NCBI GenBank assembly: GCA_004210715.1
Contig: SEDB01000012.1
Coordinates: forward strand, 1-44,570
From: Pedobacter sp.
GTDB taxonomy: Bacteria; Bacteroidota; Bacteroidia; Sphingobacteriales; Sphingobacteriaceae
Reading direction: 5' to 3'
Length of the DNA stretch: 44,570 nucleotides
Shown here one piece after another: positions 1 through 44,570 of this stretch (position 1 is its first letter; each line of letters opens with the position of its first letter). Under the pieces are notes generated by a model, which had not been told where the DNA came from, ran no database searches, and saw nothing but the letters and a program-made list of their open reading frames with translations. A program made the position numbers and the translations under genes.

Positions 1-341
1 CGCACGCCACGAAAACGGTTGATGGTATTGTGGTCGGGATAACTCATCCCACTGAGCCACATAAAATTGATGTTCTCTCTGCAGGCTACCTCCAGCTTTC
101 TGCTACTGTAGATATTGCTTACATACCCATATACCAAAACCTTTAACAGCATTTGTGGATGGTAGCTTGAAGTACCCTTGATCTTATAAGCATCCAGAAG
201 CCCCTGGATATTGATTCGGTTAATAACGTCGTTCACGATGCGAACAGGATGGCCTTTTGCCACAAGTTCATCCAGAGTGGGCGGAATAGCCATGATCTGG
301 TCCTGATAGTAGGGCTTGAAAACTGGTTTTTGGACTGGCAT
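1..341 (-). CDS. IS1182-like transposase, N-terminal part (cut by window edge)
   Basis: An open frame reads leftward from an ATG at 341-339 to the window edge, about 113 codons with no stop, beginning MPVQKPVFKPYYQDQIM. The middle (HPVRIVNDVINRI, then YHPQMLLKVLVYGYV) and the later stretch ENINFMWLSGMSYPDHNTI are typical of the N-terminal DUF772-type region of IS1182/IS5-group transposases, which comes before the DDE catalytic domain. The catalytic domain lies outside the window, so activity cannot be judged. The gene points away from susD and probably begins about 110 bases inside the left end of its IS. Family assignment rests on recognition of motifs, not on a search. Confidence 0.8.
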   Translation of the reverse strand, partial: MPVQKPVFKPYYQDQIMAIPPTLDELVAKGHPVRIVNDVINRINIQGLLDAYKIKGTSSYHPQMLLKVLVYGYVSNIYSSRKLEVACRENINFMWLSGMSYPDHNTINRFRGV

Positions 342-424
342 AAATCTCAATTATTTACACTTAAATATCTGAAATTCAGAACAATAAAACAAATTTAACA
401 GATGAAAAATGGATTTTTTTCCAC

Positions 425-455
425 AAAAAAGAGACTGCCTTTTTGAGACAGCCTC
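425..455 (-). terminator. Hairpin plus T-run; probably also the IS terminal inverted repeat
   Basis: Read on the minus strand, GAGGCTG pairs with CAGTCTC (one G-T pair) around a loop and is followed by six T, which is the shape of an intrinsic terminator 24 bases after the susD stop. The outer sequence GAGGCTGTCTCAAAAA also looks like the terminal inverted repeat of IS1182-type elements, and its distance of about 110 bases from the transposase ATG fits that reading. One sequence may do both jobs, ending susD transcription and marking the IS boundary. The other IS end is outside the window, so a target duplication cannot be tested. Confidence 0.6.
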
Positions 456-478
456 CTTAAAATATGACTAAATATTGC

Positions 479-2479
479 TTACCAGCCTGGGTTTTGCAAC
501 GCCTGTTTTTGAGCAGGACTTAAAGCACTTCCATTACTTTTTATCACATCTAAGAAAGATTGCGGAACTGGTCTTAAATAGTGTTTGCTTTCAATCGGTT
601 TAGCCTCTGCATTAAATGCGGCTGTACGTGCTACTAATGTTTTTGTTCGAGCAAGGTCTTCCCATCTTTGCAATTCACCCATTAATTCTCTAGAACGTTC
701 GTTTAAAATAAAAGCAGTGAATTTATCAGCTTGTGATGCTGCGCCAATCTTGTCATAAAATTCCTTATTGGAATTGAATATATCGCCATCGCCATTCAAA
801 TGCATAGATGTTAACGTATTTGTTGTGGTTACTGCAATGTTATTCGATTCAAAATAACTGTTTTTATCAGAATAAGAAGAAAGAGCAGTTGCATTTGTAG
901 CCGGATTGGTTCTATATGAAATTCCTCCATCAACATAACTTTCTCTGTTCTCACCATCTTTATAAGCTGCACGATCTCTAACCTTGTTTAAATAAGGTAA
1001 AGCTTGTGCGTATTGGCCTAATCTTCCGTATGCTTCAGCAGCGATAAGATAGGTTTCGGCTAAACGAGCTAAAATTCCATCTCGCTGACCGAATTGTGAA
1101 GCCACTAAATTTCTTGATCCATCCATGAATTTAGATAAAGCCACAAATTGGTTTGCACCATAATTTCCATGTGCATTTAAATAACTTTGTGCTTGACCCG
1201 AAAAATATCTAACAAACATACTTGGTTTACGTCGACCGATATCTGTTGGAAGTGGATTAGCTGCCGCGGCATCTAAAGGTGTGTAACGTGTATCACCTGC
1301 ATTGTTTACAATGTATAATACAGATTCTTCACCACCCACAAACTTTGCCTGGCCAACTTGCGCAGGTGTTGGGGCATTTGCTGCCGTCCATTTGGTTGCG
1401 CTAGCTGGGTTGTTACATATGTATCTGGTTTTAAAGCTTTTCCAGAATCTTGAATCATTTACGCGATCAAAAACATCCAAAGCATAATCAGTAGATCTTA
1501 AACGTTGGAATTCACGTCCGCCTGCAAGATCACGAACCATACCTGGAAGGGTTTGATAAATCGAAGGGTAGTAAAGATGGATCTGGTTTCCATAACGACC
1601 TTGAGTAGTGATGTTATTTGAAAATTGTGCCGCTAAAATAACTTCTTTATTCGATTCATTTGCCCCATCTACCGCTGTGAAATTCCAAAGATCACTGAAG
1701 TTTGTAGCTAAAGTATAAGCGCCACCATTGATTACCAAATCTGCGTATTTAATTGCGTTTTGCAAATCAGCAGTTTTTGTTTCGCCGTTCCATTCGTTAT
1801 TAATTTCACTTGCACGGAATAAATAAGCCTTTGCTAAAAAGTGTGCAGCAGCTCCCTTAGTAATTCTACCTGGCTCAGCTGCCGTTGCAGGAAGTAAATC
1901 ATAAGCCTGTGTAAAATCCTGGATAATTTGAGCATATATTTCTTTGGCTGAATTACGTGAAAATTCCTCCTGAATAGTTTCAGATGGCTCTAATTTCAAG
2001 GGAACACCACCAAATTGCTTTACCAATTTAAAATAATCGAAAGCACGCATAAAATAACCTTCGCCTAAACGTATGTTTTTGTTGGCTCCATCATAGTACA
2101 CTGGTACATTTTTTATTACAATATTAGCGGAGTTAATGTTTCCATACATATTATCCCAAACGGCAGCAATGTCTCCCGATAATGAATTGAAATTTCCATC
2201 GTAAGAGTTAAACATCTGTTCCGTACGGTCTCCACCTACAGTAAATTCATCAACACCATAATTGGTTGTAGTGTAAGCCCATGTATAATTGAAGTGGAAT
2301 TTTAAACTTTGGTACATTCCGATTACAAGCCCGTCAAGACCTAATGCGGTTTGAAAATCAGATGTATTGTGTGAATTGATTACTTCTTCATCCAGGAAGC
2401 TTTTTTTACAGGAAGTTGGAAAAACCATCAATGCGCTTAACAACGCCATTCCTGATAAGATATTTATAAACTTTTTCAT
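479..2479 (-). CDS. SusD/RagB family outer-membrane nutrient-binding lipoprotein
   Basis: This is a 666-residue SusD-type protein, the surface lipoprotein that captures glycans or other nutrients and caps the SusC channel. The N-terminus has a lipoprotein signal ending in FPTSC with lipidated Cys24, followed by KKSFLDEEV, the usual start of mature SusD proteins. Tetratricopeptide-like helices occur throughout (RLGEGYFMRAFDYFKLVKQF; ILARLAETYLIAAEAYGRLG), and the C-terminal ERSRELMGELQRWEDLARTKTL block is a family hallmark. It lies 15 bases after susC on the same strand and is surely co-transcribed. Its substrate cannot be told from sequence. No glycoside hydrolase, sulfatase or peptidase gene accompanies it; the IS begins just beyond its stop. 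Confidence 0.93.
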   Translation of the reverse strand: MKKFINILSGMALLSALMVFPTSCKKSFLDEEVINSHNTSDFQTALGLDGLVIGMYQSLKFHFNYTWAYTTTNYGVDEFTVGGDRTEQMFNSYDGNFNSLSGDIAAVWDNMYGNINSANIVIKNVPVYYDGANKNIRLGEGYFMRAFDYFKLVKQFGGVPLKLEPSETIQEEFSRNSAKEIYAQIIQDFTQAYDLLPATAAEPGRITKGAAAHFLAKAYLFRASEINNEWNGETKTADLQNAIKYADLVINGGAYTLATNFSDLWNFTAVDGANESNKEVILAAQFSNNITTQGRYGNQIHLYYPSIYQTLPGMVRDLAGGREFQRLRSTDYALDVFDRVNDSRFWKSFKTRYICNNPASATKWTAANAPTPAQVGQAKFVGGEESVLYIVNNAGDTRYTPLDAAAANPLPTDIGRRKPSMFVRYFSGQAQSYLNAHGNYGANQFVALSKFMDGSRNLVASQFGQRDGILARLAETYLIAAEAYGRLGQYAQALPYLNKVRDRAAYKDGENRESYVDGGISYRTNPATNATALSSYSDKNSYFESNNIAVTTTNTLTSMHLNGDGDIFNSNKEFYDKIGAASQADKFTAFILNERSRELMGELQRWEDLARTKTLVARTAAFNAEAKPIESKHYLRPVPQSFLDVIKSNGSALSPAQKQALQNPGW

Positions 2480-2494
2480 AATAATTTTTCTTGA

Positions 2495-5400
2495 TTAGAA
2501 ACTAGCGTTAATTCCAAATACAAAACCTCTGTTGAATGTTGATCCACCCAAATCAGGGTCAATCCAACTTACGTTTGAGTAAATCAAACCTGGGTTAATT
2601 ACCTGGGCATAAACTCTTAAGCGAGATAACGTTAATTTTTTAGCCATGTTAGCCGCAAAATTATAACCCAACGAGATATTTCTTATTTTAATGAAAGAGG
2701 CATCTTGATAATTTAAGGCACTAATGTACTGATCTCCACTTGCACTTGCATAGTTAGGTGCCGGATAAGAATTTGTTGGGTTGGTTGGTGTCCAATAATC
2801 TACAACTCGTTGTGCAAAACGACCTTGAAGAGCCTCTGCGCCTGTCTGAATTAAGAAGTTATAACGAGCTACAATGAAAATAGATAAATCAAAACCTTTA
2901 TAACCAAATGTGTTGGTCAAACCACCAGTCCAGCTAGGGTTGTAATGTCCTAAAACCTGACGGTCGTTGTTGGCATCAATTCTGTAATCGCCATTTAAAT
3001 CTCTTACTTTCACGCTACCTGGTGCAAACCAACTGGTACGTGCTGCAATGTTCGCGTTAAATTTGGCCATCTCCGCTAAATCTTCAGGAGTATTTTGCCA
3101 AATGCCTTCTTTCACAAAATCGTAAGCCACGCCATTTCTTTGTCCGATAAAGAAACGATCGTTAACCATATCGCCATTGTCTAGTTTCACAATCTCATCC
3201 TTACTCATAGAGAAGTTCAACGTCGATTCCCAGCTAAAATCATCCGACTTTACGTTAACACTATTGATGGTTAAATCAAGTCCTTTGTTTTTGGTAGAGC
3301 CAACATTATCATAAGAGGTGGTATAGCCATTAACTGAAGCAATTTTCTTAAGTAAAATTAAATCGGTTGTTTTAGATTTATAAAGGTCTAAAGATCCACT
3401 GATTCTGCCTTTTAGTGTACTGCCAATGTCAACTGATGAGTTACCCGTGCTACCTACTCCAAGTCTTAATTTTAATTGGTTAACCCATTTAATATCTTTC
3501 ATGAAATCTTCTTGCTCTAATCTCCAGGCCAATGCTGCAGAAGGGAAGAAATCCCATTTATTGCCAGCCGCAAGCTGTGAGGCACCATCCCAACGGGCAG
3601 AAGCTGTTAGTAAATATTTGCTGTTCCAGCTATAGTTTGCTCTGGCCATGTATGATACTAGTGTAGATCTTCTCAAATCGGTATTGAAACCATCTAAACC
3701 TGTAATATTTGCTGTATTTAAACCATACCAAAGAGAATTTGGTAACGAAATTTTACTGCCGGTTAACGAAGAAGATTCTTCTCTGAAAGAAGATGAACTT
3801 TGTAATAAGGTTACACCAAAATTATGTTTGTTAATGGTTTTGTCGTAATAAAGTAAGTGATCTAAGGTATAGGCAAATCTGCTACTTTGGTTTAACTGGG
3901 CATAATTATTAATTGATCCCGGTACACCAGCATCGCGGTTAACTGATTTAGCATCCTGATATCTTCCGTTGTAATAATTTGAAAAATCCGGGCCGAAGTT
4001 AACACGGTATTTCAAATCTTTTAAAATATTAACTTCTGCAAAAACAGAACCTAAAGTTCTTAATGTTTTACGAAGGTTAATATTGTAGTCAGCCTCTAAA
4101 ACTGGGTTTTGAATATTGATATCACCACCAGGTAAATTGATTCTATTTCCATTGGCATCAAAAGGAATAGCTAAAGGAAGCATACCTCTTGCTGCGAAAT
4201 AAATACTGCTGGCGCCTGAAGCACTCGCTGCCTGGAAGCCGTAGTTTTGTAATCCGTAAGTTGCAGTAAGGTTGGCGCCCATTTTAAACCATTTAACCGG
4301 ATTAACTTCAATGCTCAGTTTTCCACTGTAACGTTCAAAATCCTGACCTAACTGTGTTCCTTCCTGGTTTAAATAACCAAATGAACCATAAGCTTTAATT
4401 TTGTCGGTACCACCGCTCACACTCAAAACATGATCTTGTGTTACGCCCGTTCTGGTTACTAAATCACCCCAATCGGTTGTTGGAACTAAACTTCCATCAA
4501 AAACACCATTAACCCAGCCCTTATCTAAGTTGGTAAGCATATTAGGATCCTGCTTGAAAATCTCTCTATCAGCTGCTTGTGTGGCCACGATAGGATAATT
4601 ATAGATTGGTGTAGTAGTTGTACCATTTACCGAGTTTAGGTAAGCCGTTCTACGATACGCATCGCGACGAAAATCAATATACTGTCCTGAGTTCATCATT
4701 TCGGCCCTATCATTGAGTGTTTCAATAGTCGCCGTACCTACATAATCTAAAGTCAATCTTCCTGCTTTACCTTTTTTAGTGGTTACCAAAACTACTCCAT
4801 TTGCACCCCTCGATCCGTAGATTGCAGTTGCAGAAGCATCTTTTAGGATGTCGATCGTTTCAATATCGTTCGGATTAATCGCTTCAATACCACCTGCCTG
4901 AAGTGGAATTCCATCAACCACATATAGCGGCGAGTTGCTAGCTGTTAATGATCTTACTCCACGGATCAATATACTGCCCAATTGTCCTGGTCGCTCATTT
5001 GAGGTAATATCAACACCTGCGGCTTTACCTTGAATGGCTTGTAAGGCATTGGTTACCGGTCTTGATCTGATTTCTTCAGCACCCACACTTACTACCGCTC
5101 CAGTTAAATCGCTTTTCTTAACGGTGTTGTACCCCACGATTACAACTTCATCAAGATCATTAATGGAACTTTTTAATTGAACAGCGATAGTCGTTTTTCC
5201 GCTAACCGGAACCTCTTGTGTAACGTAACCAACATAAGTTACCACTAATACAGGATCAGTAACTGTTGACGGAATGTTAATTGAAAAAGCACCATTCGCA
5301 TCAGTTGTAGTTACCAGCGATGTTCCTTTTACTTTGATAACTACGCCAACGAGGGTTTCTCCTTTATCGTCAGTAATTTTTCCTTTTAAAGTTACATCAA

Positions 5401-5572
5401 GCTTTTTGCTATTCTTTGCGAAAAACACCTTTACATTTTCGGCGCCTGTTGTCGCAGAAACGGTTGTACTCATGAGCATAAATGACAAAGCAGAGGCACC
5501 CATAATCAGGAACTTTTTTCTGCCGGAAGCATTTAGCCGATGATTTGATTTTGATTGGAAATTCAAATACAT
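2495..5572 (-). CDS. SusC/RagA family TonB-dependent outer-membrane transporter, probable internal barrel deletion
   Basis: TonB-dependent importer paired with SusD. From the chosen ATG at 5572 the protein has 1025 residues; the frame opens 13 codons earlier, but this start puts the signal segment (KKFLIMGASALSFMLMSTTVSA) in the normal place. A carboxypeptidase-regulatory-like domain follows (VTLKGKITDDKGETLVGVVI), then the TonB box and plug (DEVVIVGYNTVKKSDLTGAV; NPNDIETIDILKDASATAIYGSRGANGVV), then the barrel, with the usual C-terminal block ending in phenylalanine. Near base 3420 the protein passes from GVGSTGNSSVDIGSTL straight to KGRISGSLDLYKSKTTDL. Relatives usually have several dozen residues here, including the NP(D/N)LxWE motif, which I cannot find. 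The reading frame is intact. Confidence 0.9.
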   Translation of the reverse strand: MYLNFQSKSNHRLNASGRKKFLIMGASALSFMLMSTTVSATTGAENVKVFFAKNSKKLDVTLKGKITDDKGETLVGVVIKVKGTSLVTTTDANGAFSINIPSTVTDPVLVVTYVGYVTQEVPVSGKTTIAVQLKSSINDLDEVVIVGYNTVKKSDLTGAVVSVGAEEIRSRPVTNALQAIQGKAAGVDITSNERPGQLGSILIRGVRSLTASNSPLYVVDGIPLQAGGIEAINPNDIETIDILKDASATAIYGSRGANGVVLVTTKKGKAGRLTLDYVGTATIETLNDRAEMMNSGQYIDFRRDAYRRTAYLNSVNGTTTTPIYNYPIVATQAADREIFKQDPNMLTNLDKGWVNGVFDGSLVPTTDWGDLVTRTGVTQDHVLSVSGGTDKIKAYGSFGYLNQEGTQLGQDFERYSGKLSIEVNPVKWFKMGANLTATYGLQNYGFQAASASGASSIYFAARGMLPLAIPFDANGNRINLPGGDINIQNPVLEADYNINLRKTLRTLGSVFAEVNILKDLKYRVNFGPDFSNYYNGRYQDAKSVNRDAGVPGSINNYAQLNQSSRFAYTLDHLLYYDKTINKHNFGVTLLQSSSSFREESSSLTGSKISLPNSLWYGLNTANITGLDGFNTDLRRSTLVSYMARANYSWNSKYLLTASARWDGASQLAAGNKWDFFPSAALAWRLEQEDFMKDIKWVNQLKLRLGVGSTGNSSVDIGSTLKGRISGSLDLYKSKTTDLILLKKIASVNGYTTSYDNVGSTKNKGLDLTINSVNVKSDDFSWESTLNFSMSKDEIVKLDNGDMVNDRFFIGQRNGVAYDFVKEGIWQNTPEDLAEMAKFNANIAARTSWFAPGSVKVRDLNGDYRIDANNDRQVLGHYNPSWTGGLTNTFGYKGFDLSIFIVARYNFLIQTGAEALQGRFAQRVVDYWTPTNPTNSYPAPNYASASGDQYISALNYQDASFIKIRNISLGYNFAANMAKKLTLSRLRVYAQVINPGLIYSNVSWIDPDLGGSTFNRGFVFGINASF

Positions 5573-5883
5573 GGTTTTTATAATGTTGATTAAAATTTGG
5601 TTAGTGTGCAATCAATGAATAGTACAACTTCAACTAATATTTTACTTTTTCGCTAATCCTAACTATTTTAATGAAATAAGGATTTTGGTGACAAGCCGAA
5701 AGTTAGTCATTGATGCAATTTATATACTTGGTTAAAATTCATACGAGATTAGCAGTTTTAATTAATTATTCCATCCTGTTCCATCCTGTAGTAATGTTTG
5801 AATTTTGCATTTAGATGATATTGTGGTATATCAATAAAGTCAGCAAACGATGCCAATAGTTTAGTATTGGGATTTAAAGGCAT
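5573..5883. other. Intergenic region upstream of susC
   Basis: About 310 bases between the tRNA terminator and the susC start. It is AT-rich and must hold the susCD promoter, but I see no clear TTG / TAnnTTTG pair on the minus strand. No gene for an ECF sigma factor, anti-sigma factor or SusR-like hybrid sensor is present here or just upstream, so local control of this susCD pair is not visible. A 41-codon minus-strand frame starting at 5883 lies wholly after the tRNA terminator and resembles nothing I know; I do not call it a gene. Confidence 0.5.
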
Positions 5884-5914
5884 AAAAAAACCCTTCAGTT
5901 TTACTGAAGGGTTT
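5884..5914 (-). terminator. Intrinsic terminator after the tRNA
   Basis: On the minus strand CCCTTCAGT and ACTGAAGGG form a perfect nine-base stem (extended by A-T pairs) with a three-base loop, followed by seven T. It starts one base past the tRNA 3' end and would end a transcript carrying the cold-shock-like gene and the tRNA. Confidence 0.92.
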
Positions 5915-5915
5915 G

Positions 5916-5989
5916 TGGGCCCAGCTGGGCTCGAACCAGCGACCAAAAGATTATGAGTCTTCTACTCTAACCAACTGAGCTATAGGCCC
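5916..5989 (-). tRNA. tRNA with CAT anticodon (Ile2 or elongator Met)
   Basis: A 74-base cloverleaf on the minus strand. The acceptor stem GGGCCTA pairs with TGGGCCC, the discriminator is A, and CCA is not encoded. The D-arm is TAGCTCAGTTGGTTAGAG, the anticodon stem GAAGA/TCTTT carries loop CTCATAA (anticodon CAT), and the T-arm GCTGG-TTCGAGC-CCAGC is perfect. The first base pair is G-C, so it is not an initiator tRNA. The anticodon-to-T-arm segment (TTTTGGTCGCTGGTTCGA) resembles E. coli ileX-type tRNA-Ile2, whose C34 is changed to lysidine to read AUA. I lean to Ile2, but a Met elongator cannot be excluded without comparison. The upstream protein frame overlaps its first 23 bases. Confidence 0.92.
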
Positions 5990-6218
5990 TGAAAAAAACA
6001 TTGTTTTTTTGCGAGTGCAATGTTACAAATTTGAATTCAATTTTGGAAAATGTTTTTAATCCATTATTGCGGATACATATATTAAAGGAAACTAAATCGA
6101 ATTTGCTGAATGATGTTAGATCTTTTGAAACTTTAAATCTAATCTCCTGACCATTGGAATCAATAATAATACCTTTCCCTTGTTGATTGTCGTAAAATTT
6201 TAGCGTTCCAAATCTCAT
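5967..6218 (-). CDS. Divergent cold-shock-domain-like small protein, frame runs into the tRNA
   Basis: An 83-codon frame starting MRFGTLKFYDNQQGKGIIID. It aligns by eye with cold-shock domains: GT(V/L)K(W/F) strand, KGKGIII in place of the RNP1 KGFGFI, EIRFKV in place of RNP2 VFVHF, and KFDLVSFNI in place of the GQxVxFE strand. Such proteins bind single-stranded nucleic acid, but here both RNP motifs have lost aromatic residues, so binding is uncertain. A GGAG lies just before the ATG. The domain would end near residue 62; the remaining residues are encoded by the spacer and by the first 23 bases of the tRNA, with the stop in its D-loop. The same strand and close spacing suggest one transcript, with RNase P cutting off the mRNA tail. 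Confidence 0.6.
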   Translation of the reverse strand: MRFGTLKFYDNQQGKGIIIDSNGQEIRFKVSKDLTSFSKFDLVSFNICIRNNGLKTFSKIEFKFVTLHSQKNNVFFRAYSSVG

Positions 6219-6482
6219 TTCTCCAGTAATTGCTTGTAAGTTAAGTCTTTATTTGTTATAACGAGTAAATAATTACTGTTTGTCGATACTGAAGATTATC
6301 TATCAATGATGTTTGAATTGTAAATTTGAATGAGCAGGTTACTCCTTGAAGTCAGATCAGCGACTTTTTGTAAAATTTAGTGTAATTTTATAATCAATAT
6401 GAAAAACAATTTTGGTTAAAAAGTATTTAAAGAAAATGCATTTCTTCCAAACAAATAATTTATTTCAACAGACAACACATTC

Positions 6483-7700
6483 ATGAATTACAAACAATTG
6501 CAGGAAGACGTAGAAAAACACGTCAGCGATTACTTCCATACCCACAACGATCCGCGATTGGTTTATCATAACCTGGAACACACCAGAGAAGTTGTTAGTG
6601 CTGCTCAACAAATTGCAAATCACTATCAATTAAATGAGCAAGATTATTTTACGGTAACGGTAGCAGCTTATTTTCATGATACAGGTTATTTTGAAGATGC
6701 GTTTAACCACGAGATTAAAGGAGCAGAATTAGCAGATCAGTTTTTGCATGCGCATGATGTGAACAATGAAATTCGCGGACAAGTGAAAAGTGCAATTCTA
6801 GCTACAAAAATTCCACAAACACCTAAAAGTCAAATTGATAAAATTATCTGCGATGCCGATCTTTTTCATCTTGGTCTGCCAGATTTTCGCCAAAAAGGGA
6901 AGCGCATGCATAAAGAAGCCGAACTTATCCATAAAAAAGACATTAGCAAATTAGATTGGCGTAAAAGGGATATTCAGTTTATGGAAACGCATCGCTACCA
7001 TACTGATTATGCCATTCTTTTATTGAATGATCAAAAGCAGGCAAATATTTCGAAGTTAAAAAGTAAACTTACAGCTCAGCAGGAAATTAGTACGGAACTT
7101 GCCGAACCAGCTAATTTTGCTCCAGTAATAGACCTTGGGAAAAGCAATAAAAAGGATAAAGATAATCGGCCGGATAAAGGTATTGAAACAATGTTTCGCA
7201 TTACATCAGCGAATAACCAACGTTTAAGTGATATGGCTGATAATAAAGCCCATATTTTAATAACGGTAAATTCGATCATGCTTTCATTAATTGTGAGTTT
7301 GCTTTTACGCCGGTTGGAAGATCACGGAAATCTGATTATTCCAACATTTATTCTACTCATTGTAAGTTTAACCTGTGTGGTGGTCTCCATTTTGTCAACA
7401 CGTCCATCTATCCCAAAGGGAGAATTTACCAAGGAGGATATGGATAATAAAAAGGTTAACCTCTTGTTTTTTGGTAATTTTTACAAGATGAGTTTGCCAA
7501 GTTATACTGATGGAATGATTAAGGTGATGAACGATAAGGATTTTCTTTATGGAACTTTGATTACCGATGTGTATTCACAGGGCGTTGTTTTGGGTAGAAA
7601 ATACAAACTGATTCGTTTGGCCTACAATATTTTTATGTGGGGTTTAATTGCTGCGGTTTTCGCATTTGTAATTGCTTATGCAGCTTACGGTAAACTTTAA
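6483..7700 (+). CDS. HD phosphohydrolase fused to a Pycsar-effector-type transmembrane domain (DUF5706)
   Basis: A 405-residue two-domain protein. Residues 1-200 form an HD-type metal-dependent phosphohydrolase: YHNLEHT (His33), FHDTGY (His65-Asp66), NHE (His76) and a later Asp in ICDADLFHLG (about 124-126), the pattern of small predicted HD hydrolases. A charged linker follows (about 218-233), then a C-terminal region matching the Pycsar effector transmembrane domain: MFRITSANNQRLSDMADNKA, two membrane helices (about 258-275 and 284-305), a soluble stretch with GNFYKMSLPSY, and a last helix (about 380-402). In Pycsar this domain serves as a membrane-disrupting effector activated by cyclic pyrimidine nucleotides; no cyclase gene is present nearby. 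Its stop overlaps the next start (TAATG), so it is translationally coupled to PPK1. Substrate and trigger are unknown. Confidence 0.82.
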   Translation: MNYKQLQEDVEKHVSDYFHTHNDPRLVYHNLEHTREVVSAAQQIANHYQLNEQDYFTVTVAAYFHDTGYFEDAFNHEIKGAELADQFLHAHDVNNEIRGQVKSAILATKIPQTPKSQIDKIICDADLFHLGLPDFRQKGKRMHKEAELIHKKDISKLDWRKRDIQFMETHRYHTDYAILLLNDQKQANISKLKSKLTAQQEISTELAEPANFAPVIDLGKSNKKDKDNRPDKGIETMFRITSANNQRLSDMADNKAHILITVNSIMLSLIVSLLLRRLEDHGNLIIPTFILLIVSLTCVVVSILSTRPSIPKGEFTKEDMDNKKVNLLFFGNFYKMSLPSYTDGMIKVMNDKDFLYGTLITDVYSQGVVLGRKYKLIRLAYNIFMWGLIAAVFAFVIAYAAYGKL

Positions 7701-9742
7701 TGGTTAAAATGATTGAAACATTTTTTTTCAACAGAGATTTAAGCTGGCTGAAATTTAACGAAAGAATTATCATGGAAGCAGAACGAGGTTCGGTTCCTTT
7801 GTTGGAGAGAATTAAGTTCCTGTCGATATTTTCTTCAAATCTTGATGAGTTTTACCGCGTACGGATGCCTGTGCTTTTGGCATTGGAGAAGTTGAGCAAC
7901 CGGGAAGATAATGATATTCATATTGAAGAAGATTTATTGAAAAAAGCGAATCAGTTAATATCTGATCAGCAGCAACGTTTCGGAAAAACTTTGAAATTGA
8001 GCATCATTCCTGCCTTAAAGGAAAATCATATCAATTTAATTTACGGACATGGTTATCCCGAAGAGATACAAAAACCCATTACGCAATACTTTTTGAGTCA
8101 GGTTTTGGCTTTTTTGCAGCCAGTTTACCTTGATGAAAACACTGATTTTTTCCCGGCAAACAATGAATTATATTTTCTCATTACTTTTAAGCGAGAATCG
8201 GGCTCAAAAACTGTTATTCTAAATATTCCATCAAATGAGTTGCCACGTTTTTATAAAGTAGAAACCCAGGAAGAAACGTTTGTTGTTTTTTTGGATGATA
8301 TTATCCGTTTCCATTTGGATCGTATTTTTCCAAATGACGAAGTTTTGGGGTGTTTTAGCTTTAAAATTACAAGAGATGCAGAGATTGATTTAAAAGATGA
8401 ATATTCCGGAAGTTTATCCGAGCAATTGGAAAAGCAATTGCAGAAACGTGATTTAGGCTTGGCTACACGTTTCTTGCATCAGCCAGGAATTCCAACTGAC
8501 ATTTTAACTTTGGTTAAGAAAATTTTCAATCTAAAAAAAGCCAACAATATTGAAGGTGGGCAATACCACAATCTTAAGGATTTGATGGCTTTTCCAATAA
8601 AATCTGACAAACTTTCAAACGATTCGTGGCCGAAAATATGCAATACAAATCTTATTGACGGTACATTAACGGAGGCAATTTATAAAAATGATATCATCGT
8701 TCATACGCCATACCAAAGTTACGATAGCGTTTTGCGATTTTTTAATGAGGCCGCAATTGATGAAACCGTTAAAGAAATATATGTTACGCTTTATCGCGTG
8801 GCCAGTGATTCAAAAATTGTAAATGCTTTAATCAGTGCTGCTAAAAACGGAAAAAAAGTAACGGTTTTAGTGGAATTAAAAGCCCGTTTCGATGAGGCAA
8901 ACAACATCAAGTGGGCGAAGAAAATGAAAGCCGTTGGTGTCGATATCATCTACAGCGTAACAGCACTAAAAGTACATGCCAAGGTTGCTTTGGTAAAACG
9001 GAAAGTTGATGGCAGAATGCGTTATGTCGGCCTATTCGCAACCGGCAATTTTAATGAAACTACTGCAAGTTTTTATACCGATCATATTTTAATGACCGCC
9101 AATAAGGAAATGCTTCGCGAAGTAGAATTGCTTTTTATTTTCCTGGCCAAACGCACAAAACCTAATGCAGAAAATTTTATAAAATTTGATGAGTTATTGG
9201 TGGCGCAGTTTAATCTGCAGCAAACTTTTATCTCGCTAATTGATCGGGAAATTGGGTTTGCCAAACAAGGTAAAGCAGCTTCGATTACCATCAAAATGAA
9301 TAATCTCGAAGAAAAAATATTGATCAATAAGCTTTATGAAGCCTCTCAGGCGGGTGTGAAGATAGAAATGATGGTTAGGGGAATTTGCCGCCTGATTCCT
9401 AGTGTAAAAGAAATGAGTGAGAACATCAAAGTTATCAGAATTGTAGACCGGTATTTAGAACATGGTCGGGTTTTTGTTTTCAATAACCTGGGTAAAGTGG
9501 ATGTGTATTTGGGCTCTGCCGACTGGATGAACAGAAATATTTATCGCCGGATTGAGGTTTGCTTTCCCATTTACGATCAGAAAATAAAACAAGAAATTTT
9601 AGACATCATCAATATTCAAAAACAAGACAATACACAAGCTGTCATTATTGATGAGCTTATGAACAATGTGCCGGTTAAAGTGGGCGAAACCCTGGTTTCG
9701 TCACAGCATGCTATCTATCAGTATTTAAAAAACAAGAATTAA
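7700..9742 (+). CDS. ppk1: Polyphosphate kinase 1
   Basis: Makes long-chain polyphosphate from ATP, reversibly, usually at the inner membrane face. At 680 residues it has family-normal length. The N-terminal domain begins FNRDLSWLKFNERIIMEA and contains FLSIFSSNLDEFYRVRMP, both PPK1 signatures. The head region is followed by the first catalytic domain (IYVTLYRVASDSKIVNALI; VELKARFDEANNIKWAK) with ALKVHAK, where His426 matches the autophosphorylated His435 of E. coli. The second catalytic domain has YLEHGRVFVF with His588, matching His592, and LGSADWMNRNIYRRIEVCFP. The start codon overlaps the preceding stop by one base, and the next gene begins 11 bases after its stop, so it sits inside an operon with a membrane HD protein and two exported proteins. 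No exopolyphosphatase gene is nearby. Confidence 0.96.
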   Translation: MVKMIETFFFNRDLSWLKFNERIIMEAERGSVPLLERIKFLSIFSSNLDEFYRVRMPVLLALEKLSNREDNDIHIEEDLLKKANQLISDQQQRFGKTLKLSIIPALKENHINLIYGHGYPEEIQKPITQYFLSQVLAFLQPVYLDENTDFFPANNELYFLITFKRESGSKTVILNIPSNELPRFYKVETQEETFVVFLDDIIRFHLDRIFPNDEVLGCFSFKITRDAEIDLKDEYSGSLSEQLEKQLQKRDLGLATRFLHQPGIPTDILTLVKKIFNLKKANNIEGGQYHNLKDLMAFPIKSDKLSNDSWPKICNTNLIDGTLTEAIYKNDIIVHTPYQSYDSVLRFFNEAAIDETVKEIYVTLYRVASDSKIVNALISAAKNGKKVTVLVELKARFDEANNIKWAKKMKAVGVDIIYSVTALKVHAKVALVKRKVDGRMRYVGLFATGNFNETTASFYTDHILMTANKEMLREVELLFIFLAKRTKPNAENFIKFDELLVAQFNLQQTFISLIDREIGFAKQGKAASITIKMNNLEEKILINKLYEASQAGVKIEMMVRGICRLIPSVKEMSENIKVIRIVDRYLEHGRVFVFNNLGKVDVYLGSADWMNRNIYRRIEVCFPIYDQKIKQEILDIINIQKQDNTQAVIIDELMNNVPVKVGETLVSSQHAIYQYLKNKN

Positions 9743-9753
9743 ATTTCCAACCG

Positions 9754-10659
9754 ATGAACAAGAATAAAACAAAAATAGCGACTGTTGTCGCATTAATGGC
9801 TTTGGCTTTTGCAGGTGTTTCATGTGTAAATGAAAAACACGATGACAAGACAGTAACAACTGAAGGAACTGCTCAGAATACTGCCAAAAAATCTGATTTG
9901 CCTTACGACTTAGAGAATCCTGAAAAATATAACATGCCGCAAAACCTGTTCGAAATTTCAGGAATTGTTTTTCATAAGGGCGATCCAAGCAAGGTTTTTG
10001 CTATTCAGGATGAAGATGGAGATTTATTTTACTTAGGTTTAAAGGATAAAGAATCCAAGTTTACCAAATTTGGTGGAAAAGGTGATTATGAGGATTTAGC
10101 AATCATTAATGATCAGATTGTGGTGCTGAAAAGTAATGGAGAATTGCATACTTTCCCCATTTCGGAAATCAACAAACCTGAAGCGGCGAATGTAATTAAA
10201 ACAAAAGATTTAGTGCCAAAAGCAGAATATGAAGGACTCGCAGCTGATGAAAAAACCGGGATTGTTTATGTGTTAACGAAAGAGGTAAAGAAAGGAAAAA
10301 AAGATGAAACAGAAATTTTTGCCTTTAAGTTTGATGGAGGTAAATTTACGCCGAGCGGAACTTTTGCTTTATCATCTAAAGAAATCGCTGATTTGGCAGG
10401 CGAATCCAAATTAAAGTTTCGTCCATCGGCTTTGGCTAAAAATCCTTCAACAGGAGAGTGGTATGTACTTTCTTCAATGAATAAATTACTGGTGGTTACC
10501 GATGCAGATTTTAAAATTAAAGCAACTTATCCATTAAAAGGAAGTTTTTTCAATCAGCCTGAAGGAATTGCTTTTGATCGGGACAATAATCTTTACATCT
10601 CTAACGAGGGTGGAACTTTATCTGCAGGAAACATCTTAATGTTTAAGCTTAAAAAGTAG
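9754..10659 (+). CDS. SdiA-regulated-type (YjiK-like) beta-propeller lipoprotein
   Basis: A 301-residue exported protein. The signal peptide ends FAGVSC with lipidated Cys24. After an acidic/Thr-rich linker, the motif YDLENPEKYNMPQNLFEISGI and the following strands (VFAIQDEDGDLFYL; GDYEDLAIINDQIVVLKSNG; EYEGLAADEKTGIVYVLTKE; FRPSALAKNPSTGEWYVLSS; NQPEGIAFDRDNNLYISNEG) match the SdiA-regulated family, a beta-propeller fold with repeated E-G/D-L-A and PEG-I-A-F-D blade motifs. The family's function is not established; the propeller resembles calcium-binding lactonase or phytase-like folds only in general shape. It follows ppk1 by 11 bases and precedes the phosphoesterase-barrel gene by 39, pointing to a shared surface or periplasmic role. 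Confidence 0.8.
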   Translation: MNKNKTKIATVVALMALAFAGVSCVNEKHDDKTVTTEGTAQNTAKKSDLPYDLENPEKYNMPQNLFEISGIVFHKGDPSKVFAIQDEDGDLFYLGLKDKESKFTKFGGKGDYEDLAIINDQIVVLKSNGELHTFPISEINKPEAANVIKTKDLVPKAEYEGLAADEKTGIVYVLTKEVKKGKKDETEIFAFKFDGGKFTPSGTFALSSKEIADLAGESKLKFRPSALAKNPSTGEWYVLSSMNKLLVVTDADFKIKATYPLKGSFFNQPEGIAFDRDNNLYISNEGGTLSAGNILMFKLKK

Positions 10660-10698
10660 TCAGCCGAAAATTATCTATATTTATACAAACGCCAGGCT

Positions 10699-13600
10699 AT
10701 GATTAAAAGATTTACCCTTTTAGCAATTTTATTTTTTATACATTTTATCACTTTTGCACAAAGTGATGTCAAATATCGGGTCATTCTTTTTGGGGATGCA
10801 GGAGAAATGAATCCTGCCCAGATGCAGGATTTGAAAAATGCTGCCAAGCAGATTATTCCTAAAAAAACCACAGTAATTTATCTTGGCGATAATATTTACC
10901 CAACCGGAATGGGCTTGCCAGGCAGTATTGAGGAGGAGGAAACCAAGAAAATACTTCGTTCACAATTTGAACCCATGCGAAAAGCCGGGGCACCAGTTTA
11001 TTTTATTCCTGGTAATCACGATTGGGATAAGTCTGGACCGAAAGGTTTAGCAAAAATTAAGGCACAGGATGATTTTTTGAAAGCCCAGGGCGATCCATTA
11101 CTAAAATTAATCCCTGATAATGGCTGTCCAGATCCGGTAGCAATTAAGCTCACGGATAAGCTGACCATTATTGCCTATGATAGTGAATGGTGGTTATTTC
11201 CATATAATAAATCAAATTCTGCTGGAGAGTGTGAATGCAATACCAAGGATGAGGTTTTAGTTAAAATGGAACAGCTTTTGGAACAAAATAAGGACAAAGT
11301 AATTTTGCTTGCTTCGCACCATCCATTTCAAAGCTATGGACCGCATGGTGGCTATTTCAACTTGCGCAATCACTTGTTTCCATTAACATCATTGAGTAAA
11401 AATCTTTATATTCCGATGCCAGTTTTGGGCTCAGTTTATCCTTTTTTGAGGTCAACACTTTTAAGTCCTGAAGATTTAAATCATCCAGCTTATAAAGACA
11501 TGATCAGGTCAGTCAATGGTGTCTTTGGAGATTATCCGAATGTAACTTACGTCGCCGGTCATGAACATGGTTTGCAGTTGATTAAAGGAAAACAGCTTCA
11601 AATTGTTAGTGGTTCAGGTTCTAAAGTATCGCCTAATAAGCAAGGTAAAACTTCATTGTTTCATGAGATGCAACAGGGTTACGTGGTTGCGGATCAGCTG
11701 ATGAATAATGACATGCGTTATGAATATTACGTGTATTCAGATACCAGTGTGAAAAAAGTTTATAGTTATACCAAGAAATTTGAGTTGTTGCCAACAAAAG
11801 TAAGGAACAGAGATAAGCCAATTACAGCTGATAGTATTTTTGTTAAAATTAAACCAGAGTATGATAGCGTAGGGCGATTCCATAGATATGTTTTTGGCGA
11901 AAATTACCGTAAAGAATATGCTGAACGTACAAAAGTTCCGGTATTAAGGGTTTCAAAAATGATGGGTGGTTTAAAAGCTACTCAGCGTGGTGGCGGAAAT
12001 CAATCTCGCTCATTGCGTCTGGAAGATAAAGATGGGAAAGAATATGTGTTGCGAAGTGTAGAAAAATTTCCCGAAGTTCTACTGCCAGAAGGATTACGCA
12101 ATACTTTTGCCAAGGACATCATCAAAGATAATATGTCTGCACAGCATCCGTTTTCGGCTTTGGTAGTGCCAGAATTGGCGAAAGCAGCAAAAATTCCACA
12201 TACTAATCCCATTATTGGTTGGGTTTCTCCTGATGATGGTTTAGGAGAATTTGAATCCGCCTTTGCAAATACCTTATGCCTGTTTGAAGAACGCGAGCCT
12301 GTTGGCGAATCAGACAGTTCTCCAAAAATGGATAAGAAATTGACAGATGATAACGATAATAAATTAGATGGTCCGGGTTGGGTAAGGGCAAGAGCTTTGG
12401 ATGTTTTACTTGGCGATTGGGATAGGCATGAAGACCAGTGGCGTTGGAAAGAAACCAAAACTAAAGATGGTTCCACTTACACGCCTGTTCCACGAGATAG
12501 GGATCAGGTTTTTTATATGGGAGATGGTAAATTACAACGTTTTACGCAATCATCATCATTGTTGCCGATGATGCAGGGATATGAACGGCCAATCCAAAAT
12601 ATCAATTGGTTTTTATGGGAAGGTAGAGAAATCAGCAGTCGTTGGACAGCCAATATTGATGAAGCTGAATTCGATAAAATTATAAAGGATTTTTGCGCTA
12701 ATTATAATGATGAAGTTTTTGAAAGGGCTTTAAAAAAGCTTCCAGAGCCAAGTTATTCCCTACATCACGATGTATTTTTAGCAACGATGCGTGAGCGTAT
12801 TGCCAACATGCCGAAGATGATGAATGAGTATTATCATTTCTTCAACCGAATTGTGGACATCGAAATGACCAACAAACATGAGCTAATTAAAATAAGTGAT
12901 ACGGATGATAGTGGCTTGAGAGTTAAAATCAATAAAATATCAAAAGAAGGAAATATTAAGGAAGAACTGTTCGATCGGAAATTTGATCCAAAAGTAACAA
13001 AGGAACTTCGTGTTTACATGCACAATGGAAACGACAGCCTTATTTTGGATAATGAAAAATCGGATATCAAGATTCGCATCATCGGCGGAAAAGGAACAAA
13101 GTATTACGATTTTGCCAATAGTAACGGTACTGTTAAATTATACGGTAGAACCGATAAGGCTACTTATGATGGTGAAGCGCAGAATAAGATTAGGAAAATT
13201 ATTTCAAATGATACTGCAAATTTCAGTTATATTCCAAAGGATATGTACCGCAGGAAATCTTACAATTTGAATGCAGGATACAACCGTGATGACGGAATTT
13301 TACTGGGGTTGATTTACAAGCAAACTAATCCGGGTTTCAGAAAACAACCTTGGGGAAATTCGCAAACGTTTTCTTTTTTACATTCATTTTCTACTAAAGC
13401 ATTTCGATTTAATTATAAAGGCGAGTGGTTAAAGGCGATTGGAAAAGGAGATGTTGTGGTAAATGCAAATGCTTATGCACCAAATAACACGCAAAATTTC
13501 TTTGGCTTAGGAAACGACACCCATTTTGATGAGCATGGCGATGATATTCGCTATTATCGTGCTCGCTTCAATCTGTATCAGGTTGATGCTGCAATTAGGT

Positions 13601-14304
13601 GGCGCCGCCCTAAATCAACCTTTTCAGTAGGACCATCCTATCAATATTATAAGTTCAACAGGGAAGATAATGAAGGTAGGTTTATTTTAAATCCAGGCGC
13701 TTTGCATTCTTCTGACAGCCTGACAGTTAGAAATGAGAAGATGTTTGCTGGAGCAATCGTAAATTTTACGAATAATACCCGTGACAATGACTTATTACCT
13801 ACGCTTGGAAGTTATGTCGATTTTAAATTATTGGGTTATAAAGGGGTAAACAAATATTCAAACTCAATTGGGCAGTTCACAGCAAGTATTTCGCTTTATA
13901 AAAATCTGGATGGCCGGAAGAAATTTATTCTCGCAGATCGATTTGGTGGAGGGGTAACCGTAGGACAACCGGCATTTTACCAGGCATTGTATTTAGGTGG
14001 GCAAGGAAATCTTCAGGGATACCGCCAATTTAGGTTTGCAGGTGAGCACATTTTTTACAATAATTTGGAGTTAAGAGCTAAGCTTGGCGATTTGGTAAGC
14101 TACGTTTTACCCGGACAAATTGGCTTATCGGGTTTTTGGGATGTAGGAAGAGTTTGGAAAAGGAACGAAGCTTCACAAACATGGCATCACGGTGTCGGTG
14201 GAGGGGTTTATTTTGCACCAGCATCACTTACAGTTGTTCGATTTGTGATGGGACATTCATCAGATGGATGGTATCCTTACTTCTCACTAAATTTTAGGTA
14301 CTAA
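10699..14304 (+). CDS. Metallophosphoesterase / kinase-like / outer-membrane barrel fusion protein
   Basis: A 1201-residue exported protein with signal peptide (residues 1-21). Residues 22-300 are a calcineurin-like phosphoesterase with all motifs: GDAG (32-35), GDN (63-65), GNHD (105-108), SHHPF (about 206) and GHEH (about 286). Residues about 395-720 look kinase-like: a glycine-rich stretch, a strand KEYVLRSVEKF (about 446-457), GDWDRHEDQW with Asp575-Arg576-His577, and PRDRDQVF with Asp600/Asp602. This DRH...DxD arrangement recalls FAM20/CotH/HipA-type kinases; the reading is my inference. Residues about 853-1201 form an Omp85/surface-antigen-like barrel (LGGQGNLQGYRQFRFAGEHIFYNNLELR) ending in an aromatic BAM signal. 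It is the last gene of the ppk1 cluster. The two soluble domains would lie in the periplasm or at the surface; substrates are unknown. Confidence 0.85.
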   Translation: MIKRFTLLAILFFIHFITFAQSDVKYRVILFGDAGEMNPAQMQDLKNAAKQIIPKKTTVIYLGDNIYPTGMGLPGSIEEEETKKILRSQFEPMRKAGAPVYFIPGNHDWDKSGPKGLAKIKAQDDFLKAQGDPLLKLIPDNGCPDPVAIKLTDKLTIIAYDSEWWLFPYNKSNSAGECECNTKDEVLVKMEQLLEQNKDKVILLASHHPFQSYGPHGGYFNLRNHLFPLTSLSKNLYIPMPVLGSVYPFLRSTLLSPEDLNHPAYKDMIRSVNGVFGDYPNVTYVAGHEHGLQLIKGKQLQIVSGSGSKVSPNKQGKTSLFHEMQQGYVVADQLMNNDMRYEYYVYSDTSVKKVYSYTKKFELLPTKVRNRDKPITADSIFVKIKPEYDSVGRFHRYVFGENYRKEYAERTKVPVLRVSKMMGGLKATQRGGGNQSRSLRLEDKDGKEYVLRSVEKFPEVLLPEGLRNTFAKDIIKDNMSAQHPFSALVVPELAKAAKIPHTNPIIGWVSPDDGLGEFESAFANTLCLFEEREPVGESDSSPKMDKKLTDDNDNKLDGPGWVRARALDVLLGDWDRHEDQWRWKETKTKDGSTYTPVPRDRDQVFYMGDGKLQRFTQSSSLLPMMQGYERPIQNINWFLWEGREISSRWTANIDEAEFDKIIKDFCANYNDEVFERALKKLPEPSYSLHHDVFLATMRERIANMPKMMNEYYHFFNRIVDIEMTNKHELIKISDTDDSGLRVKINKISKEGNIKEELFDRKFDPKVTKELRVYMHNGNDSLILDNEKSDIKIRIIGGKGTKYYDFANSNGTVKLYGRTDKATYDGEAQNKIRKIISNDTANFSYIPKDMYRRKSYNLNAGYNRDDGILLGLIYKQTNPGFRKQPWGNSQTFSFLHSFSTKAFRFNYKGEWLKAIGKGDVVVNANAYAPNNTQNFFGLGNDTHFDEHGDDIRYYRARFNLYQVDAAIRWRRPKSTFSVGPSYQYYKFNREDNEGRFILNPGALHSSDSLTVRNEKMFAGAIVNFTNNTRDNDLLPTLGSYVDFKLLGYKGVNKYSNSIGQFTASISLYKNLDGRKKFILADRFGGGVTVGQPAFYQALYLGGQGNLQGYRQFRFAGEHIFYNNLELRAKLGDLVSYVLPGQIGLSGFWDVGRVWKRNEASQTWHHGVGGGVYFAPASLTVVRFVMGHSSDGWYPYFSLNFRY

Positions 14305-14358
14305 ATTTGTGTAACATCAATATAGATGTTTGATCCAACTATTACGTTTTGCAGACTA

Positions 14359-14386
14359 TTGTTGCTTTACATAGTGCTTATCTTTG
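14359..14386 (+). promoter_or_regulatory. Probable Bacteroidota-type promoter for the GAF gene
   Basis: TATCTTTG at 14379-14386 fits the TAnnTTTG -7 consensus exactly, with TTG at 14359-14361 as a -33 element; the spacing of 17 is slightly short of the usual 19-21. It would give a leader of about 50 bases before the start at 14445. Confidence 0.5.
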
Positions 14387-14444
14387 CAAAGAGTTAGTAA
14401 TGAATCTATAACTATAAAATTTACACTATAGCAAAACTTATACA

Positions 14445-16856
14445 ATGAATACCAACGTAATAAAAATACATAAAAATGAATGTATAGGTTGCCAGGTAGA
14501 ATCTTCTCTGTCTTTTTCTCCCCTTGTGAAATATCTAAAGGATAGATTAAAAACAGAAAAATCGGTAAAATCTGAATTTTACAGATTCCTGTTACAGAAA
14601 ATTGAAAAAGATGAGGTGCTCTTAAATAGCATCAGTGCCAACGAGCTTGTTAAATATAAAGATACTTTAGAATTAATTTTTACCATCCTTACACCATTAA
14701 TGGACAATGAGGATGATTTTTTCTGGGCATTGAGCACACCTATTCCTGATGAGATTTTCTTCAGTACAAACGCATTTTATCAATTTTTTAAAGACCACGA
14801 TCCTAAAAGTAAAGTGGGCAAGGATAGTGAGCCTGTTGAAAAAAAACAGCTTAAATTTATTTACAACATCATTTTAAATCGTTTCTACAATTTCAGTTAT
14901 GTACTTAAAAACGAAATTATTTATGCGCATGTAAACGAAGAAACAAAGCTTACCCAATATTACAACATACAAACGGATACTAAATTCGTTGATATTAAGC
15001 ATAAAGGTAAGTTGCCTGAACTCAACTTTGAGGAACTTGCTCAACACTTTCAAGAAGATAATGAGTTGGAGTATCTGTTGAATAATCTACCGTTGAAAGA
15101 TTTCTCATTTGATGGCTTCAGTATTATTTCAATAACCGATGTTACTTTGCAGCATTCTATTGATGGCATTCGCGACGCTTTGGTTAATCATAATTATCAA
15201 ACTGAAGCTTACACTCATGTAATACAAGCTTTAAAAAGTTTAAGTGGTAATGGCGATTTAGAATTTGGTTTAATGCCGTTTTTAACCGTCAACAATAAAC
15301 TTGTTTTCGATAATAAGGAGTTTTCGCAAAGTATGCTGATCAATTCAGCAAAAGCGGCAAAACTTGAAGAAGAAGTTTTTTATTCACTGGTAGATAAATA
15401 CAAGGAAAATCCCAAGGCGATTTTTGTAAGCGCTATTAATGATGATCAGATTACAAAAGATCCATTTTTAAGGGTGTTGAAAGCCGCTGGTGTGTGTTCA
15501 TATTCCGTATTGCCTGTTTATTACAATAATCAGCTTGCTGGCGTTTTAGAGGTTTACTCTGATCACGAAGTGCTTGTTGATGATAAATTGTTATCAAGAT
15601 TGCGTCCGGCAATGCCACTGATTGGTCAGCTGTTTCAATATAGTATTGAGGAGTTTGATGCAAAAATGGATGAGGTTTTGATGGATAAGTTCACTGCCTT
15701 ACAACCTTCAGTTCAGTGGAAATTCAATCAAGCGGTATGGCAATTTCTACAAGGTAGTGCTCGTAATAAAGTTAAAGAAATCGAGACGGTTACCTTTAAA
15801 AATATGTATCCTTTATTTGGTGCTGTTGATATACGTAACTCTACTACAGAAAGAAATAAAGCCTTAAAAGATGATTTAAATGTGCTTCTAAATCATTTAA
15901 TTGATGCTTTGAAAGCCATGAAGAAAACAGTTAAATTGGATTTAATTGATAAGCTCTTATTTAACTGTAAAGATTGGATTAAGCAAATCGGAAGTTTCGC
16001 TTCCTCCAATGAAGAGAATCAGTTAAGGGAGTTTTTAGAAATGGAAGTTTACCCATTTCTTTCTATCATAAAAGGTAATCATCCCGAAACGGCTGAAATT
16101 GTTGATCAATATTTTGAAGTAATTGTACCGGCAACAGGTGCAGCTTATGCCAATCGCAGGCAACTAGAGGTTTCAATGCAATTGATTAATACTGAGGTTA
16201 GCCAGTATTTGGAAAAATCTCAGGCAAATTTGCAGGCATCATATCCCTGCTATTTTGCTAAATTCCGGACTGATGGCGTAGAATATGATATTTACATTGG
16301 GCAGGAAATTGCACCTGAGAAACCATTTGATTTGTTGTACTTAAAGAATATTCGATTGTGGCAACTTACCTCTATGGTAGATATTGCTCGTTTGTCAAAG
16401 GGATTAATTGGCGAAATGCCTCGTCCGTTAGAAACCACACAGTTGATTTTTATACACTCCAATGCAATAGACATTAGCTTTAGAAATGACGAACGTAGAT
16501 TTGATGTGGAAGGTGCTTACAATATTCGCTACGAAGTTGTTAAGAAACGAATTGACAAAGTGCTGATTAAAGGTACAAATGAGCGTTTAACTCAGCCACA
16601 TAAAATCTCAATGGTTTATTTTAATCCAGATGAGCAAAAAGAATACACAGAGTATATTAAATATATGCAAGTTCAAGGTTATTTAAATGATGATTTAGAA
16701 TTGCTTGATTTGGATGAACTACAAGGTGTTTCCGGTCTTAAGGCTTTAAGGGTTGGTGTGAAATATTTGGATGCAAAGAAAGATGCGACTAAAAAGCTTA
16801 AACCTACTGAGCTGAAATCAATTGAAAAAGAGATTGCTAAAATGTTGCAGAACTAA
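14445..16856 (+). CDS. Large GAF-domain-like cytosolic protein of unknown function
   Basis: 803 residues, without signal peptide or membrane segments. The N-terminal 30 residues carry Cys14 and Cys17. Residues about 320-405 (AIFVSAINDD..., SYSVLPVYYNNQLAGVLEVYS) have the strand pattern of a GAF sensor domain. Directly after comes a helical segment and, at about 456-472, LFGAVDIRNSTTERNKAL, which resembles the opening strand of class III nucleotide cyclases (F-x-D-I-x-x-S-T) but lacks the remaining cyclase motifs. The C-terminal third is a conserved-looking alpha/beta region (YDIYIGQEIAPEKPFDLLYL; YNIRYEVVKKRIDKVLIKG). Such proteins are common in Bacteroidota and generally annotated only as GAF-domain proteins. 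It is monocistronic, with its own promoter and terminator. Ligand and output are unknown. Confidence 0.75.
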   Translation: MNTNVIKIHKNECIGCQVESSLSFSPLVKYLKDRLKTEKSVKSEFYRFLLQKIEKDEVLLNSISANELVKYKDTLELIFTILTPLMDNEDDFFWALSTPIPDEIFFSTNAFYQFFKDHDPKSKVGKDSEPVEKKQLKFIYNIILNRFYNFSYVLKNEIIYAHVNEETKLTQYYNIQTDTKFVDIKHKGKLPELNFEELAQHFQEDNELEYLLNNLPLKDFSFDGFSIISITDVTLQHSIDGIRDALVNHNYQTEAYTHVIQALKSLSGNGDLEFGLMPFLTVNNKLVFDNKEFSQSMLINSAKAAKLEEEVFYSLVDKYKENPKAIFVSAINDDQITKDPFLRVLKAAGVCSYSVLPVYYNNQLAGVLEVYSDHEVLVDDKLLSRLRPAMPLIGQLFQYSIEEFDAKMDEVLMDKFTALQPSVQWKFNQAVWQFLQGSARNKVKEIETVTFKNMYPLFGAVDIRNSTTERNKALKDDLNVLLNHLIDALKAMKKTVKLDLIDKLLFNCKDWIKQIGSFASSNEENQLREFLEMEVYPFLSIIKGNHPETAEIVDQYFEVIVPATGAAYANRRQLEVSMQLINTEVSQYLEKSQANLQASYPCYFAKFRTDGVEYDIYIGQEIAPEKPFDLLYLKNIRLWQLTSMVDIARLSKGLIGEMPRPLETTQLIFIHSNAIDISFRNDERRFDVEGAYNIRYEVVKKRIDKVLIKGTNERLTQPHKISMVYFNPDEQKEYTEYIKYMQVQGYLNDDLELLDLDELQGVSGLKALRVGVKYLDAKKDATKKLKPTELKSIEKEIAKMLQN

Positions 16857-16863
16857 ACCTAAT

Positions 16864-16900
16864 AAAAAAGGCTTTCTGAATTAATCAGAAAGCCTTTTTT
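16864..16900. terminator. Bidirectional intrinsic terminator
   Basis: A perfect inverted repeat, AAAAAAGGCTTTCTGA and TCAGAAAGCCTTTTTT, with a five-base loop. It serves the GAF gene on the plus strand and the convergent GIN-domain gene on the minus strand, since a T-run follows the stem in both directions. Confidence 0.95.
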
Positions 16901-16921
16901 ATTAGTGTGTACTTTCTGAAA

Positions 16922-17524
16922 TTACTTTATATAGGCAATTTCTTTTTCAACTGCTACAGTTTCTACCGAACTGATATTTGTTTTTAAAGCAGCAAATTTA
17001 TCAATGGTTAATTTTTGTGTTTTGCCCATTACTAAAGTATGGTAATCGGTTGAACCACTTAATTTTAAATCTGCATTATCTTTAATTACCGTGTATAAAC
17101 CTTCTGTGCTTGTATTAATGTCTGCATGTGCATTTCCTTTTAAAAAGATTTGAAGATATTTGGTGGTTAATTTTCCTTCAGTTTTAACAATCGCATTGTC
17201 TGCTGCTTCGATTCTGAAAATGTCGTTAACATAAACAATCACTTTTGTTAGTCCTTTATCAGCCGATGAAATTTTTAGGTTATCGCCATCTTGCATAATC
17301 TTCACAATACCTATATTATCTTCAGTGTAATTAACCCCGGGTGTAGACCTTTGGATTAAAGTAACTTCAACATTTCCTTTCACAGAAACTCTTTTGATAT
17401 TGCCCACAGTTGAAATTTTTACCGGTGTAGTTTCTGCTGCAGAAATGCCAGTTGAAAATACAGCTGTAGATAAAACGATTGCTGTTAATGATGATGCGAT
17501 TAGGGTTTTGATTGAGGTTTTCAT
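16922..17524 (-). CDS. Secreted GIN-domain (DUF2807-like) protein
   Basis: A 200-residue exported protein. The signal peptide covers about residues 1-29 (hydrophobic core TLIASSLTAIVLSTAVF, cleavage near SAAET). The mature part is a single beta-rich unit with repeating short strands (VGNIKRVSVKGNVEVTLIQR; DGDNLKISSADKGLTKVIVYVNDIFRIEAADNAIVKTEGKLTTKYLQIFLKGNAHADI), the pattern of the head-GIN or putative autotransporter adhesin family frequent in Bacteroidota. It is usually a right-handed beta-helix exported to periplasm or surface, with no known enzymatic role. It faces the GAF gene and shares its terminator. The long AT-rich region behind its start probably carries its promoter. Confidence 0.75.
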   Translation of the reverse strand: MKTSIKTLIASSLTAIVLSTAVFSTGISAAETTPVKISTVGNIKRVSVKGNVEVTLIQRSTPGVNYTEDNIGIVKIMQDGDNLKISSADKGLTKVIVYVNDIFRIEAADNAIVKTEGKLTTKYLQIFLKGNAHADINTSTEGLYTVIKDNADLKLSGSTDYHTLVMGKTQKLTIDKFAALKTNISSVETVAVEKEIAYIK

Positions 17525-17637
17525 AATGTTTTTTATTTAATAATTAAATGTTAATTAATTGTTATTTAAATGTTTAGGTGTTTTTTTTTGTTGTTCTGTA
17601 GATAAGACGCCACTACTCGGAAAACGTTGCAAGCTCC

Positions 17638-17675
17638 TCGTCGATATTATACAAGACTCTTGTAATTCTCGACGA
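17638..17675. repeat. Nested inverted repeat
   Basis: TCGTCGA (17638-17644) pairs with TCGACGA (17669-17675), and inside it TACAAGA (17650-17656) pairs with TCTTGTA (17658-17664) around a single base. The two stems are separated by a 5/4-base internal loop. There is no T-run, so it is not a simple terminator; it could be an operator or the stem of an RNA. Confidence 0.6.
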
Positions 17676-17817
17676 ACAGGCATTAATTCAAGACGAAATC
17701 TTTTAATTTTTTTAAACCTTTTGCGAAAGATGATTAGAATGATTAATTTGAAAGTTAACATTCAGTTTCTTGTAGCATTTGCTGCTCTGCTTTCCGTTAA
17801 AATCTTTTTTGATCACT

Positions 17818-17880
17818 GTCATGCTCCGATTATCGTTATTGCCAGGAGATACGACGCGGCAATCTCATATTGTGTGCCCC
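17818..17880 (+). repeat. Possible degenerate REP-like dispersed repeat
   Basis: The segment around ATTGCCAGGAGATACGACGC followed by GGCAATCTCATATTGTG resembles the widespread intergenic repeat of the form CATTGCGAGG...ACGAAGCAATCTC. TTGCC and GGCAA can pair as a short stem. Only one copy is visible here, so the call depends on memory of the repeat type. Confidence 0.4.
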
Positions 17881-18020
17881 AAAAAAGTATTTACACTACA
17901 ATCAGGCTTATTAACAATTGACAGTTTCGGGCAGTATTGCCACTTGAATTTCAAAAAGAAAAAATTTTATTTGATGAATATTCTTTTCCTTATATTTAGA
18001 CAGTTATTCCCATAAAGTTT

Positions 18021-18377
18021 ATGAAGAAAAAGGTTGTACTTGTTCAGGATAATAAAGATATCCTCGATATAATGGATCAAGTATTGGAGGAGGAAGGTTT
18101 TGAGGTTACCGCATCGTTAACGACCGAACCGATAGAAAAAATTGATGAAATTGAGCCTGATGTTGTAATTGTAGATGACCACATCAAAGGAAAAAAGAAA
18201 GGATCAGAAGTAATTAAAGAACTAAAATCTGATCCTGAAACGGAAGATGTGTCTGCTGTTTTAACATCAACCTCAAATAATTTACCTCAAACCGCTGAAG
18301 ATTGCAAAGCAGATGACTTTATCGAAAAGCCATTTGATATCGATCACATGGTGGAAGTGGTTAAGAAAAATGCATAA
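18021..18377 (+). CDS. Single-domain response regulator (receiver only)
   Basis: 118 residues consisting of one CheY-like receiver domain and no output domain. Acidic pocket residue Asp10 (VLVQDN), likely phospho-acceptor Asp52 in DVVIVDDHIKG, switch Ser/Thr in AVLTSTS and invariant Lys in IEKPFD are all present. The Asp doublet of typical receivers is reduced to QD at positions 9-10. Such proteins pass phosphate between histidine kinases or act on protein partners; no kinase gene is adjacent, so the partner is unknown. Its stop abuts, with no gap, the stop of the convergent aarF-like gene. Confidence 0.88.
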   Translation: MKKKVVLVQDNKDILDIMDQVLEEEGFEVTASLTTEPIEKIDEIEPDVVIVDDHIKGKKKGSEVIKELKSDPETEDVSAVLTSTSNNLPQTAEDCKADDFIEKPFDIDHMVEVVKKNA

Positions 18378-19685
18378 TTACCGATTCAGCGTAGGCTCGT
18401 AAGTATCTGTGTTTACGGTCGCTTTCAGCTCATGTAATATTTGGTATAAGCCGAAGTTGGTGCGGTTAACATAAATAAAATGTTTTACGCCACGAGCCTG
18501 CTTAAATTCTTGCATTTTCGAAATCTTTTCTCCGTAAGCATACAACTGATCGAAAAATTCAGGTTTACTGAAATCAAAAATCTTACTGAGGTATGGTTTG
18601 GCAAAAAGGCTGATCATTTCTCTGTAAGATTTGTAATAAAACTCAATCTGTTCATCCGAATCATCCGAATGAATCATTTCCAGTTTTCTAAAAGCCTCAA
18701 TTGTTTTCTGTTTGTCGTTAATTACATCGGTAGAAATTAAAGAGAAAAAAGGATAGTAAAAGTCATTTGGCATTTCCTTAATACAACCAAAATCAATCAC
18801 ACCCAAATCTTCGTTAGGGGTAATCATAAAGTTTCCTGGATGTGGATCAGCATGCACTGCTCTTAACTCATGCTGTTGAAAATTATAGAAATCCCATAAA
18901 GCCTGACCGATTTTGTTTCTTAACTCTTGCGACGGATTGGTATTTAAGAACTCCTTTAAATGTAATCCATCAAGCCAATCCATCGTAATGATTCGCTTTC
19001 CAGATAATTCTGGATAATATTTTGGAAAAACAACATGATCCAAATTCTGGCAATCTTCCGAAAATTGAATCGATCTTCTTACTTCCAATTCGTAATCTGT
19101 TTCTTCCAGCAAACGTTCTTCAACCTCTTTAATATAAATGTTCAATTCCCTTTCAGACATTCCAAGTAATCGAAAAGCAAAGGGCTTTACCAATTTTAAA
19201 TCTGATGAAATACTATCGCCAACTCCAGGATATTGAATTTTTATAGCCAGTTTTTTTCCGTCAAGCGTAGCTTGATGCACTTGGCCAATCGATGCAGCAT
19301 TGCTAGAATTAAGATTAAAAGTATCGAAAATCTGCTCTGGTGTTTTACCAAAGTTTTTGGTAAAAGTTCTCACAATAAGTGGTCCTGAAAGGGGAGGAGC
19401 ATTATATTGCGATTGCGTAAATTTATCAACATACGATTTTGGCAGGATATTTTTATCCATACTTAACATCTGTGCAATTTTCAAAGCACTGCCTTTTAGT
19501 TCGCTTAGCGATTTATAAATATCCGTAGCATTATCTTCATTCAATTGTTCCCGATCCATTTCTGGATTAAAAAGCTTTTTAGAATAATGTTTGATATAGT
19601 TGCCGCCAATTTGAAAACCTGTTTTCACAAATTTCGCTGAACGCTCAACTTTAGTAGTTGGAATACTCTGTTGTGTTTTCATCAA
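18378..19685 (-). CDS. AarF/ABC1/UbiB-family atypical kinase
   Basis: 435 residues of the UbiB/ADCK (ABC1) family of protein-kinase-like ATPases, linked in other organisms to quinone synthesis or lipid handling. The family features are present in order: a KxGQ-region counterpart (LKGSALKIAQMLS, about 63-75), the alanine-rich loop AASIGQVH (130-137) replacing the glycine-rich loop, the ATP lysine in LAIKIQYPGV (Lys149), catalytic loop HADPHPGN (278-285) and metal-binding DFG (298-300). The KxGQ element reads KIAQ, a variant. It follows a TetR-like regulator by three bases in one operon, which suggests membrane or envelope stress control; the actual substrate is unknown. No quinone-biosynthesis gene is nearby. 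Confidence 0.88.
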   Translation of the reverse strand: MMKTQQSIPTTKVERSAKFVKTGFQIGGNYIKHYSKKLFNPEMDREQLNEDNATDIYKSLSELKGSALKIAQMLSMDKNILPKSYVDKFTQSQYNAPPLSGPLIVRTFTKNFGKTPEQIFDTFNLNSSNAASIGQVHQATLDGKKLAIKIQYPGVGDSISSDLKLVKPFAFRLLGMSERELNIYIKEVEERLLEETDYELEVRRSIQFSEDCQNLDHVVFPKYYPELSGKRIITMDWLDGLHLKEFLNTNPSQELRNKIGQALWDFYNFQQHELRAVHADPHPGNFMITPNEDLGVIDFGCIKEMPNDFYYPFFSLISTDVINDKQKTIEAFRKLEMIHSDDSDEQIEFYYKSYREMISLFAKPYLSKIFDFSKPEFFDQLYAYGEKISKMQEFKQARGVKHFIYVNRTNFGLYQILHELKATVNTDTYEPTLNR

Positions 19686-19688
19686 TGA

Positions 19689-20342
19689 TTAAAATCCCAT
19701 CTTTTCTTTAAACTTCCCATTTCGTGATAAAAACTTACCATAATCGATTAAATTATCAATTGGAGAATGTTGAAAAAGATCAAAAGTTACGTTAATTCCT
19801 TTTTCAATGGCTTCATCACTTTTTTCAAAACCTTCGCTGTCATCATTAATCCAAAAGTTTACAATGAAAGCAAATTGGATCCAAAGCGCATCTTTATAAC
19901 GTTTGCTTAAAAATTTACGTTCCGCCAATTCTCCGCTATCTAGTCCCTCATCAATAATTTCTTGGGCGAAATTTTCAAAAATAGGTTTCACACCAGCCAA
20001 AACTTCTGGTGTAGAAAACTTGCCTTTGTAATTTTTTAAACTATAAATAACAAAACTGCGTTCGCTTTTTAAATTCTCCAGAAAACTGTAAAAGAAAGAA
20101 AGCATTTTTTCTCTTGAGGTATATTGTAGCCAAACTTCCTGATCTTTTATTTTACTCAGGGTTTCAAAAGTAAGCTCAAACCAAATTGTTTTCTCAATAC
20201 TTTCGAATGAAGAATAAAACTGATAAAAATCTGCTTCAGTTATTTTAATTTTTTTTGCAAAAACATAAACCGTTTTGGGTTTTTCGTTGTTGCTTAAAAC
20301 GTAATCAATATATGCTTTTCTAATCTGCTCAGCGGTTGCCAT
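19689..20342 (-). CDS. TetR-like transcriptional regulator paired with the aarF-like gene
   Basis: 217 residues, all helical. The N-terminal 50 residues have TetR-type helix-turn-helix spacing (AEQIRKAYIDYVL; KTVYVFAKKIKITEADFYQFYSSFESIEKTIW), with the recognition helix around ITEADFYQFYSS, though it is more divergent than standard TetR. The remainder is the ligand-binding and dimerisation part, including FVIYSLKNYKGKFSTPEVLAGVKP. It is the first gene of a two-gene operon with the UbiB-like kinase, three bases apart. On the minus strand TAATTTTG (20440-20433) is a possible -7 box about 90 bases upstream, without a clear -33. Autoregulation is plausible but no operator palindrome stands out. 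Confidence 0.72.
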   Translation of the reverse strand: MATAEQIRKAYIDYVLSNNEKPKTVYVFAKKIKITEADFYQFYSSFESIEKTIWFELTFETLSKIKDQEVWLQYTSREKMLSFFYSFLENLKSERSFVIYSLKNYKGKFSTPEVLAGVKPIFENFAQEIIDEGLDSGELAERKFLSKRYKDALWIQFAFIVNFWINDDSEGFEKSDEAIEKGINVTFDLFQHSPIDNLIDYGKFLSRNGKFKEKMGF

Positions 20343-20566
20343 ATCATTGTTTTTTACAATAATAACGTTTAAATCTTTTTGTTGTTTTCTATACTGCCTA
20401 ATTGTTAATCACTTAATTGTAATAATAGCTTTCAAAATTATTGAAAGTTACTTTTTTGACTAATTTATTTAGCTTTTAAAAGTTTAATGTGGAAATTAAA
20501 ATTTCATTTAAGCTAAAAATATTAGTAATATTGTATTGTTGATTTTACGGATTTAAGAAGAAAGAT
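20343..20566. promoter_or_regulatory. Divergent promoter region between TetR-like and HD genes
   Basis: 224 AT-rich bases between divergent starts. One minus-strand TAnnTTTG match (20433-20440) may serve the TetR-aarF operon. TTTCAAAATTATTGAAA (20431-20447) is a partly palindromic stretch overlapping it and could be an operator. No good plus-strand promoter was found. Confidence 0.4.
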
Positions 20567-21421
20567 ATGACTCAGCTAAATGATTTTTTATATGGTAAAA
20601 TGGAGTTTCCACAAGTATTTGCAGATCTGTTGGAAACAGATGCTTTAAAACGTTTGGCTGGTGTTCATCAAAGTGGGGCAATCTTTTTGGTTAATCCAGA
20701 TATTTGTCATTCCAGGTTGGAGCATGCCATTGGCGTAACCATGTTAATTAAGAAAATGGGCGGATCGGAACTTGAACAAATTGCAGGTTTATTGCATGAT
20801 GTTTCTCATACGGCTTTCTCTCATGTGGGCGATTATGTTTTTGATCACATTGATGAAGATTACCATGAAAAGGTTTTCGCTGAGGTAATTTATAAATCTG
20901 AAATTCCGGATGTACTGCTCAAATATGGCTATGAGGTTAATCAAATTCTTTATGGAAATTTTGACATTTTAGAACAGCCATTGCCCTCACTTTGTGCTGA
21001 TCGCTTAGATTATACTTTACGAGATGGAGTTCATAGCGGTATTTTGTCCAGACAAAAAGCCCGTGAGTTTTTAAATGCTGTTGTGCTTAGCGATGGAAAA
21101 ATTGCAGTAAATAAGGATGAAGATGCCAAATGGATTAATGAAGTTTTTGAAAAATTGAATAATGAGTTTTTTAAACTTCCATTGCATCTGTATGCAAATG
21201 GAAAAATGGCAGAACTTATAAAAAAATTCCTAAATAAGGGTTTATTAAATGAAAGTGATATGTTTAAAACAGATACGCTTTTGCTCAATAAAATCAGAAC
21301 AAATTTTGCTGGTTATGAAGCTATAAAAGCAATAAAACAACTTCGAGGTTTGGCTGAGTACATCCGTCATGGTGCAATGCCGAAAATTAAGCCAAGAACT
21401 TTGAAGGCACTTCTGGTTTAA
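20567..21421 (+). CDS. HD-superfamily phosphohydrolase (dGTPase/SAMHD1-like group)
   Basis: 284 residues. The metal-binding HD motif set is complete: H-x-R-x-x-H in CHSRLEHAIGV, HD in GLLHDVSHTAFSHVGD, and a late Asp in SLCADRLDYTLRDG. The order and spacing match the broad group that includes dGTP triphosphohydrolases and SAMHD1-like proteins, but the protein is shorter than true dGTPases, so the substrate remains open (nucleotide or related phosphate ester). The downstream residues KLPLHLYANGKMAELIKKFL-type helices complete the all-alpha fold. It is followed at 54 bases by the small tatA gene on the same strand. It is unrelated in sequence to the HD domain of the gene at 6483. Confidence 0.82.
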   Translation: MTQLNDFLYGKMEFPQVFADLLETDALKRLAGVHQSGAIFLVNPDICHSRLEHAIGVTMLIKKMGGSELEQIAGLLHDVSHTAFSHVGDYVFDHIDEDYHEKVFAEVIYKSEIPDVLLKYGYEVNQILYGNFDILEQPLPSLCADRLDYTLRDGVHSGILSRQKAREFLNAVVLSDGKIAVNKDEDAKWINEVFEKLNNEFFKLPLHLYANGKMAELIKKFLNKGLLNESDMFKTDTLLLNKIRTNFAGYEAIKAIKQLRGLAEYIRHGAMPKIKPRTLKALLV

Positions 21422-21475
21422 GTTTTAGGAAATCATAATTCTATCTTTTACGTATATTGCTTTAAAAATAAAGAT

Positions 21476-21616
21476 ATGTCGGCTGTAGAGATCATTTTAA
21501 TTGGGGTAGTAATTCTATTAATATTTGGCGGTAAGAAATTACCGGAGTTAATGCGTGGCATTGGGCGTAGTGTTAAAGAGTTTAAAGATGCAAAAGATGA
21601 GCCTGTTAAGAAATAA
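21476..21616 (+). CDS. tatA: TatA/E-family twin-arginine translocase subunit (46 residues)
   Basis: A very short gene of 46 codons: MSAVEIILIGVVILLIFGGK begins it, followed by KLPELMRGIGRSVKEFKDAK and a charged tail. This is the complete TatA/E layout: a membrane helix, the FGxKKLPEL hinge, an amphipathic helix beginning with RGIGRSVKEFK, and a short acidic/basic end. TatA forms the pore of the Tat system, which exports folded proteins. tatC is not in the window, as is common in Bacteroidota where tatA stands alone. It is shorter than most TatA proteins because the C-terminal tail is minimal. It lies 54 bases after the HD gene. Confidence 0.92.
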   Translation: MSAVEIILIGVVILLIFGGKKLPELMRGIGRSVKEFKDAKDEPVKK

Positions 21617-21672
21617 TTTAATGGTCTAAAACTTTATTTTGTCATTGTTGTTCTGATTTAAATTAGCTTCAG

Positions 21673-21879
21673 ATGAAAAATCAAAATCAGGAAAAATCAA
21701 AACCATCTTTTATTAAAAAAAATCAAGAAAATCCAGCCCAAGGATTCAACGATTGGAATGATCGTCTTGATGAAAATCTGGAACCAAAAGGTCAGAATGA
21801 TACTGTAGCGGATGAAAATGCCAAAGAATTTTCGGAAAAGCTAGGTAGTGGTGATCAATCAGACGAATCTGATAAGTGA
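21673..21879 (+). CDS. Small hydrophilic protein of unknown function
   Basis: 68 codons rich in Asn, Gln, Lys, Glu and Asp (MKNQNQEKSKPSFIKKNQEN at the start; acidic C-terminus with DQSDESDK), probably disordered. No signal peptide, cysteine or membrane segment. It sits 56 bases after tatA on the same strand and ends 11 bases from a convergent gene. The ATG has no clear ribosome binding site. Composition does not look like a random frame in this AT-rich DNA, so I consider it probably real, but I recognise no family. Confidence 0.5.
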   Translation: MKNQNQEKSKPSFIKKNQENPAQGFNDWNDRLDENLEPKGQNDTVADENAKEFSEKLGSGDQSDESDK

Positions 21880-21890
21880 ATAATTATCCT

Positions 21891-22310
21891 TTAAGCGCTT
21901 TGACTTAATTCTTCATTGTTTTTGCTGTATAATGGCATATCCAGGTCGTAAGACGAGAAAATCATATTGCTGTATGATACAATTTCTTCCAGTTCATTTA
22001 TGTCGTACAATGATCCATCCAGTTTTTGAATAGTTGCTTCTAATTGATATTTATCAGAATCATCCAATTGATTTCTAATTAGACCAAAACCATCCTTTAT
22101 AGCATTACTGATATGTTTTCTGAAAAAAAAGAGGGCATTTCTATAGCTTAAAAACAACGACTCATCTTTTACTAATGAATGCTCTAATTTAAAATGAGCT
22201 TTTTCAACTTCTTTATAAAGGTTTATATCAACCACATCATATATGCGTGCGGGATAAATTTTTTTTATTAGATAACGGTATGAATTGACAAGCTTTTCCA
22301 TCTTATACAA
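21891..22310 (-). CDS. Helical protein of unknown function
   Basis: Up to 139 residues; MEKLVNSYRYLIKKIYP, three codons in, is an equally good start (22301). Predicted nearly all helix, with repeated Tyr/Phe/Leu heptad-like spacing (LFLSYRNALFFFRKHISNAIKDG; YQLEATIQKLDGSLYDINELEEIV). No membrane segment, cysteine or catalytic motif is visible. It is alone on its strand, between a small acidic gene and the 22563 secreted protein. I do not recognise a family; restriction to this lineage is my guess. Confidence 0.55.
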   Translation of the reverse strand: MYKMEKLVNSYRYLIKKIYPARIYDVVDINLYKEVEKAHFKLEHSLVKDESLFLSYRNALFFFRKHISNAIKDGFGLIRNQLDDSDKYQLEATIQKLDGSLYDINELEEIVSYSNMIFSSYDLDMPLYSKNNEELSQSA

Positions 22311-22562
22311 AAAAAATAAATGAAGGGATGGTTTTTAGCACAGAAGGGCTTGTGCTTGAATGAAATAACGATCTAAATAAAAATAATATTGTTTCCGATA
22401 CTATTTTTTTACACGAACCCACCAGTTTATTACATGAGTTAGGATATTTTTTTTAAAAAAAGTGTTAATTAAGTAAAAGATATTTTTCTTGTATTTCAGA
22501 AATAGTATATTGCATATCTATATTATTCCAAATGAACTACTTTTCTTAAATAGCTAATATCA
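22311..22562. other. AT-rich intergenic region before the PKD-protein gene
   Basis: 252 bases between divergent genes. A five-base-pair hairpin GCACA...TGTGC lies near 22338-22355. TATATTGC near 22506 is a weak -7-like sequence. Nothing else is recognisable. Confidence 0.4.
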
Positions 22563-25500
22563 ATGAAGCGAGCTGGATTATTAGCTTTACTAATATTTTT
22601 ATTGGTTTTAAAAAAATCTTATGCCCAAAATGTTTCTAATGAAGGGACAGATTTTTGGGCAGTTTTTCCTACACATGTTCCTAGCCAAAATAGTTTAGCT
22701 AATATTGCTGTTTTTGTTACTTCTAAATTTAATACTGAAGTTACTGTTAGTTGTGGAATATCATCTGAAACAAAAGTTATTCCGGCGAATACAGCAGTTC
22801 AGTTCAACGTTCAAAGAGCTTCAGCATATATAAATGAGTATGAATCGAATCTAAATTTGAGTAATAAAGGCATTCATATTAAAGTTAAAGATGGTATGCC
22901 AAAAGTTTCAGCTTATGCACACATATGGGGAAGGGCAAGATCAGCTGCATCGCTAATACTTCCTTTTGAAACATTGGGGCAAAACTATTACTCGATGAAT
23001 TATATGCAGTCTGTTGATGGTAAAAATTATTTGGCCGTTGTAGCGGTTGAAGATAATACCAGTATTTTACTTCATCAAAAAAATGGAATTGTTTTACCTA
23101 TAACTTTGGATAAAGCTGGAGATGTTTACGAATATATGTCTGGCAATAGCGATTTAACCGGCGTTTATGTTGAAACTGATAAAACAAAGTCATCTTGCAA
23201 AAGGTTTGCTGCATTTTCAGGGTCATCAGTAATCACGATTGGAGGTTGCACAGGTTCACAAGATCCATTGTATCAACAGCTTTATCCTACTGTAAGTTGG
23301 GGGCGGAATTATGGTATTGTGCCATTTAAAAATAGGAGATACATTTTAAGGATTTTGGCGCAAGAGGATAATACAACTTTTGCCATGAATGGTATTTCAG
23401 CTACCTTAAAAAAAGGGGAGTTTTACGAAAGTAATGTTTTGACACAATCCACATTTATTTCTGCTGATAAACTGATCAGTGTTGCACAGTATTCACTTAC
23501 GCAAAATTGTTCTTCAGTGAATGGAACTGCCATTATTGGCGATCCGGAGATGGTTATGCTAAATCCTGTTGAATTTAATATCAAAGCTGTAACCGTATTT
23601 TCATCTACTTTAGAATCCATTACTGAGCGATACATAAATGTTCTCATTAGAAGTACAAAGACTAGCTCATTTAAAATTAATGGAGTGATACCAAATACAA
23701 CTTGGTCGCCTCTAGATGGAAATGCATCTTATTCTTATGCTCAGATTCCAGTATTGGAAGAAAGTTTAACTTTAACCGCTGATGATGGTTTTAATGCAAT
23801 TGCGTATGGTTTTGGCAATGCCGAATCCTATTCTTATTCTGCTGGCACCAATTTATCATCGAATAATTATTTAACTGTAGTAGATGAAACCAGGAAAGAA
23901 GAAAGCCCCAATGGATGTATTGGACAGACCGTTGATTTTAAAGTTAATTTACCCTATCAGCCTGATCGCATTACATGGACTTTAGAAGGTGGAGTGCCAG
24001 AAACAATAGCCAATCCGGTTCCTGAAACTAAAACGGTAAACGGACAAACCACTTATGTTTATCGCTATCCGGTTAATAAAACATACACTCAAACAGGTGA
24101 ATATCATTTAGAAGTGGTAGCGCATATTCCAGCGAATGAGACTAATTGTATAACTGGTGATGTAACTACAAATTATGTATTTAATATTTACGATCTTCCT
24201 ATAACTGCTTTCGATGCCCAATTAACTAGTTGTGCTAATTCAGAAGTTCAATTTACAGATAAAAGTGATTCAAAAACGAAAGATTTTTCTATTACAAATT
24301 GGCTATGGGATTTTAGGGATGGAACGACTTCAACAGATCAAAATCCAAAACATAAGTTTGCCAAAGAAGGAAAATATAAGGTGTTATTAACAGTTAAATC
24401 TGGTACTGGATGTTATTCCGAGCCTGTTGAAAAAGAAATTGAAATTTTTCCTTTGCCAATTTCTGATTTTAAAGCACCGGTAGAAACCTGTATTAACACT
24501 GAAATTACCCTTCAAGATAAATCCAAGATAAGTAATCTGATTTCCATGAATACGATAAAAAATTGGAAGTGGGATTTTGGCGATGGTTCTCCATCATCAA
24601 CAGACCAAAATCCAAAGCATACGTATTCCAAAGTTGGAAAGTTTACTGTTTCATTGATTACGACATCAGCTAGAGATTGCGTTAGCGAGGAAAAAACAAT
24701 GGAAATTACGGTAAAAGAATTGCCTAAGGCTGGTTTTACCATGCCTGATATATGCTTAAAGGATGCTGTGGCAAATTTTGTGAACACAACTGTTAGCAGT
24801 GATGGATCATCTTCGGGGTTAACTTACGCATGGGATTTTGGCGATAAATATTTAACAGCAACCGATTTAATTAAAAACACTTCATCGGATAAAGATGGTA
24901 AACACACCTACACTAAAGCTGATGATTATAATGTGACCTTAACCATTACAAATAACAATGGTTGTGTTGATGTTTTAACACAAAAATTTACAGTGAATGG
25001 CTCCGTTCCAAGAGCGAATTTTGAAACTTTAGCTAGTAATACTTATTGTAGCAACACCATTATTTCCATCAAAAATACTTCGTCTGTAGATTTTGGAAAG
25101 GTGACTAAAATTGAAGTTTACAAAGATATAGTTAATGAGCCCCAACGTTTTGAAACTTTTGATTATCCTACGTCAGATCAGCAAATAGATTTAACTTACG
25201 AACCTTTTGGTATGCCTGCTACAAAAGAATATCAAATTAAAATTGTTGCATATTCAGGAGGTCAGTGTTCTGATTTTATCATCAAGCCTGTTATGGTAAA
25301 AGCATCGCCAATAATTACCGCGGATGAAATTTTACCTGTATGCGAAAATGATGGAAATGTAGTTATTAATCAATTTCATGAAACTTCAGGAGTGGTTGGT
25401 AATGGAGTATTTACAAGCGATGGAAAGGGTATGCAAGAGAATGGAACTTTTAATCCAAAAATTGCTGGCGTTGGTGTACATAATATTACAAAGGATACAG

Positions 25501-25838
25501 AATATACTTTAACAGTTACTACAAATCCTGATCGATGCACTGCTATCACAAGTGTATCGGTTCGCGTTTTACAATCTTTAAATCCCCCGAGTAGTTTTAC
25601 TCCTAATGGAGATGGGTATAATGATATATGGAATATTAAATATTTAGAAACCTATCCGCATGCTACTGTTGAAGTATTTAACAGAAATGGCAATCGAATT
25701 TTCTTCAGCAACGGATATAAGATCCCATTTGATGGAAATTATCAAAATGAACAACTTCCAGTTGGTGTTTATTATTATATTATCAATCCAAGAAATGGAA
25801 GAAAAACAGTTACTGGTCCGCTCACTATAATCAGATAA
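22563..25838 (+). CDS. Secreted IgGFc-binding-like / PKD protein with CHU_C (T9SS type B) C-terminus
   Basis: 1091 residues, exported (signal peptide 1-21, ending SYAQ). The N-terminal region (about 25-420; EGTDFWAVFPTHVPSQNS at its start) matches the IgGFc-binding-like N-terminal domain seen in Bacteroidota surface proteins. Three PKD-type domains follow: about 550-632 (WLWDFRDGTTSTDQNPKH), 633-720 (WKWDFGDGSPSSTDQNPKH) and 720-815 (YAWDFGD). The last 90 residues (PSSFTPNGDGYNDIWNIKYL; VEVFNRNGNRIFFS; LPVGVYYYII) are a CHU_C/gliding-motility-type sorting domain used by the type IX secretion system. It is thus likely secreted and surface-attached. The next gene is its PorP/SprF partner, two bases away. 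The binding target is unknown. Confidence 0.9.
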   Translation: MKRAGLLALLIFLLVLKKSYAQNVSNEGTDFWAVFPTHVPSQNSLANIAVFVTSKFNTEVTVSCGISSETKVIPANTAVQFNVQRASAYINEYESNLNLSNKGIHIKVKDGMPKVSAYAHIWGRARSAASLILPFETLGQNYYSMNYMQSVDGKNYLAVVAVEDNTSILLHQKNGIVLPITLDKAGDVYEYMSGNSDLTGVYVETDKTKSSCKRFAAFSGSSVITIGGCTGSQDPLYQQLYPTVSWGRNYGIVPFKNRRYILRILAQEDNTTFAMNGISATLKKGEFYESNVLTQSTFISADKLISVAQYSLTQNCSSVNGTAIIGDPEMVMLNPVEFNIKAVTVFSSTLESITERYINVLIRSTKTSSFKINGVIPNTTWSPLDGNASYSYAQIPVLEESLTLTADDGFNAIAYGFGNAESYSYSAGTNLSSNNYLTVVDETRKEESPNGCIGQTVDFKVNLPYQPDRITWTLEGGVPETIANPVPETKTVNGQTTYVYRYPVNKTYTQTGEYHLEVVAHIPANETNCITGDVTTNYVFNIYDLPITAFDAQLTSCANSEVQFTDKSDSKTKDFSITNWLWDFRDGTTSTDQNPKHKFAKEGKYKVLLTVKSGTGCYSEPVEKEIEIFPLPISDFKAPVETCINTEITLQDKSKISNLISMNTIKNWKWDFGDGSPSSTDQNPKHTYSKVGKFTVSLITTSARDCVSEEKTMEITVKELPKAGFTMPDICLKDAVANFVNTTVSSDGSSSGLTYAWDFGDKYLTATDLIKNTSSDKDGKHTYTKADDYNVTLTITNNNGCVDVLTQKFTVNGSVPRANFETLASNTYCSNTIISIKNTSSVDFGKVTKIEVYKDIVNEPQRFETFDYPTSDQQIDLTYEPFGMPATKEYQIKIVAYSGGQCSDFIIKPVMVKASPIITADEILPVCENDGNVVINQFHETSGVVGNGVFTSDGKGMQENGTFNPKIAGVGVHNITKDTEYTLTVTTNPDRCTAITSVSVRVLQSLNPPSSFTPNGDGYNDIWNIKYLETYPHATVEVFNRNGNRIFFSNGYKIPFDGNYQNEQLPVGVYYYIINPRNGRKTVTGPLTIIR

Positions 25839-25840
25839 AA

Positions 25841-26851
25841 TTGAAAAAAATCGCCATTATTTTTGCTATTCTTATTTCAGCGAAAGCTTTTTCTCAACAA
25901 AAGCCACAGTATACCCAATACATTTTTAATCAATATTTATTAAACCCGGCACTATCTGGAATTGAGAATTACATTGATTTTAAAGCGGGCTATAGAAAAC
26001 AATGGGCAGGTATTAATGATGCACCTCAAACCTCTTTTGTTTCTGCTCACTGGGCGCTTGGTGATAATCAATTGTGGAGCAATGCCTTAACTTCTTTTCC
26101 GGAGCAAACGGGTAATCCAATGGATCGGAATTACATGCAAAATTACACCTCATCACCTTCACACCACGGAATAGGAGTAACTGCTGTATTGGATAAAACC
26201 GGACCTATAAAAAGACTTGATGCAAATGTAACTTATGCATATCACATACAATTGAATAATAATTTTAATTTATCTGCAGGATTAGCTGCTGGTTTATCAA
26301 GTATTTCTTTGGACATAAACGCATTAACTTTTGAGAATCCTAATGAGCCATCGCTAAGTAGGGCGATAACCAATCAGTTAAGACCTGATTTAAGTGTTGG
26401 CTTATGGTTGTATGGAGCAAGAATGTTTGCCGGTATTTCTGCACAACAGGTTTTGTCACAAAAGCTTAGTTTTTCGGGTGATGATACATACAATCAGGGG
26501 AAAGCAGTTCCTCATTTTTTTGCAACAGCTGGTTACAAGTTTTTTATCGATGATGAAATTGCTGCAATTCCTTCCGTTATGGTCAAATATGTTCAGCCGA
26601 GCCCATTTTCTGTAGACTTGAATATGAAATTAGCTTTTAGAGATAAACTTTGGCTTGGTGGAAGTTACCGCAAGGATGATTCATTTTCGGCAATGGCAGG
26701 CTTTAATATAGGTAAAATGGTAAACCTAACCTACTCCTATGATTTTACCACCTCAGATTTAAATCAAGTGAGCAACGGTAGTCATGAAATTGTTTTAGGC
26801 CTATTGTTAAACAATATTTACAAAGTACCTTCCTATATCAGAATGTGGTAG
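25841..26851 (+). CDS. PorP/SprF family type IX secretion membrane protein
   Basis: 336 residues with TTG start (25841), two bases after the preceding stop, giving the signal peptide MKKIAIIFAILISAKAFSQ. The mature start QKPQYTQYIFNQYLLNPAL is the hallmark of PorP/SprF proteins. The rest is a beta-barrel pattern (FKAGYRKQWAGI; HHGIGVTAVLDKTGPI; AMAGFNIGKMVNLTYSYDFTTSDL; HEIVLGLLL). Such proteins form outer-membrane barrels that accompany and hold T9SS cargo, and pairs with a CHU_C-terminated protein upstream are common. There are no other T9SS genes here, so the secretion machine must be elsewhere. Confidence 0.92.
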   Translation: MKKIAIIFAILISAKAFSQQKPQYTQYIFNQYLLNPALSGIENYIDFKAGYRKQWAGINDAPQTSFVSAHWALGDNQLWSNALTSFPEQTGNPMDRNYMQNYTSSPSHHGIGVTAVLDKTGPIKRLDANVTYAYHIQLNNNFNLSAGLAAGLSSISLDINALTFENPNEPSLSRAITNQLRPDLSVGLWLYGARMFAGISAQQVLSQKLSFSGDDTYNQGKAVPHFFATAGYKFFIDDEIAAIPSVMVKYVQPSPFSVDLNMKLAFRDKLWLGGSYRKDDSFSAMAGFNIGKMVNLTYSYDFTTSDLNQVSNGSHEIVLGLLLNNIYKVPSYIRMW

Positions 26852-26926
26852 TTGGTTGGCGGCTATTCCGTCTTCCGTTTTTTAGAAAGGTCGAATTACA
26901 AAAAAAACTGATAAACCAAAGACTAA

Positions 26927-28399
26927 CTAAAGTTCTTTTCTAAGCCTTGCCACCGGGATATTCATCTGTTCTCTGTATTTGGCAACGGTTCTACGGGCAA
27001 TATTATAACCTCTTTCCTTAAGAATTTCAGTTAATTTTTCATCTGCTAACGGCTTGCGTTTATCCTCGTTTCCAATACAATCTTCCAGGATTTTTTTCAC
27101 TTCTTTATTCGATACTTCCTCACCATTTTCCGTTTGAATGGCTTCAGAGAAAAATGATTTCAATAAAAATGTACCAAATTCTGTTTGAACGTATTTAGAA
27201 TTTGCAACCCTTGAAACCGTCGAAATATCCATGTCAATTTTATCTGCAATATCTTTCAAAATCATCGGACGCATTTTGCGCTCATCAGCCGTTAAAAAAT
27301 ATTCATATTGGTAATGCATAATCGCATTCATAGTTTTAAGCAAAGTTTGTTGTCTTTGCTTAATCGCGTCAATAAACCACTTAGCAGAATCTAGCTTTTG
27401 CTTTACAAATTGAACAGCTTCTTTAAGTTTTTTATCTTTTGAAGAAGCCTTGTCGTAGTGCTCAAACATTTCTTGGTAGGAGCGACTTACCTTTAATTCG
27501 GGAGCATTTTTTGAATTAAGTGTGAGTATTAAAATGCCATCGTTATTACTGATGTGAAAATCAGGAATGATTTGCATTTGCTTGGTTGTAACTTGATTTG
27601 CATCACCTGGTTTAGGATTAAGACGCAAAATCTCATTCACAACTTCCTTAAGCTCTTCGCTATCTAAGCCTAAGCTTTTCTCTAACTTATCGTAATGTTT
27701 TCTGGTAAATTCATCTAAATAGTTTTCTACAACGTTCATTGCTTTAACTATTATAGGGTTGCTCTGATCTTTTCTTTTCAGTTGAATAAGCAAACATTCT
27801 TTCAGGTCACGTGCACCAATTCCTGGAGGATCAAAGCTTTGAATTAATCTAAGCATTTCAAGCACATCTTCTTCCTCAACCATAACGTTTTGAGAAAATG
27901 CCAAGTCATCAATCATTGAACCCAGTGGGCGGCGTAGATAACCATCATCATCCAAGCTGCCAATAATTTGTTTTCCAACTATAAAATCTTGATCTGATAA
28001 AGGTATGAGGTCTAACTGTTCCTGAAGACTCTCAAAAAAAGTACTTTCAATAGCAATGGGAGTTTCTTTTTTCTCCTCATCATCATCTCCATTGTTATAA
28101 TTTGTGCTATAATCATTGGTGTTGTCATCCTGTAGATAATCATCTACATTAAACTCATCCATGCTATTATCTTCAGAGGGGCCATCAAAATCATCTGGAC
28201 CATCATTTAGGTCGTCATATTCACTTTTTGGTTCATCCTGAGTCATCAAACTTGGGTCTTCCAAAGCAGGATTATCTTCTAGCTCCTCCTTAACTCTAGT
28301 ATCTAAAGCAACCGTTGGCACCTGTAACAACTTGATAAATTGAATTTGCTGTGGTGATAACTTTTGTAGTAATTTTTGTTGTAAGTGTTGCTTTAGCAT
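26927..28399 (-). CDS. rpoN: RNA polymerase sigma-54 factor
   Basis: 490 residues from the ATG at 28399; the frame opens 11 codons earlier, but MLKQHLQQKLLQKLSPQQIQ is the usual glutamine-rich region I start. An acidic region II follows (about 45-110, many Asp/Asn/Glu), then the core-binding part (LREL-type helices; FDPPGIGARDLKECLLIQLK) and the HTH (MILKDIADKIDMDISTVSRVAN, then KYVQTEFGTFLLKSFFSEAI). The C-terminal RpoN box is ARRTVAKYREQMNIPVARLR. It directs transcription from -12/-24 promoters with enhancer-binding activators; none is present in the window. It converges on the PorP/SprF gene and diverges from mscL. Confidence 0.97.
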   Translation of the reverse strand: MLKQHLQQKLLQKLSPQQIQFIKLLQVPTVALDTRVKEELEDNPALEDPSLMTQDEPKSEYDDLNDGPDDFDGPSEDNSMDEFNVDDYLQDDNTNDYSTNYNNGDDDEEKKETPIAIESTFFESLQEQLDLIPLSDQDFIVGKQIIGSLDDDGYLRRPLGSMIDDLAFSQNVMVEEEDVLEMLRLIQSFDPPGIGARDLKECLLIQLKRKDQSNPIIVKAMNVVENYLDEFTRKHYDKLEKSLGLDSEELKEVVNEILRLNPKPGDANQVTTKQMQIIPDFHISNNDGILILTLNSKNAPELKVSRSYQEMFEHYDKASSKDKKLKEAVQFVKQKLDSAKWFIDAIKQRQQTLLKTMNAIMHYQYEYFLTADERKMRPMILKDIADKIDMDISTVSRVANSKYVQTEFGTFLLKSFFSEAIQTENGEEVSNKEVKKILEDCIGNEDKRKPLADEKLTEILKERGYNIARRTVAKYREQMNIPVARLRKEL

Positions 28400-28502
28400 A
28401 TTATTTATAAGAATTGGAGCAAAAATAAACAAATCATTTCAGATATTCTTTGGAATTAATCTAATGAATATGATTGTTTGGTTTAAATTGTATGCTAAAC
28501 AT

Positions 28503-28532
28503 TTGTATTAAGTATAATGTTTGTTACTTTTA
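28503..28532 (+). promoter_or_regulatory. Possible promoter for mscL
   Basis: TTG (28503-28505), 19 bases, then TACTTTTA (28525-28532), one mismatch from TAnnTTTG. It would start transcription about 20 bases before the mscL ATG. Confidence 0.35.
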
Positions 28533-28560
28533 TAGTGTTAAATAAACTAAACAAAAATTT

Positions 28561-29010
28561 ATGAGTATTGTAAAAGAATTTAAGGAGTTTGCTATAAAAG
28601 GAAATGCCTTCGATTTAGCCGTTGGGGTAATTATAGGTGGCGCTTTCGGTAAAATTGTTACTTCGGTAATCGATGATTTAATTATGCCGGTGGTTGCTGC
28701 TATGGTTGGCAAACCAGATTTCAGCAGCATTTATTTTGCAATGGGCAAAGGCGCTGAATTAATTCCACAAGGAGCATCACTTGCTGATGCTAAAAAAGCA
28801 GCTCCGGACGCTGCAATATTTGCATACGGTAATTTTATAACAGTAGCTATAAATTTTTTATTGTTGGCAATGGTTGTTTTTATGATGGTTAAGGCGATCA
28901 ATAAAATGAAAAAGAAAGAAGAGGCAGCTGCAGTAGTTGCTCCACCAGCACCACCAAAAGAGGAGGTTTTGTTAACAGAGATCAGAGACTTATTAAAAGC
29001 GAAAGCATAA
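28561..29010 (+). CDS. mscL: Large-conductance mechanosensitive channel
   Basis: 149 residues. MSIVKEFKEFAIKGNAFDLA followed by VGVIIGGAFGKIVTSVIDDLIMP is the N-terminal amphipathic helix and first membrane helix of MscL; the periplasmic loop is followed by the second membrane helix (FAYGNFITVAINFLLLAMVVFMMVKAINKM) and a C-terminal bundle helix (EEVLLTEIRDLLK). An Ala/Pro linker (AAAVVAPPAPPKEE) precedes the last helix. It acts as a pentameric emergency valve at osmotic downshift. The periplasmic loop is slightly longer than in E. coli, as usual in this phylum. It ends in a bidirectional terminator. Confidence 0.97.
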   Translation: MSIVKEFKEFAIKGNAFDLAVGVIIGGAFGKIVTSVIDDLIMPVVAAMVGKPDFSSIYFAMGKGAELIPQGASLADAKKAAPDAAIFAYGNFITVAINFLLLAMVVFMMVKAINKMKKKEEAAAVVAPPAPPKEEVLLTEIRDLLKAKA

Positions 29011-29014
29011 ATAA

Positions 29015-29050
29015 AAAAAAGATCTGCCAATATTTTGGCAGATCTTTTTT
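29015..29050. terminator. Bidirectional intrinsic terminator
   Basis: AAAAAAGATCTGCCAA and TTGGCAGATCTTTTTT form a perfect stem with a four-base loop between mscL (plus) and the ChaN-like gene (minus), with A- and T-runs on both sides. Confidence 0.95.
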
Positions 29051-29052
29051 GC

Positions 29053-29925
29053 TTAAAAACTCCTTTTAACTTTCGGATCGGTTATGATGATATAATCTCC
29101 TAGATTTTTATGTTTTTCCCATTCTGGTTGATCAAAATCTTCACTGCTGAAAGATGAAATGTTTATGATTTTTAGTTGAGGACCATATTTTTGAAGTTTT
29201 GCTAAAGTTCCTAGCTTTTCATCACTATGAAAACGACCATTTAAGTGCAGCACCTTTTTACCCTTATTTGCTTTCATAAATTTCGCAATTGACCAGGCCA
29301 TTGTTGCATCCCAAAAATTTTGAGTTTGATAAACTTTCATTCCACCCATGCTATGACCTCCTAACAAATCACTGAACTTTTGAAGGTATCTTCCTGTAGC
29401 GGTATCAACAGGTAATGGCGGCAAAATATCTAGAGATGATTTCGGAAAGCTTTTTAAAATATCCAAACCTCCTTTTGTAACCGCATTACTATAACGCGTG
29501 GCTGCATTTGCTGCAATTACAGGTAACTTATTGTCTTTTGCATATTCTACTAATGGCTTATAGTCCTTATAGTTCGGCCATGCTCTTCCTTCTTTAACAA
29601 AATTCTTTTCAGATATTAAATTAGATAAATATTCATCAACGATAGGCTGTACATCGGTATGGAACATCTCTAAGCTTAATGCTATCTCCTTTGGAAATTT
29701 TTCATTAAATTTTTTAAAAATCTCCGCTTCCAAAAGATGGCCAATGGAGTCATTATGCTCTTCACCAAAAAAGATTACATCAGCATTTTTTACGTCATTC
29801 ACAATCTCATCTACAGTTGTTAATTTCTGCTGCTTTACATCGTAAATTTTATAAGGTACAACAACATCCTGGCAAAATGAATTAAATGATAGGATAGAAC
29901 AAGCGATAAAAAGTAAATATTTCAT
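29053..29925 (-). CDS. ChaN-like exported protein (haem-binding uptake/TIKI superfamily)
   Basis: 290 residues from ATG 29925; an 18-codon upstream extension was rejected because MKYLLFIACSILSFNSFCQ is a complete signal peptide. The mature part has ChaN/EreA-like motifs: DVIFFGEEHNDSIGH near the start, EIALSLEMFHTDVQPIVDEYL, RAWPNYKDYKPLVEYAKDN, VIAANAATRYS, and LNGRFHSDEKLG near the end. ChaN lipoproteins bind haem and are thought to take part in iron acquisition; related folds are metalloproteases. The Cys at the end of the signal segment (FNSFC) could be lipidated, but the lipobox is weak. It is divergent from the LiaF-like gene and shares a 129-base promoter region. Confidence 0.85.
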   Translation of the reverse strand: MKYLLFIACSILSFNSFCQDVVVPYKIYDVKQQKLTTVDEIVNDVKNADVIFFGEEHNDSIGHLLEAEIFKKFNEKFPKEIALSLEMFHTDVQPIVDEYLSNLISEKNFVKEGRAWPNYKDYKPLVEYAKDNKLPVIAANAATRYSNAVTKGGLDILKSFPKSSLDILPPLPVDTATGRYLQKFSDLLGGHSMGGMKVYQTQNFWDATMAWSIAKFMKANKGKKVLHLNGRFHSDEKLGTLAKLQKYGPQLKIINISSFSSEDFDQPEWEKHKNLGDYIIITDPKVKRSF

Positions 29926-30054
29926 GGGCTCAAAATAAGAAAATAATTTCGCCGATGAAATCAGGCAACTTACCGTCATTTCACGTAATTCTATAGTTAT
30001 CGTATCTATTCATTCGACCTAAATAAATATTTTTGATTTTTAATAATTCAACGA

Positions 30055-30816
30055 ATGGAAAATATACACGAAAATAAGCCAGCTAAAAGTTCAGGAAGAA
30101 TTTTAAGTGGTTTTGTTATTATAGTCATCGGCTTTGCATTTCTTTTAGATAATATGGGTCTAAATATTCCTCATTGGGTATTTAGCTTTTGGACATTTTT
30201 AATTGCTTTAGGTGTTTTTCTTGGTGTAAAAAGAGATTTTAAAGGAATTGGGTGGTTGGTTCTCATTCTATTTGGAGTATATCAAACCGTAGATGATATG
30301 GGTTTCGACTTTGATGTATCTAAATATGCACTCGGGTTTGGACTGGTCATTATTGGTGGTTTTTTAATATTAAAGCCAAAAGATAAAAAATCATTTAAAG
30401 AGAACTTCAAAACTGAATTTGGTGCTGGAGAAACAACTGACGCGGATTTTAAGGCTGCAGATAAAAATGCAAATTCCAATGATGTAATTGATATAACGGC
30501 GGTATTTGGAGGGTCTAACCAAACTGTTTATTCGAAAAATTTTAAAGGTGGAGATATTACCACGGTTTTTGGTGGTGCTGATATCATTATGACACAAGCC
30601 GATTTCAATGAATCAGTTTCTATTGATGTAACTGCAGTTTTTGGTGGAATTAAATTAATTGTTCCTCCGAATTGGGCGATAAAATCGAACGTAACGGCCA
30701 TTTTTGGTAGCGTAGAAGATAAAAGGGGGCACATGCTTCCTGTCGATCAAATGCAAAAAACATTGATTTTGGATGGAACAGTACTCTTTGGGGGGATTGA
30801 AATCAAAAGTTTCTAA
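30055..30816 (+). CDS. LiaF-like membrane protein (DUF5668 plus cell-wall-active response domain)
   Basis: 253 residues. Four closely spaced hydrophobic helices occupy about residues 14-105 (ILSGFVIIVIGFAFLLDNMG; FWTFLIALGVFLGV; GWLVLILFGVYQTV; LGFGLVIIGGFLIL), typical of the LiaI/LiaF-like transmembrane region. The C-terminal half has repeated short strands with the sequence DITAVFGGS, ITTVFGGADI, DVTAVFGGIKL and LFGGIEI, the LiaF C-terminal beta-repeat. In Firmicutes LiaF restrains an envelope-stress two-component system. It is followed 69 bases downstream by a sensor kinase and LytTR regulator on the same strand, so a functional link in membrane-stress sensing is likely. Confidence 0.85.
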   Translation: MENIHENKPAKSSGRILSGFVIIVIGFAFLLDNMGLNIPHWVFSFWTFLIALGVFLGVKRDFKGIGWLVLILFGVYQTVDDMGFDFDVSKYALGFGLVIIGGFLILKPKDKKSFKENFKTEFGAGETTDADFKAADKNANSNDVIDITAVFGGSNQTVYSKNFKGGDITTVFGGADIIMTQADFNESVSIDVTAVFGGIKLIVPPNWAIKSNVTAIFGSVEDKRGHMLPVDQMQKTLILDGTVLFGGIEIKSF

Positions 30817-30885
30817 TTCCAAATAAGTGTGGCGATCAATCAGCTCGCCACAAACATTATCTAAACCTTAACTAATCAAATCATC

Positions 30886-31947
30886 TTGACTACCAGACCG
30901 CTATCCATACCCCGAATACAAAAGACAACTTTAGCCATAGCTATTGCATGGTTCATTTTGTGTACCGTTGGCTTACATTATGTTGTAAATTTCTCCTGGT
31001 TAATCTCATTTGTCGACAGCTTTGTAAGTAACTTTTTACTGGTGATGGCTTGTATTGCTATTAGTAATATGTTAGGTTATTATCAACCTAAAAACGAGCG
31101 CATTTTATATGTGCTGATCATTACTTTAGCCCTCACTTTTGTGATTATTTATGCAGCAAAATATGCCATGCTGTACATTTTTATCGATTACAAAGAATTC
31201 CTTGATTTCTACAACTTTTCCTTTGCTTTTCGTGGGTTAATCTCATTCATGTGTTTAGGCTGGTGCGCACTAGCAAATATTTTGTGGTATCGCTTGGAAG
31301 AACAGTCTGAAACTCATGAAAGACTTTCTGCTGCTAAAAGCTTGGCCAAAGAAGCCGAATTAAATAAATTAAGACACCAACTTCAGCCTCACTTTTTATT
31401 TAACAGCTTGAACTCTGTTTTTGCACTTACAATGGTTAATCCTAAAGAAGCAGGAGTGATGATTACGAAACTGGCTTCTTTTTTACGTGGAACTTTAAAA
31501 CGCGATGATGAATTATGGGTGTCGGTAGAAGAAGAGATGGAGTATATTCAGCTGTATCTTGATATCGAAAAAGTAAGGTTCAGCCATCGTTTAAATATCG
31601 AAGTTAATGTTGCAGAGGATACATTGAATTTATCGTTACCGGGGACATTGTTGCAACCAATTGTAGAAAATGCCATCAAGTTTGGGTTGTATAATACTTC
31701 GGCAGGAATTACTATAAAAGTTGATGTAACTGTAGATCGGAATATCCTAGAACTGCGTGTTCAAAATCCTTTTGACCCAGAGATGAAGGCGGCAGGTGGC
31801 ACAGGCTTCGGTTTGAGTGCTATTAAACGAAGGTTATATTTGTTATTTGCTAACCCGCATTTATTGCAGACCGAAATTGAGGCAAATAATTTATATATTA
31901 CCACCCTAAAAATTCCCCAAACAAATGATCAGAACGATACTAATTGA
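30886..31947 (+). CDS. LytS/YehU-type sensor histidine kinase
   Basis: 353 residues with a TTG start (TTGACTACC), the only reasonable start for a full membrane region. Four membrane helices lie at about 16-130, without an extracellular sensor domain, followed by the His_kinase domain: LRHQLQPHFLFNSLNSVFAL with phospho-acceptor His169, EMEYIQLYLDIEKVRF, LLQPIVENAIKFGL (N-box) and GTGFGLSAIKRRL (G-box). This is the intramembrane-sensing architecture common in cell-envelope kinases. The response-regulator gene overlaps its last 23 bases, so the two are translated together. Confidence 0.93.
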   Translation: MTTRPLSIPRIQKTTLAIAIAWFILCTVGLHYVVNFSWLISFVDSFVSNFLLVMACIAISNMLGYYQPKNERILYVLIITLALTFVIIYAAKYAMLYIFIDYKEFLDFYNFSFAFRGLISFMCLGWCALANILWYRLEEQSETHERLSAAKSLAKEAELNKLRHQLQPHFLFNSLNSVFALTMVNPKEAGVMITKLASFLRGTLKRDDELWVSVEEEMEYIQLYLDIEKVRFSHRLNIEVNVAEDTLNLSLPGTLLQPIVENAIKFGLYNTSAGITIKVDVTVDRNILELRVQNPFDPEMKAAGGTGFGLSAIKRRLYLLFANPHLLQTEIEANNLYITTLKIPQTNDQNDTN

Positions 31948-32659
31948 TGATGAACCTTTAGCCAGAGATATTGTTAAATTTTATCTTACCGATCATCCTG
32001 AAATTGAAGTTGTTGCCGAATGTTGTGATGGTTTTGAAGGATTAAAAGCGATTACTTTGCACAAGCCTGATCTTATTTTTTTGGACATTCAAATGCCAAA
32101 AATCAGCGGCTTTGAAATGCTTGAATTGGTGGAAGATAAGCCAGCCGTAATTTTCACAACAGCCTTTGATGAGTATGCCATTAAAGCTTTTGAAGTTAAC
32201 GCGGTAGATTATTTACTGAAACCCATTGATAAAGGACGCTTTGATGCGGCTATTAAAAAACTTCCTTCTCGTTTAAGTAAAACGGAAAATACAGAAGCAG
32301 TATTGGATGCAGCAGCATTGAGCCCGGCGCAAAACAATAGGGTAGTGGTAAAAAAAGATGGTATTATTAAAATCATTCCAACTGGCGATATTAACTATTT
32401 AGAGGCTGATGATGATTATGTGAAATTAAGCACTGCTGATGGTGCTTTCTACAAAAATAAAACGATGGCTTATTTCGAACAAACATTAGATTCGAGCCAG
32501 TTTATACGCATTCATCGCTCATACATTATTAATTTGGCGCAAGTAACTAAAATCGAACTAAAAGAAAAAGACAGCTACGTGGTGTTGCTTAAATCAGATA
32601 TTTGGCTTCCGGTAAGTAAAACAGGTTATGTTAAACTAAAGGTAGCTTTAGGTTTGTAA
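31925..32659 (+). CDS. LytTR-family response regulator
   Basis: 244 residues. The receiver domain (1-120) has Asp8/Asp9 (LIDDE), phospho-acceptor Asp54 (IFLDIQMP), the switch Thr in FTTAFDEYA and Lys99 in LLKPID. The C-terminal LytTR DNA-binding domain (about 140-244) has INYLEADDDYVKL, FIRIHRSYIINLAQV and WLPVSKTGYVKL. It overlaps the kinase by 23 bases. It likely controls envelope-related genes, perhaps the adjacent LiaF-like gene. Binding sites, usually tandem 9-base repeats, were not found by eye. Confidence 0.95.
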   Translation: MIRTILIDDEPLARDIVKFYLTDHPEIEVVAECCDGFEGLKAITLHKPDLIFLDIQMPKISGFEMLELVEDKPAVIFTTAFDEYAIKAFEVNAVDYLLKPIDKGRFDAAIKKLPSRLSKTENTEAVLDAAALSPAQNNRVVVKKDGIIKIIPTGDINYLEADDDYVKLSTADGAFYKNKTMAYFEQTLDSSQFIRIHRSYIINLAQVTKIELKEKDSYVVLLKSDIWLPVSKTGYVKLKVALGL

Positions 32660-32793
32660 TATTAAAAGAATAGAAATACGTCTTCCATCTGCCAACTTAA
32701 GTGAGTTAGGATGTGATTTTAAAAAGAATTACTACATTTGTTCTGCTGGAATTCCTTCGGAACTTTCAAATAAAAAATAAAAATCAAACAGAC

Positions 32794-32824
32794 TTGCATT
32801 TGTAGAGAAATCGCTTTATATTTG
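32794..32824 (+). promoter_or_regulatory. Promoter of the rpmH-rnpA-yidD group
   Basis: TTG (32794-32796), 20 bases, then TATATTTG (32817-32824): an exact Bacteroidota -33/-7 pair with ideal spacing. Transcription would start near 32830, about 36 bases before the rpmH ATG. Confidence 0.8.
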
Positions 32825-32865
32825 CACCTCTTAATTTTGAAATTATAATAAGATAATATACAGTC

Positions 32866-32961
32866 ATGAAAAGAACATACCAACCTTCGCAAAGAAAGAG
32901 AAGAAACAAACACGGCTTCCGTTTTATTATATCCATTTCGCATTTCTTACCTCTTTATTGA
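32866..32961 (+). pseudogene. rpmH: rpmH remnant: ribosomal protein L34, C-terminal part lost
   Basis: The frame begins MKRTYQPSQRKRRNKHGFR, exactly the conserved first 19 residues of L34. It then departs into FIISISHFLPLY and a TGA, whereas normal L34 continues for some 30 more residues rich in Arg, Lys and Ala. The lost part binds 23S rRNA in the large subunit. The sequence after HGFR is really rnpA coding sequence read in the wrong frame: the next frame there gives LLYPFRISYLFID. The DNA thus passes from mid-rpmH straight to the inside of rnpA. The promoter ahead is intact, so this is an interrupted gene, not an old relic. Confidence 0.85.
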
Positions 32962-33244
32962 TGAATCTGCTGAAGTTCCGGCTCAGGTGGTGATCAATGT
33001 TCCAAAGAAGAGGTATAAAAGAGCTGTAGATCGTAATCTACTTAAGCGCCGTATTCGCGAGGCTTATCGTTTACATAAAGAACAAGAGTTTTACAATCAA
33101 CTTCCTGCTGATAAAGGTTTGTTGCTTTTTTCTATTCAATTTGTTGGAAAGGAAAAGTATGAATTCACTTTTATTCAAAAAAAATTAATAGCTACTTTTA
33201 AACGGTTTAAAACTTTAATTCTTCCGAATGAAGTTCATCAATAA
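32921..33244 (+). pseudogene. rnpA: rnpA remnant: RNase P protein component, N-terminal part lost
   Basis: In this frame the sequence reads VLLYPFRISYLFIDE and continues through VVINVPKKRYKRAVDRNLLKR, with the RNR motif region (RNLLKRRIREAYRLHK) and a normal C-terminus. The first roughly 30 residues of RnpA are missing and no start codon lies before the homology. The nearest candidate is GTG 32987, which would leave only 85 residues and remove the N-terminal helix and central strands. RnpA binds RNase P RNA for tRNA 5' maturation and is normally essential. yidD overlaps its last 17 bases, the normal arrangement. Whether any functional RnpA is made depends on this junction being real. Confidence 0.85.
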
Positions 33245-33458
33245 AATTTTTGCTTGGTTTTTTTTAGGATTGATCAGGATTTATCAGTACGCCATTTCGC
33301 CGATGCTAGGCGCAAATTGCAGGTTTACGCCCACCTGTTCGCAATATGGAATGGAGGCTATTCGCAAACATGGTCCATTTAAAGGTGGCTGGCTCGCTTT
33401 AAAACGTATTGGTCGCTGTCATCCATGGGGAGCACACGGCCATGATCCTGTGCCATAG
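33228..33458 (+). CDS. yidD: Membrane protein insertion efficiency factor YidD
   Basis: 76 residues. [20 protein letters not shown] followed by [30 protein letters not shown] is the YidD signature with the Cys residues in [10 protein letters not shown], and the [15 protein letters not shown] end is typical. The protein is a small amphipathic membrane-associated helper of YidC-dependent insertion. It starts within the end of rnpA (17-base overlap), the usual rpmH-rnpA-yidD order. The gene itself is intact. Confidence 0.95.
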
Positions 33459-33504
33459 CGAATAAATTCTTTAAATCTCCTTACTCAAAACCCTCAACCT
33501 TTCT

Positions 33505-33512
33505 TACCTTTG
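33505..33512 (+). promoter_or_regulatory. -7 box of tsaB promoter, near-leaderless
   Basis: TACCTTTG at 33505-33512 matches TAnnTTTG exactly and ends four bases before the tsaB ATG at 33517, so the transcript would have almost no leader. No clear TTG at the -33 position. Confidence 0.5.
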
Positions 33513-33516
33513 CCGC

Positions 33517-34203
33517 ATGGCTAAAATACTCCAAATAGAAACAGCAACTCAGGTATGTTCAGTCGCTTTGTCAATTGATGGAAAAACTATTTCAGTAAGA
33601 GAAGAAATTGGTCAAAATCTTCATGCAAGTAACTTAACGCTATTTATCGATGAAGTAATTAAAACTGCTAAATTAACCTATCATGAACTGGATGCCATTA
33701 CCGTAAGCAAAGGCCCAGGTTCTTATACTGGTTTAAGGATAGGCGTTTCTACGGCAAAGGGTTTATGTTATGCACTGGATAAACCTTTAATAGCCATTGA
33801 AACATTAAAAATGATGTCAGCTGGATTTTTATTTGAAAACCCAAACTACTCAGGCTTGATATGCCCAATGATTGACGCCAGAAGGATGGAGGTTTATACA
33901 ACTGTATTCGATTCTGAATTAAATATTTTAGAGCCAACATCAGCAAAAATAATTGATGAAACCAGTTTTAGCGATTTACTTGCAAGCAATAAAATCACTT
34001 TTTTAGGTGACGGTGCAGAAAAATGTGCAGAAACAATAACGCATTCAAATGCTGTTTTTGATAATACAAACTTTAATTCGGCAAAATATTTGTCGCCATT
34101 AGCCCATGATGCTTTTAAGCAAACATTTTTTGAAGATGTAGCTTATTTTGAGCCTTTTTATTTAAAAGATTTTGTAGTTACTCAACCCAAAAAGAAAGCT
34201 TAA
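33517..34203 (+). CDS. tsaB: tRNA N6-threonylcarbamoyladenosine biosynthesis protein TsaB
   Basis: 228 residues of the TsaB/YeaZ family, the ASKHA-fold partner of TsaD in making t6A37 in ANN-decoding tRNAs. The N-terminal strand ILQIETATQVCSVALS and the motif SKGPGSYTGLRIGVSTAKGL (about 64-83) are diagnostic; PMIDARRMEVYTTVF follows. It lacks the catalytic metal-binding motif of TsaD, as expected. It has its own promoter and ends one base from the stop of the convergent gene. Confidence 0.95.
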   Translation: MAKILQIETATQVCSVALSIDGKTISVREEIGQNLHASNLTLFIDEVIKTAKLTYHELDAITVSKGPGSYTGLRIGVSTAKGLCYALDKPLIAIETLKMMSAGFLFENPNYSGLICPMIDARRMEVYTTVFDSELNILEPTSAKIIDETSFSDLLASNKITFLGDGAEKCAETITHSNAVFDNTNFNSAKYLSPLAHDAFKQTFFEDVAYFEPFYLKDFVVTQPKKKA

Positions 34204-34204
34204 G

Positions 34205-35614
34205 TTATTTCTTTTTAAAAATAGAGAAAAGGTTTTTAAAGAAGCTTCCTTCATTATGGTCGTTTATTCCGGGCATGATATCGCTGAATTGTGGATGGTT
34301 GACTACATTTCCAAATTTAATTCCAATACCCATATAAACTGAAGTACCGTTCGGTCCTTTTCCTATATCTGCTGTACTATTGATAATTCCTCTCACCTGG
34401 TTTACCGTTGAAAACAAATTATCTGTGCCACCAAAAAGTTCGAAATTTGGAGTTTGATACTTTCCTTGTAGTCCAACCATAAATATGTTGTTTAAATTAT
34501 AGGTAGGTGTAAGGCTTGCTGAAAGCTTGTTATAATTGAATGTGTTAACGAAGGCAATGTCTCCACCTTTGTAAAAAAGATTTTTAGAAACCACTAAGCC
34601 AGGCTTATACAAACCATATGTTTTGGAAACATATACATCCAACTTTGCATTTGTGGCAGCCAAAAACTTTTTACTTTGTTGCGAAAGCAGAAAAATATCC
34701 TTGATCTCCTGATTGGTATTTGATTGGTTGTCGCTTAAATCTTCAATAAATTTTTGAGTATCAACAGTTGTACGTTGCGTTCCACTTCTCCACCAAATAA
34801 AGCCAAGATCTTTAATATTCGCCATTAAGAATAACCCCTTTTTAGTGGTGTAATTAGTGCCAAAGCTAAATGATAAACCGGGGTTATTGAAATTAGGAAA
34901 AAAGGTTTTTTTGTTAACTTCATCTAAATCATAAAAATTGCTGGAATAGGTTCCATTCAAGCCAATCAATAACGAATTTGTTTCAGGACTAATGTAAAGA
35001 TTCGAGTTATTGATATTCAGATCGGTGTACACAATTCCGCTTAATAAGCTTGCTTTAACACCGAATGCGAGTCTTTTATTGTAGTTTTCCCTATAGGTAA
35101 AACTAAATTGGTGGTAAGATTGCTGGTAACCTTTGGTGTTGAAGATATCTCTTAAATCAGTATTTGTTGGGAACCGGGAAAAGGTATCAAAAATCGCTAA
35201 TGTTTCATTTGTATAGTCAATGTGGGCATCAGATCTGATTTGCCAAGCAAAGCCCATTTCTTTTTGGTATTTGTATGATTTGAATAATCTAAAAGTTGCT
35301 ACGTAGATATTACTATTTGTGTATAAATTATTTATTTCGCCTCTGCCCAGAGAAAGGGTTTCTGTATCATATACACCTGCTTGAGAAATTCTTCTAACTG
35401 AATAACTTGAGTTACCTCTATTTGCCGCATTGGTTCCAAAATAAGGTAGGAAAAAATTACTAGAAAACTTTCTTGAGGAATCTAATGTAAACGACTTTTG
35501 AGATGGATTTTCAAAAGCATCAAACATAGTTTTTGTACCAAAAAGACCATATTGTTGTGCACTGACAGTTTTGTAACTACCAACGATGAGTAAGGCAAGT
35601 AAGAGTTTCTTCAT
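34205..35614 (-). CDS. DUF5723-like outer-membrane protein
   Basis: 469 residues with signal peptide (about 1-19, ending VSAQ). The mature part is beta-rich with alternating aromatic residues (FSSNFFLPYFGTNAANRGNS; YHQFSFTYRENYNKRLAFGVKASLLSG; LSFSFGTNYTTKKGLFLMANIKDLG; VYMGIGIKFGNVVNHPQFSD), suggesting a barrel. The start QYGLFGTKTMFDAFENPSQKSF resembles the DUF5723 family of Bacteroidota. A short charged C-terminus (NLFSIFKKK) follows the barrel pattern. It is the second gene of a two-gene minus-strand operon, 29 bases after the gene at 35644. Function is unknown. Confidence 0.7.
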   Translation of the reverse strand: MKKLLLALLIVGSYKTVSAQQYGLFGTKTMFDAFENPSQKSFTLDSSRKFSSNFFLPYFGTNAANRGNSSYSVRRISQAGVYDTETLSLGRGEINNLYTNSNIYVATFRLFKSYKYQKEMGFAWQIRSDAHIDYTNETLAIFDTFSRFPTNTDLRDIFNTKGYQQSYHQFSFTYRENYNKRLAFGVKASLLSGIVYTDLNINNSNLYISPETNSLLIGLNGTYSSNFYDLDEVNKKTFFPNFNNPGLSFSFGTNYTTKKGLFLMANIKDLGFIWWRSGTQRTTVDTQKFIEDLSDNQSNTNQEIKDIFLLSQQSKKFLAATNAKLDVYVSKTYGLYKPGLVVSKNLFYKGGDIAFVNTFNYNKLSASLTPTYNLNNIFMVGLQGKYQTPNFELFGGTDNLFSTVNQVRGIINSTADIGKGPNGTSVYMGIGIKFGNVVNHPQFSDIMPGINDHNEGSFFKNLFSIFKKK

Positions 35615-35643
35615 GTATAATTTAGTATTCTGGCGTGTTCTTA

Positions 35644-37212
35644 TTAACGGATACTTAGTGAGTCTGGTATTGTTTGTTGTATATATTTGTTTAAGAGGGT
35701 GTTAGTGATAAATTTGTCCTTATCAGCAACCATTTGATAGCAGAATGTATCAAAACTTTTCAATCCGCTATCTGCACGAAAGTGCTGGTAATATTTTGAT
35801 AGTAAATTATCCCTCAAAATACTATTTGAATTTTTTAACCCAACGTAAAAAGTAACATTCGATGTAGATGAAATTTGATTCATTGCATCTAGGTATTCCG
35901 CATTTTGAATGAGTAACTTATTACTTTTGTAGCTGTTTAAAAAGGATTGTAATGTGCTGGCATAATTCGCAACAATTAAATAGTTATCAATAATACAATA
36001 ATATGGTCTGCTGAAATTTTTAAAAGGTTCTCCATAATAGCTATAGAGAACATTAGATGATTTGAAAATCTTGATTTCATCATTGTAATCGGTACTAACA
36101 TCGAACAAAAGCTGTTTTACTTTTTCGCCATTGCTGAGTTGAATTGCAGCTAATTTTTCGGCAGTTTTTAATTGAAATATAGTAAACTCATTTTTGGTAT
36201 AAACAGGGAATATCGAATTTAAATCTGTACGGTATTCATTTTTAACATTATTAATAATCGATTCTATTTTTTTTACTCCATTAAGCTTGGTCTGTTGAGC
36301 GATAAAATCTTTGTGCCAGGAAGAATAATCGTTAATGGCGTATAAGGTATAGCTTGCGGTGTTCTCCGGCAATATGTTTTGAATAGTAGTACTTTGGGCA
36401 ATGCTCTTTTCAAATAGTTTCAGGTAATCATTTTCATTCTTCAAAGTTGTATTGCCATTGAAAAGAATTCTTTCTTTACTAAAGTTATAGTTTAAGGAAG
36501 CAAAGCTATTTTGCTTATTTAAAAAAGAAATATTGCCATTTATATTCTCTGCCAATACGTTTTTTAATAAAAGTGGGGCTTGGTTAAAGTTAACATAAAT
36601 CTGTGCCAGGGCACTTTTGGTAGTTCCATTATTTTCCTTGATGTAATCCGTAAAAGGATTTTCTGTTAAGCGTATGGCAGCATCGTTAATTAATTTGAGA
36701 GAAGTAGATAAAGTAATCACCCTGTCTTTTACGTTTGCATAAGCAGAAACACTATCATTTAATTTGATATGATACAAATCCTTCTTAACCAATGAGATGT
36801 ATTTTTTTGATTTGATAAGTTTATTAAGTTTATTTAAATCTTCTTCAGGCTTAATTTGGACTGTTAAAAGGAAATTAAGCGTTTTATTTGAATCTGGAAG
36901 TATGCTAATATAAATGCGCTGATCCTTAATGTATGAATTAAGTCCATTATCATTAATTACCACATCTTTGAGCTTGCTTAAAAGACCAGTTTTTTCTTCG
37001 CCTAAAACCTGCTGAATTAAATTTTGAGCTTTAATTATTTCGTAAAAACCTTTATCATTTTGAAATGATATTACTAAAGCTGCATTATTGGTGGCGCACT
37101 GAAGTGCTAAATCTTTTGCATTGTTTTCACTGCCTAATTTTGAGAAATATAAATACGTCATCAAAATGATTCCGAGCAGTAAAGTAATTATTATAATTAT
37201 GATCTTTTTCAT
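35644..37212 (-). CDS. Membrane-anchored protein, DUF3352-like
   Basis: 522 residues with one N-terminal membrane helix (MKKIIIIIITLLLGIILMTY followed by LYFSKLG), the rest probably periplasmic. The body alternates strands and helices with repeated motifs (ALVISFQNDKGFYEIIK; YHIKLNDSVSAYANVKDRVITLSTS; IYVNFNQAPLLLKNVL; YYCIIDNYLIVANYASTLQSFLNSYKSNKLL), which reminds me of DUF3352-type proteins, but I am only moderately sure. No catalytic motif was seen. It is co-transcribed with the barrel gene at 34205 and divergent from the DUF423 gene. Confidence 0.6.
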   Translation of the reverse strand: MKKIIIIIITLLLGIILMTYLYFSKLGSENNAKDLALQCATNNAALVISFQNDKGFYEIIKAQNLIQQVLGEEKTGLLSKLKDVVINDNGLNSYIKDQRIYISILPDSNKTLNFLLTVQIKPEEDLNKLNKLIKSKKYISLVKKDLYHIKLNDSVSAYANVKDRVITLSTSLKLINDAAIRLTENPFTDYIKENNGTTKSALAQIYVNFNQAPLLLKNVLAENINGNISFLNKQNSFASLNYNFSKERILFNGNTTLKNENDYLKLFEKSIAQSTTIQNILPENTASYTLYAINDYSSWHKDFIAQQTKLNGVKKIESIINNVKNEYRTDLNSIFPVYTKNEFTIFQLKTAEKLAAIQLSNGEKVKQLLFDVSTDYNDEIKIFKSSNVLYSYYGEPFKNFSRPYYCIIDNYLIVANYASTLQSFLNSYKSNKLLIQNAEYLDAMNQISSTSNVTFYVGLKNSNSILRDNLLSKYYQHFRADSGLKSFDTFCYQMVADKDKFITNTLLNKYIQQTIPDSLSIR

Positions 37213-37304
37213 TCGCTGTGCAACAAATTTAATTTATTACATTGATTAGTGAGAAGTTCTTTGTCAATTTATTAATTTAGCGATTGCTTCATGCAAGATA
37301 TAAT

Positions 37305-37691
37305 ATGAATAAACGAATTATACTTACTGCTTCTTTTTTCGGTGTGGTGGCTGTTTTACTTGGTGCTTTTGGTGCCCATGGGTTAAAGGCCTTAATAGAT
37401 AGTTCTTCAATGGAAATCTGGCAAAAAGGGGTTGACTATCAGTTTTACCACACATTTGCTCTTTTATACCTCTCAACATTCGCTCGTTATAGAAATAAGC
37501 TGATCAATATAGCTTACTTCTGTTTTACCTTTGGTATCGTCTTATTCTCAGGATCGCTGTATTTACTCGCAACGCGTAGCATTTTACACCTAGATTTTAT
37601 AAACCTTATTGGGCCACTAACACCCATTGGTGGTTTATTATTTGTTTTAGGATGGATTATGTTGTTTTTCGCAGCTTTTAAAGATAAGTAA
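37305..37691 (+). CDS. DUF423 family small membrane protein
   Basis: 128 residues from ATG 37305 (a start seven codons upstream is possible but would spoil the membrane signal). Four membrane helices: ILTASFFGVVAVLLGAFGAHGL, YQFYHTFALLYLSTFA, LINIAYFCFTFGIVLFSGSLYLLA and LTPIGGLLFVLGWIMLFFAAF. The GAFGAHGL motif and the GVDYQFYHTFALL block are DUF423 hallmarks. Function is unknown. Its TAA overlaps the priA ATG (TAATG), indicating coupling. Confidence 0.92.
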   Translation: MNKRIILTASFFGVVAVLLGAFGAHGLKALIDSSSMEIWQKGVDYQFYHTFALLYLSTFARYRNKLINIAYFCFTFGIVLFSGSLYLLATRSILHLDFINLIGPLTPIGGLLFVLGWIMLFFAAFKDK

Positions 37692-40171
37692 TGGACACTT
37701 TTATAAATGATATTTTTACAGAAAGAGAAACACTTTTTGTGGAAGTTATTTTGCCATTATCACTGGCGAAAAACTATACTTATCGAATACCTTTTGATTT
37801 GAATGATCAGGTTGCGATTGGCAAAAGGGTGGTGGTACAATTTGGGAAGCATAAAATTTATACCGCATTAATTAGTGGGATTTCCACTACTCCACCAGGA
37901 CTTTACGAAGCAAAATACATCATTGATATTATCGATTCAGAACCAGTTGTTACATCAACTCAACTGAAGTTTTGGGATTGGATGAAGAATTATTACATGT
38001 GCAACGAAGGCGATGTAATGTCTGCAGCTCTACCAGCCAGTTTAAAGCTAGCGAGCGAAACCATTCTTGTCTTACGTGAGGATTTTAGTGATGAAATTGT
38101 ACTCACTGAGAAAGAAGAGATTATCATTACAGCATTAAAAAAGCAGGAGAAGCTAACGGTTAATGATGTTTCGAAGCTACTAGGACAAAAAACAGTTTAT
38201 CCAATTATTAATGATTTATTAGATAAAGAGCTTATCCTGGTTGCTGAAGAAGTGGTTCAGAAGTATAAGCCTTTATTAAAGTCATTCGTTTTATTAAATG
38301 ATTTTTACGCCGACCAGGAAAATCTGAAACAATTGTTTGCTGTTTTAGAAAGAGCACCTAAACAGTTAGATGCTCTGCTTGCTTATCTTAAATTACAAAA
38401 GTCAAATCTTCCAATATCTAAAGAACAACTTTTAGAAGAAAGTAATTGCGGACCTGCAGCGCTCAAAGCACTTACTGATAAAGAGGTTTTCATGGTGATG
38501 AAGCGAGCAGTAAGTAGGTTGGCGGCACACGATGAAGCTTTTAGCGTTAATTTTCAACTTAATCAAGGCCAGAATGCTGCCTTATCTCAGATAACAAAAT
38601 CTTTTGTAGAAAAAGATGTTGTTCTACTTCATGGTGTTACCGCTTCTGGTAAAACCCAGGTTTATATCAAGTTAATTGAAGAAATTATTCAAAACACAGA
38701 TGGCCAGGTTTTATTCTTGCTGCCAGAAATTGCACTAACTACGCAAATAGTAGAACGTATTAAACGTTATTTTGGAAATGCGATTGGTGTTTATCATTCT
38801 AAGTTTAATAATAGTGAAAGGGTGGAAATCTGGAATAAGGTTAGAACAGGAGCTTATAAAGTTATACTTGGAGCACGTTCTGCAGTTTTTCTCCCTTTTC
38901 AAAATTTGAAATTGATTGTTGTTGATGAGGAGCACGAACCTTCGTATAAACAGTATGATCCGGCACCTCGTTACCAGGCTAGAGATGCTTCAATTTATTT
39001 AGCGCATTTGCATCAGGCTAAAGTTATTCTCGGTTCAGCCACACCTTCATTGGAAAGTTATTATAATGCTCTACAAGGTAAATATGCGTTGGTTGAAATG
39101 AAAGAGCGTTTCGGTGGAGTGCAGTTACCAAACCAACAGGTGGTTAGTATTTCCGAAGAAACGAAAAGAAAAACGATGGTGTCGTATTTCTCAAGTGTAT
39201 TAATTAAAGATATCGATTTGGCGCTTTCTAAGAAGGAGCAAATCGTTCTCTTTCAGAATAGAAGAGGTTATGCAACCATTTTGATCTGTGCCACCTGTGG
39301 TTATACGCCAAAATGTGTTAACTGCGATGTGAGCTTAACCTACCATAAAAGCAGCGGCAAATTACATTGTCACTACTGCGGTTATCAGCAAAGCAGTGTT
39401 AACATTTGCCCAGCATGTGGTTCTGTACATGTCGAGCAGAAAGGATTTGGTACCGAGCGCATAGAAGAAGAACTCAAATTGCTTTATCCGGATGTTACTA
39501 TTGCTCGTTTGGATATGGATAGCACCAGAACTAAAAATGGTTTGCAGCAAATTTTGAATGATTTCCAGGAGAAAAAAACCGATATCCTGATAGGAACACA
39601 GATGGTGGCTAAAGGCTTAGATTTTGATAATTTGAACTTAATTGGTGTAATTAACGCCGATACGCTTTTGGGTTATCCTGATTTTAGGGCTTACGAACGT
39701 AGCTTCCAGCTTTTAGCCCAGGTAGCGGGAAGAGCGGGTAGGAGAGCAGATCAGGGAAATGTATGCATCCAAACCTATGATGCGGATAACCGAATTATTA
39801 AGCAGGTGGTAGACAACGATTATGAAGGAATGTATAATGATGAAATCGCTGAACGTGAAAAATTTCAATACCCTCCATTTTCACGAATGATATTCCTTTA
39901 CGTCAAACATAAGGATTCAAATGTACTCGATCATGCCGCCTTTAACTTAGCAAATATTCTTAAAGCCAAATTTGGTAAACGAGTTTTAGGCCCGGAACAA
40001 CCATTAATTAGTCGTGTGCGAAATCTTTACATCAAGCAAATTATTATAAAAGCGGATAAACACACCGCCATACAAAAGGTAAAAGATGCACTAAGAGAAA
40101 CGTTGACCCAATTCAATGCCACCAAAGAATTTAAGGGAGTCTTTACACAGATAGATGTAGATCCTTATTAG
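37691..40171 (+). CDS. priA: Primosomal replication restart helicase PriA
   Basis: 826 residues. An N-terminal 3' DNA-binding domain (FVEVILPLSLAKNYTYRIPF; VGKRVVVQFG-like strand) precedes a winged-helix segment, then the SF2 helicase core: Walker A GVTASGKTQ (Gly320-Lys321-Thr322), DEEH box (412-415), YDPAPRYQARD, and GSATPSLES. The zinc-binding insertion has paired cysteines between about 534 and 577 (CATCGYTPKCVNCD; CHYCGY; CPACGS). Helicase motifs VI and V appear as IGTQMVAKGLDFDNL and QVAGRAGRRADQG. It reloads the replisome at collapsed forks. It is coupled to the DUF423 gene and overlaps the convergent barrel gene by four bases. Confidence 0.97.
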   Translation: MDTFINDIFTERETLFVEVILPLSLAKNYTYRIPFDLNDQVAIGKRVVVQFGKHKIYTALISGISTTPPGLYEAKYIIDIIDSEPVVTSTQLKFWDWMKNYYMCNEGDVMSAALPASLKLASETILVLREDFSDEIVLTEKEEIIITALKKQEKLTVNDVSKLLGQKTVYPIINDLLDKELILVAEEVVQKYKPLLKSFVLLNDFYADQENLKQLFAVLERAPKQLDALLAYLKLQKSNLPISKEQLLEESNCGPAALKALTDKEVFMVMKRAVSRLAAHDEAFSVNFQLNQGQNAALSQITKSFVEKDVVLLHGVTASGKTQVYIKLIEEIIQNTDGQVLFLLPEIALTTQIVERIKRYFGNAIGVYHSKFNNSERVEIWNKVRTGAYKVILGARSAVFLPFQNLKLIVVDEEHEPSYKQYDPAPRYQARDASIYLAHLHQAKVILGSATPSLESYYNALQGKYALVEMKERFGGVQLPNQQVVSISEETKRKTMVSYFSSVLIKDIDLALSKKEQIVLFQNRRGYATILICATCGYTPKCVNCDVSLTYHKSSGKLHCHYCGYQQSSVNICPACGSVHVEQKGFGTERIEEELKLLYPDVTIARLDMDSTRTKNGLQQILNDFQEKKTDILIGTQMVAKGLDFDNLNLIGVINADTLLGYPDFRAYERSFQLLAQVAGRAGRRADQGNVCIQTYDADNRIIKQVVDNDYEGMYNDEIAEREKFQYPPFSRMIFLYVKHKDSNVLDHAAFNLANILKAKFGKRVLGPEQPLISRVRNLYIKQIIIKADKHTAIQKVKDALRETLTQFNATKEFKGVFTQIDVDPY

Positions 40172-40854
40172 TTTTTACTATTGAAATTGAATTGGATTCC
40201 TGCTGAAACTGGGTTCAATAGAAATTCCCACTTATTGTAAGTGTTAACTGTTCTTCCTGCTAAATTAGGTTGTGTAATATCCTGCTTTTCATATGAATAA
40301 TAGAAATCCAGGCTACTTTCAGCGAACACTGCTAAATTTGGAATAATATTAATTTTGAAACCTAATGACGGTGTCATTACTAATCCATTCTTACTTGCAT
40401 CGGCCGATTGGCTTGTTGAAGGAACCATTGAATTTGCTGGTGACAATGTTCCTGTGAATCTGTTTGAACGGTAACCAAAGTCAAATGCAAAATATGGTTG
40501 AATTCTTGAATAATTAAAATTTTTCTCGAAGCCAATTTTAAATGAATAATCTGTCACTTTTCCTTGCCCTATTTCACAAGTTTCGCAAGTATTTTGGAAA
40601 GTAACGTCTCTGCTTCTAAAATAATTACCACTAATTCTATAGCTAATCTGATTGTCGTTAAATTTAAGTATTACGCCATTTCCATACATTTTTGTATAGT
40701 CTTGAGTATTTGTTTGGTTTAGTATTTTAGGTAATTGCATTAAGCTAAAAGCTCTTCCTGCAATAGAATAATTATAATCAGCACTGGTTTGTGCTAAAAG
40801 GTTGGTTGATATGACTGTTGCTAACAAAAATATGCTCAAGAATACTTTTTTCAT
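40168..40854 (-). CDS. Predicted outer-membrane beta-barrel protein
   Basis: 228 residues from ATG 40854; a 22-codon extension upstream was rejected because MKKVFLSIFLLATVISTNLLAQ is a good signal peptide. The mature part has eight-strand-like alternating patterns (GVILKFNDNQISYRISGNYF; DYSFKIGFEKNFNYSRIQPYFAFDFGYRS; PSLGFKINIIPNLAVFAESSLDFYYSY; EFLLNPVSAGIQFNF), ending in Asn-Phe-rich sequence. A CETCEIG segment carries two cysteines in a loop. It fits small OmpA/OmpW-like barrels without clear family. It converges on priA with a four-base overlap of stops. Confidence 0.7.
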   Translation of the reverse strand: MKKVFLSIFLLATVISTNLLAQTSADYNYSIAGRAFSLMQLPKILNQTNTQDYTKMYGNGVILKFNDNQISYRISGNYFRSRDVTFQNTCETCEIGQGKVTDYSFKIGFEKNFNYSRIQPYFAFDFGYRSNRFTGTLSPANSMVPSTSQSADASKNGLVMTPSLGFKINIIPNLAVFAESSLDFYYSYEKQDITQPNLAGRTVNTYNKWEFLLNPVSAGIQFNFNSKN

Positions 40855-40998
40855 TTCTAATAGAGATAGAGTAGTGTGTTTTTTAGACTTCAAAAGTAGA
40901 AATAATTCCTTAATACACAATTAATGTTTGTACTTTCTTCAGGTAGTAGTTTTTAGTTTTGATTTACTGGTAGTTATATTAATGTTAATTTCTTTATC

Positions 40999-41028
40999 TT
41001 GTATCGATGCTAAAATTAGCTAATTTTG
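40999..41028 (+). promoter_or_regulatory. Promoter of pcm, nearly leaderless
   Basis: TTG (40999-41001), 19 bases, then TAATTTTG (41021-41028), a perfect -33/-7 pair. The ATG at 41036 lies seven bases after the -7 box, so the mRNA would begin at or very near the start codon. Confidence 0.7.
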
Positions 41029-41035
41029 AGACTTC

Positions 41036-41692
41036 ATGGCCTATAAATTTGTTGATAATTACCGAGAGCGTGGTGCGAGAAAGAAGTTAGTTGAATTACT
41101 GAAATCTCGCGGAATTGAGGATAGAAACGTATTAGAAGCAATTGGAAAAGTACCACGACATTTCTTTTTTGATGAAACTTTCTGGAACCAGGCTTATAAA
41201 GATATTGCGTTCCCGATAGGCGATGGACAAACCATTTCTCAACCTTATACCGTTGCTTATCAAAGCGAATTACTGCACATAAAAAAAGGCGACAAAGTAT
41301 TAGAGATTGGTACAGGGTCTGGCTATCAAACTTGTATTTTAATGGAACTTGGTGCCCAGGTTTTTACCATCGAGAGGCAAGAGAATATTTATAACAGAAC
41401 CATACAAGTTTTACCTGGAATGGGATACAGGCCAATTTTTTATTGTGGCGATGGCTCAAAAGGAATTGCCGAACATGCTCCATACGATAAAATTATAGTT
41501 ACTGCCGGTGCTCCATTAGTACCGGAGATTCTCCTAAAACAACTGAAGATTGGTGGTATTCTGGTTATACCAGTTGGAGATGAGAAAACCCAAAAAATGG
41601 TAACGGTTATCCGCGTGAGCGAAACGGATTACGAAAAAATAGTTCTGGATACGTTTAGGTTTGTACCTTTAGTTGGCGACCAGGCGTGGTAG
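41036..41692 (+). CDS. pcm: Protein-L-isoaspartate O-methyltransferase
   Basis: 218 residues. It repairs isoaspartyl damage by methyl transfer from S-adenosylmethionine. Family motifs: KVPRHFFFDETFWNQAYKDIAFPIGDGQTISQP around residues 38-70 (cut here only to show the conserved IGDGQTISQPY), SAM-binding VLEIGTGSGYQTCIL (about 88-102), FTIERQENIY, YCGDGSKGI and IIVTAGAPLVPE. It is of normal length, stands alone, and is separated from smpB by an inverted-repeat hairpin. Confidence 0.96.
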   Translation: MAYKFVDNYRERGARKKLVELLKSRGIEDRNVLEAIGKVPRHFFFDETFWNQAYKDIAFPIGDGQTISQPYTVAYQSELLHIKKGDKVLEIGTGSGYQTCILMELGAQVFTIERQENIYNRTIQVLPGMGYRPIFYCGDGSKGIAEHAPYDKIIVTAGAPLVPEILLKQLKIGGILVIPVGDEKTQKMVTVIRVSETDYEKIVLDTFRFVPLVGDQAW

Positions 41693-41695
41693 CAG

Positions 41696-41753
41696 TAATC
41701 AGTTTTTAGTTGGCTTGTTCCAGTTAAAACTGCCAACTAAAAACTGCTGATTA
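41696..41753. repeat. Long inverted repeat between convergent pcm and smpB
   Basis: TAATCAGTTTTTAGTTGGC (41696-41714) pairs with GCCAACTAAAAACTG-CTG-ATTA-type sequence (41732-41753), perfect except for three extra bases. The loop itself holds the small palindrome CAGTT-AA-AACTG. There is no T-run at either end, so it may act as a two-way terminator of unusual type or be a dispersed intergenic repeat. Confidence 0.7.
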
Positions 41754-41755
41754 AA

Positions 41756-42205
41756 TTATCTTTTCATCGCTCTGTCTAGTTCACGTTTCATGTCTTTATC
41801 TTTTAAGCTATCACGTTTATCGAATTCTTTTTTACCCTGAGCCAAAGCAATTTCCATTTTTGCAAAACCTCTTTCATTGATAAAGATTCTTAAAGGAACA
41901 ATAGTATAGCCTTTTTCCTCGCCTTTGAGTTTTAACTTTCTTAATTCTTTCTTTTGAAGCAATAAAGCACGATCTCTTTTTATATCGTGATGGTAGAAAG
42001 AACTGTGGCTATATTCAGAAACATGAAGATTTCTTACATATAAAATGCCACCAATAAACATGCAGAATGCATCGGTCATTGTTGCTTTTCCTTGTCGTAT
42101 GGCTTTAATTTCTGTACCTAATAGTGCAATTCCTGCCACATATTTATCAAGTAAATTATAGTCGAAATATGCTCTTTTGTTTTTTATATTAATGTCGTTT
42201 TTCAA
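41756..42205 (-). CDS. smpB: SsrA-binding protein SmpB
   Basis: 149 residues when started at a TTG (42205), which gives the expected N-terminus MKNDINIKNKRAYFDYNLLD; the longer frame to 42271 adds 22 unrelated residues. Family blocks: YVAGIALLGTEIKAIRQGKATMTDAFC, YSHSSFYHHDIKRDRALLL, LKLKGEEKGYTIVPLRIFIN and EIALAQGKKEFDKRDSLKDKD followed by a basic tail. It binds tmRNA and brings it to stalled ribosomes. The tmRNA gene is not in the window. It converges on pcm. Confidence 0.95.
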   Translation of the reverse strand: MKNDINIKNKRAYFDYNLLDKYVAGIALLGTEIKAIRQGKATMTDAFCMFIGGILYVRNLHVSEYSHSSFYHHDIKRDRALLLQKKELRKLKLKGEEKGYTIVPLRIFINERGFAKMEIALAQGKKEFDKRDSLKDKDMKRELDRAMKR

Positions 42206-42421
42206 AATTGAAATGTATTTCTGGTAGATAAAATCTACATTATAAAAATCAGCAAATATGCTGGGTTGCAAATATCTTAAAATTTGATGTTATAATTCTG
42301 TTTTTATTTATTTCATTAGCTGCTAAAATCAACAATTAAAATATTCATCTGTTTGTAAAGACTAAAGGTTATACCAACTGGTTAAAAATTATTATTTAAG
42401 TTTGGCTGATAAACATCCGAT

Positions 42422-42901
42422 ATGAGATTCAGAACCCTTCTTTTAGCATTAGTAATTTTCATTTCTGTTCAGGTAAATGCTCAACAGCCAACAATATTAC
42501 CTCAATTCACATTTTTTGAATTAGATGGCAAAGCCTTTTCAAACAAGAACCTGGTGCCAGGAAAAAAGAATCTGTTTATGCTTTTCGATGTTACGTGTGA
42601 ACATTGTCAAAGGGAAACCAAATTGCTTAATACTAACTACGCAAAATTTAAAGATGTAAATATTTATATGATCACTTTGGATCAGGCTTACATCATTCCA
42701 CAGTTTTTTAATAATTACGCAAAAGGACTAAATACCAAACCAAATGTGACTGTTTTGCAAGATAAAAATCAACTTTTTATTCCAGCTTTTCTGCCTAAAA
42801 TGTACCCTGCAATGTATTTGTATTCTCCAGCAGGAAAACTTTTGGTGTACAATGCAGGGGATGGAGGAGTTAAAAAATTAATGCAAGCAATTGGTAAATA
42901 A
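42422..42901 (+). CDS. Exported thioredoxin-like protein
   Basis: 159 residues. A signal peptide (1-20, ending VNAQ) precedes a thioredoxin/TlpA-like fold: LPQFTFFELDGKAFSNKNL, the strand KNLFMLFDVTCEHC with active-site Cys59-Glu-His-Cys62, then INIYMITLDQ-like strand, and a cis-proline region KMYPAMYLYSPAGKLLVY. The redox motif CEHC is acidic/histidine like TlpA-family reductants. It would work in the periplasm. It stands alone and is convergent with the Nramp gene (stop-to-stop gap of one base). Confidence 0.82.
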   Translation: MRFRTLLLALVIFISVQVNAQQPTILPQFTFFELDGKAFSNKNLVPGKKNLFMLFDVTCEHCQRETKLLNTNYAKFKDVNIYMITLDQAYIIPQFFNNYAKGLNTKPNVTVLQDKNQLFIPAFLPKMYPAMYLYSPAGKLLVYNAGDGGVKKLMQAIGK

Positions 42902-42902
42902 G

Positions 42903-44570
42903 TTATCGGATAATTAAAACTGGTATGCTTACCTTGTGCCTAACGGAATCAACTGTTGTTCCGAAAATAAGGTCTTTTAATCCTTTATGACCATGTGCGC
43001 CCATAACTAAAAGCTCTAGCTCATTTTTGTTACTAATATCTGCTATTTCTTTTGCGGTGCTTCCAAAACCAATAAAGGGTGTAGAATCGTAACCCAGATC
43101 TTCCAGATTGGCTTTATATTTATCTAAATTCTCTCTATCGCTTTGTGTTTCATGGTCGAAGACATCTTTGCCATGGTAACGGGCAGCAGCTGTTTCCACT
43201 ACGTGAATCAAGAAGTAATGAGCGTCTTTTCCGCCTTGAATCAGGGCATGACGAATCGTATTGCGATCATTTTTTGAAAAATCGACGGCAATACCAATTC
43301 TCGAATAACTGATTTTATCTATTTTACCAATATCCAGTGCGTCGCCATGAGGAACCATTTGTCTGCTGCGATTCTTCTTCTCAATCATTGGATGAAAGAA
43401 AACATAAAGCAACAGAAATACAATAAATATTAACGCAGGTACAACGATTACATATATCCACCAGTTATTGGCTTCTTTTGCCCAACCACTTATTTCTTCA
43501 ATAACTAACTTTACGTTTAATGCGACAATTGCAAATGCACTTGCCCAAGCCAAAACCTTTACCCAGGTTTTAATGGCAAAATCTTTCATTAATTTTTTGT
43601 CAGAATTGAAATGTATCAGTGGAATTACCGCAAATCCCAATTGCAAACTTAAAACCACCTGACTTAAAACCAATAATCCTCCCAGTGCATCATCTCCATA
43701 ATGAAGAATCGTGAAGAACGCTGGAACAATTGCCAATAGCCTGGTGATTAATCGGCGTAGCCACGGTTGTATTCTTAAATTGATGTGGCCTTCCATTATA
43801 ATCTGACCAGCTAAGGTTCCGGTAACCGTAGAACTTTGTCCGGCTGCAATTAATGCAATAGCAAATAGGGCAGGAGCAACATCGCCGAAAATATTGGAAA
43901 GTAATTTGTGCGCATCCTGAATCTCAGCAACTTCATGGAGTCCATTTTTATAAAATGCCGCTGCAGCTAAGATTAAAATGGCTGCATTTACAAAAAAAGC
44001 AAGATTAAGCGCAACGGTGGTGTCGATGAGATTGAACTTTAATGCCTCTTTTATTCCTTTGTTTGTACGTTCTATCTTTCTGGTTTGAACCAAGGAAGAA
44101 TGGAGATAAAGGTTGTGTGGCATTACTGTAGCGCCAATAATTCCTATTGCAATGTATAAAGCATCTCCACCTAAAACTGAGGGTTCAAAGCCTTTTACAA
44201 CTTCTTTTAATGATGGCTCAACAATGAACATTTCAACCAGAAAAGATATTCCAACAATGAAAACCATCGAAACAATAAATCCTTCCATCGCTCTCATACC
44301 CTTATTAAGGAGAAAAAGAAGCAAAATCGTATCAAAAATGGTAATCGAAATTCCCCAAATTAATGGTAATCCAAAAAGTAACTGCAAACCGATTGCCATT
44401 CCAATAATCTCTGCTAAATCACAGGCGATAATGGCTGTTTGCGCTAATCCAAACAATGGGATGTTTGCCCAGCGAGGATAGGCATGTTTAGATGCTTGGG
44501 CAAGATCGAGCCCCCTTACGATTCCCAATCTTGCACTCAATGATTGAAGCAATAAAGCAATCAAATTTGA
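42903..44570 (-). CDS. mntH: Nramp-family metal transporter fused to a C-terminal UspA domain (N-terminus beyond window)
   Basis: At least 555 codons, open to the window edge; the first visible residues SNLIALLLQSLSARLGIVRG match the region after membrane helix 2 of MntH, so the start and the DPGN motif of helix 1 lie outside. Transport-domain hallmarks are the GATVMPHNLYLHSSLVQTR stretch (helix 6) and ALIAAGQSSTVTGTLAGQII (helices 8-9). After the last helix comes a linker, then a UspA-type domain (about the last 140 residues: SRIGIAVDFSKNDRNTIRHA; LLVMGAHGHKGLKDLIFGTT; SIPVLIIR) with the nucleotide-binding G-x-x-G-H-x-G pattern. It imports Mn(II)/Fe(II); the fused domain may sense energy state, an inference. 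Confidence 0.93.
   Translation of the reverse strand, partial: SNLIALLLQSLSARLGIVRGLDLAQASKHAYPRWANIPLFGLAQTAIIACDLAEIIGMAIGLQLLFGLPLIWGISITIFDTILLLFLLNKGMRAMEGFIVSMVFIVGISFLVEMFIVEPSLKEVVKGFEPSVLGGDALYIAIGIIGATVMPHNLYLHSSLVQTRKIERTNKGIKEALKFNLIDTTVALNLAFFVNAAILILAAAAFYKNGLHEVAEIQDAHKLLSNIFGDVAPALFAIALIAAGQSSTVTGTLAGQIIMEGHINLRIQPWLRRLITRLLAIVPAFFTILHYGDDALGGLLVLSQVVLSLQLGFAVIPLIHFNSDKKLMKDFAIKTWVKVLAWASAFAIVALNVKLVIEEISGWAKEANNWWIYVIVVPALIFIVFLLLYVFFHPMIEKKNRSRQMVPHGDALDIGKIDKISYSRIGIAVDFSKNDRNTIRHALIQGGKDAHYFLIHVVETAAARYHGKDVFDHETQSDRENLDKYKANLEDLGYDSTPFIGFGSTAKEIADISNKNELELLVMGAHGHKGLKDLIFGTTVDSVRHKVSIPVLIIR

Follow-up and report, generated by a model that had tools for sequence, protein, structure and literature searches.

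Does the apparent fusion of rpmH and rnpA in a Pedobacter genome reflect a biological event, or did it arise when the genome was assembled? The locus lies on a 44,570-nucleotide stretch of DNA, called the window here, which makes up the entire contig C512 of a draft genome; the draft, 78.22% complete, totals 4,186,806 bases spread over 756 contigs. The best named matches of the adjoining tsaB protein come from Pedobacter frigidisoli, Pedobacter sp. MC2016-05, and P. jeongneungensis (79–81% identity). From comparison with relatives of the same genus, we infer that the fusion is very probably an error of the draft assembly, in which a segment of about 245 bases was dropped, and that the rpmH–rnpA–yidD operon of the living organism is most likely an ordinary one. 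The features of the locus, together with the other gaps found inside genes of this draft, are listed in Table 1.

Table 1. Features of the rpmH–rnpA locus and gaps within further genes of this draft genome (own genome, G000). Positions refer to the window unless a contig is named; G024 and G007 are relatives used for comparison.
Feature	Position	Strand	Description
SusC gene (name presumed)	2495..5611	-	in-frame 159-base (53-codon) gap at 3412–3414
Large gliding-type protein (name presumed)	22563..25838	+	in-frame 219-base (73-codon) gap at 25474–25490, compared with G024 and G007
Conserved region 5′ of rpmH, presumed promoter	32750..32865	+	alignment with relatives
rpmH (L34), 5′ part	32866..32921	+	19 codons; Pfam L34 positions 1–19 of 44, 30 bits
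L34-frame ORF	32866–32961	+	31 amino acids: 19 normal L34 residues, 12 unrelated residues, then a stop at 32961
Joint	32921..32922	+	245 bases absent compared with G024 (alignments); 0 N in the window
rnpA remnant	32922..33244	+	lacks the start codon and about 26 N-terminal codons; Pfam RnpA positions 24–74 of 109, 38.1 bits
rnpA-frame ORF	32987–33244	+	85 residues, begins with GTG at 32987
yidD, intact (name presumed, from the ORF list)	33228..33458	+	overlaps the rnpA stop; inside a piece collinear with G024
Peptide-binding-like protein (name presumed from sequence)	G000:C560 1017–1026		217-base out-of-frame gap compared with G024
TPR-like gene (name presumed from sequence)	G000:C640 ~19453–19456		290-base out-of-frame gap compared with G024

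Profile searches of the own genome place both halves of the fusion above the curated Pfam cut-offs for L34 and RnpA, so that neither match is due to chance. The L34 domain (PF00468) is present with less than half of its full length, and RnpA (PF00825) lacks the N-terminal part of its domain as well as an in-frame start codon. The central conserved basic region of RnpA is retained, as seen from the profile match and from a basic stretch visible in the translation, the role of which we presume from general knowledge. The RnpA frame lies one base off the L34 frame and is open from about position 32870, with no ATG, GTG, or TTG ahead of 32987. Relative to G024, the L34 gene has lost 33 of its 52 codons and RnpA about 26, and the spacer is gone as well. 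These measurements bear out a preliminary description of the locus, which had placed the switch from the L34 start to the middle of rnpA, in another frame, at about 32920, and had estimated that 200–250 bases were missing, with about 30 codons gone from each gene in addition to the spacer. The overlap with yidD and the GTG-initiated frame of 85 residues are also present as described. The promoter had been called intact; conservation of the region 5′ of rpmH agrees with this, with identities of 83–99% for upstream pieces that also take in the 19 rpmH codons in genus relatives, and the promoter itself is only presumed.

The same description had proposed a comparison with close relatives, and these carry the segment that is missing here. 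When the genomic DNA of 32700–33500 was searched against 59 genomes, counting the own genome, 52 of them matched. Among the closest relatives, the match breaks into two pieces at a single place, the first ending at query base 222, which is position 32921 of the window, and the second starting between query bases 208 and 217. The protein families give a consistent picture: L34 was found in 58 of 60 genus genomes and spans positions 1–44 in all 57 genomes other than the own one, and RnpA was found in 141 of 145, with matches that start at profile position 1–3 in all 140 others and mostly end near 74–76, as in the own genome (74). Every matching relative has a single match for each family. A relative sharing the joint was sought with an exact 27-base probe across it, which had no match in a genome contig collection that may leave out the own genome and very near ones.

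If the assembly dropped the segment, unrelated genes of this draft should show other gaps of about that size, and such gaps were found, within a small sample. The sample consisted of 20 contigs of the own genome (121,533 bases) in addition to the window, with gene-level comparison to G024 for the window contig, C560, C600, and C640. Four further gaps inside genes, of 159, 219, 217, and 290 bases, were identified (Table 1). Over 83,882 aligned bases from four own contigs, the own sequence lacks 219, 159, and 217 bases inside genes as well as the 245 bases at the joint, the latter labelled as touching a gene because rpmH falls under the 100-codon limit of the script; the 290-base gap in C640 is a fifth, obtained in a separate comparison. 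The gaps of 245, 217, and 290 bases break the reading frame, and those of 159 and 219 bases keep it. Both in-frame gaps could be natural, especially the 219-base one, which lies in a less conserved stretch. The segment missing from the SusC gene is kept in five aligned orthologues, with flanks of 70–87% identity, and the nine closest orthologues listed (at least 67% identity) all split at the same residues.

Gaps of the reverse kind, in which G024 would lack a stretch inside a gene of the own genome, were absent over the same 83,882 aligned bases; two reverse rows, of 182 and 743 bases absent from G024, touch own open reading frames and were left out of the count. In 32,008 aligned bases of G007 and G024, no gap lies inside a gene in either direction, and four rows touch one. 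The comparison of G024 with four named relatives, over about 8 kb each, and with a further relative, G030, over 4.8 kb, likewise showed no gap inside a gene, with two rows touching one; the chaining rule behind these counts had overlooked the gap in C560, and the own contigs and G007 were analyzed with a revised rule. Contig C600, of which 6.5 kb aligned with G024, has no such gap and differs by one of 18 residues only, and the search with C680 against G024 returned scattered pieces only. Own gaps of 62 to 875 bases that lie between genes or touch gene edges were not counted. Two own gaps, of 466 and about 900 bases, look like natural differences by sequence comparison, as these stretches are also absent from G007 (464 and 905 bases). 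Five own gaps against none in the reverse direction is a suggestive contrast for a sample of this small size.

Two other features were seen on the contigs compared. Positions 6264–15289 of G000:C600, about 9 kb, have no counterpart between two neighbouring pieces of G024 and form a possible island. On the minus strand of the window, positions 3–350 hold a fragment that we take from its sequence to be transposase-like and that runs off the contig start.

Of the three explanations offered in the preliminary description, the loss of a segment by the assembly is the best supported, given the gaps of 159–290 bases in other genes of the draft. The assembly would have dropped the DNA from the last part of rpmH across the spacer into the first part of rnpA, and would then have written both flanks side by side without Ns. 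This may have happened when scaffold gaps were closed or trimmed, or through a local misjoin. The joint itself bears on the route. Fourteen aligned relatives carry CTTCTTTTTT at the place where the window has CTTCCGTTTT. Judged from these relatives, whose sequence stands in for the lost sequence of the own genome, no exact shared base spans the joint, and the only resemblance is an imperfect CTTC match. A short TTCCGT repeat had been put forward as the mechanism of a deletion, and this idea finds no support, since the repeat does not occur on the incoming side in the 14 relatives. The lack of overlap argues against a plain k-mer misjoin, and the closing or trimming of scaffold gaps would suit such a joint.

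The strongest competing explanation, itself unlikely, is a real and recent deletion in the sequenced strain or in part of its population, through which L34 would be lost and RnpA would either start with the GTG at 32987 or no longer be produced. The sequence as given does show the joint, and the failure of a plain k-mer misjoin to explain it counts against an assembly error; similar-size gaps in unrelated genes count against a deletion. Purifying selection on the rnpA remnant is a further argument against a deletion. For the stretch of 107 codons between the joint and the stop codon, comparison with G024 gave a dN of 0.071 and a dS of 0.82, a ratio of about 0.09. Such a ratio reflects a long history; it can neither date the loss nor tell an artefact from a deletion that happened very recently. 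Three pairs of intact rnpA genes have ratios of 0.09–0.13 (for example, 0.172/1.31 for G024 and G007). These values show that, through most of its history, rnpA has been constrained by purifying selection to a normal degree, and the marks of this selection reach up to the joint.

The expected need for RnpA also weighs against a real deletion. The own genome contains a class A RNase P RNA (189 bits, model positions 20–307 of 367), which indicates that the organism keeps the RNA enzyme served by RnpA. A solved RNase P protein, 1nz0, presumably from T. maritima, aligns weakly through its residues up to 28 with the part of RnpA lost here (E 0.0042). A published account of RNase P numbers rnpA and rnpB among the genes that bacteria need to live, and presents Aquifex, which has neither gene, as the surprising exception (PMC10941002). 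If the deletion were real, the locus would call into question whether a complete RnpA is needed.

One relative might seem to favour a real deletion over an artefact. G030, a Pedobacter draft of 99% completeness, is also without L34, RnpA, or any match to 32700–33500. It has tsaB, and the contig that carries it (G030:C114) ends 376 bases past this gene. These last 376 bases match neither yidD nor rnpA and contain no long open frame, and the idea that the contig end cuts through this operon was dropped on this ground. The missing genes are likely a gap of that draft. The 145-genome profile search also gave no RnpA match in G035, G138, and G141, in addition to G030, and all four were considered as candidates for a natural loss; for tsaB, the first three have only weak matches elsewhere (27–33% identity), so this gene, too, seems to be absent from their drafts as far as sequence searches can tell.

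It is very unlikely that the C-terminal half of L34 and the N-terminal part of RnpA are genuinely gone from this Pedobacter lineage and that it lives on an RnpA of 85 residues or on the RNase P RNA alone. Tolerance of a broken L34 and a short RnpA had been one of the options initially considered; it is opposed by the purifying selection, the RNase P RNA, and the gaps in unrelated genes described above, and nothing was found in its favour. Still more improbable is that the locus is a duplicate decaying without harm while the genome carries intact rpmH and rnpA at another place. Pfam searches with L34 and RnpA, which answer the earlier proposal to look for further copies, each returned this place only in the own draft, which at 78% completeness could be missing a second copy. 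Against a duplicate stand this single place per family, the single match per genome in every matching relative, and the position of the fragment between a response regulator and tsaB, the same place as in G024. The suggestion of an intact copy elsewhere is thus unsupported by the draft sequence.

With the dropped segment as the preferred reading, the fusion itself is probably of little biological importance. Its interest lies in the draft, which appears to lose stretches of about 160–290 bases without Ns, at a rate of roughly one per 17 kb in the stretches examined (5 in about 84 kb). Where this draft appears to show a lost, fused, or in-frame shortened gene, reads are needed before the finding is accepted.

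The locus can finally be compared with known systems. A new overlap as in Thermus, in which rpmH would lie within rnpA in another frame and both proteins would be made, can be practically discounted: although the RnpA frame meets no stop in the L34 part, it lacks a start codon until 32987, and the L34 frame runs into a stop after 31 residues, short of the C-terminal half of that protein. In Thermus, according to the published description, rnpA contains the whole of rpmH, and a single initiation site serves both genes (PMC9841429). The likeness is that the RnpA frame crosses the rpmH part out of frame; the difference is that neither protein is complete here, with half of L34 gone, and assignment to this nested type was rejected in view of the missing complete frames and common initiation site. 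Short local deletions, a kind of misassembly in draft genomes, are similar to the locus in that gaps of comparable size occur within unrelated genes of the same draft and were unseen inside genes of the compared relatives. With the ordinary Pedobacter rpmH–rnpA–yidD operon, the locus shares the gene order, the upstream region, the yidD overlap, and the remaining rnpA codons, and it differs from that operon by the 245 bases, from the end of rpmH through the spacer to the start of rnpA, which the operon has.
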